From assembly GCA_032622095.1 (NCBI GenBank), contig CP136069.1:6650036-6714035 (forward strand): a stretch of DNA of 64,000 nt, in the 5' to 3' direction. The notes below the pieces were generated by a model. That model was given only the letters and a program-made list of their open reading frames with translations, ran no database searches and was not told the origin of the DNA. Of this stretch, positions 1 to 64,000 are shown in pieces. The position numbers and the translations under genes were made by a program. The number at the start of each line of letters is the position of its first letter. Position 1 is the stretch's first letter. This stretch comes from Siphonodentalium dalli (taxonomy: Eukaryota > Mollusca > Scaphopoda > Gadilida > Siphonodentaliidae).

Positions 1-168
1 TGACTGAGAAGAAATATTTGGAGACTCTATTAGGGATATGATAGATGGTGTGCTTTCCCAAAATAGGACTTGTGAACCTTGTCACTGTTAATAGTATATA
101 TTGGTTTATCTGGTATGTTCCCACAGGGTCATGTGTCAATAACCAATAGCAATAACTTTTCTCGGTAG
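1..168. other. Intron or flank, no gene seen
   Basis: No exon or repeat is recognised here. The last bases form a plausible splice acceptor (ctcggtag) for the exon that follows, so this is probably intron of the receptor-tail gene. Confidence 0.4.
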
Positions 169-248
169 GAACATGCACTACGATGACACGAGAAGAGAAA
201 CTCAGCCGGAAGTTCTCTATGACGAGATATCGCCATCGACTGTTGATA
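169..248 (+). CDS. Receptor-tail gene, exon with YDDT and YDEI motifs
   Basis: An 80-nt exon follows an acceptor ending ctcggtag and runs to a strong donor GTGAGT at 249. Reading with one leading base from the previous exon gives about 26 residues, acidic and tyrosine-bearing: HYDDTRRE near the start and VLYDEISPSTVD at the end. It starts after a phase-2 intron and ends in phase 1, the same phases as the 128-nt exons downstream, and it joins the next micro-exon in frame. YDEI-type motifs are common in cytoplasmic tails of single-pass receptors that recruit SH2 proteins; that role is inference. Upstream exons with any extracellular or membrane domain lie outside the window. If the donor is not used, the frame stops at TAG five codons later (SEC then stop). 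Confidence 0.55.
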
Positions 249-1634
249 GTGAGTGTTAGTCCTGTACCACAACTAGCAAAGTAAATCAATTCTAAATCAT
301 ATTAAACTATAAATTACTGTTCATAAGAGCCATGTACATATAGTATGGAAGTCGCTAAACAGAAGACAAAACACATTGTATAGTTACAGGTATATGTCCA
401 GCATGTATACACTCAAGTATGCTATGTTTTATGTAAGGGTTGCTTCTAACCACAGTAGAGAACCACATGGACTGAACTATGGCAGTCCACATGTTGGATG
501 CAGGTACAAAACTAAGTGGGGTGTTTGGTATCAACTAAATGCTAACGAATATCCCAGTATAATATGCAGCTTAAATTGATATACCTGTTTCAATGTTCTA
601 GCTTTAGATATTTTTAGTAGCATATATTTTCTACCAATCAGCGACTGGGCTGGCCGTTTGCTGCATTGGCGATTCTTAGTTCTTTGATATCCGCGCATAT
701 GTCCAGTGTTAAATTACCTATATTTAGAAAAAATCATTTTGTTATCAATTACAATATATTGAAGTTGAAAATGTACCATTACATGATTGTAGCAGTGTTT
801 TTCATTTTGCGTGACCCATGTCATATTTTTCAAAATTAAATGCGAAAATAATGTATGTTCTCCATGGGGAGGGGTAATACAAATTTCTCGGAATGTATGC
901 CGGGTTGGATGTTATATCTATGTTACCTATGAGCCAGTATTCATGTTACCTATGAGCCAGTGTTTATGTTACCTATGAGACAGTATTTGAAAACAAATCT
1001 TCATGTTAGCCTGTATTAACTAATTTTTCAAATAAAACAGCTTCTGATACATGTCAAACTGTCACCTGAACTAAATGAGATAATTTCCCAGTCATTTGAG
1101 TGACATCAGTAGGGTTTTATGCGGTTTGAGACCAAAACGTTTTTTAATTTAGGGGTGGGTGTAAAAACAATAGGGAGTAAACATTTTGGGTGCCGAAAAT
1201 TCCAGATTACAAAAAAGGGACAAAACACAGCGTACCTTCCTGCAATTTGTTTATTACATCCCCCACTGAGTTCCTCCGATTGGCATACCGCCTGAATGCT
1301 AACTTATTAGTTGCACGCACCCGAACAAGTCCATAATATGTCTTTAACCTGAACGTTTACAAAGGACATCTTCAACTCAAATTAATTATTGTTTCATATA
1401 TTATCGATATTAGATCTTTAGTATCCTTATTATAAATGTATCTATGTAAATGATCATACGTAAACGTAAGTTGTGAGCCAGCTTTTCAAATTTGGTGGAT
1501 TATTGAAGCGTGTAGTGTTTGCATGATTTGGCAGAGAATATTTTAAACGAAACATAAGAAATGTTTTGTGTACCAACTGATATCAGTTTGGGTTAACAAC
1601 TTAACACGACCTGGTGCCTGCTTTCGCCATTCAG
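249..1634 (+). other. Intron before the tandem exon units
   Basis: Non-coding. Positions 920-1000 hold a short tandem repeat of the phrase gttacctatgagccagt. Positions about 1330-1425 (cctgaacg, ttacaa, atattatcgatattagatc) are a diverged match to about 8290-8380 and 17205-17285, which lie inside units 2 and 3 ahead of their 3' ends. This looks like the trace of an older duplication round. Nothing else is recognised. Confidence 0.5.
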
Positions 1635-1692
1635 CTGGTGATTGTCAAAGTTGAATTTGATGACTATCTGTTTGTGTTTTTATTATTTCCAG

Positions 1693-1717
1693 TTAGCATA
1701 CGAAGCCTTCCGATCAC
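1693..1717 (+). CDS. Receptor-tail gene, 25-nt micro-exon, copy 1
   Basis: Bounded by a good polypyrimidine acceptor (tttttattatttccag) and a consensus donor (gtgagtgt). With one base from the previous exon it encodes I/V-SIRSLPI plus two bases of the next codon, so it runs phase 1 to phase 2. That is exactly what is needed to join the 128-nt exon at 3194. The sequence is unchanged in all three units. The other open frame through it (LAYEAFRSRE) runs through the donor and does not fit the downstream exon phase. Confidence 0.55.
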
Positions 1718-2026
1718 GTGAGTGTCAAATTACTGCCCCACGCCAGTGTCATGCACGTCAGACGATCAACAGGAAGTACATGAATTTATTGAATTATATA
1801 CATCACATATGACGTTATGTATTTATTGAAGTACATACTTCACATATGAGGATATGTGCAAACGATGCCAATATAACATCACAAACAGGATGTTTTTGCA
1901 ACGGTTACCGGGTGGTCCAATACTAGAGACAACGTTTCCACTCCATAGTATAACATTTCTACTGTTCTTATATATATATGCCTTTAATACGTTGACTGCC
2001 AACTGCGAGTTGTCTTGTACTTTCTA

Positions 2027-2345
2027 TGTATTACTGAGCAGTGAGTGACACTCAATATGTATTACAAATGGTCTATCTCTTCAATGTATTACTGAGCAGT
2101 GAGTGACACTCAATATGTATTACAAATGGTCTATCTCTTCAATGTATTACTGAGCAGTGAGTGACACTCAATATGTATTACAGATGGTCTATCTCTTCAA
2201 TGTGTTACTGAGCAGTGAGTGACACACAATATGTATTACTGAACAGTGAGTGACACCCAATATGTATTACAGATAGTCTATCTCTTCTATGTATTACTGA
2301 ACAGTGAGTGACACACAATATGTATTACATATGGTCTATCTCTTC
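2027..2345. repeat. Minisatellite of about 58-bp units (unit 1)
   Basis: Five to six imperfect units built on the phrases tgtattactgagcagtgag, tgacactcaatatgtattac and ggtctatctcttc. The same array occurs at the same place in units 2 and 3 with different copy number. Open frames through it are repeat artefacts. Confidence 0.9.
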
Positions 2346-2789
2346 TAATAAAGGTGCATATAGATTCCAGAGCATAACACAGATTATAGATATGAATCGA
2401 GGGCACTTGAATGGGAAAGTCAATTAATATCAGTTTTATACAGACTTCCTTATGACATTCGTGATATCTTGTTAGCACATTCAATAGAGAGAGTTCCAAT
2501 AGAGAGCACTCTATCTTGTTAGCACACCCAAATGAACGGTATAATATATTTGCCACGAATTGCGATAAACCACTTTAGAATGACTTTATAGACAAATAGT
2601 GCACGTTACACCATCGTTAGTTGTATCTGTATTTTATTATGCCTTTATAGACAAATAATGTACACCATCGTCAGTTGTATCTGAAATTTATTCACAAAAT
2701 AGCTATTTTTAATACTGAAATCTGGATTTAAAAAAATATGTTTTAATTGTGGTCTGGAAGCCCATCTTAAAATATAAATACCATCAATT

Positions 2790-3075
2790 ATGGAAAAAAA
2801 ATTGGCATGTTCGTGCCTGACACCATACTAGATGGAAATTTGAGACTAAATGTGAGGTTATGATATTCCAACCAGTATTCTTACTGTCTGTCACTTTGTG
2901 GACTGAAATGACGCTGTGTTGGGAATTTCCAAAAGGATCAGGTGTTGCGTTGGTAGTTTCAATAGTCGGAAAGCTGAGTTACCAGTGGCTGCCAAAGAAT
3001 TTCACGGACTTCCGAAATTTCAGTCTGGTTCAAAGGGGGTGCAGTTGGGAATTCTAGGGTGGACACCCCAATGGA
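2790..3075. repeat. Dispersed repeat in the intron
   Basis: The block from ggcatgttcgtgcctga to ggtggacaccccaatgg recurs in units 2 and 3 and, diverged, at about 48,725-49,290 (gatgggggtgtctcattcc, cctgacacggcattag, gtgcagttggaaattcc). An open frame at 2860-3057 reads through it but has no splice-phase or family support, so I treat it as non-coding transposon-derived sequence. Confidence 0.45.
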
Positions 3076-3193
3076 GATAACCTAGATACGTCCCTGAGTA
3101 CATTATTGTCTATTTTTATTGTTGTGCCCTAAATTTTTGTTTATGTTTACAAGTTCACATTTTAAAATTGTTTATTGTTTGTGTCAAACATAG

Positions 3194-3321
3194 CCCGAGA
3201 GACCCCGATACTTACGAGATGTTAGACACCGGCCACGTGGCGCAGGAAGGTCAATACGCAGGACTACATGGCGTCGTGCTGGATAGAAACACCACACAAA
3301 GTGCAGATACAAGCGAAACAG
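3194..3321 (+). CDS. Receptor-tail gene, 128-nt exon with YEML and QYAGL motifs, copy 1
   Basis: Follows an acceptor ending caaacatag and ends before the donor gtagat at 3322. One leading base completes a Thr codon begun by the micro-exon; 42 codons and one trailing base follow (phase 2 in, phase 1 out). The peptide reads PRDPDTYEMLDTGHVAQEG, then QYAGLHG, ending in QSADTSET. It carries two tyrosine motifs, DTYEML and QYAGL; the other two copies have QYSGL. Together with the micro-exon it makes a 153-nt, 51-codon module that is symmetric (phase 1-1), so it can be repeated or skipped in frame. The role as a phosphotyrosine docking segment is inferred from motif style and not shown. Confidence 0.6.
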
Positions 3322-3380
3322 GTAGATACTCAACATAAGATAGTTATGTTTATACGAATCATCATTACGAGATAAAGCAC

Positions 3381-5663
3381 TTCATTACATTTATGATCAT
3401 ACAGTCACTACTTGTATACCTACATGTACTCATCTCACCATTAACCATACAGTCACTACCTGTATACCTATTCGACACACATAGTCATATAACCACTCCA
3501 TATACATATGCAGCCCACCCTAGACCATAGATTCACTCCAGGTATACATGTAAACCTCACGAATGGCCATTCATCCCTTCCAGATATACAAAAAACCCGC
3601 ACATACTACCACGCAAACAATCCATACTTGCATATACACTTCACACATGACAATTCAGCAATTCACTGTATAATCATACACGCCATCCATGATAATACAA
3701 CTAAGCCCCATACACCCACCAATGATAATACATCCACGAGATATATAAATATACATCCCACCCGTTACCACACGGACATTCCCTATGTACCCACACGCTC
3801 GATAATGTCCACCCAGCATATATACTCCAGGTATTCATATTCAATCATGACCGTACAGTCATTCCTATGTATACCTATACACATTACCCGTAACCATAAA
3901 ATCACTCCCTATTTATCCACACACCCCATCCACGATCATACAGACAACACATGTACATCCCAACCATGACCTTACAGTCACTCCATATATACATAATCAA
4001 CACATAGCTGACCATGTAGCTATATCCATACACAACACCAATGACCATACAGGCACACCGGGTGCACCCGTATTGGATATACACAATCATACACCATACA
4101 GTTACTCCATGCATACCGATTCACCTCACACCTGACCATGACCTCTCCCTGTATACCTAGATGCATCTTACCATGGACAACCCACTCATAACCATATAGT
4201 CACTCGTGGTATACCTACTCACATCAGTCATGACATAAAATAACTCCCTGTATACCTATTCACCTCACAATTGATCACAGAGTAACTCCCTGGCTACGAT
4301 CTTGGCATCCACACTGTATCCTGTTGACATTGTTTTATATTAATGGACCAGAAAAGTCAAAGATTATGGTCCATCTCAGTTCTGTCTCAACGTTCTGCCC
4401 ATTTCCTTTCAATAAATATTGCCAAAATCACAAAAGAGGTTCTCGGCAAAATTACATACTTTAAAATGAATTTGTCATGCCCCATATGGAACTGGGACAA
4501 CTGGGAATAGAACATGTAGTTGTCAGTTAATTAACTAACACGCATAATAACCAAGTGAGTCACAATTTGCTACCTTTTCGGATAATGCAGAGAATGTTCG
4601 GGATATATGTAAAAAATTAGCATTTTACAAATTTGGTTGCCATTTTGGAAGCCATCTTGAGCAATTTGGTCTATAAACACCGTAGTGTGACACATTTAAG
4701 ATAGACCAAAACAATAAACACCTTTCAATCCAAAGATAGTTATATTTTACCTGAAAAAATGGTCCAAACCTGAAAACTTATTTTTGCCAATATGTATGTC
4801 AAGTTTTTGAGAGAAAAGTCCGATATTTTTGACGATGTCAGTGGTGAAAATAGTAAAAATTAACCATGGTGCATCGGGCATGTTAGTATTCAATGAATAG
4901 AATGCAGAATAGCCAATTTTATATATCAACACAACTTGTAAGCGATTGCAGGACACGCTGGTGTAATATTTACAATTTTCCATATTTTGGCGGCTATATT
5001 GGCAGCCATTTTGAGCCAAAGTAAGAATTTTGGTTCCAGTGATTTGGAATATTCATAGGTAACGATATGCCTCACTTACATTACAATGTTCTTTTCATTT
5101 ATTGTTGAAATATGACTAGAATCCCAATTGTGATTTTTTTGTAAAATTTTGTACTGCGTTCTGTAAAATCGAATTTTTGAGGGATTGGAAGGGGCTAGGA
5201 CCCCATTAATTGCATATTTAATTGCTCCAATGATCAGTTAATATACAAAACACAAAATAAAGCCATATTACTCAACCAGTTCCAAACAGCATGAATTGAT
5301 CTAGAAGATATTTGTGAAAAAATGTCATATTTTCAACTTCCGGTTGCCATTTTGGCGGCCATCTTGGATGGTGAGTTTCAATTTTGGCCCAAAAAAGTGT
5401 CATTATGTCTTAGCTTCACGAAAATGTATACATTTGTGTATATTTTACTAGATTTTCCCGCTATAATTTGCATAAAACTGACTTAGGGTCTGGTCTGAAA
5501 AACGGCGGCCATGATGGACGCCATCTTGTCTGGAGTCTAAAAGGCCACTTTTTTTTTCTTGTTAACATTTCTTAAAAGTTGAAGGATATAATACGGAACA
5601 AAATGAGTGGGGTGATGTTAAGTCCCAGGGGGTGCAAGGGTACCCCTATTAGCTCCCGGACTT
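3381..5663 (+). mobile_element. Truncated right arm of fold-back element FB1 (in unit 1)
   Basis: Begins at a ttcat microhomology joint inside the degenerate satellite (catacagtcactac, tgtatacctattc) and continues through gccattttggcggccatc-type sequence to the terminal agctcccggact. It matches 11855-13928 of the full element nearly base for base, apart from about 110 bp present here near 4697-4900 and absent there. There is no left arm. Open frames at 3508-3969 and 4747-5019 are satellite or repeat artefacts. Confidence 0.8.
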
Positions 5664-5753
5664 GACAGGTAATGATTCAATCATATTTATTTCAGCTGGT
5701 GATTGTCAAAGTTGAATTTGATGACTATCTGTTTGTGTTTTTATTATTTCCAG

Positions 5754-5778
5754 TTAGCATACGAAGCCTTCCGATCAC
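5754..5778 (+). CDS. Receptor-tail gene, 25-nt micro-exon, copy 2
   Basis: Identical in sequence and splice sites to the micro-exon at 1693. It joins the previous 128-nt exon through a Val codon (G+TT) and the next one through a Thr codon. Phase 1 in, phase 2 out. Confidence 0.55.
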
Positions 5779-6089
5779 GTGAGTGTCAAATTACTGCCCC
5801 ACGCCAGTGTCATGCACGTCAGACGATCAACAGGAAGTACATGAATTTATTGAATTATATACTTCACATATGACGTTATGTATTTATTGAAGTACATACT
5901 TCACATATGACGATATGTGCAAACGATGCCAATATAACATCACAAACAGGATGTTTTTGCAATGGTTACCGGGTGGTCCAATACTAGAGACAACGTTTCC
6001 ACTCCATAGTATAACATTTCTACTGTTCTTATATATATATATATATCTTTCTTTAATACGTTGACTGCCAACTGCGAGTTGTCTTGTAC

Positions 6090-6300
6090 TTTCTATGTGT
6101 TACTGAGCAGTGAGTGACACCCAATATGTATTACAGATAGTCTATCTCTTCTATGTATTACTGAACAGTGAGCGACACACAATATGTATTACTGAACAGT
6201 GAGTGACACTCAATATGTATTACAGATGGTCTATCTCTTCTATGTATTACTGAACAGTGAGTGACACACAATATGTATTACATATGGTCTATCTCTTCTA
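6090..6300. repeat. Minisatellite of about 58-bp units (unit 2)
   Basis: Three to four units of the gagtgacac-tcaatatgtattac-ggtctatctcttc minisatellite, the shortest of the three alleles present in this window. Confidence 0.85.
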
Positions 6301-7231
6301 ATAAAGGTGCATATATATTCCAGAGCATAACACAGATTATAGATATGAATCGAGGGCACTTGAATGGGAAAGTCAATTAATATCAGTTTTATACAGATTT
6401 CCTTATGACATTCGTGATAAATATTTCGGGTCTAAAAATGTTTAGCAGAATTCCGCACGAATACGTTCGGAGCGAACCAAGTAAGAGCACTATATCTTGT
6501 TAGCACATTCAATAGAGAGAGTTCCAATAGAGAGCACTCTATCTTGTTAGCACACCCAAATGAACGGTATAATATATTTGCCACGAATTGCGATAAACCA
6601 CTTTAGAATGACTTTATAGACAAATAGTGTACGTTACACCATCGTCAGTTGTATCTGAAATTTATTCACAAAATAGCTATTTTTAATACTGAAATCTGGA
6701 TTTTAAAAAATATGTTTTAATTGTGGTCTGGAAGCCCATCTTTAAATATAAATACCATCAATTATGGAAAATTTGTTGGCATGTTCGTGCCTGATACCAT
6801 ACTAGATGGAAATTTGAGACTAAATGTGAGGTTATGATATTTCAACCAGTATTCAGTGTGAAATGTTTTGTTTTTATACCAAAAACCGAACATATTCTTA
6901 CTGTCTGTCACTTTGTGGACTGAAATGACGATGTGTTGGGAATTTCCAAAAGGATCAGGTGTTGCGTTGGTAGTTTCAATAGTCGGAAAGCTGAGTTACC
7001 AGTGGCTGCCAAAGAATTTCACGGACTTCCGAAATTTCAGTCTGGTTCAAATGTTGTGCAGTTGGGAATTCTAGGGTGGACACCCCAATGGAGATAACCT
7101 AGATACGTCCCTGTGTACATTATTGTCTATTTTTATTGTTGTGCCCTAAATTTTTGTTTATGTTTACAAGTTCACATTTTAAAATTGTTTTTTGCTTTAT
7201 TGTTTATGTTTATTGTTTGTGTCAAACATAG

Positions 7232-7359
7232 CCCGAGAGACCCCGATACTTACGAGATGTTAGACACTGGCCACGTGGCACAGGAAGGTCAATACTCAGG
7301 ACTACATGGCGTCGTGCTGGATAGAAACACCACACAAAGTGCAGATACAAGCGAAACAG
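7232..7359 (+). CDS. Receptor-tail gene, 128-nt exon with YEML and QYSGL motifs, copy 2
   Basis: Same acceptor (caaacatag), donor (gtagat) and phases as the exon at 3194. It differs by two silent changes and one replacement, giving QYSGLHG instead of QYAGLHG. The low divergence in exon and intron alike shows a recent duplication, not long-maintained paralogues. Confidence 0.6.
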
Positions 7360-10300
7360 GTAGATACTCAACATAAGATAGTTATGTTTATACGAATCAT
7401 CATTACGAGTTAAAGCACTTCATAGTAAATACATAATTAAACACATTATTGTAATCTTACATGTTATTAAAGTGATATGAAACTCTCTGTTGCGGCTCAC
7501 AGGGAATACATTTGCTCAGGGCAGGTCATTCAATAATTTCTCTGTCAAAGTTGCCAGCAAACAACACAATTATTTCGTATAAATTATATAAAGTGACTCT
7601 CGTTGTCTCTCATTCTTATTTGCTTATCGCTGATTTGTTCGGGGCGAACGAAGGATTGTTTATTTACGTGTGTGTGTAGTACAGACATCGTGTTTTAATA
7701 AATGGCACAGTCCATATTGCTGAATGATTTTACAGTGATAGTTTAATTGTGAATTCTTCAAATGGCTGTATTGGTAGAGCGTATGCTATTAGTATGATGT
7801 AGTGGAATAAACACGTAATATGTCTTAAAATTTGCCCTGTCAAGAGACTCAATACTTAAAGGGATACTGTACTCAAATGTTGTTGTTGGTTTCTATAGTC
7901 TCGAGTCGTGAATAAGTTAACCAGATTTCGATTATTTGAAAGTCTGCTGAGTACGAAGTAATGTTACGGACGACAGATTAGTCGGAATGTGAAAATACAA
8001 ATTGTCGTTGTCGAGTAATTTTTGTACAGTTTTCAAGCAAATATATCAAATAAATGTTATATTATATGCATACTAATCCCGTACACTCATTAAGTTAGTA
8101 TATAGCCACTAGCCAGTGAGTGCCTTGGGTTTACGCCCCGTATCAACAATAATTGTTTACACGATCTTGTGTGCCACGCGTTTTCCAATCCACTATCCGC
8201 TAATTAATTTGATTACGTCTTGTACACGGAAATTCTTAATTTAATTTATGGCTCCAGCCATAAATTAATTTTATATAAAATTATTAACTTTGATTTTAAG
8301 ATGACCTATAAACCTGAACGATTACAAGATACATCTTCGACACAAATTACTTATTGTTCTATATATCATCGATATTAGATCGATGTCATTACCGATAATT
8401 TATTGAAAATGGCGTACAGTATCCATTTAAACAATTACTCTGTACGCCACGAATTGAAGATGATGGCCTGAGAACGACAAGACCAATCGACAATTTATGT
8501 CAAGGTAACCGTCGCGACTGACACCTTACTTTTAAGCATTGCATATATATATATGACAATATACATGTATATATATCACACAATATTTGGTGGAATTACA
8601 CATTTGATAAGTGTAAAAGGCCTCTGGTCAGCCTGTCGGTACATCTCTCTGACTTGGATTTTGTCATTATGGTGTACCAGGTTTGGTGTTAACTTACCCC
8701 GGCAATGTGTTACCTGGTCAGACACCCACTGTAGCCTCGTTTCAATTAACCGAATGAGAAATACACCATGTAATCTTATGCTAACAAAATATTTCTTATA
8801 ACTCACTCCCATTATTGGTTAGAATCGCCTAGCTTTGCCCAATATATTTCCTTAAAACCTATTGACTTATGTTTTGTTTAAAAAAGCACTTGTCAATCAC
8901 GAATCTAACTGATTTTAATAATCCATTGGTATGGAAACTGCAATCAACAAATATGGCATCTGCAGTCGAGAAATAACAATTGCTAATTAAGTACAACCAA
9001 TTTAGTCCGGGAGTTAATACCCTTGCACCCCCTGGGACTTAACTTCACCTCACTCATTTTGTTCCTTATTATGTCCTTCAACTTTTAAGCTATGTTAACA
9101 AGAAAACATAGTGGCCTTTTAGACTCCAGACAAGATGGCGTCCATCATGGCCACCGTTTTTCAGACCAGACCCTAAGTCAGTTTTATACAAATTATAGCG
9201 GGAAAATCTAGTAACATGTATACAAATGTATATATTTTCGTGAAGCTAAGACATAATGACACTTTTTTGGAGCAAAATTGAAACTCACCACCCAAGATGG
9301 CCGCCAAAATGGCCGCCGGAAGTTGAAAATATGACATTTTTTGCACAAATATCTTCTAGATCAATTCATGCTGTTTGGAACTGGTTGAGTAATATGACTT
9401 CATTTTGTGTTTTGTATATTAACTGATCATTGTAGCAATTAAATATGCAATTAATGGGGTCCTAGCCCCTTCCGATCCCTCAAACATTCGATTTTACAGA
9501 ACGCAGTACAAACTTTTACAAAAAATCACAATTGGGATTCTAGTCATATTTCAACAATAAATGAAAAGAACATTGTAATGTAAGTGAGGCATATCATTAC
9601 CTATGATTATTCCAAATCTCTGGAACCATAAATCTTACCTTGGCTCAAAATGGCTGCAAAAATGGCCGCCAAAATATGGAAAATGGTAAATATTGCCCCA
9701 GGGTGTCCTGCAATCGCTTACAAGTTGTGGTTGATGTACACAATTGGCTAATCTGTTTTTTATACATTGCATACTAACATGTCTGATGCACCATGGATCA
9801 TTTTTACTATTGTCACCACTGACATCACCAGAAATATTGGATTTTTCTCTCACGAACTTGACATAAATATCGGCAAAAATTAACTTTCATGGTTCGACCA
9901 TTTGTTCAAGTAAAGTGTAACTATCTTTGGATTGAAAGGTGTTTATTGTTTTGGTCTATCTTAAATGTGTCACACTACGGTGTTTATAGATTAAATTGCT
10001 CAAGATGGCTTCCAAAATGGCAACCAAATTTGTAAAAAAGTTAAAAGTTAACATATCCCGAACATTATATATTCTCTGCGTTATCCGAAAAAGGTGGCAA
10101 ATTGTGACTCACTTGGTTATTGTACGTGCTAGTTAATTAACTGACAACTACGTTCTAACTTGTTTGTCCCAGTTCCGTATGGGGCATGACAAATTCATTT
10201 TAAAGTTGCAGGATGGAATTTTGCGGAGAACCTCTTTTGTGATTCTGGCCATATTATTGAAAGGAAATGGGCAGAACTTTGAGACGGAACTGAGATGAAC

Positions 10301-10399
10301 CATGATATGTGGGTATTCTGGCCCATTATGATAAAAAATTATCAACTGGATACAGGGTGGAAGCCAAGATGGCAGCCAGAGAGTTACTCTATGATCATA

Positions 10400-12765
10400 T
10401 ATGATGATAATAGGTATACAGGGAGTTATTGTATGGTCACGAATGATGTGTAGGTATATAGGGAGTGCATGCCCTGTTGGTAACGGTGGGACGTGTATTT
10501 ATATATGTTGTGGATGTGTTATCATTGGTGGTGTATGGGGAGTAGATTTATTATCATGGATGGCGTGTATGAGTATGGCAAGTATGGAACTTATGAGTGG
10601 TCGTATGTGCGGGTATTGGTATATCTGGAAGGGCTCACCATTGGTGATGTGCATATGTATACATGGATTGACTCTATGGTCATGGGTATGGCGTATAGGT
10701 ATACATGTAGTGGCTGCATGGTTCATGGTGATGTGAATATGTATACACTGAGTGACTATGGTCGTGAATTTAGTGAATATGTATACATAGAGTGACTATA
10801 TGGTCATGTGTCGGGTGTAGGTGTATACCTGGTGTTCATGCATGGTGACTCGTGGCTGTATCGTCATTTGTGGTATGTACGGGTATAATCAAGTATGGCT
10901 GTATGGTCAGGTATACGTGTATACAGTGGGTGACTATGTTGTCATTTGTGTGGTGTTTATGTACATATGGAGTGGCTGGGATAATGGGTGGGTTGTACAT
11001 GTGTACCTTGTGTGGCTATCGCTTTCCACAATAACTCAAGGATATGTTAATCAATAGAGAGGTCATGTCATATCGTGGAAAGCGATAGCCACTCATTATC
11101 ACACAGTCATTACATATATACATAAACACCACATACATAACAATATAGTGACCCACTGTATACATGTACACCTGACCCATGACCACGGATGAACATACAG
11201 CCACGCATCACAGTGCAAGCACACCGGGTATACTCCTAAATATGACCCATAACCATATAGTCACTCCTTGTATACCCATTCATCTCACCATTGGCCATAA
11301 GGTCATCCCCTGTATACCTATTCTCCAAACGCATGGTCAAATAGACAATCAATATATACATCAACACCACAACAATGACCATAAAGTCACTCCGGTATAC
11401 ATATGCACATCACCAATGGCCATATAGCCACTTGCTTCATACACATACCCTCACCCATGTTACCTGGTATACTCCTTCACCTGACCTATGGCCATATAGT
11501 CAACCCGTGTGTACATATTCAAAACATTCATACACGATCATGGTCAATCCTTGTATACATATTCACCTCAACATTGGCCATGTCAATCCCTGTATCCCTA
11601 TTTTTCACACCATAGCCGAATAGCCACTCAAGATATACTAATACACCCCAGCCATGTCAGAATAGTCACTCCATGTATGCATATACACTTCATCCATGAC
11701 CATATAGCCACTCGCTATATACACATATCCCTCGCCCATGACAATAAAGCAACACGTGTGTGTACTGGTATAAACTACACATGACGATACCGACACGAGT
11801 CACAAAACAGGAACACCAGGTATACTCATACGCCTGTCACCCCCTGTATAGATGTTCATTACATTTATGATCATACAGTCACTACTTGTATACCTACATG
11901 TACTCATCTCACCATTAACCATACAGTCACTACCTGTATACCTATTCGACACACATAGTCATATAACCACTCCATATACATATGCAGCCCACCCTAGACC
12001 ATAGATTCAATCCAGGTATACATGTAAACCTCACTAATGGCCATTCAGCCCTTCCAGATATACAAAAAACCCGCACATACGACCACTCAAACAATCCATA
12101 CTTGCATATACACTTCACACATGACAATTCACAATTCACTGTATAATCATACACGCCATCCATGATAATACAACTAAGCCCCATACACCCACCAATGATA
12201 ATACATCCACGAGATATATAAATATACATCCCACCCGTTACCACACGGACATTCCCTGTGTACCCACACGCTCGATAATGTCCACCCAGCATACTCCAGG
12301 TATTCATATTCAATCATGACCGTACAGTAATTCCGTGTATACCTATACACATTACCCGTAACCATAAAATCACTCCCTATTTATCCACACACCCCATCCA
12401 TGATCATACAGACAACACATGTACATCCCAACCATGACCTTACAGTCACTCCATATATACATAATCAACACATAGATGACCATGTAGCTATATCCATACA
12501 CCACACCAATGACCATACAGGCACACCGGGTGCACCCGTATTGGATATACACAATCATACACCATACAGTCACTCCATGCATACCGATTCACCTCACATC
12601 TGACCATGACCTCTCCCTGTATACCTAGATGCATCTTACCATGGACAACCCACTCATAACCATATAGTTACTCGTGGTATACCTACTCACATCAGTCATG
12701 GCATAAAATAACTCCCTGTATACCTATTCACCTCACATATGATCACAGAGTAACTCCCTGGCTAC
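10400..12765. repeat. Degenerate satellite inside FB1, inverted at its middle
   Basis: Loose tandem repeats of roughly 50-65 bp built on ccatatagtcactcc, tgtatacctattcacct and catgacc. They lie on the minus strand before about 11,050 and on the plus strand after. Units are strongly diverged. Many open frames rich in H, T, I and Y cross it on both strands; all are artefacts of the repeat. Confidence 0.8.
11012..11092. repeat. Symmetry centre of FB1: 18-bp perfect inverted repeat
   Basis: gtggctatcgctttccac at 11012-11029 is matched by its exact reverse complement at 11075-11092, with a 45-nt loop that itself has gatatg and catatc inward-facing. Homology between the arms decays outward from this point, so this is the hinge of the palindrome. 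Confidence 0.85.
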
Positions 12766-14018
12766 GATCTTGGCATCCACACTGTATCCTTTTGACATTT
12801 TTTTATCATAATGGACCAGAAAAGTCAAAGATTATGGTCCATCTCAGTTCTGTCTCAACGTTCTGCCCATTTCCTTTCAATAAATATTACCAAAATCACA
12901 AAAGAGGTTCTCGGCAAAATAACATACTTTAAAATGAATTTGTCATGCCCCGTACGGAACTGGGACAACTGGGAATAGAACATGTAATTGTCAGTTAATT
13001 AACTAACACGCATAATAACCAAGTGAGTCACAATTTGCTACCTTTTCGGATAATGCAGAGAATGTTCGGGATATATGTAAAAAATTATCATTTTACAAAT
13101 TTGGTTGCCATTTTGGAAGCCATCTTGAGCAATTTGGTCTATAAACACCGTGGTGTGACACATTTAAGAATGCAGAATAGCCAATTTTATATATCAACAC
13201 AACTTGTAATCGATTGCAGGACACGCTGGTGTAATATTTACCATTTTCCATATTTTGGCGGCCATATTGGCAACCATTTTGAGCCAAAGTAAGAATTTTG
13301 GTTCCAGTGATTTGGAATATTCATAGGTAATGATATGCCTCACTTACATTACAATGTTCTTTTCATTTATTGTTGAAATATGACTAGAATCCCAATTGTG
13401 ATTTTTTGTAAAAAAATTTACTGCGTTCTGTAAAATCGAATTTTTGAGGGATTGGAAGGGGCTAGGACCCCATTAATTGCATATTTAATTGCTCCAATGA
13501 TCAGTTAATATACAAAACACAAAATAAAGCCATATTACTCAACCAGTTCCAAACAGCATGAATTGATCTAGAAGATATTTGTGAAAAAATGTCATATTCA
13601 ACTTCCGGTTGCCATTTTGGCGGCCATCTTGGATGGTGAGTTTCAATTTTGGCCCAAAAAAAGTGTCGTTATGTCTTAGCTTCACGAAAATGTATACATT
13701 TGTATATATTTTACTAGATTTTCCCGCTATAATTTGCATAAAACTGACTTAGGGTCTGGTCTGAAAAACGGCGGCCATGATGGACGCCATCTTGTCTGGA
13801 GTCTAAAGGGCCACTTTTTTTTCTTGTTAACATTTCTTAAAAGTTGAAGGTTATAATAAGGAACAAAATGAGTGGGGTGATGTTAAGTCCCAGGGGCGTG
13901 CAAGGGTACCCCTATTAGCTCCCGGACTTGACAGGTAATGATTAAATCATATTTATTTCAGCTGGTGATTGTCAAAGTTGAATTTGATGACTATCTGTTG
14001 TGTTTTTATTATTTCCAG

Positions 14019-14043
14019 TTAGCATACGAAGCCTTCCGATCAC
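14019..14043 (+). CDS. Receptor-tail gene, 25-nt micro-exon, copy 3
   Basis: Identical to copies at 1693 and 5754 with the same acceptor and donor. The upstream intron differs by one base (ctgttgtgttt against ctgtttgtgttt). Confidence 0.55.
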
Positions 14044-14344
14044 GTGAGTGTCAAATTACTGCCCCACGCCAGTGTCATGCACGTCAGACAATCAACAGGA
14101 AGTACATGAATTTATTGAATTATATACTTCACATATGACGTTATGTATTTATTGAAGTACATACTTAACATATGACGATATGTGCAAACGATGCCAATAT
14201 AACATCACAAACAGGATGTTTTTGCAACGGTTACCGGGTGGTCCAATACTAGAGACAACGTTTCCACTCCATAGTATAAAATTTCTACTGTTCTTATATA
14301 TATATGCCTTTAATACGTTGACTGCCAACTGAGAGTTGTCTTGT

Positions 14345-15225
14345 ACTTTCTATGTATTACTGAGCAGTGAGTGACACTCAATATGTATTACATATGGTCT
14401 ATCTCTTCGATGTGTTACTGAACAGTGAGTGACACAATATGTATTACTGAACAGTGAGTGACACAATATGTATTACTGAACAGTGAGTGACACAATATGT
14501 ATTACAAATGGTCTATCTCTTCAATGTGTTACTGAGCAGTGAGTGACACTCAATATGTATTACTGAACAGTGAGTGACACTCAATATGTATTGCAGATGG
14601 TCTATCTCTTCGATGTGTTACTGAACAGTGAGTGACACAATATGTATTACTGAACAGTGAGTGACACTCAATATGTATTACAGATGGTCTATCTCTTCAA
14701 TGTGTTACTGAACAGTGAGTGACACAATATGTATTACTGAACAGTGAGTGACACCCAATATGTATTACAGATAGTCTATCTCTTCTATGTATTACTGAAC
14801 AGTGAGTGACACACAATATGTATTACATATGGTCTATCTCTTCAATGTGTTACTGAGCAGTGAGTGACACTCAATATGTATTACAGATGGTCTATCTCTT
14901 CGATGTGTTACTGAACAGTGAGTGACACAATATGTATTACTGAACAGTGAGTGACACTCAATATGTATTACAGATGGTCTATCTCTTCAATGTGTTACTG
15001 AACAGTGAGTGACACAATATGTATTACTGAACAGTGAGTGACACCCAATATGTATTACAGATAGTCTATCTCTTCTATGTATTACTGAACAGTGAGTGAC
15101 ACAATATGTATTACTGAACAGTGAGTGACACTCAATATGTATTGCAGATGTTCTATCTCTTCTATGTATTACTGAACAGTGAGTGACACACAATATGTAT
15201 TACATATGGTCTATCTCGTCTAATA
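14345..15225. repeat. Minisatellite of about 58-bp units, expanded (unit 3)
   Basis: About 15 imperfect units of the same minisatellite as at 2027 and 6090. Two forms alternate, a short acacaatatgtattactga form and a long form with ggtctatctcttc, giving higher-order blocks that repeat near 14,630, 14,930 and 15,000. Confidence 0.9.
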
Positions 15226-16130
15226 AAGGTGCATATAGATTCCAGAGCATAACACAGATTATAGATATGAATCGAGGGCACTTGAATGGGAAAGTCAATT
15301 AATATCAGTTTTATACAGACTTCCTTATGACATTCGTGATATCTTGTTACCACATTCAATAGAGAGAGTTCCAATAGAGAGCACTCTATCTTGTTAGCAC
15401 ACCCAAATGAATGGTATAATAAATTTGCCACGAATTGCGATAAACCACTTTAGAATGACTTTATAGACAAATAGTGCACGTTACACCATCGTTAGTTTTA
15501 TCTGTATTTTATTACGCCTTTATAGACAAATAATGTACACCATCGTCAGTTGTATCTGAAATTTATTCACAAAATAGCTATTTTTAATACTGAAATCTGG
15601 ATTTTAAAAAATATGTTTTAATTGTGGTCTGGAAGCCCATCTTTAAATATAAATACCATCAATTATGGAAAATTTGTTGGCATGTTCGTGCCTGATACCA
15701 TACTAGATGGAAATTTGAGACTAAATGTGAGGTTATGATATTCCAACCAGTATTCAGTGTGAAATGTTTTGTTTTTATACCAAAAACCGAACATATTCTT
15801 ACTGTCTGTCACTTTGTGGACTGAAATGACGATGTGTTGGGAATTTCCAAAAGGATCAGGTGTTGCGTTGGTAGTTTCAATAGTCGGAAAGCTGAGTTAC
15901 CAGTGGCTGCCAAAGAATTTCACGGACTTCCGAAATTTCAGTCTGGTTCAAAGGGGGTGCAGTTGGGAATTCTAGGGTGGACACCCCAATGGAGATAACT
16001 AGATACGTCCCTGGGAAAATTATTGTCTATTTTTATTGTTGTGCCCTAAATTTTTGTTTATGTTTACAAGTTCACATTTTAAAATTGTTTTTTCTTTATT
16101 GTTTATGTTTATTGTTTGTGTCAAACATAG

Positions 16131-16258
16131 CCCGAGAGACCCCGATACTTACGAGATGTTAGACACCGGCCACGTGGCACAGGAAGGTCAATACTCAGGA
16201 CTACATGGCGTCGTGCTGGATAGAAACACCACACAAAGTGCAGATACAAGCGAAACAG
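16131..16258 (+). CDS. Receptor-tail gene, 128-nt exon with YEML and QYSGL motifs, copy 3
   Basis: Same splice sites, phases and peptide as the exon at 7232. It ends with one base (G) that completes a Gly codon with the first two bases of the exon at 17942. If the donor is skipped the frame stops soon after (RYST then stop). Confidence 0.6.
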
Positions 16259-17941
16259 GTAGATACTCAACATAAGATAGTTATGTTTATACGAATCATT
16301 ATTACGAGATAAAGCACTTCATAGTAAATACATAATTAAACACATTATTGTAATCTTACATGTTATTAAAGTGATATGAAACTCTCTGTTGCGGCTCACA
16401 GGGAATACATTTGCTCAGGGCAGGTCATTCAATAATTTCTCTGTCAAAGTTGCCAGAAAACAACACAATTATTTCGTATAAATTATATAAAGTGACTCTC
16501 GTTGTCTCTCATTCTTATTTGCTTATCGCTGATTTGTTCGGGGCGAACGAAGGATTGTTTATTTACGTGTGTGTGTAGTACAGACATCGTGTTTTAATAA
16601 ATGGCACAGTCCATATTGCTGAATGATTTTACAGTGATAGTTTAATTGTGAATTCTTCAAATGGCTGTATTGGTAGAGCGTATGCTATTAGTATGATGTA
16701 GTGGAATAAGCACGTAATATGTCTTAAAATTTGCCCTGCCAAGAGACTCAACACTTAAAGGGATACTGTACTCAAATGTTGTTGTTGGTTTCTATACTCG
16801 AGTCGTGAATAAGTTAACCAGATTTCGATTATTTGAAAGTCTGTTGAGTACGAAGTAATGTTACGGACGGCAGATTAGTCGGAATGTGAAAATACAAATT
16901 GTCGTTGTCGAGTAATTTTTGTACAGTTTTCAAGCAAATATATCAAATAAATGTTATATTATATGCATACTAATCCCGTACACTCATTAAGTTAGTATAT
17001 AGCCACTAGCCAGTGAGTGCCTTGGGTTTACGCCCCGTATCAACAATAATTTTTTACACGATCTTGTGTGCCACTTGTTTTCCAATCCACTATCCGCTAA
17101 TTAATTTGATTACGTCTTGTACACGGAAATTCTTAATTTAATTTATGGCTCCAGCCATAAATTAATTTTATATCAAATTATTAACTTAGATTTTAAGATG
17201 ACCTATTAACCTGAACGATTACAAGATACATCTTCGACACAAATTACGTATTGTTCTATATATCATCGATATTAGATCGATGTCATTACCGGGAATTTAT
17301 TGAAAATGGCGTACAGTATCCATTTAAACAATTACTTTGTACGCCACGAATTGAAGATGATGGCCTGAGAACGACAAGACCAATCGACAATTTATGTCAA
17401 GGTAACTGTCGCGACTGACACCTTACTTTTAAGCATTGCATATATATATCACACAATATTTGGTGGAATTACACATTTGATAAGTGTAAAAGGCCTCTGG
17501 TCAGCCTGTCGGTACATCTCTCTGACTTGGATTTTGTCATTATGGTGTACCAGGTTTGGTGTTCACTTCCCCCGACAACGTAATACCTGGTCACACACCC
17601 ACTGTAGTCTCGTTTCAATTAACCGATGAGAAATACACCATGTAATCTTTTGCTAACAAAATATTTCTTATAACTCACTCCCATTATTGGTTAGAATCGC
17701 CTAGCTTTGCCCAATATATTTCCTTAAAACCTATTGACTTATGTTTTGTTAAAAAAAAGCACTTGTCAATCACGAATCTAACTGAAGAGACACCTCATTT
17801 TAATAATCCATTGGTATGGAAACTGCAATCAACAAATATGGCATCTGCAGTCGAGAAATAACAATTGCTAATTAAGTACAACCAATTGTATTACGGTATT
17901 TCCTGAATTGACAGGTAATGATTAAATCATATTTATTTCAG

Positions 17942-17982
17942 GTAATGTCTATGCAAATGTCAACAGCGCTGTTTCGCGGTGA
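17942..17982 (+). CDS. Receptor-tail gene, probable last coding exon (VYANV tail)
   Basis: After the acceptor atttatttcag, two bases complete a Gly codon from the previous exon and the frame reads NVYANVNSAVSR, then TGA at 17980-17982. VYANV is a typical C-terminal tyrosine motif of receptor tails. The phase match with the 128-nt exon is independent support. The stop overlaps a GTGAGT donor at 17979, so a 37-nt internal exon (phase 1 in, phase 2 out, like the micro-exons) is an alternative, with further exons downstream that I could not find. Confidence 0.5.
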
Positions 17983-18455
17983 GTGGGTGGCTCATACCCT
18001 GCAGACGCCATTTTCTTTATGAATGTTGTGATGGGTGACATTTTCTCGCACAAGAATGATTATGTTGACTATTTCGATGAGTGTCGTAGCTCATACTAAT
18101 TATAAGGAGACACCATTATTCTGAGTGAATGTTGCAATGGGTGATACCTGCTCGCACAAGAATTATGTTGACTATTTCCATGAATGCCGAAGATCATACT
18201 CTCCGGATGCCAATATTCTACATGATTCGTGATCGTTTCCACATGGGAACTTTGCGTGTCACATTCCCGCGAGGTGTGGCATCGTGAAATGGCGGCATAG
18301 TTACTCGCGGGAGATCATGCCTGAATATTTTTTCAGACATCCCCCTGATTACAAACCATGTTTTTTTAAATTAAATGACACCTGGTGTATCCGCATCATG
18401 AGAAAACATCGTTTTACAGTGAATTTTTCAGTGGAGATTATAGTACTGCCACATA
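17983..18455. repeat. Downstream region with a two-copy ~105-bp tandem repeat
   Basis: Around 17,989-18,095 and 18,096-18,215 the phrases gaatgttg-gatgggtgac, tctcgcacaagaat and tatgttgactatttc recur in the same order. If 17942 is the last exon, this is 3' UTR or downstream flank. No clear AATAAA was found close by. An open frame at 18284-18496 is unsupported. Confidence 0.5.
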
Positions 18456-18667
18456 CAGTAATGCCCAAAGAATATGACCCTTTAACCATAGCATAATTAT
18501 GGGACATTTTCTGGATTTAGTCGGATATATGGCTTGTTGCCATTCATCGGAGAGCTCTCATTGAAAGCTTTCCGATGAATGTCAGCAAGCCATATTTCTG
18601 GCTAAATCCTGAAAAAATTCCCATAATTGTGCTGTGGTTAAGGGGTCGATTATTTAGGACATTACTG
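18456..18667. mobile_element. Palindromic MITE with TA target duplication (212 bp)
   Basis: Starts CAGTAATGCCCAAAG and ends with its inverse, ATTACTG, flanked by TA on both sides (18454-18455 and 18668-18669). The two halves are long inverted repeats: cataattatgggac against cccataattgtgctgtgg, and atatggcttg against caagccatat. TIRs starting CAGT with TA duplications are typical of Tc1/mariner-derived MITEs; family assignment is inference. The same family forms the array at 52,323-52,718. Confidence 0.8.
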
Positions 18668-18669
18668 TA

Positions 18670-20170
18670 TATATACATATCAATAGAGCGTCTTCGCGTG
18701 AGATATATTACTATAGTTTGTTTCTCATTTTCTTTATTTTGTGCAATATAATGTATGTATAATCTCTCAATTCAGGCGGCAATAATTATATATTGTAACA
18801 TACATGTAGGGTTTATACGGACAGTCATAACAATGTTACTCGAGACTTAAATATAAATGTAAGTGGTATATGTGGTGGTGAGAAAAATTCAAATATGTGT
18901 TGTTTTACTTATGCATGTGGAGGCACCACCGACATTTCGACGTTTGCACCAAACTGCAAACTCTCAACAGCTCAGAATAATATTAGATGGACATTGCATC
19001 GCAGTGGTTGCCATTGAAGATTATTGTGTGTGTCTATGTTGAAATGAATTGAGTGTTGCAACAACCTCATTCCTTCCCTGAAATTTAGTACACTTAAGGA
19101 GGCGCCCCATTCGTGAATTTTCAAAAAACAATTCAATTTAAACTATATATTTAAAGGTGAAAATCATTATCCTTATATTATAACCAATGTATGCTATAGT
19201 ACTATAACAACACATGTTCACCCTCAACATACGAGAAATATGTTCTGATTATGTAAAAAAAAAAGGTGGTTTAAACAAAATAAAAACATTGTTTGCGGTA
19301 GAGTTTGACAATAATTGTTTGCAAAAAAAAAACACTGCATTAAATGTCTGTCAGATTATATAAACGCGGTGTGGAATACACGTTCTTTTTGTTGTTTTAT
19401 GTTATTTTTGGTCCTTCGCACATTAAGAAAATAGTTCTACAAAATTTAATGGCTGCCAAAAAAAAAAACTAAAATATGCAATGAAAAATGTTCGATTTAT
19501 TTTCTCGCAGACAGTAATGATTCCAAATGGTAGACTGAGCGCATAGTCTAGCTGGGTTCATGAGCTAGATACTGCAGTGTGTTTTGTTGCAAATATCTCT
19601 TGTCTATATCGACGTACCTAGAAACAATTTGTTTTAACTTTTTTAAAACAACTTTTGTTTTAATAATTAGAACATATCTCTCATACTGTGATGGTGAACA
19701 TGTGTTGTTATAGTACGAATATTGTATAGCATATACTGGTTTCAAATGATAATGATCTACCCCCTTCAAATGTATAGTTTGCAATTGAGATTCGCGAATG
19801 GCAAACTTAACATGGACACATGTCTTCGTGTATCGTACATGTGTATACATACAGACATGATAACTAGGAAATATTGCATGCATTGTTGCACTCAATAATT
19901 ATATCTGCACTCTTTTGATTTTGTTTATGGATTTGATACAACTGCTTCTTCTTATGAATTGTCATTTTACTTATGTATTAGTGTCCAGATCAAGTGCAAC
20001 CTCTAAATTAAATTGTTTTTCATCGGCTTTGTGTTATACATGTGTGCAGTCGGTGAATAATGAAAACGTGTCCATATTCATTTGAGAATCATGTAGATCA
20101 AAGCCATAATGAATTAAAACTGACAAAACTATTCAATAAAAACTGTTAGATTTAAATATTTTAAAAAAAC
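18670..20170. other. AT-rich interval, no gene seen
   Basis: Short A-tracts and no reading frame with recognisable content. A 115-codon frame on the minus strand (19548-19895) has no family resemblance and I do not call it. Confidence 0.5.
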
Positions 20171-20171
20171 A

Positions 20172-20996
20172 TGCCGCCAGCGATCAAACATAGCGTAGCG
20201 ATCAAACATGCCGCCAGCGATCAAACATAGCGTAGCGAGGGGACGGGCCAGCGATCCAACATATCGTAGCGAGGGGACGGGCCAGCGATCAAATATAGCG
20301 TAGCGAGGGGACGGGCCAGCGATCAAACATATCGTAGCGAGGGGACGGGCCAGCGATCAAACATAGCGTAGCGAGGAGACGGGCCAGCGATCAAACATAG
20401 CGTAGCGAGGAGACGGGCCAGCGATCAAACATAGCGTAGCGAGGAGACGGGCCAGCGATCAAACATAGCGTAGCGAGGAGACGGGCCAGCGATCAAACAT
20501 ATCGTAGCGAGGGGACGGGCCAGCGATCAAACATATCGTAGCGAGGGGACGGGCCAGCGATCAAACATAGCGTAGCGAGGAGACGGGCCAGCGATCAAAC
20601 ATAGCGTAGCGAGGGGACGGGCCAGCGATCAAACATAGCGTAGCGAGGAGACGGGCCAGCGATCAAACATAGCGTAGCGAGGGGACGGGCCAGCGATCAA
20701 ACATAGCGTAGCGAGGGGACGGGCCAGCGATCAAACATAGCGTCGCGAGGGGACGGGCCAGCGATCAAACATAGCGTCGCGAGGGGACGGGCCAGCGATC
20801 AAACATAGCGTAGCGAGGGGACGGGCCAGCGATCAAACATAGCGTAGCGAGGGGACGGGCCAGCGATCAAACATAGCGTCGCGAGGGGACGGGCCAGCGA
20901 TCAAACATAGCGTCGCGAGGGGACGGGCCAGCGATCAAACATAGCGTAGCGAGGGGACGGGCCAGCGATCAAACATAGCGTAGCGAGGGGACGGAA
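20172..20996. repeat. 34-bp GC-rich minisatellite, about 24 copies
   Basis: Unit ccagcgatcaaacatagcgt followed by agcgaggggacggg. Variants are limited to three sites (agcgtag, atcgtag or agcgtcg; gggg or ggag) and neighbouring units often share a variant, so the array is homogenised and young. Period 34 shifts frame every unit, so it is not coding. It stands out sharply from its AT-rich flanks. Confidence 0.95.
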
Positions 20997-21070
20997 ATTT
21001 GTATTGCAGCTTGACCCGGACCAGTGAAGCCACAAACTAAACACACCGAGCATAATTTTGCGCTGATCAA

Positions 21071-21441
21071 TTTTTTTTACCCTGTGCCAATGCATTCTCT
21101 TATATATGCGAGTCGACCGTAGGTCGCCTCGCATATATAAGAGAATGCATTGGCTTTACAATTTTTATCATGTTTTTTAAATAAATGTTTCTTACAATTT
21201 TTAGGACATAAAATAAAAAAATATCCATTACCCTGCAGGGAGCCCCACACATATATAGAAGCACATAGAAGAGTGTCGTCTGCTCATGTCTGTCTGGGGC
21301 TCTGTATGGGTGAAATTATAAAATTGTTAAAGAATACAAGAACAAATTATTAAAATTGTAAAAAATTGTTAGGCCAATGCATTCTCTTATATATGCGAGG
21401 CGACCTATTATAAGAGAATGCATTGGCACAGGGTAAAAAAA
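21071..21441. mobile_element. MITE-like element with a hairpin at each end
   Basis: Outer inverted ends are ttttaccctgtgcc and ggcacagggtaaaa. Just inside each end lies a complete hairpin: 21086-21154 (gccaatgcattctcttatat ... inverse) and 21373-21427. A third small hairpin with gagcccca arms lies near 21239-21301. A half-hairpin of the same family is at 58,482-58,520. No ORF. Confidence 0.75.
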
Positions 21442-21671
21442 TACTTAAATTGAGATCTAATTGCCTGAGAACACATATATATTATCTTATTAGCCTAAGT
21501 ATGATGATGTGCATTCAGGCTGAGTTATTGTGATATCATGCAATAAGCATACAATCATTTACTGCTGACTTATATGGTGTCTAAATTGCCAACAACACTA
21601 TCACTACAAGAAAACTAAGATGCATGCATCAGGTCGGCCGTGAACTATCTACCATAGAATTGTTGTAGCTA

Positions 21672-22061
21672 TCGATTATACATTTTGGAACACCTGTCTG
21701 TATGTATGTGTGTATGCATGAACACATGCATGTCTGTATGTGTTATAGACTCTAACACTGCTCGACTGATCCGACTCGGATTTGGTATTTAACGTGTCAA
21801 CTTGACCTCGCTCATAGGCATGTTTCTGGACCTTGACCGATCCGACTAAAAATTGTGTGTAGGACTACTTCGTCCCGGGAGCAATATGGACGGGTCCAAT
21901 TTCACGTGGGACCATGTTCTCGAACGTGTTGATATAGGCATGTTTCTGGACCAATTGAACAATAGTTTGGCCAGACGCTGTATATACTGGGTACTGTCCA
22001 GATGGAGGCGATCACAAAAAAATCCCTAAATAGCCCGAACGAAGTCGAGTACATCAGCTAG
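21672..22061 (+). mobile_element. Helitron-like element P1 (+ strand)
   Basis: Begins TCGATTATACATTTTGG after a host A and ends with a hairpin-like cccgaacgaagtcgag followed by CTAG. The 5' TC, the 3' hairpin and CTAG are Helitron termini. The body carries a short GT-rich run near the 5' end and the phrase gactgatccgactcgg seen in related copies. No Rep/helicase ORF, so non-autonomous. Confidence 0.7.
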
Positions 22062-22560
22062 TTTAATATATATTTTGGACATTTGTCTGTCTGTTTGTCT
22101 GTTAGCTATGGCCGGGAAAACTGCCTGACAGATTTGACGAAATTTGATACCTAGGGGAAATTATTTCCAGGGAGTATTTTGGACGGGTCAAATCTTGATC
22201 CCGACCTGACTTTGACATTCAAAAAGATCAATTCAAGGTCAAATCTGGTAAAACGGAAGTATTTCAACGCAATTTAATACCTACTGTTACTTTTGTCCCA
22301 GGAGTGTTTCGGGTGGGTCTAATCATGACCTTGACCTGATCTTGACATTCAAAATTGTCAATTCAAGGTCAAATCGGGTAAAGCCGGGCGGATTTCGACG
22401 GGTACTTTTGTCGTGACTTTTGTCCGGGGAGTGTTTTGGACGGGTCAAATCGTGACCCGACATGACGTTCACCTTTAAAATGGTCAACTCAAGGTTAAAT
22501 CGCGCAATTCTCCGAAAATCAGAGGGGAACATCCCGGACGAAGTCGGGTCCACCAGCTAC
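22062..22560 (+). mobile_element. Helitron-like element P2 (+ strand), joined head to tail to P1
   Basis: Follows CTAG of P1 directly with TTTAATATATATTTTGG (TC changed to TT) and ends cccggacgaagtcggg then CTAC before a host T. Internal phrase ttcaaggtcaaat recurs in direct and variant forms, a loose internal tandem repeat of about 120 bp. Confidence 0.65.
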
Positions 22561-22720
22561 TATTATATATTTCTAGATTTAGTTACAAACTAAATACCTG
22601 TATATTGTACAAAGAAATGTTTGACAAATATATCTGCATCAATATTACCATACGGGTCATTAAAATAGATACGACGAAACAAATTTTGAAGGGTGCATGT
22701 ATCAGGTAAATTTTTATATT
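22561..22720. other. Host flank of P1-P2
   Basis: AT-rich, starts with the target T. Nothing recognised. Confidence 0.4.
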
Positions 22721-24110
22721 TCAAATGATGACAGGAATGCGAAAGTTGAAGTACCTACGTAATACTGGCTATCCGAATGAAGAGATATACATGTATATAT
22801 AAACCAAAATAGAAGATGACTGCTGGCGACAATGTTTTCCAAAAAAATTCAAAGCATTCGATAGCTCCCATCTAGTTGTCAGCCCGAAGATCAATATGAA
22901 GTTTGGTGACTATCAGATGAGGGATATGTCTGTACAGTTGCTAAACAATTCAGTCATGCAAAAGAGGATCAAACAGTAAGATACCAAATTGCTACCTGTG
23001 GTAATGTTTTTTAACGAAATTCGGGAAAATTAGATTACTCTCACTCTGGTTATCCAGAAGATCATTGTGGAATCTGGTGACGATCGGACAAGGGGTGTCG
23101 TCTGTAGGATCAACCAAATTATTTAACCATAAAAATAGTAAAATTCAAGATCACCGCTGGCAGTGATGTCTTCACAAGGATAGTTTGAGAACAAAATATG
23201 GCTCACATCTAGCGGTGACCCAAAATATCCACATGAGAAAAAGTTCTCCAATAAAAGCTGGCTGCAGGGTGCGCCAATTGATTCAAATTCGAAATTTAGC
23301 AGGGTGTACTGCTTGTGGCCATGTTTTCCCCGCAAATTTGATAGACTGATGGACAAAACCACTGAATCCGTTGAATCAATATACATGTATACATGGATTA
23401 ATTTATATGCATTGTTATACACAGTACTGGTATATAAAGGTACTGAAAATAACAATATTACTAGTATACACAAAATAAACCATATATCATGGCTATGGGT
23501 TCTAATATCCGAATATGACAGCTGAGAACTTGGTGTGAATTGAAGAGTGGTGGTGTCTCAAGTATATATAACCCTCCACGCTAGAAACATGCCATTAAAT
23601 GTCATAAGTATAATCTAGCTTGAGGACAGAAGTTATCCATAAAACCCCCCTTAATTCAACTAGGTCCTCGCGCGATGTATGGTCGATCACATGATGATCT
23701 AGGGGGATTAGAATTGTTGTATAAAAACAGCACTGCATGTAAATATAAAATAAAATAGTGCTACATCTTATTACAGATTATTGCCATATATAATCAGTGA
23801 CTATACAGACAGTCTGACAAAATAAAGTTTCAGTGATACTCTATCCGAATAGGGGAATAATTCCAGCTGTTACAGTCAATGGAGCAATTATGAATCTGGA
23901 AATGTGAAATTTCTAAGTAATACTAGATATCGACATGACGCGATAACATATAACGTAAATGCAATATGGCCGCTGGCGACCATTTTTTCCTATAAAATTA
24001 AAAAAATATTTGATAGCTCTCATCTGATAGATCAATATCAAGATAAATATGAAGTTTGGTGATGATCGGATGAGTGAAGTGGACTGTGCTAAACGGTTTA
24101 GTAATGCTTA
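22720..24110. repeat. Degenerate dispersed repeat, at least four decayed copies
   Basis: Phrases such as gctggcgac, gatagctccca-tct, atatgaagtttggtga and gatcggatgag recur at about 22,820, 23,040, 23,150 and 23,970. This is an old transposon-derived repeat of unknown class. No gene is seen; frames at 23123-23525 lie within it. Confidence 0.45.
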
Positions 24111-24440
24111 AAAAGATTCTTACCTTAATATTTTTATGTTCACTTTATAAACTTCACTGAGTCATCTTTTGTCATGTATTGTCATGTATTGAGTTTGATA
24201 TCTTTTGTTAACAGTTTATAAATCATGTATGTCTCATGTTTGTTATTTTAATTTATGTGTGTATTATCATTAAATAAAGTTGCATTCCTTAAAAAGATTC
24301 TTACCTCAATGTTTTTATGTTCACTTTATAAACTCCACTGAGTCATCTTTGTCATGTATTGAATTTGATATCTTTTGTTAACAGTTTATAAATTATGTAT
24401 ATCTCGTGTTCGTTATTATATTATATACACTTTATAGTGT
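24110..24440. repeat. Two-copy tandem repeat of about 184 bp
   Basis: aaaaagattcttacct begins both copies (24,111 and 24,293), followed by tgttcactttataaac, gagtcatctt and ttgttaacagtttataaat. The first copy ends attaaataaagttgcattcc, which looks like a retroelement or transcript 3' end. Confidence 0.8.
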
Positions 24441-25211
24441 GTTTCAGAACGAAAAAAAATGAATAAAATCAACAAATTCGTAAATTTAATAACAATTCAA
24501 ACGTTGTTGTATTCCATGTCCCAGCCCGGACATATACACCAAATTTCAATAATATTCATTGAGAAACAACGGACCAAACGCCATATAGCACCCGGTATAC
24601 ATCTTTTATTCAGAGCTGGCCTTTTATTCCGAGTTGGCACACGTCGATTGGGGCGAGTTAGCCCTGGGCGAGTACGCCGATTCCGACACCTTCTCTATTT
24701 GCAGCAGGTATACGTTTACGCTGATTTACGCGTAATTTAATTTACAAAGTTCCCCAATTGGTATCGAAAATAGAGCGACCTTATTTGACAGAGAATGCCT
24801 CTGTTATTGATTATCAAGTTGCTATACATTAAAAACGACAAATTCACATGCTCGTTCAAGCGCAGTAGTCTATTTTCCCCATGTTAAAGGACATCCACCA
24901 ATACTAAATAAAGCTAACCTACTGCCGAATGTTTGACACGACAACTGTTAACATTTTGGGCTGAATTCATCTGACGCGGTATTATTCCTCAAAATAAACA
25001 ACAAAACCATCGTTACTTGGAAATGTAGTTTGGGCTAACATTTACATAAATCCTCCACATTATTTATCCCGACACACACGTCAGATGAAAAACAGCCATG
25101 AAGTAAACGGCCAAATTGGCCCAAATAAACTAATTTAATACTGCAACGAATGTATATAATTGCCCGTATGCCATGCCATGTCATCTATTCTTCATATTCA
25201 TCTATTCTTCA
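24441..25211. other. No gene seen
   Basis: Unassigned sequence. Positions 24,610-24,700 have a GC-rich patch (gagttggcacacgtcgattg). A 16-bp phrase tcatctattcttcata occurs twice at about 25,182-25,215, immediately before the LINE. Confidence 0.4.
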
Positions 25212-25295
25212 TAATCATTTTGCTCCACACGTAGACAATATAACAGATTAAGAAAGAAACTGAGAAAAAAATTCACTGAGTCTCTAACTGAAGAT

Positions 25296-27527
25296 ATGAA
25301 CAACATAAATCCGAACAACTCCAAACAATTTTGGAAAGTATTTAATAATTTACACAAAACAAAAACTGTAGCAAAATCGCCAATTACAGACAAACAATGG
25401 ATAGAACACTACACCAAATTACTAACTACCCATGATGATCAATCAATGACGTCTGAACAAATATCTACTGAAAAAAATATATCTGATACAAATCAAGTCG
25501 ATAAAGATACACCATTAGAAAATCAATTTCTAAATAAACCCTTCACATGTTCTGAAATTAAGAAAGGAATAAAAAACCTTAAATCAGACAAGAGAGAAGG
25601 ACCCGATCTTATACTAAATGAATTCATAAAAAGCAGTTCAGACATTCTGTCACTAACTATAACTAAACTATTTAATAAAATACTTGATTGCGGAACTTTT
25701 CCTGAAGAATGGAACCTGTCTTTACTCACATCTATCCAAAAATCTGGTGACCCAACTGACTGTAATAATTATAGGGGAATAAGTATAACCAGCTGTTTGG
25801 GTAAATTGTTCACAAATATTCTACAAAAGAGACTCAGTGAATACTTGGAAACTGAAGATAAGTTATCTATGAACCAAATAGGATTCCGCCAAGGAAGTAG
25901 AACAAGTGACCACATATTTTTTCTGAAAACAATTTTAAATAAATACATTTTATGTGATCAAAAGCAATTATATGCTGCATTTGTTGACTTGAGGAAAGCC
26001 ATTGATAGTATATCAAGACCATTATTATTCAAAAAATTACAAGCGAAAGGTATAAACGGGAAATTTTATAACATAATAACAAGCATGTACTCTAACACTA
26101 TGTATGCTTGTAAATTGGACAATGGTTACAGTGAACCATTTAAAGCAAATATTGGTGTGAAGCAAGGTGATAGTCTTAGTCCAATATTATTTAATTTATA
26201 TGTTGATGATATCACAGAATATATGCACTCCCATCTGTCTGCACCAATATTATTACATGAAACTAAATTTAATCATCTACTATATGCAGATGATTTGGTC
26301 CTCATTTCTGAGACTCAAGATGGTCTGCAAAACTGCCTTGATAGTCTTGAAAGATACTGCAATGATTGGAAGCTAACTGTTAACACTAATAAGACTAAGA
26401 CAATGATATTTTCAAAAAATGTTAATATAGATCACAGTGAACAACATTTCTATTTTGGACCTCTTGAATTGGAGATGGTGGATGAATATAAATATTTAGT
26501 TATTATTTTTCACAAAGGTGGAACCTTAATCAAAGCTGCTGATAGCTTATCAGACAAAGCTAAGAAAGCATATTATGCCATAAAAAGAAAACTAAAGGAT
26601 TATCCAAATTTATCAGTGAAAACATGGATGCAAATAGTCAATTCTATGATAATTCCAATAATGACATATGGATCAGAAATATGGATTTCTGATTTAAATA
26701 TTAACCCTAACTCAATGAAACACATATTTAGTTCATGTGTTGATAAAACTTATACTTCAATCATGAAAGACATACTAGGTGTTAACAGTAAAGCTACAAA
26801 TATTGCAGTATACTCAGAACTCAATACTATACCAACATGCTTAAAAATGTTTCACTCAGCATTCAAATTTCAGAGGAGGTTGATGGAGGTCAGTAAATCT
26901 GGGGACTCATCTTATAGACATAAATTATTAATCTCTGCATTCAATGAAGATAACCTAATTCAGAAAATCAGGCCAAAAATGTCATGGGCTAATTCGTTGA
27001 CTCAAATAGAGAAATTTGTGGGCCAAAAACTCACAATTATGAATGGATCGGAATTAAAAAACTTAATAACAGTTACATATAACTTAAAAGTTGAAAATGA
27101 TTATAAAAGAATTATGAATCTCAATGAAGGTAAACTAAGGTTTTACAGCAAAATTTATGGAATCACCAAACTCCAAGACTATCTCACATATAACATTCCA
27201 AAGGCAAATAGAAGAGAATTGACTAAATTGAGGATTAGTGCTCATGGCCTACATATTGAAACAGGAAGATATACTAGACCAAAAAAAGACGTTTCGGACA
27301 GATTGTGCAACTTTTGTCCCAAACAAGTTGAAGACGAAATACACTTTTTATACTATTGTACTATGTATAAAGACTTGAGAAGAAATTATGACATATTTCA
27401 ACTGGGGGAAAATATTAACAACCCCAAGATGCTGCTTAATCCAAAAACCTTCTTTGCAACAAAGCAAATATGTAATTTCTTCAAAGAAGCCCTAGATAAA
27501 CGTAAATCAAACATACTCTCGAATTAA
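25296..27527 (+). CDS. LINE ORF2-type reverse transcriptase, 743 aa, intact frame
   Basis: Copies element RNA into genomic DNA by target-primed reverse transcription. The reverse-transcriptase domain spans roughly residues 115-390: NYRGISITS finger motif, AFVDLRKAID with catalytic D231, IGVKQGDSLSPILFNLYVDD, and the active-site box YADD with D332 and D333. A thumb-type KTKTMIF motif follows. Near the C-terminus C671-x2-C674-x8-H683-x4-C688 is the CCHC zinc knuckle found after RT in several LINE clades. The usual F of KAFD is I here. The first Met is used as start, but the frame is open 27 codons upstream, so the true protein began further 5' and lost its endonuclease. No stop or frameshift is present, so the copy is young. 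Clade is not assigned. Without the 5' end it is probably not active on its own. Confidence 0.9.
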   Translation: MNNINPNNSKQFWKVFNNLHKTKTVAKSPITDKQWIEHYTKLLTTHDDQSMTSEQISTEKNISDTNQVDKDTPLENQFLNKPFTCSEIKKGIKNLKSDKREGPDLILNEFIKSSSDILSLTITKLFNKILDCGTFPEEWNLSLLTSIQKSGDPTDCNNYRGISITSCLGKLFTNILQKRLSEYLETEDKLSMNQIGFRQGSRTSDHIFFLKTILNKYILCDQKQLYAAFVDLRKAIDSISRPLLFKKLQAKGINGKFYNIITSMYSNTMYACKLDNGYSEPFKANIGVKQGDSLSPILFNLYVDDITEYMHSHLSAPILLHETKFNHLLYADDLVLISETQDGLQNCLDSLERYCNDWKLTVNTNKTKTMIFSKNVNIDHSEQHFYFGPLELEMVDEYKYLVIIFHKGGTLIKAADSLSDKAKKAYYAIKRKLKDYPNLSVKTWMQIVNSMIIPIMTYGSEIWISDLNINPNSMKHIFSSCVDKTYTSIMKDILGVNSKATNIAVYSELNTIPTCLKMFHSAFKFQRRLMEVSKSGDSSYRHKLLISAFNEDNLIQKIRPKMSWANSLTQIEKFVGQKLTIMNGSELKNLITVTYNLKVENDYKRIMNLNEGKLRFYSKIYGITKLQDYLTYNIPKANRRELTKLRISAHGLHIETGRYTRPKKDVSDRLCNFCPKQVEDEIHFLYYCTMYKDLRRNYDIFQLGENINNPKMLLNPKTFFATKQICNFFKEALDKRKSNILSN

Positions 27528-27614
27528 TCTATTATTATATATTAACGACTAGAGCTATAGCTCATATTACGAAATATTAACAAGAGGTTGGTATAGGGTG
27601 AGTTAACCAACACA

Positions 27615-27618
27615 TTAA

Positions 27619-27675
<57 letters not shown>

Positions 27676-27696
27676 GTATATATATATATATATATA
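27615..27696. repeat. (TA)n microsatellite
   Basis: Long AT dinucleotide run broken once by accg at about 27,673. It forms the left flank of Helitron P3, which would suit the AT target preference. Confidence 0.9.
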
Positions 27697-28426
27697 TCTA
27701 TTATATATTTTGAAAGATCTGTGTGTGTGTGTGTGTGTGTGTGTATTTGTCTGTCTGTGTGTAATCGATGGACTCGAAAATGGCCCAGCCGATTTCGATG
27801 AAACTTGGTATGTGGGGGTATTTTCGGGTCAGGAGTAACATAGGCCTATTGATTTTCAGATCCGAGGTCAACTTTTCACGTGCCGAGGTCAAATCTGTTT
27901 TTACGCCGTTTTGCGCTAATATATTTCAGTTCGGTGCTCACAAATCGATTCGATATAGCGCGAATAATAAATTGCCAGTCATATAATTTGCACGGTTAGA
28001 ATCTGTGGCTCTTCATCTTTCCAATGGTGCATCACACGCCTGTGTACGTTTAAAGTTTCTACCTTAATTATCGGGAAGAACGCAGACCATGCTTCGCTCA
28101 TCGAAAATCATTCCGTAAAATATATTACGCCATCAACATATCGTGACGTGTTCGCGTTAACTCTTGACCGGCCGATGTCGCGTTAACTCATCACCGGCCG
28201 AGGTATCCGCAAATGACATTGTCTATATATCTCGGTAACGGGTGGAGCTATCGACTTGAAATTTGGTATGTGAATGTATCTTGCCCCGGATACGAATTTT
28301 ATCGGGTCGCCGAGCCCGTGCGACGCCAGCTTCGCGCATGCGCAGACCAGATCTCGGAAACGGGTGGAGCAATCGACTTGAAATTTGGTTTTTGAATAGC
28401 CCGGACGAAGTCGGGTCACCTTCTAG
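27697..28426 (+). mobile_element. Helitron-like element P3 (+ strand, 730 bp)
   Basis: Starts TCTATTATATATTTTG after host A at 27,696, then a (GT)n run, the phrase actcgaaaatggcccagccg, and two copies of a unit with cgggtggagc-atcgacttgaaatttgg. It ends with hairpin cccggacgaagtcggg, seven bases, then CTAG, followed by host T at 28,427. All termini match the canonical Helitron rule (A|TC...CTAG|T). No ORF of its own. Confidence 0.8.
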
Positions 28427-28459
28427 TATATATATATATATATATATATATATAGCTAG

Positions 28460-28506
<47 letters not shown>
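28427..28506. repeat. (TA)n microsatellite
   Basis: Dinucleotide run with one gctagc interruption at about 28,454, directly after the 3' end of Helitron P3. Confidence 0.9.
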
Positions 28507-28508
<2 letters not shown>

Positions 28509-28647
28509 TGTAGTTTATAGGCAGTAATAATATATTAATGATTATATGTGAGACGATATTTATTTATGTATTATATTATATGTTATTTTATTCTTGGATT
28601 ACGCTACAATATGGTCATATCCAATAAAAAATTTGAATTTGAATAAT

Positions 28648-29098
28648 TATGTCTATCTTTATTTATTATGTGCTGTTTCATGTTTATTCAATTTTTGTTT
28701 ACTGTCTCCAGACTTGAGCAAGTTCAATTTCAGTTCGTGATTTAATTAACCGCGAAATCGATATGAGCCAGGGCAAGAGAAATAACTCCATCTTCATGAC
28801 GAGAATATATCACAGCCAATAGACTACGCTTGGCGAGATGCAGGGATATAACTCTTTTAACTTTGCACAATTACTATTTAACGAATCACAAATCGACAGT
28901 ACTGACGATGCAACCAATCGCCCCCTTTTACGTTTCTCCATTTTAATCTACTAGTATTATCATTATTCCTAGTAAATTTGTAACGCTTAATCTCAGGAAC
29001 CGCTAAATACAACAACTACAGCAGACGGCCGATAATTGTGTTCGTACTTGCTTTATGGAGTTATGACCCTTAAACCGGTCACTCACATTTATCGACAA
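28648..29098. other. Host flank left of the Helitron array, no gene seen
   Basis: Unique-looking sequence ending tttatcgacaa. The last A (29,098) is the target base for the array. Contains gagttatgaccctta, a phrase reminiscent of other dispersed repeats, but nothing coding. Confidence 0.4.
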
Positions 29099-29362
29099 CT
29101 AGCTGATGTGCCCGATTTCGTCCGGGCTATTTAGGGATTTATTTGCCAGAAACATGCCTACACGTGTATATATGGGCGTATATGAGCAAGGTCAAGGCCA
29201 AGGACAGGGTCGCACGTGAAATTGGACCCACCCATATTGTTCCCTGGATCAAAGAAGGCCTACATACAACATTTGAGTCGGATCGGTCGAGCTGTTTTCG
29301 AGTCTATAACACGCATACATACATACATATACACATACATACATTCCAAAATATATAATAGA
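29099..29362 (-). mobile_element. Helitron copy H1 (264 bp), outermost 3' end
   Basis: CTAG at 29099-29102 followed by hairpin gcccgatttcgtccgggc. Its 5' end is ccaaaatatataataga. Like P1-P3 it belongs to the gcccga/tccgggc hairpin subfamily and has a short CA-rich tract near the 5' end. Confidence 0.7.
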
Positions 29363-30088
29363 CTAGCAGGTTAGCCCGCCACTGGCGGCAATCGTCAGAA
29401 ACATGACATTTTTAACATTAATTTTTTTAATTTAATTTAATTTTTTTTTTTCAACATGACCCGATTTGACCTTGAATTGATCATTTTCAAGGTCAATGTC
29501 AGGTCGGGGTCACAATTTAACCCGTCCATGACACTTCCCGTAGGTAGCAAGTTTGAGCTCAATCGGTTCGAGTCTATAAAGGACACACACATATATATCA
29601 TTTGTGGGTACCCGTTTCAAGGTGAAGATCACATCGGGCGGAAAAACTGACCCGATGAAAATGTCCCCCGTTCCTATGAAGCCCTACGTACGTAAGAATC
29701 ACACAGAAGCGAGTTCCAATTCGAGCGTGTCCCCCGTTCCTATGAAGCCCTAAGTACGTAAGAATCACACAGAAGCGAGTTCCATTTCGAGCGATAACGT
29801 AAACAAAAGCCGTATGCGAAAGCCGAAGGGAATAAAGAGCGTTAACCGGTTAACGAACCCAAATATGGAAGATATAAGGAGCGTTAGTGCGTTAACACCG
29901 CAGTGCCGTTTTTTGTGACTGAGGGTGGAGAACGGGTGCTCTCAGCTTCTCCAAAACGCCGCGACGACCATACCCGTGGTTTTTTACCCTTAGATGGGAA
30001 GTTTGAGCCCAATCGATGCAGCCGTTTTCGAGTCTATAGAGGACACATATACACATATATTTACGTAGTTCTCAAAATATATAGGAGA
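29363..30088 (-). mobile_element. Helitron copy H2 (726 bp)
   Basis: CTAG plus hairpin ccgccactggcgg at 29376-29388, poly-T tract, then a short direct repeat (ccgttcctatgaagcccta at about 29,671 and 29,733), and 5' end at 30,088. Confidence 0.7.
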
Positions 30089-32383
30089 CTAGCAGGTTAG
30101 CCCGCCACCGGCGGCTTGTCCGAAACATGACATTTTTTTAATTTTTTTTTTTAATTTTTAGCTCCACGCGTTTCAATAAGAAAAATTTGTACCCGGTAGC
30201 TCCACCCGTTTCCGAGATCTGGTCTGCGCATGCGCGAAGCTGGCGTCGCACGGACTCGGCGACCAGATAAAATTTGTACCCGGCGCAAGATACATTCACA
30301 TAGCAAATTTCAAGTCGATAGCTCCACCCGTTTCCGAGATCTCGTCTGCGCATGCGCTGCACGGGTGTCGCACGGGCTCGGCGACCCGATAAAATTTGTA
30401 CCCGGCGCAAGATACATTCACATACCAAATTTCAAGTCGATAGCTCCACCCGTTTCCGATATCTCGTCTGCGCATGCGCTGCACGGGCGTCGCACAGGCT
30501 CGCCAATACGACAGCGACGGCCACCTGGTCAAACTACACTCACGTACCAAGTTTCGTCCCGATCGGTCGAGGTGTTGGTATCTGATGCAAAAGACGAAAT
30601 TGTGAGTGTTGGTCAATAGTCCCCGCCGTGAACCTCATCGTCGCAAAGAGCGGACAGTCAATTAACCCCGTTGTGAACCTCAATCACCAACGCGACGTAA
30701 ACATGTGTTGCGTTCTAAAAATAGGAAAGCACTTTCTCTCTGCTTAATTCTGCAGATGCTAATAACGTTGCTCCCCGTAGGTAGCAATATCGTTGTTGTT
30801 GATATTTACGGCTTGGGGGCTATTTTCTTATTTAGCAAGTTTGAGCTCAATCGGTTCGAGTCTATAAAGGACACACTCATATATATGGCACTTCCCGTGG
30901 GTAGCAAGTTTGAGCTCAATCGGCATTCCCTGGAATTTCCCGTAGATTGGCAGATTCCAGTAGCTTTATAACGATATATCTGGGGAGAAATCTGATGCTA
31001 TATTCGTGATTACCTGGGATGATTTCGGTATATAACTATATACTGTAAAAACAGGTTAGCCCGCCACCGGCGGCTTGTCCGAAACATGACATTTTTTAAA
31101 TATTTTTTTTTAATTTTTAGCTCCACGCGTTTCAATAAGAAAAATTTGTACCCGGTAGCTCCACCCGTTTCCGAGATCTGGTCTGCGCATGCGCGAAGCT
31201 GGCGTCGCACGGACTCGGCGACCCGATAAAATTTGTACCCGGCGCAAGATACATTCACATAGCAAATTTCAAGTCGATAGCTCCACCCGTTTCCGAGATC
31301 TCGTCTGCGCATGCGCTGCACGGGCGTCGCACGGGCTCGGCGACCCGATAAAATTTGTACCCGGCGCAAGATACATTCACATACCAAATTTCAAGTCGAT
31401 AGCTCCACCCGTTTCCGATATCTCGTCTGCGCATGCGCTGCACGGGCGTCGCACGGGCTCGCCAATACGACAGCGACGACCACCTGGTCAAACTACACTC
31501 ACGTACCAAGTTTCGTCCCGATCGGTCGAGGTGTTGGTATCTGATGCAAAAGACGAAATTGTGAGTGTTGGTCAATAGTCCCCGCCGTGAACCTCATCGT
31601 CGCAAAGAGCGGACAGTCAATTAACCCCGTTGTGAACCTCAATCACCAACGCGACGTAAACATGTGTCGCGTTCTAAAAATAGGAAAGCATTTTCTCTCT
31701 GCATAATTCTGCAGATGCTAATAACGTTGCTCCCCGTATGTAGCAATATCGTTGTTGTTGATATTTACGGCTTGGGGGCTATTTTCTTATTTAGCAAGTT
31801 TGAGCTCAATCGGTTCGAGTCTATAAAGGACACACTCATATATATGACACTTCCCGTGGGTAGCAAGTTTGAGCTCAATCGGCATTCCCTGGAATTTCCC
31901 GTAGATTGGCAGATTCCAGTATCTTTTTATAACGGTATATCTGGGGATAAATCTGATGCTATATTCGTGATTATCTGGGATGATTTCGGTATATAACTAT
32001 ATACTGTAAAAACCAAGCGCGCCATCCGTGCTCGCAGGGTTGGTCAGAAACAAATGTTTTTTAAATTTAATGTATGTTCCGTATATCTCTCTGCAGATGC
32101 AAATAGCGTTGAATGGCAAACAGACGCTCTTTATAGAGATGCGTCAAAAACAAACGCTCATTAAATAATCACTTGATTAACCCACGCCGTACCTTTGCGG
32201 TGATTTGAGATTGGAGAACGGGTGCTCTGAGCTTTTCTAAACTGCGACCACGGTCGTGTCGGTGGGATTTGACACTTACATAGGAAGTTTGAGCTCAATC
32301 TGTACACGCGTTTTGGATTCTATGAAGTACACACACACACATATACGAAGTCTCAAAATATATAGTATAGATAGATAGATAGA
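30089..32383 (-). mobile_element. Helitron copy H3 (2.3 kb) containing a 959-bp tandem duplication
   Basis: Copies 30,094-31,052 and 31,053-32,011 are nearly identical. At the joint the second copy starts aggttagcccgcc without its CTAG, directly after actgtaaaaac. Each copy holds a core of about three 122-bp units (gatagctccacccgtttccg, tctgcgcatgcgc, cgtcgcacgggctcg). Tandem-repeat cores are known in non-autonomous molluscan Helitrons of the pearl/HINE type. Frames of 106-129 codons cross the core on both strands and are artefacts. Confidence 0.75.
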
Positions 32384-33156
32384 CTAGCAGGTTAGCCCGC
32401 CACTGGCGGTAATCGTCAGAAACATGACATTTTTTTTTTTTTTTTTTTTTTTTTAATTAATATTTTAAATTAATATTTTAAATTAATATTTTAAATTAAT
32501 TTATTGTTTTTCAATGAGTTAATTGTGCCTTTTTAATTTACTGGCTTTTTTAATTAATTTTGTAATTAATTTTTTTTTTTTTCAATTTGACCCGATTTTA
32601 CCTTGAATTGATCATTTCCAAGGTCAAGGTCAGGTCGGGGTCACAATTTAACCCGTCCATGATACTTCCCGTAGGTAGGAAGTTGATCTCAATCGGTTCG
32701 AGTCTATAAAGGACACACACATATATATCATTTGTGGGTACACGTTTCAAGGCGAAGATCACATCGGGCGGAAAAACTGACCCGATGAAAATCTCCCCCG
32801 TTCCTAGGAAGCCCTAAGTACGCAAGAATCACACAACACGCTCATGTCTGGATACAGTCACGCTCACGCCCGGACCCAGACGTAAGAATCACATTACACG
32901 CATACGCTCTTTATCAACGACACTTCGGATACGAACGCTCTTTAACTATCAACGTGATTAACCCCACAGTGCTGTTTTTTGTGAATGGGAAGGGAGAAGC
33001 GGTGTTCTCCAAAACGCGACGACGACGCGTCCCGTGGATTTTTACCCTTATATAGGAAGTTTGAGCTGAATCCGACCTGCCGTTTTCAAGTCTATAAAGG
33101 ACAAATATACACATATATTTATATATATATACGTAGTTCTCAAAATATATAGTAGA
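32384..33156 (-). mobile_element. Helitron copy H4 (773 bp)
   Basis: CTAG, hairpin at 32397-32409, a long poly-T tract and a small tandem repeat of ttaatattttaaa (32,455-32,505), then the phrases ggttcgagtctataaagga and acacgctcatgtctgg, 5' end at 33,156. Confidence 0.7.
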
Positions 33157-34229
33157 CTAGCAGGTTAGCCCGCCACTGGCGGCATTCGTCTCATGGCTTT
33201 GTTTCAGAAACATGACATTTTTGAATATGAATTTAATGTTTTTTAAATTTAATATATTTTGTTTCTGAATTGTTTTTTTATTGTTAATTTTTTTTAATTT
33301 TAAATTGTTTTAATTAAATTGTAAATTGTTTTAATAAATTTTTTTGTTTCTGGCGGAAAAATTTACCCGTAGAAATCCCCCCTTCCTAGGAACGACAGAC
33401 AACGCATTCTTTGTTTCGTGAAATCTCTATACGATAACATTGCATTGAATTTAAAACAAACGCTTCCCGTCGGGAAATCTGTCTGCATAATATTTTGAGT
33501 CTGCCGTACCCGTCGTAATGTCGTGAAATCTCTCTGCATAATAGATAACATTGCATTGAATCTGTTGTTGGCATTCAGGGCTTCGGGTCGTTGTTGTTGG
33601 CATCACGGCTCCCCGAAAACTCTCACATTGCCGAAAACGTGTATTTAGTAATATCGTTGTTGTTGATATTTACGGCTTGGGGGCTATTTTCTTATTTAGC
33701 AAGTTTGAGCTCAATCGGTTCGAGTCTATAAAGGACACACTCATATATATGACACTTCCCGTGGGTAGCAAGTTTGAGCTTAATCGGCATTCCCTGGAAT
33801 TTCCCGTAGATTGGCAGATTCCAGTAGCTTTATAACGGTATATCTGGGGAGAAATCTGATGCTATATTCGTGATTATCTGGGATGATTTCGGTATATAAG
33901 TATATACTGTAAAAACAAAGCGCGCCATCCGTGCTCGCAGGGTTGGTCAGAAACAAATGTTTTTTAAATTTAATGTATGTTCCGTATATCTCTCTGCAGA
34001 TGCAAATAACGTTGAATGGCAAACAGACGCTCTTTATAGAGATGCGTCAAAAACAAACGCTCATTAAATAATCACTTGATTAACCCACGCCGTGCCTTTG
34101 CGGTGATTTGAGATTGGAGAACGGGTGCTCAGAGCTTCTCCAAAACCCGACAACTACGGTGTTCGTGGGTTTTTACCCTTAGATGGGAAGTTTGAACTCA
34201 ATCGAGCGAACCGTTTTCGATTCTATGAA

Positions 34230-34269
<40 letters not shown>

Positions 34270-36092
34270 GAAGTCTAGGTTAGCCCGCCACTGGCGGCAT
34301 TCGTCCCATGGCTTTGTTCAAAAAAGCAATTGCAACAGGTTCCGAGACACTTGTGCTGCATTTGCAGCAAATTTCGGCAATAGTCAGAAACATGACAATT
34401 TTAATTGAATTTTTTGTTTTTCAATGAGTTAATTATTTTGTTTTTCAATGAGTTAATTGTGCTTTTTAAATTTTTTAATTGAATTTTTTGTTTTTAAATT
34501 GTGCCTATTTAATTTTGTTTTTCAATTTTACCCGATTTTTTTTTTTTTTTCAATGAACCCGTCCATGACACTTCCCGTATTTAGCAAGTTTGAGCTCAAT
34601 CGGTTCGAGTCTATAAAGGACACACACATATATATGACATTTCCCGTAGGTAGCAAGTTTGAGCTCAATCGGCATTCCCTGGAATTTCCCAGTCAATATT
34701 TAGCAAGTTTGAGCTCAATCGGTTCGAGTCTATAAAGGACACACTCATATATATGACACTTCCCGTAGGTAGCAAGTTTGAGCTCAATCGGCATTCCCTG
34801 GAATTTGCCAGTTACCAACGCGGCTAATGTTGGTACATATATAGAGACCAATTGTCCATCGGCTGTCATGTGTAGTGTAGATGTCTTATAAGCCGACATT
34901 GCCGTGGGGATGCCCGTTCCTACACGCGTTTTCGATTCTATGAAGTACCCACATATATACACACATACACACATATATCCGATCGGTCGAGGTGTTGGTA
35001 TCTGATGCAAAAGACGAAATTGTGAGTGTTGGTCAATAGTCCCCGTGGTGAACCCCAACGCGACGTAAACATGTGTTGCGTTCTAAAAATAGGAAAGCAC
35101 TTTCTCTCTGCTTTCGAGCGATAACGTTTGCGTTGGTTTGTAACCGGGATTTCTGAGAAGCATTATGCCTATAACTACCCCCCCCCCTAAGCCCTGACCT
35201 AAGTGTCATACATACTATAACAATGATGTTGTAAGAGTACTACATCCAATAAATCTCCCCGCATAGGAAATGCAGTCAATGTTACCGTATAACTCTGCAG
35301 ATGCGAATAACGTTGAATGGGAAACAGACGCTCTTTATAGAGATGCGTCAAAAACAAACGCTCATTAAATAATCACTTGATTAACCCCCGCCGTGCCTTT
35401 GCGGTGATTTGAGATTGGAGAACGGGTGCTCTGGGCTTCTCTAAACCGCGACCACGATCGTGTCGGTGGTATTTGACACTTACATAGGAAGTTTGAGCTC
35501 AATCTTTACACGCGTTTTGGATTCTATGAAGTACCCACACACACACATATATACGAAGTCTCAAAATATATAGTATAGACTAGCCGATGAGCCCGACGTT
35601 GTCCGGGCTATTCAAACACCAAATTTCAAGTCGATAGCTCCACCCGTTTCCGAGATCTGGTCTGCGCATGCGCGAAGCTGGCGTCGCACGTGCTCGGCGA
35701 CCCGATAAAATTCGTATCCGGGGCAAGATTCATTCACATACCAAATTTCAAGTCGATAGCTCCACCCGTTTCCGAGATTTCGTCTGCGCATGCGCGAAGC
35801 TGGCGTCGCACGGGCTCGGCGACCCGATAAAATTCGTATCCGTGGCAAGATACATTCACATAGCAAATTTCAAGTCGATAGCTCCACCCGTTTCCGAGAT
35901 CCCGTCTGCGCATGCGCGAAGCAGGCGCCGCACGGGCTCGCCAATACGACAACGTCCACCGCCTGATCAAACTACACACACGTACCAAGTTTCGTCCCGA
36001 TCAGTCGAGAATCGTAGATTTGAATAAATGACAGACAAGCAAACATACATCAGACAGACAGACAAAGAGAGGTCTTCAAAATATATATGAGA
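33157..36092 (-). repeat. 2.94-kb tandem segment, copy A (Helitrons H5 and H6)
   Basis: Two elements: H5 at 33157-35579, itself fused from two (internal CTAG and hairpin at 34275-34297 after a (TA)n run), and H6 at 35580-36092 with the gcccgac...gtccgggc hairpin and 122-bp core. The whole block repeats with period about 2,937. Confidence 0.85.
34230..34268. repeat. (TA)n in copy A
   Basis: Dinucleotide run. Equivalent runs at 37,168-37,208 and 40,656-40,710 differ in length, so this site is a variable microsatellite within a recent duplication. Confidence 0.9.
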
Positions 36093-37165
36093 CTAGCAGG
36101 TTAGCCCGCCACTGGCGGCATTCGTCTCATGGCTTTGTTTCAGAAACATGACATTTTTGGATATGAATTTAATGTTTTTTAAATTTAATATATTTTGTTT
36201 CTGAATTGTTTTTTTATTGTTAATTTTTTTTAATTTTAAATTGTTTTAATTAAATTGTAAATTGTTTTAATTAATTTTTTTGTTTCTGGCGGAAAAATTT
36301 ACCCGTAGAAATCCCCCCTTCCTAGGAACGACAGACAACGCATTCTTTGTTTCGTGAAATCTCTATACGATAACATTGCATTGAATTTAAAACAAACGCT
36401 TCCCGTCGGGAAATCTGTCTGCATAATATTTTGAGTCTGCCGTACCCGTCGTAATGTCGTGAAATCTCTCTGCATAATAGATAACATTGCATTGAATCTG
36501 TTGTTGGCATTCAGGGCTTCGGGTCGTTGTTGTTGGCATCACGGCTCCCCGAAAACTCTCACATTGCCGAAAACGTGTATTTAGTAATATCGTTGTTGTT
36601 GATATTTACGGCTTGGGGGCTATTTTCTTATTTAGCAAGTTTGAGCTCAATCGGTTCGAGTCTATAAAGGACACACTCATATATATGACACTTCCCGTGG
36701 GTAGCAAGTTTGAGCTTAATCGGCATTCCCTGGAATTTCCCGTAGATTGGCAGATTCCAGTAGCTTTATAACGGTATATCTGGGGAGAAATCTGATGCTA
36801 TATTCGTGATTATCTGGGATGATTTCGGTATATAAGTATATACTGTAAAAACAAAGCGCGCCATCCGTGCTCGCAGGGTTGGTCAGAAACAAATGTTTTT
36901 TAAATTTAATGTATGTTCCGTATATCTCTCTGCAGATGCAAATAACGTTGAATGGCAAACAGACGCTCTTTATAGAGATGCGTCAAAAACAAACGCTCAT
37001 TAAATAATCACTTGATTAACCCACGCCGTGCCTTTGCGGTGATTTGAGATTGGAGAACGGGTGCTCAGAGCTTCTCCAAAACCCGACAACTACGGTGTTC
37101 GTGGGTTTTTACCCTTAGATGGGAAGTTTGAACTCAATCGAGCGAACCGTTTTCGATTCTATGAA

Positions 37166-37209
<44 letters not shown>

Positions 37210-39031
37210 GAAGTCTAGGTTAGCCCGCCACTGGCGGCATTCGTCCCATGGCTTTGTTCAAAAAAGCAATTGCAACAGGTTCCGAGACACTTGTGCTGCA
37301 TTTGCAGCAAATTTCGGCAATAGTCAGAAACATGACAATTTTAATTGAATTTTTTGTTTTTCAATGAGTTAATTATTTTGTTTTTCAATGAGTTAATTGT
37401 GCTTTTTAAATTTTTTAATTGAATTTTTTGTTTTTAAATTGTGCCTATTTAATTTTGTTTTTCAATTTTACCCGATTTTTTTTTTTTTCAATGAACCCGT
37501 CCATGACACTTCCCGTATTTAGCAAGTTTGAGCTCAATCGGTTCGAGTCTATAAAGGACACACACATATATATGACATTTCCCGTAGGTAGCAAGTTTGA
37601 GCTCAATCGGCATTCCCTGGAATTTCCCAGTCAATATTTAGCAAGTTTGAGCTCAATCGGTTCGAGTCTATAAAGGACACACTCATATATATGACACTTC
37701 CCGTAGGTAGCAAGTTTGAGCTCAATCGGCATTCCCTGGAATTTGCCAGTTACCAACGCGGCTAATGTTGGTACATATATAGAGACCAATTGTCCATCGG
37801 CTGTCATGTGTAGTGTAGATGTCTTATAAGCCGACATTGCCGTGGGGATGCCCGTTCCTACACGCGTTTTCGATTCTATGAAGTACCCACATATATACAC
37901 ACATACACACATATATCCGATCGGTCGAGGTGTTGGTATCTGATGCAAAAGACGAAATTGTGAGTGTTGGTCAATAGTCCCCGTGGTGAACCCCAACGCG
38001 ACGTAAACATGTGTTGCGTTCTAAAAATAGGAAAGCACTTTCTCTCTGCTTTCGAGCGATAACGTTTGCGTTGGTTTGTAACCGGGATTTCTGAGAAGCA
38101 TTATGCCTATAACTACCCCCCCCCCCTAAGCCCTGACCTAAGTGTCATACATACTATAACAATGATGTTGTAAGAGTACTACATCCAATAAATCTCCCCG
38201 CATAGGAAATGCAGTCAATGTTACCGTATAACTCTGCAGATGCGAATAACGTTGAATGGGAAACAGACGCTCTTTATAGAGATGCGTCAAAAACAAACGC
38301 TCATTAAATAATCACTTGATTAACCCCCGCCGTGCCTTTGCGGTGATTTGAGATTGGAGAACGGGTGCTCTGGGCTTCTCTAAACCGCGACCACGATCGT
38401 GTCGGTGGTATTTGACACTTACATAGGAAGTTTGAGCTCAATCTTTACACGCGTTTTGGATTCTATGAAGTACCCACACACACACATATATACGAAGTCT
38501 CAAAATATATAGTATAGACTAGCCGATGAGCCCGACGTTGTCCGGGCTATTCAAACACCAAATTTCAAGTCGATAGCTCCACCCGTTTCCGAGATCTGGT
38601 CTGCGCATGCGCGAAGCTGGCGTCGCACGTGCTCGGCGACCCGATAAAATTCGTATCCGGGGCAAGATTCATTCACATACCAAATTTCAAGTCGATAGCT
38701 CCACCCGTTTCCGAGATTTCGTCTGCGCATGCGCGAAGCTGGCGTCGCACGGGCTCGGCGACCCGATAAAATTCGTATCCGTGGCAAGATACATTCACAT
38801 AGCAAATTTCAAGTCGATAGCTCCACCCGTTTCCGAGATCCCGTCTGCGCATGCGCGAAGCAGGCGCCGCACGGGCTCGCCAATACGACAACGTCCACCG
38901 CCTGATCAAACTACACACACGTACCAAGTTTCGTCCCGATCAGTCGAGAATCGTAGATTTGAATAAATGACAGACAAGCAAACATACATCAGACAGACAG
39001 ACAAAGAGAGGTCTTCAAAATATATATGAGA
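36093..39031 (-). repeat. 2.94-kb tandem segment, copy B (Helitrons H7 and H8)
   Basis: Almost identical to copy A throughout; differences seen are length changes in the (TA)n, poly-T and poly-C runs plus rare single bases. H7 is 36093-38518 and H8 38519-39031. Confidence 0.85.
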
Positions 39032-40653
39032 CTAGCAGGTTAGCCCGCCACTGGCGGCATTCGTCTCATGGCTTTGTTTCAGAAACATGACATTTTTGGA
39101 TATGAATTTAATGTTTTTTAAATTTAATATATTTTGTTTCTGAATTGTTTTTTTATTGTTAATTTTTTTTAATTTTAAATTGTTTTAATTAAATTGTAAA
39201 TTGTTTTAATTAATTTTTTTGTTTCTGGCGGAAAAATTTACCCGTAGAAATCCCCCCTTCCTAGGAACGACAGACAACGCATTCTTTGTTTCGTGAAATC
39301 TCTCTACGATAACATTGCATTGAATTTAAAACAAACGCTTCCCGTCGGGAAATCTGTCTGCATAATATTTTGAGTCTGCCGTACCCGTCGTAATGTCGTG
39401 AAATCTCTCTGCATAATAGATAACATTGCATTGAATCTGTTGTTGGCATTCGGGGCTTCGGGTCGTTGTTGTTGGCATCACGGCTCCCCGAAAACTCTCA
39501 CATTGCCGAAAACGTGTATTTAGTAATATCGTTGTTGTTGATATTTACGGCTTGGGGCTATTTTCTTATTTAGCAAGTTTGAGCTCAATCGGTTCGAGTC
39601 TATAAAGGACACACTCATATATATGACACTTCCCGTGGGTAGCAAGTTTGAGCTCAATCGGCATTCCCCGGAATTTCCCGTAGATTGGCAGATTCCAGTA
39701 GCTTTATAACGGTATATCTGGGGAGAAATCTGATGCTATATTCGTGATTATCTGGGATGATTTCGGTATATAAGTATATACTGTAAAAACAAAGCGCGCC
39801 ATCCGTGCTCGCAGGGTTGGTCAGAAACAAATGTTTTTTAAATTTAATGTATGTTCCGTATATCTCTCTGCAGATGCAAATAACGTTGAATGGCAAACAG
39901 ACGCTCTTTATAGAGATGCGTCAAAAACAAACGCTCATTAAATAATCACTTGATTAACCCACGCCGTGCCTTTGCGGTGATTTGAGATTGGAGAACGGGT
40001 GCTCAGAGCTTCTCCAAAACCCGACAACTACGGTGTTCGTGGGTTTTTACCCTTAGATCAGGGGGGGGTCGGAAAAAAAATTCAGGCACGTATGGCATTT
40101 TTTCCCTTTCGATCATTTTTTGTACCCACCCACCCCCACCGCCAATTTTTTTTCCGTTTTCGGCAGTTTTTTCCGACCATTTTTTGACACCCACCCCCCT
40201 TTTAACACTAAAACAGAGATTTTCGGGGGGAAATTCACTGTAAACAGCTGTATATGAATTTCTGTGCATACTATTTATCATGGATGTTAACATGGACATG
40301 TAAATAGGAATGAGTCATTTTGAGGTCATTCGGCCAAAAAAACATGGCTGCCAGCGGCCATCTTGGATTTCAATATTTGCAACAAAATACAACACGATAA
40401 CTGCCTTCAGTCAGTTTACCAGTTAGAATTACATTATTTCTCTCTTTCAAAGTGGTTTTGAATCCCAACTCATTGCCAAAACACTAAAAAACAAGTAGGA
40501 TTTTTTTTTTTTAGTCGCGGAAAAAATTGCTTGTTGGTGGCTTTGACCACCCACCCACCCCGGCATACGTGCCGGAATTTTTTTTTTCACCCCCCCCCCT
40601 GCTTAGATGGGAAGTTTGAACTCAATCGAGCGAACCGTTTTCGATTCTATGAA

Positions 40654-40711
<58 letters not shown>

Positions 40712-42030
40712 GAAGTCTAGGTTAGCCCGCCACTGGCGGCATTCGTCCCATGGCTTTGTTCGAAAAAGCAATTGCAACAGGTTCCGAGACACTTGTGCTG
40801 CATTTGCAGCAAATTTCGGCAATAGTCAGAAACATGACAATTTTAATTTAATTTTTTGTTTTTCAATGAGTTAATTATTTTGTTTTTCAATGAGTTAATT
40901 GTGCTTTTTAAATTTTTTAATTTAATTTTTTGTTTTTAAATTGTGCCTATTTAATTTTGTTTTTCAATTTTACCCGATTTTTTTTTGTTTTTCAATGAAC
41001 CCGTCCATGACACTTCCCGTATTTAGCAAGTTTGAGCTCAATCGGTTCGAGTCTATAAAGGACACACACATATATATGACATTTCCCGTAGGTAGCAAGT
41101 TTGAGCTCAATCGGCATTCCCTGGAATTTCCCAGTCAATATTTAGCAAGTTTGAGCTCAATCGGTTCGAGTCTATAAAGGACACACTCATATATATGACA
41201 CTTCCCGTAGGTAGCAAGTTTGAGCTCAATCGGCATTCCCTGGAATTTGCCAGTCACCAACGCGGCGTAATTTTGGTACATATATAGAGACCAATTGTCC
41301 ATCGGCTGTCATGTGTAGTAAAGATGTCTTATAAGCCGACATTGCCGTGGGGATGCCCGTTCCTACACGCGTTTTCGATTCTATGAAGTACTCACATATA
41401 TACACACATACACACATATATCCGATCGGTCGAGGTGTTGGTATCTGATGCAAAAGACGAAATTGTGAGTGTTGGTCAATAGTCCCCGTGGTGAACCCCA
41501 ACGCGACGTAAACATGTGTTGCGTTCTAAAAATAGGAAAGCACTTTCTCTCTGCTTTCGAGCGATAACGTTTGCGTTGGTTTGTAACCGGGATTTCTGAG
41601 AAGCATTATGCCTATAACTACCCCCCCCCCCCTAAGCCCTGGCCTAAGTGTCATACATACTATAACAATGATGTTGTAAGAGTACTACATCCAATAAATC
41701 TCCCCGCATAGGAAATGCAGTCAATGTTACCGTATAACTCTGCAGATGCGAATAACGTTGAATGGGAAACAGACGCTCTTTATAGAGATGCGTCAAAAAC
41801 AAACGCTCATTAAATAATCACTTGATTAACCCCCGCCGTGCCTTTGCGGTGATTTGGGATTGGAGAACGGGTGCTCTGGGCTTCTCTAAACCGCGACCAC
41901 GATCGTGTCGGTGGTATTTGACACTTACATAGGAAGTTTGAGCTCAATCTTTACACGCGTTTTGGATTCTATGAAGTACCCACACACACACATATATACG
42001 AAGTCTCAAAATATATAGTAAGAAGATAGA
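39032..42030 (-). repeat. 2.94-kb tandem segment, copy C (Helitron H9, with MITE insertion)
   Basis: Matches copies A and B up to the end of H5/H7 but lacks the H6/H8 part and carries a 543-bp MITE. A few more substitutions than between A and B (for example cattccccgg for cattccctgg), and its last joint differs, ending gtaagaagataga. Confidence 0.85.
40059..40601. mobile_element. hAT-like MITE (543 bp) in copy C, with target duplication
   Basis: Inverted ends: cagggggggg-tcggaaaaaaaattc on the left, and on the right the complement of cagggggggggtgaaaaaaa, followed inward by ggcacgtatggca against cggcatacgtgcc. Flanked by cttagat at 40052-40058 and 40602-40608; copies A and B have a single cttagat. 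TIRs starting CAGGGG with guanine and adenine runs resemble hAT elements of the Charlie type, which usually make 8-bp duplications; 7 bp are visible here. No ORF. Confidence 0.85.
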
Positions 42031-42124
42031 CTAGCAAGTTAGCCCGCCACTGGCGTGGTTCGTCTCATGGCTTTGTTCGAAAAAGCATATACATATATAC
42101 GTAGTTCTCAAAATATATAGTAGA
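42031..42124 (-). mobile_element. Helitron remnant H10 (94 bp), outermost 5' end
   Basis: Has CTAG and a broken hairpin (ccgccactggcgt), then ctcaaaatatatagtaga before host T at 42,125. Internally deleted but both termini are kept. Confidence 0.7.
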
Positions 42125-42482
42125 TGACAGAGTATCTCTTGGATGCATTGGGGTAACGGATCGTGACAACTATTGTGATGTAGAACAACTTAAACTTAAA
42201 ATTATTTCATTTCTAAAAATTATCTCCCATCGCGACCAAACTTACATGTCATGGTCTAAGTATCACCTCAATAACGATGCTGTGAACAATTGCCCGGGTA
42301 ACCGGCACCTGAATGCTGTAAAATTGACACAAACTTCCTTGTGGACACAACTCCTCCCAAGCCGATGCTCGGATGAAGGCGGAGTTTGTGATGAATCAAC
42401 ATTCTACATGTATGAACGAGGATACACGCGAAATTTGGCATCGTCGGGCGAAAACTGGTTAGAGGCACGAAGAATCAGATGA
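42125..42482 (+). other. Open reading segment of unknown origin
   Basis: From the array edge a frame is open to TGA at 42480 (the ATG at 42246 is internal). It reads GCIGVTDRDNYCDVEQLKLK early and VCDESTFYMYERGYTRNLAS late. Composition is protein-like, but I recognise no family. It may be a host exon or pseudogene fragment, or part of the decayed LINE that follows. Confidence 0.3.
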
Positions 42483-42521
42483 CAAACAGTCAAACTTATG
42501 CCAACAGTCAAACTATTCCTT

Positions 42522-43323
42522 TGTACATACTCATTTATTAAATGGCATACAGCTATGGGGAAATGCAAACCAAATTAGCCGATTTTTTGCCCTTGAAAAA
42601 AAAGTGTCCTAATTGTATGTAATGATACATTCAAGAGTCATATGTAAAAAGTTATGAAATGATAAAACTCAAAAGTCATTGGACATCTCTTCCAACGTGA
42701 GCGTATACTGAAATTAAGACATACACATTGTAAATGTGTCTTTGTTTATGTATGATTGGACGCGAAACGATCTGCCAACATCGTTTACTAATTCATAGGA
42801 ATATACACATATCAACTATGTTAACTAATACACGACGTGATAATAGCATGCGAATGCAATCACCAGGAACCAGTTTTTCTTCAGCACTACCTAAACATCG
42901 AATAATTTTCCAAAGTCTAGCTAACTAATTGTATATCATCAAGCTATTCAAATAGTGTCAATTGCACTGAAAAACATGTTATACATGTAGTTGCAACAGC
43001 ACCATATGTATCGCCTTAGTCGGTTTATTAATGTCTTGGTAACATGAATTATCGGGCCATGGAAACACATGTATACACAGAACATATATTAATACATATC
43101 CCTTTTTGCTAATTATTGATAATTGTACATTCTTATCAACATCCGCCTATTACTCAAATTCGTTCATATTCGTAAATCCATCTGTCATCGCTTGTATTAG
43201 TAATTGTTATATCTTATTGGGGCAGCAGGGAGACAACCATTGATGCTCCTGTGCAATGTATATTATTATATGTCATTTGTCAAATTGTATTTATTGTTAT
43301 TCTTCAAATAAAATCTAATCTGT
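42522..43323 (+). pseudogene. Decayed LINE 3' end (post-RT region)
   Basis: In broken frames the translation gives HLLNGIQLWGNANQISRFF then ALEKKV, and further on NTRRDNSMRMQSPGTSF and PKHRIIFQSLAN. These resemble the conserved segments after the RT domain of L2/Jockey-type LINEs (HLxYGIxLWG, NTRxxxxxR, a final GxxxWNSLP-like block). Stops and frameshifts are frequent. The 3' end, ttattcttcaaataaaatct-aatct, looks like a LINE tail. No RT catalytic core is present. Confidence 0.5.
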
Positions 43324-43833
43324 ATTTAGTGTCTGTTCAGTTCTGATTGGTCTATATTGACCCGCATATATACAGCCACGTGATAACATCACAATAAATA
43401 CATATGACATCGTTCGCATGATTGTGCGTAACGTATCTACAACATAATTGTGGCCCTGTGTGTGTGGTTCTAATAAGGCAATGATAATGTGTATTTATCG
43501 GCGGTTTTTAATAAGAATTTACAACTATATTATATTTTGTAACTCTTCCACGATTTTCGCGCGTTTCTACCGTTTTTTTCCGCATATATCAAATTTCACA
43601 CGGATTTCTAAAATAAATCATGTGATATAATACTTTCCTGGAATCTGTAAACGACGAATAATACTCCATAATGTGACGAAATTATTGATGTATTGTGAGA
43701 AAAGCTTCGATTTTTCAAATTTGTGTGTTTTCATCTCCAAGATGAGTGAGTGCTGATAACTTTGGACATCGTTGTAACGTTACATGGCTATATATAGTTT
43801 AGGAAACTAAATCTACAATCACATTGGAATGTT
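43324..43833. other. No gene seen
   Basis: AT-rich. A 60-codon frame at 43448-43630 has no recognisable content. Confidence 0.4.
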
Positions 43834-44185
43834 GTTACGCCGAGTTATGTAGTAACTGACGAGTTTTGTGGTAGCTCACGAGTTATGTAGTAACAATCGG
43901 CGATTTATGTGGTAGCTCACGAGTTTTGTAGTAAAATCGACGAGTTATGTAATAATTTCAGGTTACGAGTTTTGTAGTAAAATATCGATGAGTTTTGTAC
44001 TAATACTAGTCAGTTTCAAAGGAGCGTTTGATAAAATCTTATATAGTAAATGCAATGTTTTTTGTGTAATTGTTTGTGTGATGGACGTTAATGACACTGT
44101 AGCTCAACTTGATGTTGGTCCCTCGTCACTGCTGTGCCCTTTCTCGGCAGATCTGAGCCAAACTTCATACCTAGAAGTACTATTA
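43834..44185 (+). repeat. Repeat family with cgagttttgtagtaa units, plus-strand copy
   Basis: Starts gttacgccgagttatgtagt, then seven or so degenerate units of acgagttttgtagtaaaa, then gtaaatgcaatgttttttgt and gtagctcaacttgatg. An inverted copy lies at 57,003-57,367. The end carrying gttacgccgag is sharp in both copies, suggesting a real element boundary. Confidence 0.7.
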
Positions 44186-45034
44186 GCAGGGACTCTAAGG
44201 TCCCAAAAATGGCCAAAGTGTGCAAAATTGGATAAAAACATGAAACTTGGTGTACACATAGTTCATGATATGAGGGTTAAGATAAGAGCGAGACCCAATC
44301 GTGAAAGTGACCTTGATGACCTTGAGGTCAAAGTCAAAATTTCAATTTTTCACAGGCGATATGAGTTATAACATTTTAAAGACAACACATTACTTATACA
44401 TATCACAATTGCATAAATTTGTCTTCAAATATGCCATATTAGTCACTTTTATAACAAAATCTACTATCTTCTTGAGAACTTTTCATATTGAATCTAAAAA
44501 AATAAGTTGGTCATCCGAATAGCTGCAAAATTTCCATGAAAAAATGAATATAAAGTCCCACTTATAAAACATTCTCACTAAATGCCACCACAATCCACAT
44601 CATTGTATTTGCATATATATCAGCGTACAATACAAGAGTGAGACCCAAGCATTAAAATCACCCAGATGACCTTAAGGTTAAAGGTCAAAACTCAGTTTTA
44701 ATATGATCATACGCAATCGTAATAAACGAACCAAAGCTAAATAAATCACATAGGCGTTTCTGCATGTAGCGTTTAAAACAATTCTTGTCACAATCACTTT
44801 ATATATTCCCACCAAATAAGATCCACATGCATAAGGCTTATGTTTGGTGGGGTAATTATAAATAGTTATATATCTTGTCGAGAGCATGAAACTGAAACTA
44901 ACCATTATATAATTGGCGTACTGGGGGAGCTCCCCGCTTCAGATACTCAAAATGTTCATTTCACTCATAACATATCGTCATGTCGATTTAAACGATAGTC
45001 GACAAACAACGTCATCGTGTAACTTTCACCAATA
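44186..45034. other. Degenerate repeat remnants, no gene
   Basis: Phrases such as gatgaccttgaggtcaaag and catgaaacttggtgtac occur twice in decayed form (about 44,300 and 44,670). No coding support for frames at 43988-44371. Confidence 0.4.
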
Positions 45035-46390
45035 GAGACCTTTCGCAAAACTCACGTTTATGATTACGGATACGGATAGAGTACTACGTCACCAACATTT
45101 GTGTACTTTCTAATGGTTGTCGTATTTTACTATCCGTAATAACGGTTACGATTTCGTGGTTTCTAATAAGCTCAAATAACACCTGAAATTTATTTTCTGC
45201 AATATATCACTTTACTCCGTTCGAGACTGTATATGTATATCATGTAAACCATCCAGTTGTATTGAGCTACGACCTCGGTGTGCTGTTAAGATTGGCAATC
45301 ACTCTACTCGTCGTCGTGAATCGCGAGCTTCCCGCGAAATAAGATCGCTATTCACAACGGATAGTCATCGCTACAAAACTTTGCAGTAATATAAGTGCAC
45401 TATGAAACCAGTCGCCAATAAAAACACAGCTGACATGGATTTGGTGTTACTAAAAGAATAGTTGGCACACCCACCGACATCACCAGAGCTCAGCCGTCTC
45501 TGTTAGGTTTGTTCTTTGCAGTTATTTTAAATTTAAAAAACACAACTCGCACAAATGCGGCATTTAAAGGTACTCAATCCGATTAGATGTCCCCATATCA
45601 TCAGATTCCAACAACAACAATTTTGTTTTTGAAATACCACTTCTGCATGTTATCAGAATCGAGTAATTGCCCAATATTAATGCTGACCACAGTCAACTAT
45701 AGTATAAAATTGCCCAAAACCTGTTATTTATCAATATTTTGTTCAACGAAATTTTGCCGGTTTGTCAAATATCTGACACAAAAAAGCCACTTGATGCACA
45801 TCGCTTCTACCGTGTCGACTTTGTTTCGATTTGGTAGTACCAAATCACAAGTGATGCACATCAACCGTATGTCGGATTTTCTAAACCCAAAGAGGTGATA
45901 GGCCTGTGCAGCCGAAATCGCATTGAAATCAAATTGCGGACTGGAAGGGTCTTGAAGTGGTGGAGTCGTGGTTGATGTGAGGTCTAAATTCAGGAACCCC
46001 TCTTCCTCCATCAGCATAATGTCTATCAGGTCATCCATGATAACAACGAACTGAATTTCCACCACATATGACCTGACATTTATACCTGTATTGCCGCAAT
46101 ACATCACGAGAATCCCGGGTCGTAGGTTGTGACTGGTCGAATAATTGACAATAAACAGGTCATGATTATCGCATTGTTGCAAATGAGACGATAAGTGAAG
46201 TATTAAGGGACTGTATACCAAACACGCGCTTTAAGTTCTAAAAGTGGTACGAAATAATGATGATACGTGTTCGTCAAAACTCTTACGCGTTGTCGTTTTG
46301 CGAAAGGACTTTTTGGCCACACGGATAGACTTACGACTACGAATAGCTATCCGTATTCGTAATCGTAAACGTGAGGATGCGAAAGGTCTC
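45035..46390. mobile_element. PIF/Harbinger-like TIR element (1.36 kb)
   Basis: Terminal inverted repeats: GAGACCTTTCGCA ... ctcacgttta-ygattacg at the left; the inverse (cgtaatcgtaaacgtgag ... TGCGAAAGGTCTC) at the right, with TA on both outer sides (45033-45034, 46391-46392). Arms extend about 45 bp with mismatches, then ctatccg/cggatag motifs. It encodes a minus-strand fragment resembling a Harbinger transposase N-terminus. Harbinger elements usually duplicate three bases (TWA); only TA is certain here. Confidence 0.65.
45724..46221 (-). pseudogene. Truncated PIF/Harbinger-type transposase fragment, 165 codons
   Basis: The middle of the frame reads DDLIDIMLMEEEG, then AAQAYHLFGFRKSDIRLM, then DLVLPNRNKVDTVEAMCIKW. 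This order (acidic start, FxFRKxDIxxL, LP...N....VEAMCI) matches the N-terminal region of animal Harbinger/HARBI1-like nucleases. The DDE catalytic region is missing and the end (FCVRYLTNRQNF) has drifted from the usual RRLAYPNRW block. The first Met and leading 80 residues may not be the original start. It lies fully inside the TIR element and is not expected to be active. Confidence 0.55.
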
Positions 46391-46399
46391 TACTGACTG

Positions 46400-46610
46400 A
46401 ATTCGCGTGGAACTGAATGTATCTTCTGCTTTGTTCATAAGTATGTGTTTTCATTCTATTCAAGAAAATAGGATATATATGGATTATCAGATGCATATAA
46501 GTATGCAGACTTATGATAACAATCAAATCCATATTAAATACTATCTTAATTCCTTTTGCACGGTATAGTCTCTACAGAACAATGCAGTATCGATCAACAG
46601 CTGTGAATCG
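46400..46610 (+). repeat. Dispersed repeat copy 1 (gaatgtatcttctgctttg)
   Basis: Matches about 58,048-58,215 in the same orientation: gaatgtatcttctgctttgtt, tgtgtttt-cattc-att, gataataat, and a final cgcacagtacc-like stretch. No ORF. Confidence 0.6.
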
Positions 46611-46858
46611 GTTGGAAAATAAAGCTTTGAGATACACGTAGATCGTGTTGAGTTGTGGTGATTTCAGTTTATTTAAAAAAATATTAAAGCTTCCTAGGGT
46701 CCGATGATTTGATCCAGTAGAGTGCCGGAGTAGACCCGTTAGAAATTCAGTATGGACCTACTTTCCCTTATAAATAAAAAGAAATAAATTATTTGATGAC
46801 GTTTATATAAATAGGAGAATGTTGCATGTCGACCGATTTGGGTTGGCCTCTTGGCAGC

Positions 46859-47018
46859 CGATTACGAGATTAATGCGTTAAGCCCACCAATCTACTGTGC
46901 GACGTTCGTGCTCCCCAAATTCAAAACAACAGCGTCGTATTAGATAATAATTGGTGACGTCACAAAATCAGATATAGTCTATATACGACCCAAAGCGTCC
47001 GGCTTTGGTTCGTTATAA
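46859..47018 (+). repeat. Inverted dispersed repeat, copy 1 (160 bp)
   Basis: Inverse of 58,274-58,435. Conserved core phrases: aagcccaccaatctactgtg, gtgacgtcacaaaatcagat and gacccaaagcgtccggcttt. The palindrome gtgacgtcac would match a CREB-type site, but in a repeat this is probably incidental. Confidence 0.75.
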
Positions 47019-47025
47019 AATTGTT

Positions 47026-48148
47026 AATGGTGTGAGCTGAGCCTTAATTATTCCTCGATATTTGTCCGAAATTACATATATGTATCTCCAAATATATTAT
47101 AATACTGAACTCTCAGGAGTTCACTGAACTCCCAGGAGTTCTATCAATGTATGAACATATATTTCAGTAAATGTTGATTATAAGATCAAAAATACAATGT
47201 ACATGTAAAGTCACAAAAATAAAATGCCAACGTGATGCCAACAAGTTATACATTTTAGGCACATGTGTTCAATATATGGATGACAAGGGTTTTGCAAAAA
47301 GTATGTTACTTTTATTAAATAACATAATCACTTTTTGCGGTGGCAAAACATTGGCATGCTGACATGGTAATCGATTCTCTGGTCAGTATTCAAGAAAATG
47401 AAAATCGTCGGCAATGTATAGAAAGATTATATGTTGAATATGTAGAACCTACATGCATTCAATTTGGTAACAATTACGAGAACATAATAACTATCATTAC
47501 ATGCACACCCAAGACATGAGGTTTGTTGTCCAGAATATATCACCATCATGTTATTGGCATCAAAATGGTGGAATATAATTTAGCTGTTGGATAAATTGGT
47601 ATGAAAGATTAAGTCATGCTAAAGATAGAACTATAGTGTGGATACAAGAGCGTTGAACATAGACATATCCCTTACTAAAAACCGTAATATATATATATCA
47701 TACCTACACGTTTTGTGCTAATTCTGATTACTCGTCCATCAATTGAGAATGAGCTCACTGATAAAAAAAAACAGTTCGCTCCCAGTGAATGTTGAGATCT
47801 CACCACACAAAAGAAAGTGATCCTTTGAAAGGTCACACAGTTATTGTGCTAAAATCATCCCATGTTGGACAGGAGCAGTCATATACTGTGCCATATAAAT
47901 TATAACAGTGGGGTTAGATACTTGTTGTTGTTGTGTAATATCATCTTCTGGCCATCACTCTGGTCACCAAACTAGTGTCTAGCATCGTGATATAGCATAG
48001 GCTTTGATTCACTAATTCCTGAGATATACCCTGTTGGTCAAATTAATTGGTTATCTCTTGAAAAAAAGATGTTTAGTTTTTGAAAGAAATGCGCAAACAA
48101 TGCTATAATAATATCTTTTCGCAGACAATAAGTCATTGTTATGATACT
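47026..48148. other. No gene seen
   Basis: AT-rich. Contains a short doublet of tcaggagttc (about 47,112 and 47,132). Nothing else recognised. Confidence 0.45.
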
Positions 48149-48149
48149 G

Positions 48150-49890
48150 AGGTGACGTTTACACATAGCCGGTGAAGCCGTTACCCGGCGAACCCGTTAA
48201 CCGGCGAAGGTTAGGCAGAGTGTTTACACATCGCCGGCGAAGATACGCATATATTCATGTGTCTCCTTTGCTTGTTTGTAGTTTTCGTTTTAGTTCTCAC
48301 TGAACTGCAATATGATAAACATCTTGTAAATATCTAGCCGCTTAATGTTAGAGGTATGGTTGGGCAGTATACTAGTGCAATGAAACTTTTTAGAAATGGA
48401 AATGCGAAATTATTAATATCCAACTCAAACTTTCAGGTATTGCTATTGGTATAATTTTAAAGATATTTAAACAGCATTGTTAATGGTTTGTTTGAGTTCA
48501 TAGAGAGCCTGTGAAGTGAGTGTCGCACCAAAAGCATGGTCATTGTCAGTTTTGAGATCTTTTCGTCGCATACATCTACAAATTGGTGTCTAATCATTCG
48601 GATTGGATTTTATATTATATATATAAGTTTCAACATCGCGAATCAAATGTGACACATTTCCGTGTGTACATTATACAATAAAATATGTTTTTTCATTTTA
48701 CTTGGACATTCACCATGCCCATGTATGTAGGGCCGTGGCGATGGGGGTGTCTCATTCCAACTTTAATCAAAATATTCAAAAGCTGGAAATTCATACCTGA
48801 CACGGCATTAGTTGGAAATTTGACATCAGCAATATGTTGAAAACATTGGAAATCTTAAGGCTGGATGCTAGGATTTTGCAATTTTCAGGGTTCAGATTAA
48901 AACAAATTCTCACACCTGGCTATAACCATGGTCGGTCGATAATATTATGTCTTGGTCCCGCCCCCGTTGTCAGCTAAACAGCTATCTAATTTAATTTAAC
49001 TGAATCAAATCTGGGTTCAAGCTGCTTGACGTCACGAGTCAGACCACTAAACATGCTATGATTGGGCAATTTCCAGGTTTAGACACAGGTTCAGATCTAA
49101 AGGAAATCGCTCAATACGGGGCAGTCGAGAGGATTATTGTGAGTGGAAAGTTAGATTAGAACCTAAGTTCCCAACGTGGTGCGTAAATTGGTTTACGCGA
49201 ACTTGTGAGTTTGGTGAGATTCAAGGTTTGGTGCAGTTGGAAATTCCAAAGTTGAACAGTCCCACACCTCCAAATCAAGCCCTCCAGACCCGTCACTGTG
49301 TATATGTCCACGGCGCACTCATATTTAGATTATTGAACTAATTGTCCATTAAGTTTGAATCCATTGAAACGTGCCATCCTATTTATTCCATATAGATATA
49401 TGAACATACATGTACATGAACACGCACATTTAATTCCCTCGAATGCGCAACAAATGTACCATGCACATGCAGAGTACGCGTGTACCATCATCAATTAGTA
49501 TTTATAATAATAGCTTATAACCAAGGTGCGTGACCACCGACGGACAGCTGACCAGAGACAATCATACTGGCACACTGACCAATATATACACAGGTGAAAA
49601 GCGGGCTGGTCTATCAGCGATTGCACAATAAAATTGTTCGAGTTAATTGTTGAAAGGAAATCACCCATGACGGCATGACCCCAGATAAACATCTAACTTA
49701 ACCAGAGCGAATTAGAATCCATACGACAATCAGGTGATTGTACTAAATAATTTTATCCAAAAGTTGAAAACCGTATAGCTGAGTATCCGGATAGCCGTAA
49801 TTCTTATCCGGCGAAGTATAAACACTCCATTCTTATCGCTACCGGCTAAAGCGAATACGATCTTCGCCGGGTAATGTATAAACACCCCCT
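48150..49890. mobile_element. Possible TIR element (1.74 kb)
   Basis: Left edge gaggtgacgtttacacatag-ccggtgaag; right edge inverse of aggggg-tgtttatacatta-cccggcgaag. Both subterminal zones carry repeated gccggcgaa or ccggcgaag motifs in inverted orientation (48,165-48,240; 49,795-49,875). No target duplication is clear and no ORF is recognisable, so this is tentative. Confidence 0.4.
48725..49290. repeat. Dispersed repeat related to the receptor-gene intron
   Basis: Shares gaaattcatacctgacac-type sequence at its start and gtgcagttggaaattcc at its end with 2790-3075 and the equivalent places in units 2 and 3. Ends gggggtgtc and inverse ccacacctcc are weakly inverted, so it may be a small DNA transposon nested in the preceding element. 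Confidence 0.4.
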
Positions 49891-49985
49891 GAATCCTAAA
49901 GCAAGTCATTATTACGCCACCTAGTGTGGTGTTACTAGCATTTGTTTTTTTTATATCGCATGGAGTACAGGGCGAATGTATTCTT

Positions 49986-50480
49986 GGAGATTGTTTGTAC
50001 CTTACTCAATCGTACCGATATAATCACGTAGATGCCGAAATTGTAAAGTTAACGCCAGCGGTGTATAATACGTTTATGAAAATATGATAAATCCTATCGA
50101 TAGAGTCAGGACAGGCTCAAATTGTAAACTTAAAGTCACCGGTGTAATAATATCTTGTTGAAAATATAAATTGTATAACCTATTGGGAGCCCATAATAAA
50201 TGGGAATAACCTATTGGGAGCCCCTGCATGTAGTGAACTGAATTGTGGGTATTTTATGGAGATTGTTTGTACCTTACTGAATCGTACCGATATAATCACG
50301 TAGATGCCGAAGTTGTAAAGTTAACGCCACTGGTGTATAATATGTTTATGATAAATCGTATCGATAGAGTGAGGACAGGCTCAAATTGTAAACTTAAAGT
50401 CGAAAATATAAATAATCTGATAGCCTGAAAATATTGTATAACCTGTTGGGAGCCCCTGGTGTAGTGAACTGAATTATGGG
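49986..50480. repeat. Two-copy tandem repeat, period 272 bp
   Basis: ggagattgtttgtacctta starts at 49,986 and 50,258 and is followed in both by gaatcgtaccgatataatca-type sequence, gttaacgcca, atcgatagagt and aacctattgggagccc. The last phrase occurs three times. Confidence 0.85.
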
Positions 50481-50784
50481 TAATTTTAATTGGAGTGCGC
50501 ATGTCTGTTTTTTTTGTAGTAACCGCCATCTTTTATCTTTGGAATTATCGGCGTGTTTTATGAAAATGTCACCAAGATTTCTCCACTCGATTCTTTTAAA
50601 ATGCACCCTAATCGGTCAAATTCTTTTGATAATTCTATCTAAATACATCTTAGCTACTATTCGGATCTGCTTTCCCGGTCGAAAAAGGTTTAGTTTGACC
50701 AAAACGGCTATTGACAAAAGTTTGTTTGTAAAATAGCGTACTCGATAAACCCGGCCGTAGTACGGCCGTAGATGGTTATCGAAA
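50481..50784. other. No gene called; short palindrome
   Basis: Frames on both strands (50476-50736 plus; 50394-50804 minus) lack family resemblance. cggccgta at 50752-50759 faces its inverse at 50761-50768, a near-perfect 17-bp palindrome. Confidence 0.4.
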
Positions 50785-51150
50785 ACAAATTCAATTTCTT
50801 CCATCTAAAAGATAATTACGCGCTGGACTCTGTCATTTTAAGAATATATAAGTATTACACACAGACACACGAATTCTCAACTCAAAATTTTGAAAAATGA
50901 CAGTTTTGTCAACATAAATCGATTTTATTTGCAAATCCCATGTTATTAAAATTTAACTTATTGTTAAATTTTATCATCGAAAAAAATTCATTTCTTCCAC
51001 CTAAAACATAATTATGTGCTGTATCCTATCATTTTAGGAATATATACGTATCCCACTCAAACACACCAAGTCTCAGCTTAAAATTTTGAAAAATAAGAGA
51101 TTTATCAACATAAATCGATTTGTATGGCAGATCCCATAAATTTTAGGGCC
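50785..51150. repeat. Two-copy tandem repeat, period about 198 bp
   Basis: ttcaatttcttccatctaaa and ttcatttcttccacctaaaa begin the copies; each continues with tcattttaagaatatata, acacacagaca, aaaattttgaaaaat and aacataaatcgattt. Confidence 0.8.
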
Positions 51151-51199
51151 CTTCAAATGTTTTCTGAGCTGTTCCATATTGGCACCAGAGTCCATATTT

Positions 51200-52110
51200 G
51201 ACTGGTTCTACATGATAATTGTGCAACAGTACAGTCGCGTTACTTTATACGTCAACATTGGTCATTATCACTCGACAAATTTATTTCGGTCTATCGTATC
51301 AACCCCTATTTCCCCCGCGTAGCCTGACTAAGTGTCAACATTGGTCTTTATCGCTCCACTAATTTGTATCATTTCATCGGTATGAATTCAATATCCAATT
51401 ATCCACATATAACCAACCCAATCTCTAATCCCAGTCCAATTTATTTATTTTTTTCATCGCTATAGTCACGTTACGAAATATTTTATTGAGTGATACTTGT
51501 ACTTATATGTCTATGGTATTACTATAGTATACCGTATACGTATATCAATTGCTATTCCTTTCTATATAATTCTGGTGCCATCTATAGAGATAGAGATAAT
51601 TTCCGACCCCCCCCCCCCGGGCCCCCCCAATTTTATATCATTGCTGCTTTAGTACAGTCGCGATGCATTACATGGCAACATCGCTCCACTAATTTATGTC
51701 AGTTCATCGGTACGAACCCCTTTTTCTCCGAGTCCATATAACCAAACCAACATCTTATCCCGGCCTAAATTATTATTTTTACTTTCATCGGTATAGTTGT
51801 GTTACATACATATTTTTTATCATTTGATTCTAATTTGTATTGTACCACTATAGAAGTCCATAAATTACTATTCTGGCACTATATAGAGATGACTAAAATT
51901 CTGACACCCCCCCCCCCCCTATTTTATAACCTTGTTGCAACAGTAGAGTTGAGATGCATAATATGTCAACATTGGTCGTTATCGCTCTACAGATTTATAT
52001 CGGTTCAATCCTTAGTTCCCTGTAATGCCCACCCCTCCCTCAATTTATTTTTTCATTTGTATTATAGTCTCGTTACGTACACATTTTTCTTTTATAACTT
52101 TTGCTTCAAC
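51200..52110. repeat. Degenerate tandem repeat of about 300 bp with poly-C runs
   Basis: Three loose copies share acagtcgcg, gtcaacattggtc, atcgctccac-aattt and ttcatcggta phrases. Poly-C runs at about 51,607-51,626 and 51,905-51,919 sit at equivalent places. Frames at 51490-52182 cross the repeats. Confidence 0.6.
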
Positions 52111-52322
52111 GCGCCGAGTTCTAGCTGCTGCAGAGAATACAAAACTGACAACATATTGAAATGTAAGCAGGCTTCAAACTAATATTATCCAATAAAAACT
52201 CTGGCTACATCAGAAATTTGTGTATAAGGTGTACTCGCATTTGTTGCGTTAAAAAAAAAAAGGTCCCAAGTCAAGGTCCAAATCCCCAACAAACTGATGT
52301 GAGGTTTAACTCCATCTACATA

Positions 52323-52718
52323 CCGTAATGTCCAAAGTAATTGATCACTTAACCACAGCAGAATTATGGGTAATTTTTCAAGATTTTAAATCCTGAAAAA
52401 TTACCCTTAATTCTGCTGTGGTTAATTGGTCAATTACTTTAGGCATTACTGTAGCCCATATAAGGATGTGAGGTCTAATGATAACTCCATCCACATACAG
52501 TAATGTCCAAAGTAATTGACCACTTAAGCACAGCAGATTGTGGGTAATTTTTCCGGATTTTAAATCCTGAAAAATTACCCATAATTCTGCTGTGGTTAAG
52601 TGGTCAATTACTTTGGGCATTACTGTATCCCATATAAGGATGTGAGGTCTAATGATAACTCCATCTACATACAGTAATGTCCAAAGTAATTGACCACTTA
52701 ACCACAGCAGAATTATGG
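52323..52718. mobile_element. Tandem array of 2.4 palindromic MITEs
   Basis: Elements at 52323-52451, 52498-52625 and a half copy at 52672-52718. Each starts c(a/c)gtaatgtccaaagtaatt and folds into a nearly perfect hairpin through gattttaaatcctgaaaaatt, ending cattactg, with TA at each edge. The 45-bp spacer (cccatataaggatgtgaggt ...) is repeated too, so element plus flank was duplicated with period 174-175. Same family as the MITE at 18,456. Confidence 0.85.
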
Positions 52719-53040
52719 CGTTCAATATGGTCTACCTAATTCTGCTCCAAAAACATGTATATTGAATATATGGATGTTTATTGGGGGGAAACCGATTATT
52801 TCAATGATATTTTCATTAACTGGCATCCAAAAACCGACCTACGGGAGCGCGCTTCGCACACGACTGTTTCTTAAGTATATGTGCATATTTAATAAGTCAA
52901 CAATTCGAAGCACAACAAATAAGATTGGCGGGGTCCCTTGCGCTTGCGCGATCTGTCCATCAAAACATATTTAGACATCTCAAGACACGTAAGACCCAAT
53001 AACTTAATATACAGAATAGATACATCTATTGCCTGAGTGA
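52719..53040. other. No gene seen
   Basis: Includes a small GC-rich patch (gggagcgcgcttcgcaca) and ttgcgcttgcgcga, a short inverted motif. Function unknown. Confidence 0.4.
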
Positions 53041-53059
53041 CTAATATTTATATTTGTTA

Positions 53060-53340
53060 CAATGGGGTCAAATAGTTGCGAAGCCAGCACCACAATTCTT
53101 TCCCTCCATAGTAAATATTAAAACAACTTATAAAGAATTATTTATTTACCTTATATTTGGTATGGAGCGTCCTTGGTTTACTGGAGTTCAGATTGTTAAC
53201 ATCACGTCACCAAGTCAATTACTCGCGAAGCCACAGCCATAACTATGTCCCTCCATAGTAATTCTCAAAACAACTTCTTAAGAACAATTGACCAGGTCAG
53301 TCGCGCAATTATTGGAAGAGCCACGGTCAATCATTTTTTT
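53060..53340. repeat. Tandem repeat of about 147 bp, two copies plus a part
   Basis: gcgaagcca at 53,078 and 53,225, each followed by tccctccatagtaa and aaaacaactt, with ggaagagccacgg beginning a partial third copy. Confidence 0.75.
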
Positions 53341-53740
53341 TTAAACCAAATTTTACATTTAAATTATTCCTTTATTTAACCAAAAAAAAAAATTAAATGA
53401 TAAAATTAACTTTTACTACTTGCTAAATTTTATCTTTTAATTATTTCATTTAAATTTTAGACTAAAATTTAAAAATATACAGTCCCAGTATTTACAGTGT
53501 ACTAAGTCCAAGTCTTTATAATCTGTTGAGTGACCCCACAGTCATTTACTTGCTTTGTTAGTAATAATTTGAAGGATTACTTGTTTAAACGCAATTGTTA
53601 TCAAAATATTTTATGTATTTTTTATAATTTATATTTATATGTAATACTATAATCTTGGTGGCGTTACCATTTCTGACTATGGTTTTCTTGTTATGGCATG
53701 TTACGGCTGGCTCTCAGGTGTTTACATCTCGGATTCGCTA
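53341..53740. other. AT-rich, no gene seen
   Basis: A-tracts, an approximate inverted repeat (aaattaaatgataaaatt / aattatttcatttaaatttt), and no coding signal. Confidence 0.45.
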
Positions 53741-54800
53741 GACAATGTGTGAAATGGTCATCATGGGGGTGGCCATCATACTAGTATATATGTATCAAGG
53801 GGCCGCATAACATGTTTATGGACTGGATATTTACATCAGTGGCATGTTACCCGTATCCCAATATGGATCATTATAGTGCCGGTATTCAGAAAGTTGTCTG
53901 TCAGATTGTCAGAACAGAACAGCGATGTCTGGGATCTGGATTTCTATAATAGTCTCCCCATATTATGTTATCCGGTACCTCAATAGTGCACAGAGTAGTG
54001 GTATCTAGAAACTGGGTGCATGTCCATAGTGGAGGACGAAAGCAGTGACCAAAATCACTCAGATTCCAGCATTAATTGGTCAGCTAAAGAACCCACCACA
54101 CATAATAACATATATCCATGCAACCCATATATGTATTTAGCCGATGAGCGTCTAGGATTGCCCATGTAGCGGCATAGCGATACATAGGGACTGATTAGTC
54201 AAAGTGCCACATGTTATTGGTGACCAATTACATATACCGGTATAAGACTATTCCTCTAGTTTACCTGTGTCTTTGGATTGGGATGAAATTGCGTGTCATC
54301 TGGGGCGGTATATTGTACGTATTCTGAAACTGGCTCGGCAATGCTCTTGTCTATATTGATGTCTAAAATATCCATATTATGTATCCGTATTGTGGTGGTC
54401 AATTACAAGAGAAGCCACTATACTCGGACAGCTCTAGCAATGACAATATATTCTTATTCTGGGACTGGGCTACCCAAATACAATTCCAGCGGTGGTCGGC
54501 CAAGTTAGCCATATCCAGAACCTTCTTGGCTGACATGGGATGGCCGTAGAGCACTTCTCCGGTGGTAACCAGATTACCTATATCCGATATCCTGGAATTA
54601 GGATGCCGATCGAGTGCACCAATATCACCCATGCACATCCTGAAACTGGGCAACCAATGTGACAGTTTCCCGTCATGACCAGATGCCTGTATTCTGGAAT
54701 AGTATGATCATTGTGCACATCTCCGCGTATGATCAAATTCCCCATACACTGCTTGGCCAGGGTACCCATCTATGAGAGTGGTCCGATTGCTCATGCACTC
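53740..54800. repeat. Degenerate short-period satellite
   Basis: Loose units of roughly 55-65 bp built on phrases such as ctggatatttacatcagtgg, gtattctggaactggg, cacccatg and tggtaaccagattaccta. Strongly diverged; several frames on both strands are artefacts. The style resembles the satellite in FB1, but the sequence differs. Confidence 0.5.
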
Positions 54801-56000
54801 ACGGGGACTAAACATTCTTCAATTCTGTAATGTCAGGACTTTGTCTGGTAGTACCAACTCTTAAGTATGGAACTGTTTTAATTTTTAAACCACCAAATTC
54901 TCTTCTGTATTTTATGAAGAATAGTAGCTAGGTAACATAATCTTGAGATATGCTGTTAGGAGTTGAATATGATTTCGATATTTCGCCGACTTCACTTTAT
55001 TCGATTTAATTTTCAAAACAGGTATAAATTTTGACTACTACTACATGCGACACGCATATGGTCCGATCTGTATTGGCTTATGACAATGCAATATTAGTGG
55101 GATGAAAATAATTTATCAAAATGGTGTATCTTTGTTGATAAGTGCCGTGTGCTGGTGAAACATGGGTTCCAATTCTGCTCATTTTGGGTCTTTTATTCAT
55201 CATAATAACGTATCTGATAGTGTCAAAATAATCATCGGAACACCAGCTAACTCCATTCACTTTGAGTGGCATGTAAACTCGTCATTCGAATTGAATAAAC
55301 TGATATTAGTTTGGTTTATTGATAGGTCATATCTTGTCAGGTTTACAGAGCGATGAAAGGCTCTGCAGAGGATATATTTCACTGACAATAAATCACTGAA
55401 CACAGGAAAGCAACTGACAAACTTTCCCCATTACATGAATCCCTGTGGGTGGATTACAAACGCACGTATCGGTTTCCCCATCACTAATTGTAATGACTTA
55501 TGTTTGTCTAATGCAACACTTACCTTACCAACTGAGCCACTTTGTGCCCTCACTTATATTGAATATAATTATGATTGTTGCAATGTGTTTGAATGAAACA
55601 TCTAACCTGATATGCCTAAACTATTCCCTCTCTCAAGTGACAATTGACAACTTGGCAAAATTCAAAGTTCAAGGTCACCGAAAACATTCCAACTCTCATA
55701 TAAAGCCCCAAATATTCCGATGTTAGTCATATTATGTCTCCCCGGTGTGGAGTAATGCATACTGTGCACAATTCATACCCTTTTAGCTCCCGTATGCGCA
55801 TTCCAGGCAGCCTCTAGTTAAAATTCATGTTGATGACCTTCACCTTGACCTCACGGTCATATGAGGGGTCTGCTAATTTGGGTCTCGCTTCGAACTGAAC
55901 CCCCATGGTCTACTCTATATGTGTGCCAATGTTCATGCTTTTATCCAAATTTGCACACCCCATCAGCTAACAGCCCCTACTATATGGCCATGTTATTAAC
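54801..56000. other. No gene seen
   Basis: AT-rich. Short matches to transposon-type phrases (ttcaaagttcaaggtcacc at about 55,660; gaccttcaccttgacctcac at about 55,835). A decayed element is likely, with no gene called. Confidence 0.4.
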
Positions 56001-56350
56001 TTGGACCTGGTCCCCATTACACCAGACGTCGCGTTCTGACGGTAATGACGTTGTAGCTCAACCTGATGGTGGTCCATCGTCACTCATCCGCTGTTTATCG
56101 GCAGATCGGGACGAAACTTGGCACATAGACGTATTGTGGCCATGTTATTGATGTGGGACCAGGTCCCGATTACGTTAGCCGTCGCGTCCTGACGGCAATG
56201 ACGTTGTAGCTCAACCTGATGGTGATCCATCGTCACTCATCCGCTGTTTCTCGGCAGATCGAGGCGAAACTTCGTACCTAGAACTATTATGGCCATACTA
56301 TTAACTTGGAGCTGGCCCCGCTTGTAATGGTGGTCCGGTGTCACTCCTCC
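56000..56350 (+). repeat. Tandem repeat, period about 153 bp, related to 44.1 and 57.0 kb
   Basis: gacgttgtagctcaacctga at 56,047 and 56,200, followed by catcgtcactcatccgctgt and cggcagatcg, with a truncated third copy after 56,300. The same sequence is part of the repeat at 43,834 and its inverse at 57,003. Confidence 0.8.
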
Positions 56351-57002
56351 ACAGTTTATCGACAATTATTATGGGGCGTCGTTATTCTGTGTTGGTTTAT
56401 ACGGTACCATATTCTTAATACCATGTTATATTGACAATACATAATACAATTATCTATCTATCTAGCCTTACCCACCACACATACTCCTGTGTTCCTTACT
56501 TTATGTATCCCTCATTGGTTGACCAGTTTGTGTGAGAGCTTACCAGCAACAAATGGACTGACTGTCCACTATTACTGTCACATGAACCGTTCACGTTTTT
56601 TCTTTTATTTTTCAACTGCATGTATTATAATTTAATATGCAGAGTGCTACTTTGTCAAATCACATGGGTATCCACAAGAACGAACCAAGAACCAAGAGGT
56701 GGCGTAGGGTTGTCTATATTGCAAAAACAAAGTGAAACGATTATTAGTAACAATAACTGGATGGTAAGCATGCATGACTCGCCGCTCTCTTTTGTTTCAC
56801 GGCTACTGGTGGTTGCGTATATTTCTTAGAGTGCACAAGACGCGAATCCATTATGCACTGAGAGAAAAATGACGAACCACATTTGGTTTTCCACCAAGAT
56901 AGATAGTTTATTCTATTTCACCAATACAACATGGTATTAATAAATAGGACGCGACGTCTGACGCAATGGGGGGCCAGGTTCAAGTTAATAACATGGCCAT
57001 AG
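56351..57002. other. Repeat flanks, no gene seen
   Basis: taccatgtt-tattg-caatac occurs near 56,420 (plus) and in inverse near 56,925, so this stretch may lie between two facing copies of the same family. Unassigned otherwise. Confidence 0.4.
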
Positions 57003-57367
57003 TACTTCTAGGTACGAACTTCGAAGTTTGGCTCAGATATGATGAGAAACGACGCAGCAGTGACGAGGGACCAACATCAAGTTGAGCTACAACGTCATTA
57101 ACGTCCACCACACGAAACACTTACACAAAAAAAACATTGCATTTACTATATACGATTTTATTAAGTCCAAACCCGCCTTTGAAACTTACTAAAAATTGTT
57201 GCTACAAAACTCGACGAGTATTACTCGTTAGCTTGTTTTTTACTACAAAACTCGTCGATATTTTACTACAAAACTCGTAACCCAAATTACTACATAACTC
57301 GTAGATTTTACTACAAAACTCGTGAGCTACCACAAAACTCGTCAGTTACTACATAACTCGGCGTAAC
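57003..57367 (-). repeat. Repeat family with cgagttttgtagtaa units, inverted copy
   Basis: Reverse complement of 43,834-44,185: tactacaaaactcgt units, then ctacataactcggcgtaac at the end. Arms are diverged at many positions, so the two insertions are not very recent. Confidence 0.7.
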
Positions 57368-58024
57368 AAATGTGCTGCTTTTAAGTAGGAAAATATTGAC
57401 AATTGCATTTGATACTCCACGGTGTCGGAGTAAACCCCCAATCGGCACGATTTTGCCGGCATCGCCGTTTACTCCTGTCCGCATTACGTTTTACTGTATC
57501 GATGTACATTGTGCTTAGAAAAATGTCTTTATTCCATTTACTGGAGAGAGATTTGTGTTTTTTAGTATTAAAACACGTCACGGGTAGAGTGTCAAAACAA
57601 TTCTCGAGAAGTGTTTGCAGTGAAAGTTTTGCTGAATGAAACTTAAATTTACCCCGAAATTCCGAATTCGCTCGACTAAGATTGAGTTATTCTCGAGAAC
57701 TGATATCTGAATTTTCTATGAACTCCTGTCACAGCATAAATAGACATTGCCTATCATATATGTCTTCCATTAGTTGGTACAACTTCTAAGTTGACTACTT
57801 TTAACTAATTATACTAGCCCTGGTACGAACAACTCTAACTTGTAGAGACCGATGTGCGGTTTACTGCCCGCAGCGAAGATTATAGGATGACCAGCGTGAT
57901 GCTTGAACTACCTTTCTATTGCATTATATGTCAAAGAAAGACGCAATGAAGTAATACAAATACAACTTTGAACACGGTGTTTGGGTACGAAAAACAAACC
58001 AGCTATGTCCACAGCTTTCCCCAT
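57368..58024. other. No gene seen
   Basis: ggagtaaac at about 57,427 faces gtttactcc at about 57,468, an imperfect hairpin with atcggc/gccg inside. Frames at 57381-57639 lack support. Confidence 0.4.
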
Positions 58025-58047
58025 TGTCGGAGTTCGCCTGAACCTGC

Positions 58048-58215
58048 ATGAATGTATCTTCTGCTTTGTTCGAAATAGTGTGTTTCCCTTCGATTCCATA
58101 AAATAGTATGATATTTATGGTTGATCACATCCATGTATGTACTATATAGTCATATGATAATAATTAATTCGATATTAGATATATGTTATTTCGTTTCGCA
58201 CAGTACCGTACAGTA
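58048..58215 (+). repeat. Dispersed repeat copy 2 (gaatgtatcttctgctttg)
   Basis: Same orientation match to 46,400-46,610, diverged. It is followed, as at the first site, by a copy of the 160-bp inverted dispersed repeat, but in the opposite orientation. Confidence 0.6.
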
Positions 58216-58273
58216 CCAAGTGCTTTACATCGAATGCCCACCTTAGAACGGTTAATTTGTTATCTCGATCTTA

Positions 58274-58435
58274 TTATAACGAACCAAAGCCAGACGCTTT
58301 GGGTCGTATATAGACTATATCTGATTTTGTGACGTCAGCAATTATTATATAATACGACACTGCTGTTTTGAATGTTTGCGAGCACTTTTGTCGCACAGTA
58401 GATCGGTGGGCTTAAAGCATTAATGTCGTAATCTG
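58274..58435 (-). repeat. Inverted dispersed repeat, copy 2
   Basis: Inverse of 46,859-47,018, including gtgacgtca and agacgctttgggtcgtatat. About 85-90 percent alike by eye. Confidence 0.75.
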
Positions 58436-58481
58436 AAATAAACGTGTGCGTCTTTCAATGGCTGGCGTTCCAAAATGAGGG

Positions 58482-58520
58482 GTCGACTCGCATATATAAG
58501 AGAATGCATTGGCACAGGGC
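58482..58520. mobile_element. Half of the hairpin-ended MITE (see 21,071)
   Basis: gtcgactcgcatatataaga then gaatgcattggcacaggg matches one hairpin arm and outer end of the element at 21,071-21,441. The partner arm is missing. Confidence 0.7.
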
Positions 58521-59544
58521 ATACTTGACATGATCTGAAGTAATCTAGGATGATGACATTCGTATATATAGACGAACAATCCTACTTATAATAGTATTGC
58601 AAATGGTTACCACAAACTCCAGATCGAAGAACCGATCAACCCATGCATACTTGAAGGTGGTATTAGAGTCAGCTTCTCCTTCCTTTTCCCTCATCAGCTC
58701 CTCTTTTTGAGTTCACTCTCCTTGTTTCATCCTGTATGTTACACTCATTGAAGCTTTAATGTTGTATTGTATTGCGCATCATTTCATTACTTATTTCAAA
58801 TTGTGAGGAGCGGGGCACATCTAAGTGGTTAGAACTTGTACCCCAATCCCTGTCTGTCATATACCTTTGCATGTATTGGCAATAAAATATGTTTAACTAA
58901 ATCGACGAACACTTTTTTCGTTTCTATTATATCAATATTTCAGATTTTAAGAACATTCAGGACCTGCGCATTTTACTGAAAATAATATGCAGTCTAATTA
59001 CCCCATGATTTCGTTATTTATTATGGTTCAAATAGTCATGGCGAGAAAAAGTAGATGATATGCAAACTATTCTATTTAAATTCTCCATATTATACCGAGC
59101 GCCAACAATTCGCAGTGCGCATGACAAACCGACATAGACAAAGAGAGACTTCCGGGAAAGTGTTCGTCGATACTAACGATGGGTCATTACTGGAAGCTGA
59201 TCTACGATTATACATTGACGCATGGATCCTAAATCTAGTTGGATAAGAAGTTATCCAACAGTCAATCAACCGCGCGTTGGATGCCCACAGCACCTGTCTA
59301 CGTTGTGTGAAAAGTTGCATGATAATTTTGTTGGATACACTTTTACACAACGTTGCATAATTATATATTTACTGCCAACGGTTGTATGTTAATTATACAA
59401 ACGTCTTGGATGAAATTTCACACAACACTCAATCAACGTTAATTGCCCACATCACCTATATACGTGTATTGAACTGTTGGGTATTGCGTAGAATTGGATG
59501 GACATTTGTTGATTGGAAAGTTTACCCAACGTTGATTGGAAAGT
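58521..59544. other. No gene seen; short degenerate repeats
   Basis: From about 59,235 the phrases gttggat, cccaacgttgat and cacaacgttgca recur in both orientations, and they appear again at 60,020-60,100 on the far side of the next element. They may be decayed outer ends of a larger palindromic element. Confidence 0.4.
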
Positions 59545-59841
59545 AAAATGGGACAAGACGTCGTGGATAGCTTTACCGGTAGAGTATACCCTTGTTATAA
59601 TTATTCTTTTACGATACACTGATTATGTAGGCTTTATGTGTTGAGTGTATGGGTGTACTATACTTTAGTCAAATTAGTGCCGTCAGCAGTTGTGTAAATT
59701 TGTAAACTTCAAAATTTGGCAAATATAAATAAATATACACTCAATACATAAAGCCTACATAATCAGTGTATCATACAAAGAATAATTATAACAAAGGTAT
59801 AATATACCGGCAAAGCTATCCACGACGTCTTGCCCCATTTT
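59545..59841. mobile_element. Palindromic element with ~105-bp inverted arms
   Basis: Arms 59,545-59,649 and 59,736-59,841 are inverses: aaaatgggacaagacgtcgt ... ctttatgtgttgagtgta. The 86-nt loop is AT-rich. Arms differ at only a few sites. MITE-like, no ORF. Confidence 0.8.
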
Positions 59842-60431
59842 CCAGTCGCTCGGGAGGTTTTTTCACGCTGTCGTCCATCTTGTTTTGAAACATTTGGAGC
59901 CAAAAACTCGCATGCACCGGAAACGCGCTGCTATTGGATGACCCGGTCACGTGGCGGTTTCATCCAATGTGGTATGAAAGTAATACCACAGAAGACAGTT
60001 CACGCAATCAGTTGTGTACATTGTACTAAACTGTTGGATAATAAGTACACTACACATTCGCACCCAACGAGTTGTATACAACGTTCACCCAACTAGTTGA
60101 ACTAGATTTAGGGTGTGGATCAGCCAATAAACCAAAGCTTAAATATCAAACAATATCTAATCGGGGTTCACGATTAGATGGGGATTATCCGAGTAACACG
60201 TGTCACGCGATGTTAGGATTATATTTCAAAATGAGTATCCTGATATAATCGGAAGGGGGGATAACCTGAGCCAACTTGCCACTTCTAAATGCAGTTCACT
60301 TTAATGATTTCATTGACTAAATAACCAGAAATAACCGAGTTATTCCGCAATTAAAAAACAAATAAAACCTCAAATATTTGTGTACAATTCAACAAACGCT
60401 GTTTCAATAAATTAATTGTGTGTTATAATAA
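59842..60431. other. No gene seen
   Basis: Frame at 59830-60096 starts in the palindromic arm and has no recognisable content. Repeated cacccaac motifs are noted above. Confidence 0.4.
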
Positions 60432-60767
60432 GGGACATGACAATCTGCTGGATGGGATACGGGACAAAACGACAATCTGCGGGACAGAATTTCCAATTGC
60501 GTGGGACGGCCGATATCTCGAGGAATAGAGCACGTAGATGGCTCCTTTTGGTGTCTAACGAAAGGCCCACATTCGCCATATCCACACATATTAACCCCGC
60601 CACTGATCGGACACCAGAAGTTGCATTATTTGATCGACATTTCGAAATCAAGGCCGTGGAACAGCGTGGAGCAGCTGTAGAAATGCATTTTTACAGCAAT
60701 AAGGCTATGCCCACAAGCAAACTTGGTTTGCATATGAACATATTATCCACCGGTCATACGCGGTGGA

Positions 60768-60811
60768 GGTTCTCATATTATCCTCATTTGATTTGAGGTA
60801 ATATGAGAACC
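60768..60811. repeat. Inversion point of the FB2 minisatellite
   Basis: ggttctcatattatcctca faces tgaggtaatatgagaacc with a 6-8-nt loop. To the left lies one unit on the minus strand, to the right all other units on the plus strand. Confidence 0.85.
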
Positions 60812-61605
60812 TTCCTCGCATATGACCGGTGGATAATATGAACCTCCACCGCGTATGACCGGCGGATAATATGTTTCATATCAGAACCTCCCCCACGTAT
60901 GACCGGAGGTTAATATGAGAACCTCAATCGCGTATGACTGGCGGATAATATGAACCTCCACCGCGTATGACCGGTGGATAATATGTTCATATGAGAATCT
61001 CTCCCACGTATGACAGGAGGATAATAAAAATTATGTTCATATGAGAACCTCACCCACGTATGATCGTAGGATAATATGAGAACCTCCCCCCACGTATGAC
61101 CGGGGGATAATATGAGAACCTCCCTCGCGTATGACTGGCGGATAATATGAACCTCCACCGCGTATGACCGGTGGATAATATGTTCACATGAGAACCTCCC
61201 CGTGTATGACCGGCGGATAATAAAAATTATGTTCATATGAGAACCTCCCCCACGTTTGACCGGGAGAATAATATGAGAACCTCCCCCACGTATGACTGGA
61301 GGATAATATGAGAACCTCCCTCGCGTATGACCGGCGGATAATATGAACCTCCACCGCGTATGACCGGTGGATAATATGTTCATATGAGAACCTCTCCCAC
61401 GTATGACAGGAGGATAATATGAGAACCTCCCTCGCGTATGACCGGCGGATAATATGAACCTCCACCGCGTATGACTGGCGTATAATATGTTCATATGAGA
61501 ACCTCTCCCGCGTATGACCGGCAGATAATATGTTCATATGAGAACCTCCCCCGCGTATGACCAGCAGATAATATGAGAACTCCACCGCGTATGACTGGCG
61601 GACAC
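60795..61605. repeat. Minisatellite of 35-45 bp units, about 20 copies
   Basis: Unit gagaacctcccccgcgtatg-accggcggataatat, with an optional gttcat or aaaaattatgttcat insert. Two or three unit types alternate in blocks. Minus-strand frames of 133 and 194 codons (HTRGRFSYYPPVIRG-type) read through it and are repeat artefacts. Confidence 0.9.
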
Positions 61606-62399
61606 ATAAGTTTTTAAGTCTATAAGCACTATTTGATTTGAATATTCTTTCGAGCAGTCTGGACCAGTGACATATTCATGCATTCAAACCAGTTATTTTA
61701 TTTTGTAACTTGGCTTGTAATCGCCGGACACCGGCTTCCGGCATCTGGGCTTTTAATCACAATTAAAATAAAAATTAAGTGTGAATTATAACAAATGAAA
61801 AGAACAAATACCTTTTAAAGATTACATTTGATATGTCTTCTGATACATGGTGTATATTCGTATTTTGTGGATGGAGTGCTGCTAAGAACGGCTTAGTTGG
61901 AACGATAAAACGGCTTCAGTCGGCCATTCTATTTTTTACGAGAAAGTAGCGCTCTTTCTTGGAGCGAATTTCTGCAACAATTTCACCGCGTAGTGGACCC
62001 ATTTGGAAAAAAAAATGCATTCACTGTATCTAATCCTACATTTTGATATACTATACGCCCCATTATGTGGAATATATCAGCTGAAATCGATCCTGTAATT
62101 GTATAAACATCGAGTATATTTTTAGCTGTTTTTATCGGCGCGTGTTTGCGTGTTCGCCATTGCAGTATTCGCACTAAAACAGCCATACTGTAGACAAAAA
62201 CGAGTGCGCAGTATTCCACTGCGTTATTTGATACCTAAAACTTGTTGTTTGCTAGCGTATTCATCGAGAAATCTAAATTCTAAACATTAATGTCGAACGC
62301 AGTTTTTCGTGTTTCATGGGTGGGTTAATCGGTCTCTAAGTGTGCATAAATCGAAGTTCGCTCAAATTAATAAATTTATGTTGTGCAATAGATGATAAA
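61606..62399. other. Interior of FB2, no gene seen
   Basis: AT-rich. A 78-codon minus frame (61983-62219) has no recognisable domain. Confidence 0.4.
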
Positions 62400-62690
62400 C
62401 TTAATTTTAATACCAAGTTTGCTTGTGGGCATAGCCTTATCGCTGTAAAAATGCATTTCTACAGCTGCTCCACGCTGTTCCACGACCTTGATTTCGAAAA
62501 TTTTATGTTAGGTCAGTTGTCGATATAATAATGCAATATGTGTGATTAGGGCGAATATCGGCCTTTCGTTAGACACCTAAAGGAGGCCTCTATGCGTGCT
62601 GTATTCCTCGAGATATCGGCCGTTCCACGAAATTTGAAATTCTGTTCCGCAGATTTTCGTTCTATCCCATATTCCATCCCATGTTAGGTC

Positions 62691-63945
62691 GGTCACATGG
62701 GCCTGTAACGCGCTCCGTTGTCCGCCCCCCCCCCCCCCCCCTTGCACTGCCCATATACGCCGCCTCTATATACGCGCCTTCTTCGCGTTAATGGAACATT
62801 ATATAGACAAGGGGCACTGTAGAAATTCAACGTTTCACCATCGCTCGGGAGTCGCACAAATTTAGCCCATTCACCCCATCAGAAACATTCATACACGTTG
62901 CATTTGATAAAATTTTAACCACCGAATATTGTCTCCGGAGAGCGTATTTTTTAGGATTGATCCGGCTCAGCTAGCAATGGCCGACATGTGTCTCTAAATT
63001 CACCACCCATACAGTTTACTATCATTAAAAATCGGTCAAACGATCAACTAAATATCTGGAACTTAGTGATTTATTGTCGGCTAATAATTTATTTACTCAT
63101 ACAAATCAACACATTGTCAGTAAACAATTTAGATAGAGGAGAAATCTGTCGATAATTCCAACTTTAAAAAATAATTTGTCAAGTCACACAGTTCCTAATT
63201 TTAATATTCATTGTGACCCGACCTTTCCACGACTAACATAGTAGAAACCGCTCAGTGTTAGAATCGAGGTCAGGTAATAATGAATATTAAAATGAGGACA
63301 GTCGGGGAGCCAATAAGGTCCACCTGCACCCCCCACCCCCGATGATTACAAATAACCTTATTTGTATTGTTCCCTATGGTATCCAGATAAAGAATCCGGA
63401 TTTCACCGAAAAATAAATGTGGCCCTACTAGGTGCTAGAGCCATTTGAATCCAAGATGGCCGCCATTTCCTCTAATTCCGACCAGCTGTATTTAATCGTT
63501 GTAATAGATCGGTTGTTAGCAAAAGACACAGACAAAATGTATGCCATTTTGTTGGTATGATGTCCGTCTTCAAAATGACGGCAAATAATTTCGAAAAATG
63601 ACGTCATATGCACGAAAATAGGAAATTTTATTAATATTTCACCATATCTTCCATTTTTCTTCACATTAATCATTAGTAAATGGCAATGTTTTTGAGACTG
63701 CCATCAAGCGTGATATTATAGCGTCATTTTAATGTATTTGCCATTGACGGGGGTTCCGTAATAGATACAGAAAGAGGATTTAAAAAAAAGGGGTGAAATT
63801 TTCGATTTTTTTTTGCAAGACGATTTTGATAGTCATTTTAACGACAAGCCACACATGCTGTTACTAGAATGTCAACAACTATGTGCTTTATTTTATTGGA
63901 CGGATGTTTTACTTCAATGGGAATGAAATTGGTGTATAAAATTTC
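62691..63945. other. No gene seen
   Basis: Poly-C run at about 62,727-62,741. atccaagatggccgccattt at about 63,450 resembles phrases in FB1 and in the hAT-like MITE. ggtcaggtaataatgaatat near 63,271 and its inverse near 63,210 are close together. No coding signal. Confidence 0.4.
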
Positions 63946-64000
63946 CAAAATGGCCGCCGAAAATATGAAAAATGGTAAATATTGCCCCAGGGTGTCCTGG
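63946..64000 (-). mobile_element. Start of another FB1-family copy, cut by the window edge
   Basis: aaaatggccgccgaaaatat followed by gaaaaatggtaaatattgcc and ccagggtgtcctg matches 9,660-9,711 in the left arm of FB1. Confidence 0.75.

Follow-up and report, generated by a model that had tools for sequence, protein, structure and literature searches.

Head-to-tail Helitron arrays in Siphonodentalium dalli as stacks of serial insertions, with the element's own 5′ end as a probable target

Introduction

Tandem Helitrons have been explained as read-through concatemers and as serial insertions, with arguments on both sides. The bat and silkworm clusters, which resemble the arrays described here in their tandem Helitrons and head-to-tail joints, are interpreted as termination bypass in the relevant sections of PMC4067079 and PMC5876387. 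Fusarium and Metarhizium Helitrons occur three in tandem once and have multiple 5′ termini, for which the authors weighed two insertions into the 5′ end or rolling-circle replication; the sections concerned describe few cases, of non-canonical Helitrons, and leave their origin undecided (PMC5148889). In addition, maize Helitrons are reported, in the part of PMC3288121 dealing with their location, to lie close together.

Here, we analyzed a 64,000-nucleotide window of the scaphopod Siphonodentalium dalli (contig CP136069.1, positions 6,650,036 to 6,714,035), in which one such array decides between these explanations for itself. We conclude, with a probability of roughly 0.8, that the array arose through separate Helitron insertions stacked one before another, which probably used the Helitrons' own 5′ end as target and were later altered by unequal exchange.

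Results

Ten Helitron units lie head-to-tail on the minus strand at 29099..42124 (about 13 kb; C9, about 6,679-6,692 kb in the genome). All ten have TC...CTAG termini, and the nine joints (29363, 30089, 32384, 33157, 35580, 36093, 38519, 39032, and 42031) are exact CTAG|TC fusions with zero intervening bases. Read in the element's sense, the array is bordered by A on the 42125 side and by T on the 29098 side. The type A hairpin, GCCGCCAGTGGCGGGC, is exact in U2, U5, U7, and U9 and altered in U3, U4, and U10, and the type B hairpin, GCCCGGACAACGTCGGGC, is exact in U6 and U8 and altered in U1; read by eye, one or the other palindrome stands 7 bases before CTAG and is changed in U10. A preliminary description of this DNA had reported Helitrons in a single orientation, nine direct joints free of host DNA, canonical outer A and T, and two hairpin types side by side, all of which we recovered.

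U1 (29099..29362, 264 bp), the oldest unit, abuts the host T with its 3′ end. It is followed by U2 (29363..30088, 726 bp), beginning with TCTCC; U3 (30089..32383, 2295 bp), with the 5′ end TCTATCTATCTATCTATAC and, in its interior, a 960-bp direct repeat and a second hairpin at about 31052 that lacks its CTAG; and U4 (32384..33156, 773 bp), beginning with TCTAC. U5 (33157..35579, 2423 bp) consists of two elements fused via a broken joint (34275-34278), and U6 (35580..36092) is a unit of 513 bp. U7 (36093..38518, 2426 bp) is a chimera whose 5′ part matches U5 and whose 3′ part matches U9, and U8 (38519..39031, 513 bp) has the same sequence as U6. In U9 (39032..42030, 2999 bp), the fused unit occurs for the third time, here enlarged by an insert (about 546 bp, 40059..40605) missing from U5 and U7; by eye, the insert ends resemble inverted CAGGGGGGG repeats with TTAGAT on both sides. 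The short U10 (42031..42124, 94 bp) abuts the host A, and its outermost 5′ terminus, TCTACTATATATTTTG (42109..42124), forms A|T-N4-TATA with that A.

The units show the features of canonical Helitrons, namely 5′ TC and 3′ CTRR termini, a hairpin near the 3′ end, and insertion at A|T without target duplication. A 1613-aa RepHel frame with PF14214, PF05970, and PF21530 was found at locus L050 in an element with a type B 3′ end; it contains HSH and YVCKY, which we take to be the Rep (HUH, two Tyr) motifs. This RepHel-encoding element is itself a unit within an array, and its product probably moves the units of the window. Helentrons and DINE-1 (HINE) are marked by sub-terminal inverted repeats and a T-rich insertion site; the A|T insertion seen here is unlike what the account in PMC4067079 gives for those elements.

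The host site is a repeat, which allowed the flanks (28949..29098 on the left and 42125..42274 on the right) to be compared with paralogs. A search with the joined flanks, in which 40 of 604 candidates were scored, gave 84 matches, 37 of them spanning the joint in one alignment. The five fetched empty paralogs (L052-L056) all read uninterrupted at A|T with no target duplication. Another paralog, L051 on C8, carries U1 at the same host base and, at the 5′ boundary of U1, a single type B Helitron of 646 bp; its identity to the window, gaps not counted, is 90.8% in the left host flank, 92.0% in U1, and 87.5% in the right host flank. Because the same host repeat and the same U1 are here combined with a different next neighbor, U1 was the first unit to arrive, and growth proceeded 5′-ward. 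The host repeat held U1 before it held the elements now in front of U1, and different elements occupy the 5′ boundary of U1 at two paralogous sites. L051 might conceivably have shrunk from a larger array, although this would require two exact deletions.

Joints of this kind are found throughout the genome. The type A 3′ end followed by T has 10,794 occurrences, against 0 for a reversed-pattern control, and 6,725 of these 10,794 exact ends run into TC, compared with C after 15% of A|T sites in the window outside arrays; the array pattern is therefore not a product of chance. Among the first 100 places, neighbors no more than 5 kb apart were on the same strand in 49/49 pairs. The one head-to-head joint searched for genome-wide had 0 occurrences and the corresponding head-to-tail joint 1,024; loss of perfect palindromes could be a partial cause of the zero. 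Adjacent units are mostly unlike: among 64 pairs (including one at L019 that duplicates another because of an internal start), 14 were homotypic, 27 partly similar, and 23 unrelated. Homotypic neighbors are 97-99.6% identical, and copies at other loci are about as alike, so that neighbor identity favors neither concatemers nor insertion, and we dropped it as a test. Multi-unit blocks common to several loci were likewise not decisive as a sign of multi-unit transposition; the longest 45 of 157 alignments across a joint were mostly homotypic runs. Such runs include L009-L010, with four units 1115-1116 bp long, and L024, with two units 1132 bp long.

We then compared the host targets. The first 100 type A 3′ ends comprised 50 followed by TC, 13 with an exact shifted joint (see below), and 37 others; 30 of the 37 (omitting 7 in dense clusters) and 10 of those followed by TC were fetched, of which 23 were host and 17 LTS (10/10 for those followed by TC). 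Removal of duplicates and possible LTS left a first set of 17 flanks, and the same screen of L009-L048, the window left out, gave a second set of 12. Host targets read A|T-N4-TATA. TATA occurred within 16 bases of the host 3′ flank in 17/17 and 11/12 flanks (28/29; expected at 15.6% of A|T sites) and at exactly offset 5 in 12/17 and 5/12 (17/29; expected 1.1%), both expectations being drawn from 42 kb of the window. On the 5′ side, TATA was present in 1/12. For the 23 host flanks, before duplicate removal, the TATA score was higher than for A|T sites matched in AT content (p 0.0002). In the second set, the host 3′ flank began with T in 12/12, a base that was built into the search pattern of the first set, and outer 5′ ends judged to be host-flanked had A in 12/12. 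The window site lies outside the 29 flanks; the target of U1 there is GATAAA rather than TATA, and its addition would give 28/30.

The Helitron 5′ terminus, A|TCNNNTATATATTTTG, itself matches the target motif. TATA stands at offset 5 in 6/7 of the listed 5′ end variants and also in the shifted start. At its outer boundary, the TCTATAC variant lacks TATA at offset 5 and has it at offsets 2, 7, and 9; despite this, canonical joints to it number 1,024. In addition, TATATATTTT is part of the resident Helitron 5′ end.

A second class of joints, TCTA|TAC, is shifted and uses the next A|T of the resident 5′ end, four bases further in. It occurred 656 times, against 2 for a C|T control two bases away, and was often paired with a matching TCTA stub upstream. 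A second start site in the donor was ruled out as its source: shifted starts after A with a preceding non-T were found at 6 places and normal starts in that context at 241. The shifted start is joint-specific. An outer TCTA-type stub was present in 7/9 arrays with a shifted joint and 1/10 without (Fisher p 0.0055), a small test with hand-assigned classes in which L022 and L039 were excluded as unclear and L011 was not viewed to its end. Without L040, whose outer flank lies inside another Helitron, the counts are 6/8 and 1/10 (p 0.013). Exceptions are L013, with two shifted joints and no stub, and L025, with a stub and no shifted joint; at L027, the stub is placed one unit further in.

Part of the array was reshaped later. 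U5+U6, U7+U8, and U9 form a higher-order repeat: U5 and U7 differ by 2 bases and short gaps, U6 and U8 by 0/513, and the same broken internal joint recurs in U5 (34275), U7 (37215), and U9 (40717). The fused joint has 3 copies genome-wide, every one in this array. U7 has the base of U5 at 1799 and 2151 and that of U9 at 2356, differing from 35/35 other aligned copies. A later unequal crossover between U5 and U9 thus added U7+U8, two of the ten units. The higher-order repeat, the broken joint, the U9 insert, and the crossover were absent from the preliminary description. Higher-order spacing was also seen at C1:49.03 Mb (1301, 1118, 1302, 1301, 1118, 1301), and homotypic runs such as L014, where five joints have CTATTC in common, show that local amplification is also a source of joints.

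Discussion

How might such stacks form? RepHel would pick an A|T with TATA four bases on, on one side only, and stacking would follow because this one-sided target is also present at the Helitron's own 5′ terminus. Each insertion would therefore provide a fresh target at its 5′ end, always in the same orientation. At joining, the CTAG of the new element would be ligated to the resident's T, and its TC to an A supplied by the host or by a TCTA stub. Arrays would extend 5′-ward and mix families with a common transposase, and unequal exchange may then convert them to higher-order repeats that resemble satellites and to larger elements formed by fusion. The preliminary description, while proposing a single-event concatemer, had suspected serial insertion into the CTAG|TC joint. 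The serial stacking stands, given U1 with another neighbor at L051 and only 14/64 homotypic pairs. The joint is not required as a special site, since the outermost A|TC is an A|T target like any other and shifted joints use another A|T inside the resident 5′ end.

A rolling-circle concatemer, in which the transposase passes the 3′ terminator and head-to-tail multimers are inserted in one event, would yield exact joints, a single orientation, and homotypic runs like those at L009-L010 and L024, and is the origin favored for the bat and silkworm clusters in the passages on them in PMC4067079. For the whole array, however, it is refuted by L051, which has U1 without the rest and is the kind of site, with only part of the array, that the preliminary description had named as contrary evidence; units are not all present or absent together, most neighbors differ, and shifted joints come with stubs. 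We consider this origin very unlikely. Homologous recombination of a Helitron circle with a CTAG-TC joint into a resident copy is extremely improbable, because 23/64 adjacent pairs lack any alignment of at least 100 bases and because it would not make a TCTA stub with a shifted joint or the different neighbor on U1 at L051, even though it would give tandem pairs with the orientation and exact joints of homotypic runs, and Helraiser is known to form exactly joined circles, as described in the relevant part of PMC4778049.

It is also unlikely, though less so, that a generic A|T preference, strongest on the 3′ side, yields stacking as a side effect of AT-rich 5′ ends, with the own end not special. 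Helraiser favors AT-rich DNA within about 20 bp, chiefly on the 3′ side, according to the target-site section of PMC4778049. Against this stand the TATA score above AT-matched sites, duplicates still in, and TATA at a preferred spacing; with about 240 million A|T sites genome-wide (extrapolated from the window), AT-richness by itself would not be expected to bring most 3′ ends onto resident 5′ ends. Finally, satellite-like amplification of a few founder pairs by unequal crossing-over would account for the U7 chimera, the private fused joint, and the spacing at C1:49.03 Mb, but offers no source of first joints between unrelated families, and U1, U2, U3, U4, U5, U6, and U10 differ and need separate insertions. 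As the main process it is quite improbable; it is not exclusive of serial stacking, of which it is the second stage.

We lean slightly toward a broader reading, that the 5′ terminus mimics the RepHel target (A|T-N4-TATA, TATA-box-like), so that one recognition step would serve the donor left-end nick and target choice and every copy would be a preferred, oriented landing pad. Ordered, 5′-ward stacks would then preserve a record of how they were built and give rise to satellite-like arrays and to larger Helitrons made by fusion. The thousands of joints offer a rule testable at the bench, namely that a site is chosen as target when it resembles the left end of the element itself. If general, this would explain the origin of arrays and of new large Helitrons, target recognition by RepHel, and the proximity of maize Helitrons.

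Tandem Helitrons and an asymmetric Helitron target were already known, and the self-mimicry that would link them was not found in the portions of the literature considered here. A close case is a published pair of different Helitrons with an exact CTAG|TC joint, where host A plus element T was noted as a canonical AT target; as far as the account of that pair goes, it differs in comprising two elements only, leaving insertion order undecided, and giving no motif beyond AT. Whereas the bat and silkworm clusters were attributed to termination bypass, the order of insertion and the mixture of families demonstrate serial stacking here. Helraiser, a reconstructed bat Helitron, is similar in its AT target, AT-rich 3′ side, and head-to-tail circles, with cleavage determinants inside the terminal 40 bp, but its re-insertions are unclustered near donors, and array formation is unmentioned in the sections of PMC4778049 on these features. 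The barley target is likewise one-sided and at a similar distance, with AAA starting 8 bp downstream of A-T, and the part of PMC5738225 describing it connects it neither with stacking nor with the 5′ end of the element itself. This resemblance suggests that the mimicry may be old and general.

Results and discussion

We examined the array of ten Helitron units (U1 to U10, U1 being the 3'-most and U10 the outermost 5' unit) on the minus strand of the window at 29099..42124. As the preliminary description had reported, all nine CTAG|TC joints were found at the places claimed, with the next TC directly after each CTAG and zero bases of host DNA between units; each unit reads TC...hairpin...CTAG in the minus-strand sense, the array as a whole is bounded by A and T, and both hairpin types (A and B, near the 3' ends) occur among the ten units. 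In element sense, the order is U10-U9-U8-U7-U6-U5-U4-U3-U2-U1, with unit lengths from U1 to U10 of 264, 726, 2295, 773, 2423, 513, 2426, 513, 2999, and 94 bp, U3 being another fused multi-unit element. Elsewhere in the window, a second, older and decayed array at 21660-22560 (plus strand) holds two U1-like type B Helitrons, the first 3' end of which reads CTAG then TTTAATATATATTTTGG at ~22062, and a Helitron-like 5' end, TCTATTATATATTTTGAAAGATC, borders a TA microsatellite at 27696-27715 (plus strand).

Arrays resembling that of the window are common for the type A 3' end, as indicated by TC excess, clustering, and strand. The window was placed at C9:6650036-6714035 of a genome of 2.23 Gb in nine contigs, and genome-wide counts rest on this single assembly. 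The exact type A 3' end followed by T occurred 10,794 times (5,327 + 5,467), with 0 genome occurrences of the control pattern, and TC came next in 6,725 of them, compared with C after A|T at 15% of window sites outside arrays. Among the first 100 places listed (C1:1.45-24.6 Mb), 70 were clustered (neighbour within less than 5 kb), where a near next neighbour is expected for 2.4% at the genome's mean density, and the strand was the same in 49 of 49 neighbouring pairs.

The host site of the array is itself a repeat. When the two host flanks were joined (150 + 150 bases) as a query and 40 of 604 candidates were scored, at least 84 genome matches were found, of which at least 37 cross the joint within one alignment. 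The five paralogs fetched (L052-L056) read ...ATTTATCGACAA|T... continuously, without insert or duplication; the empty site that the preliminary description proposed to seek as an allele thus exists in paralogs instead. A further paralog, L051 on contig C8, is interrupted at exactly the array's insertion point. Its host flanks are 90.8% and 87.5% identical to those of the window (gaps not counted), and its U1 copy, in which the final bases with CTAG are missing, is 92.0% identical to window U1; given this similar divergence, U1 was most likely in place before the two host copies separated. The elements ahead of U1 differ between the two sites: in L051, a complete 646-bp type B Helitron abuts the front of U1, at the A|TC boundary common to both sites, its own 5' TC adjoining host DNA. 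The direction of array growth is 5'-ward. The host repeat also occurs as regular copies with 1,222-base spacing at C9:147925022-147930046 and C4:139531801-139539269.

In 20 loci of 10 kb and the window, we read 90 3' ends of type A or B that terminate in CTAG. An element 5' end beginning with TC came next in 62 of them, an element 5' end beginning at TAC in 12, and other DNA in 16. The offset was identical in all 12 TAC-start joints. Genome-wide, this exact shifted joint occurred 656 times and the canonical joint to the same 5' end 1,024 times. Its position is an A|T site within the resident 5' end (TCTA|TAC), where the 656 joints compare with 2 at a C|T control site two bases off. TAC as the usual donor start was dismissed: with A in front and any base but T ahead of that A, shifted starts numbered 6 and normal ones 241. 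Landing at TCTA|TAC would leave TCTA ahead of the incoming element. Among arrays that could be followed inward from their outer 5' flank as far as the shifted joint, a small set assigned by hand, an outer TCTA-type stub was present in 7 of 9 arrays with a shifted joint vs 1 of 10 without (Fisher p 0.0055). Both features were found in L018, L030, L035, L036, L040, L043, and L047; L013 and L027 had a shifted joint without an outer stub (in L027, the stub lies one unit further in), and L025 had a stub without a shifted joint. The outer flank of L040 lies inside another Helitron, and the counts excluding it are 6 of 8 vs 1 of 10 (p 0.013).

These data bear on the two origins that the preliminary description had weighed. 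A concatemer origin of the joints would not produce the pairs of stub and shifted joint, and a single concatemer inserted as one event is excluded for this array by L051, save for the case that L051 itself collapsed from a larger array, for which two exact deletions are needed. Conversely, serial insertion, which had been suspected from the mixture of hairpin types, is borne out by L051, which carries U1 with a different element ahead.

Since AT is its own reverse complement, the A|T rule by itself permits both orientations; the missing asymmetry comes from the host flanks. Head-to-head joints of the one 5' end variant tested with itself numbered 0 in the genome, a count to be read with caution given that perfect palindromes are unstable. 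We took 60 bases downstream of each of 40 3' ends (30 of the 37 among the first 100 followed by neither TC nor exact TAC, plus 10 followed by TC). Host DNA followed 23 of the 40, and TATA lay within 16 bases in 23 of 23, in 17 of 17 after removal of duplicates and possible LTS, and in 11 of 12 flanks of a second set screened alike from earlier loci (background: 15.6% of A|T sites, drawn from 42 kb of the window). TATA stood at exactly offset 5 in 12 of 17 and 5 of 12 host flanks (1.1% expected), the TATA score of the 23 host flanks exceeded that of AT-matched sites, and upstream of outer 5' ends TATA was found in 1 of 12. The 5' termini TCTAC, TCTCC, TCTCA, TCTAT, TCTAA, and TCTTC, then TATATATTTTG, also place TATA at offset 5, as does the shifted TAC start. 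The exception is TCTATAC, with TATA at offset 7; the counted TAC shift concerns this very 5' end and brings TATA back to offset 5. In U1's own window target, TTGTCGATAAATG, GATAAA stands at offset 5, one base off. With TATA in host flanks and 5' termini alike, the Helitron left end looks like a Helitron target (A|T-N4-TATA) in direction and spacing, and the transposase RepHel may read its own left end and the target by the same contact.

The Helitron_like_N profile had at least 151 genome matches (150 of 457 candidates scored). One of them (C1:13743912-13744451) belongs to a 42-kb region in which 19 same-strand type A 3' ends form three clusters. The 9.6 kb fetched around it contain an 8.7-kb unit with Rep and Pif1-type helicase domains encoded in one frame of 1613 aa. 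The unit begins at a joint, CTAG|TCTATCTTCTATCTCATATATATTTTGAAGACC, and terminates with a type B hairpin plus CTAG, the next 5' end coming immediately after. Extra front bases aside, its ends resemble those of U6 and U8. Because the 5' end motif is shared, the same 1613-aa protein likely also moves type A elements.

Insertion alone is insufficient to explain homotypic runs. A broken joint lies inside each of U5, U7, and U9; because the genome has its exact sequence at three places, every one of them in the array, these units are local copies. Counted along the unit, U7 has the U5 base at 1799 and 2151 and the U9 base at 2356, and at each of these three sites all other aligned copies (35 of 35) differ; at 2244, U7 and U9 have A (others: 25 A, 10 T), and every base difference further 5' places U7 with U5. 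U6 and U8 are identical across 513 bases. Judged from these sequences, the pattern is the expected product of one unequal crossover, U5 x U9, in an eight-unit ancestor. Joint spacing suggests higher-order repeats at C1:49.03 Mb (1301, 1118, 1302, 1301, 1118, 1301) and C1:99.52 Mb (2408, 3419, 2414, 3417), and five joints of L014 (C8:119469328-119479327) read CTATTC, not CTAGTC, a single change spread through the array. Given the repeat-like spacing and this common CTATTC, amplification also follows insertion.

Several other features were observed in the window. U9 carries an insert of ~546 bp (40059-40605), absent from U5 and U7, which has inverted CAGGGGGGG-type ends, is flanked on either side by TTAGAT, and resembles a MITE by eye; U3 (30089-32383) has an internal 960-bp direct repeat and, at ~31052, a hairpin without CTAG. 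A 770-codon open frame at 25215-27527 (plus strand) looks by eye like a LINE-type reverse transcriptase, and a 34-bp tandem repeat occupies 20176-20994 in 24 copies. The first 18 kb contain roughly three copies of a segment with the same minisatellites (~1780-2692, 5841-6300, and 14106-15567), perhaps a local segmental duplication.

A shared RepHel contact is compatible with Helraiser, for which cleavage determinants within the terminal 40 bp and targets AT-rich on the 3' side are described (PMC4778049), and with barley, where the target is asymmetric and an AAA motif begins 8 bp downstream (PMC5738225). For the tandem or head-to-tail Helitrons described from bat, maize, rice, silkworm, Drosophila, and fungi, bypass as well as serial insertion has been put forward, and maize Helitrons are reported to land preferentially close to other Helitrons. 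In the literature searched, largely open-access papers, we found no account tying stacking to likeness between left end and target; therefore, the window array is a Helitron array of known kind, and the proposed reason for its form is new and testable.
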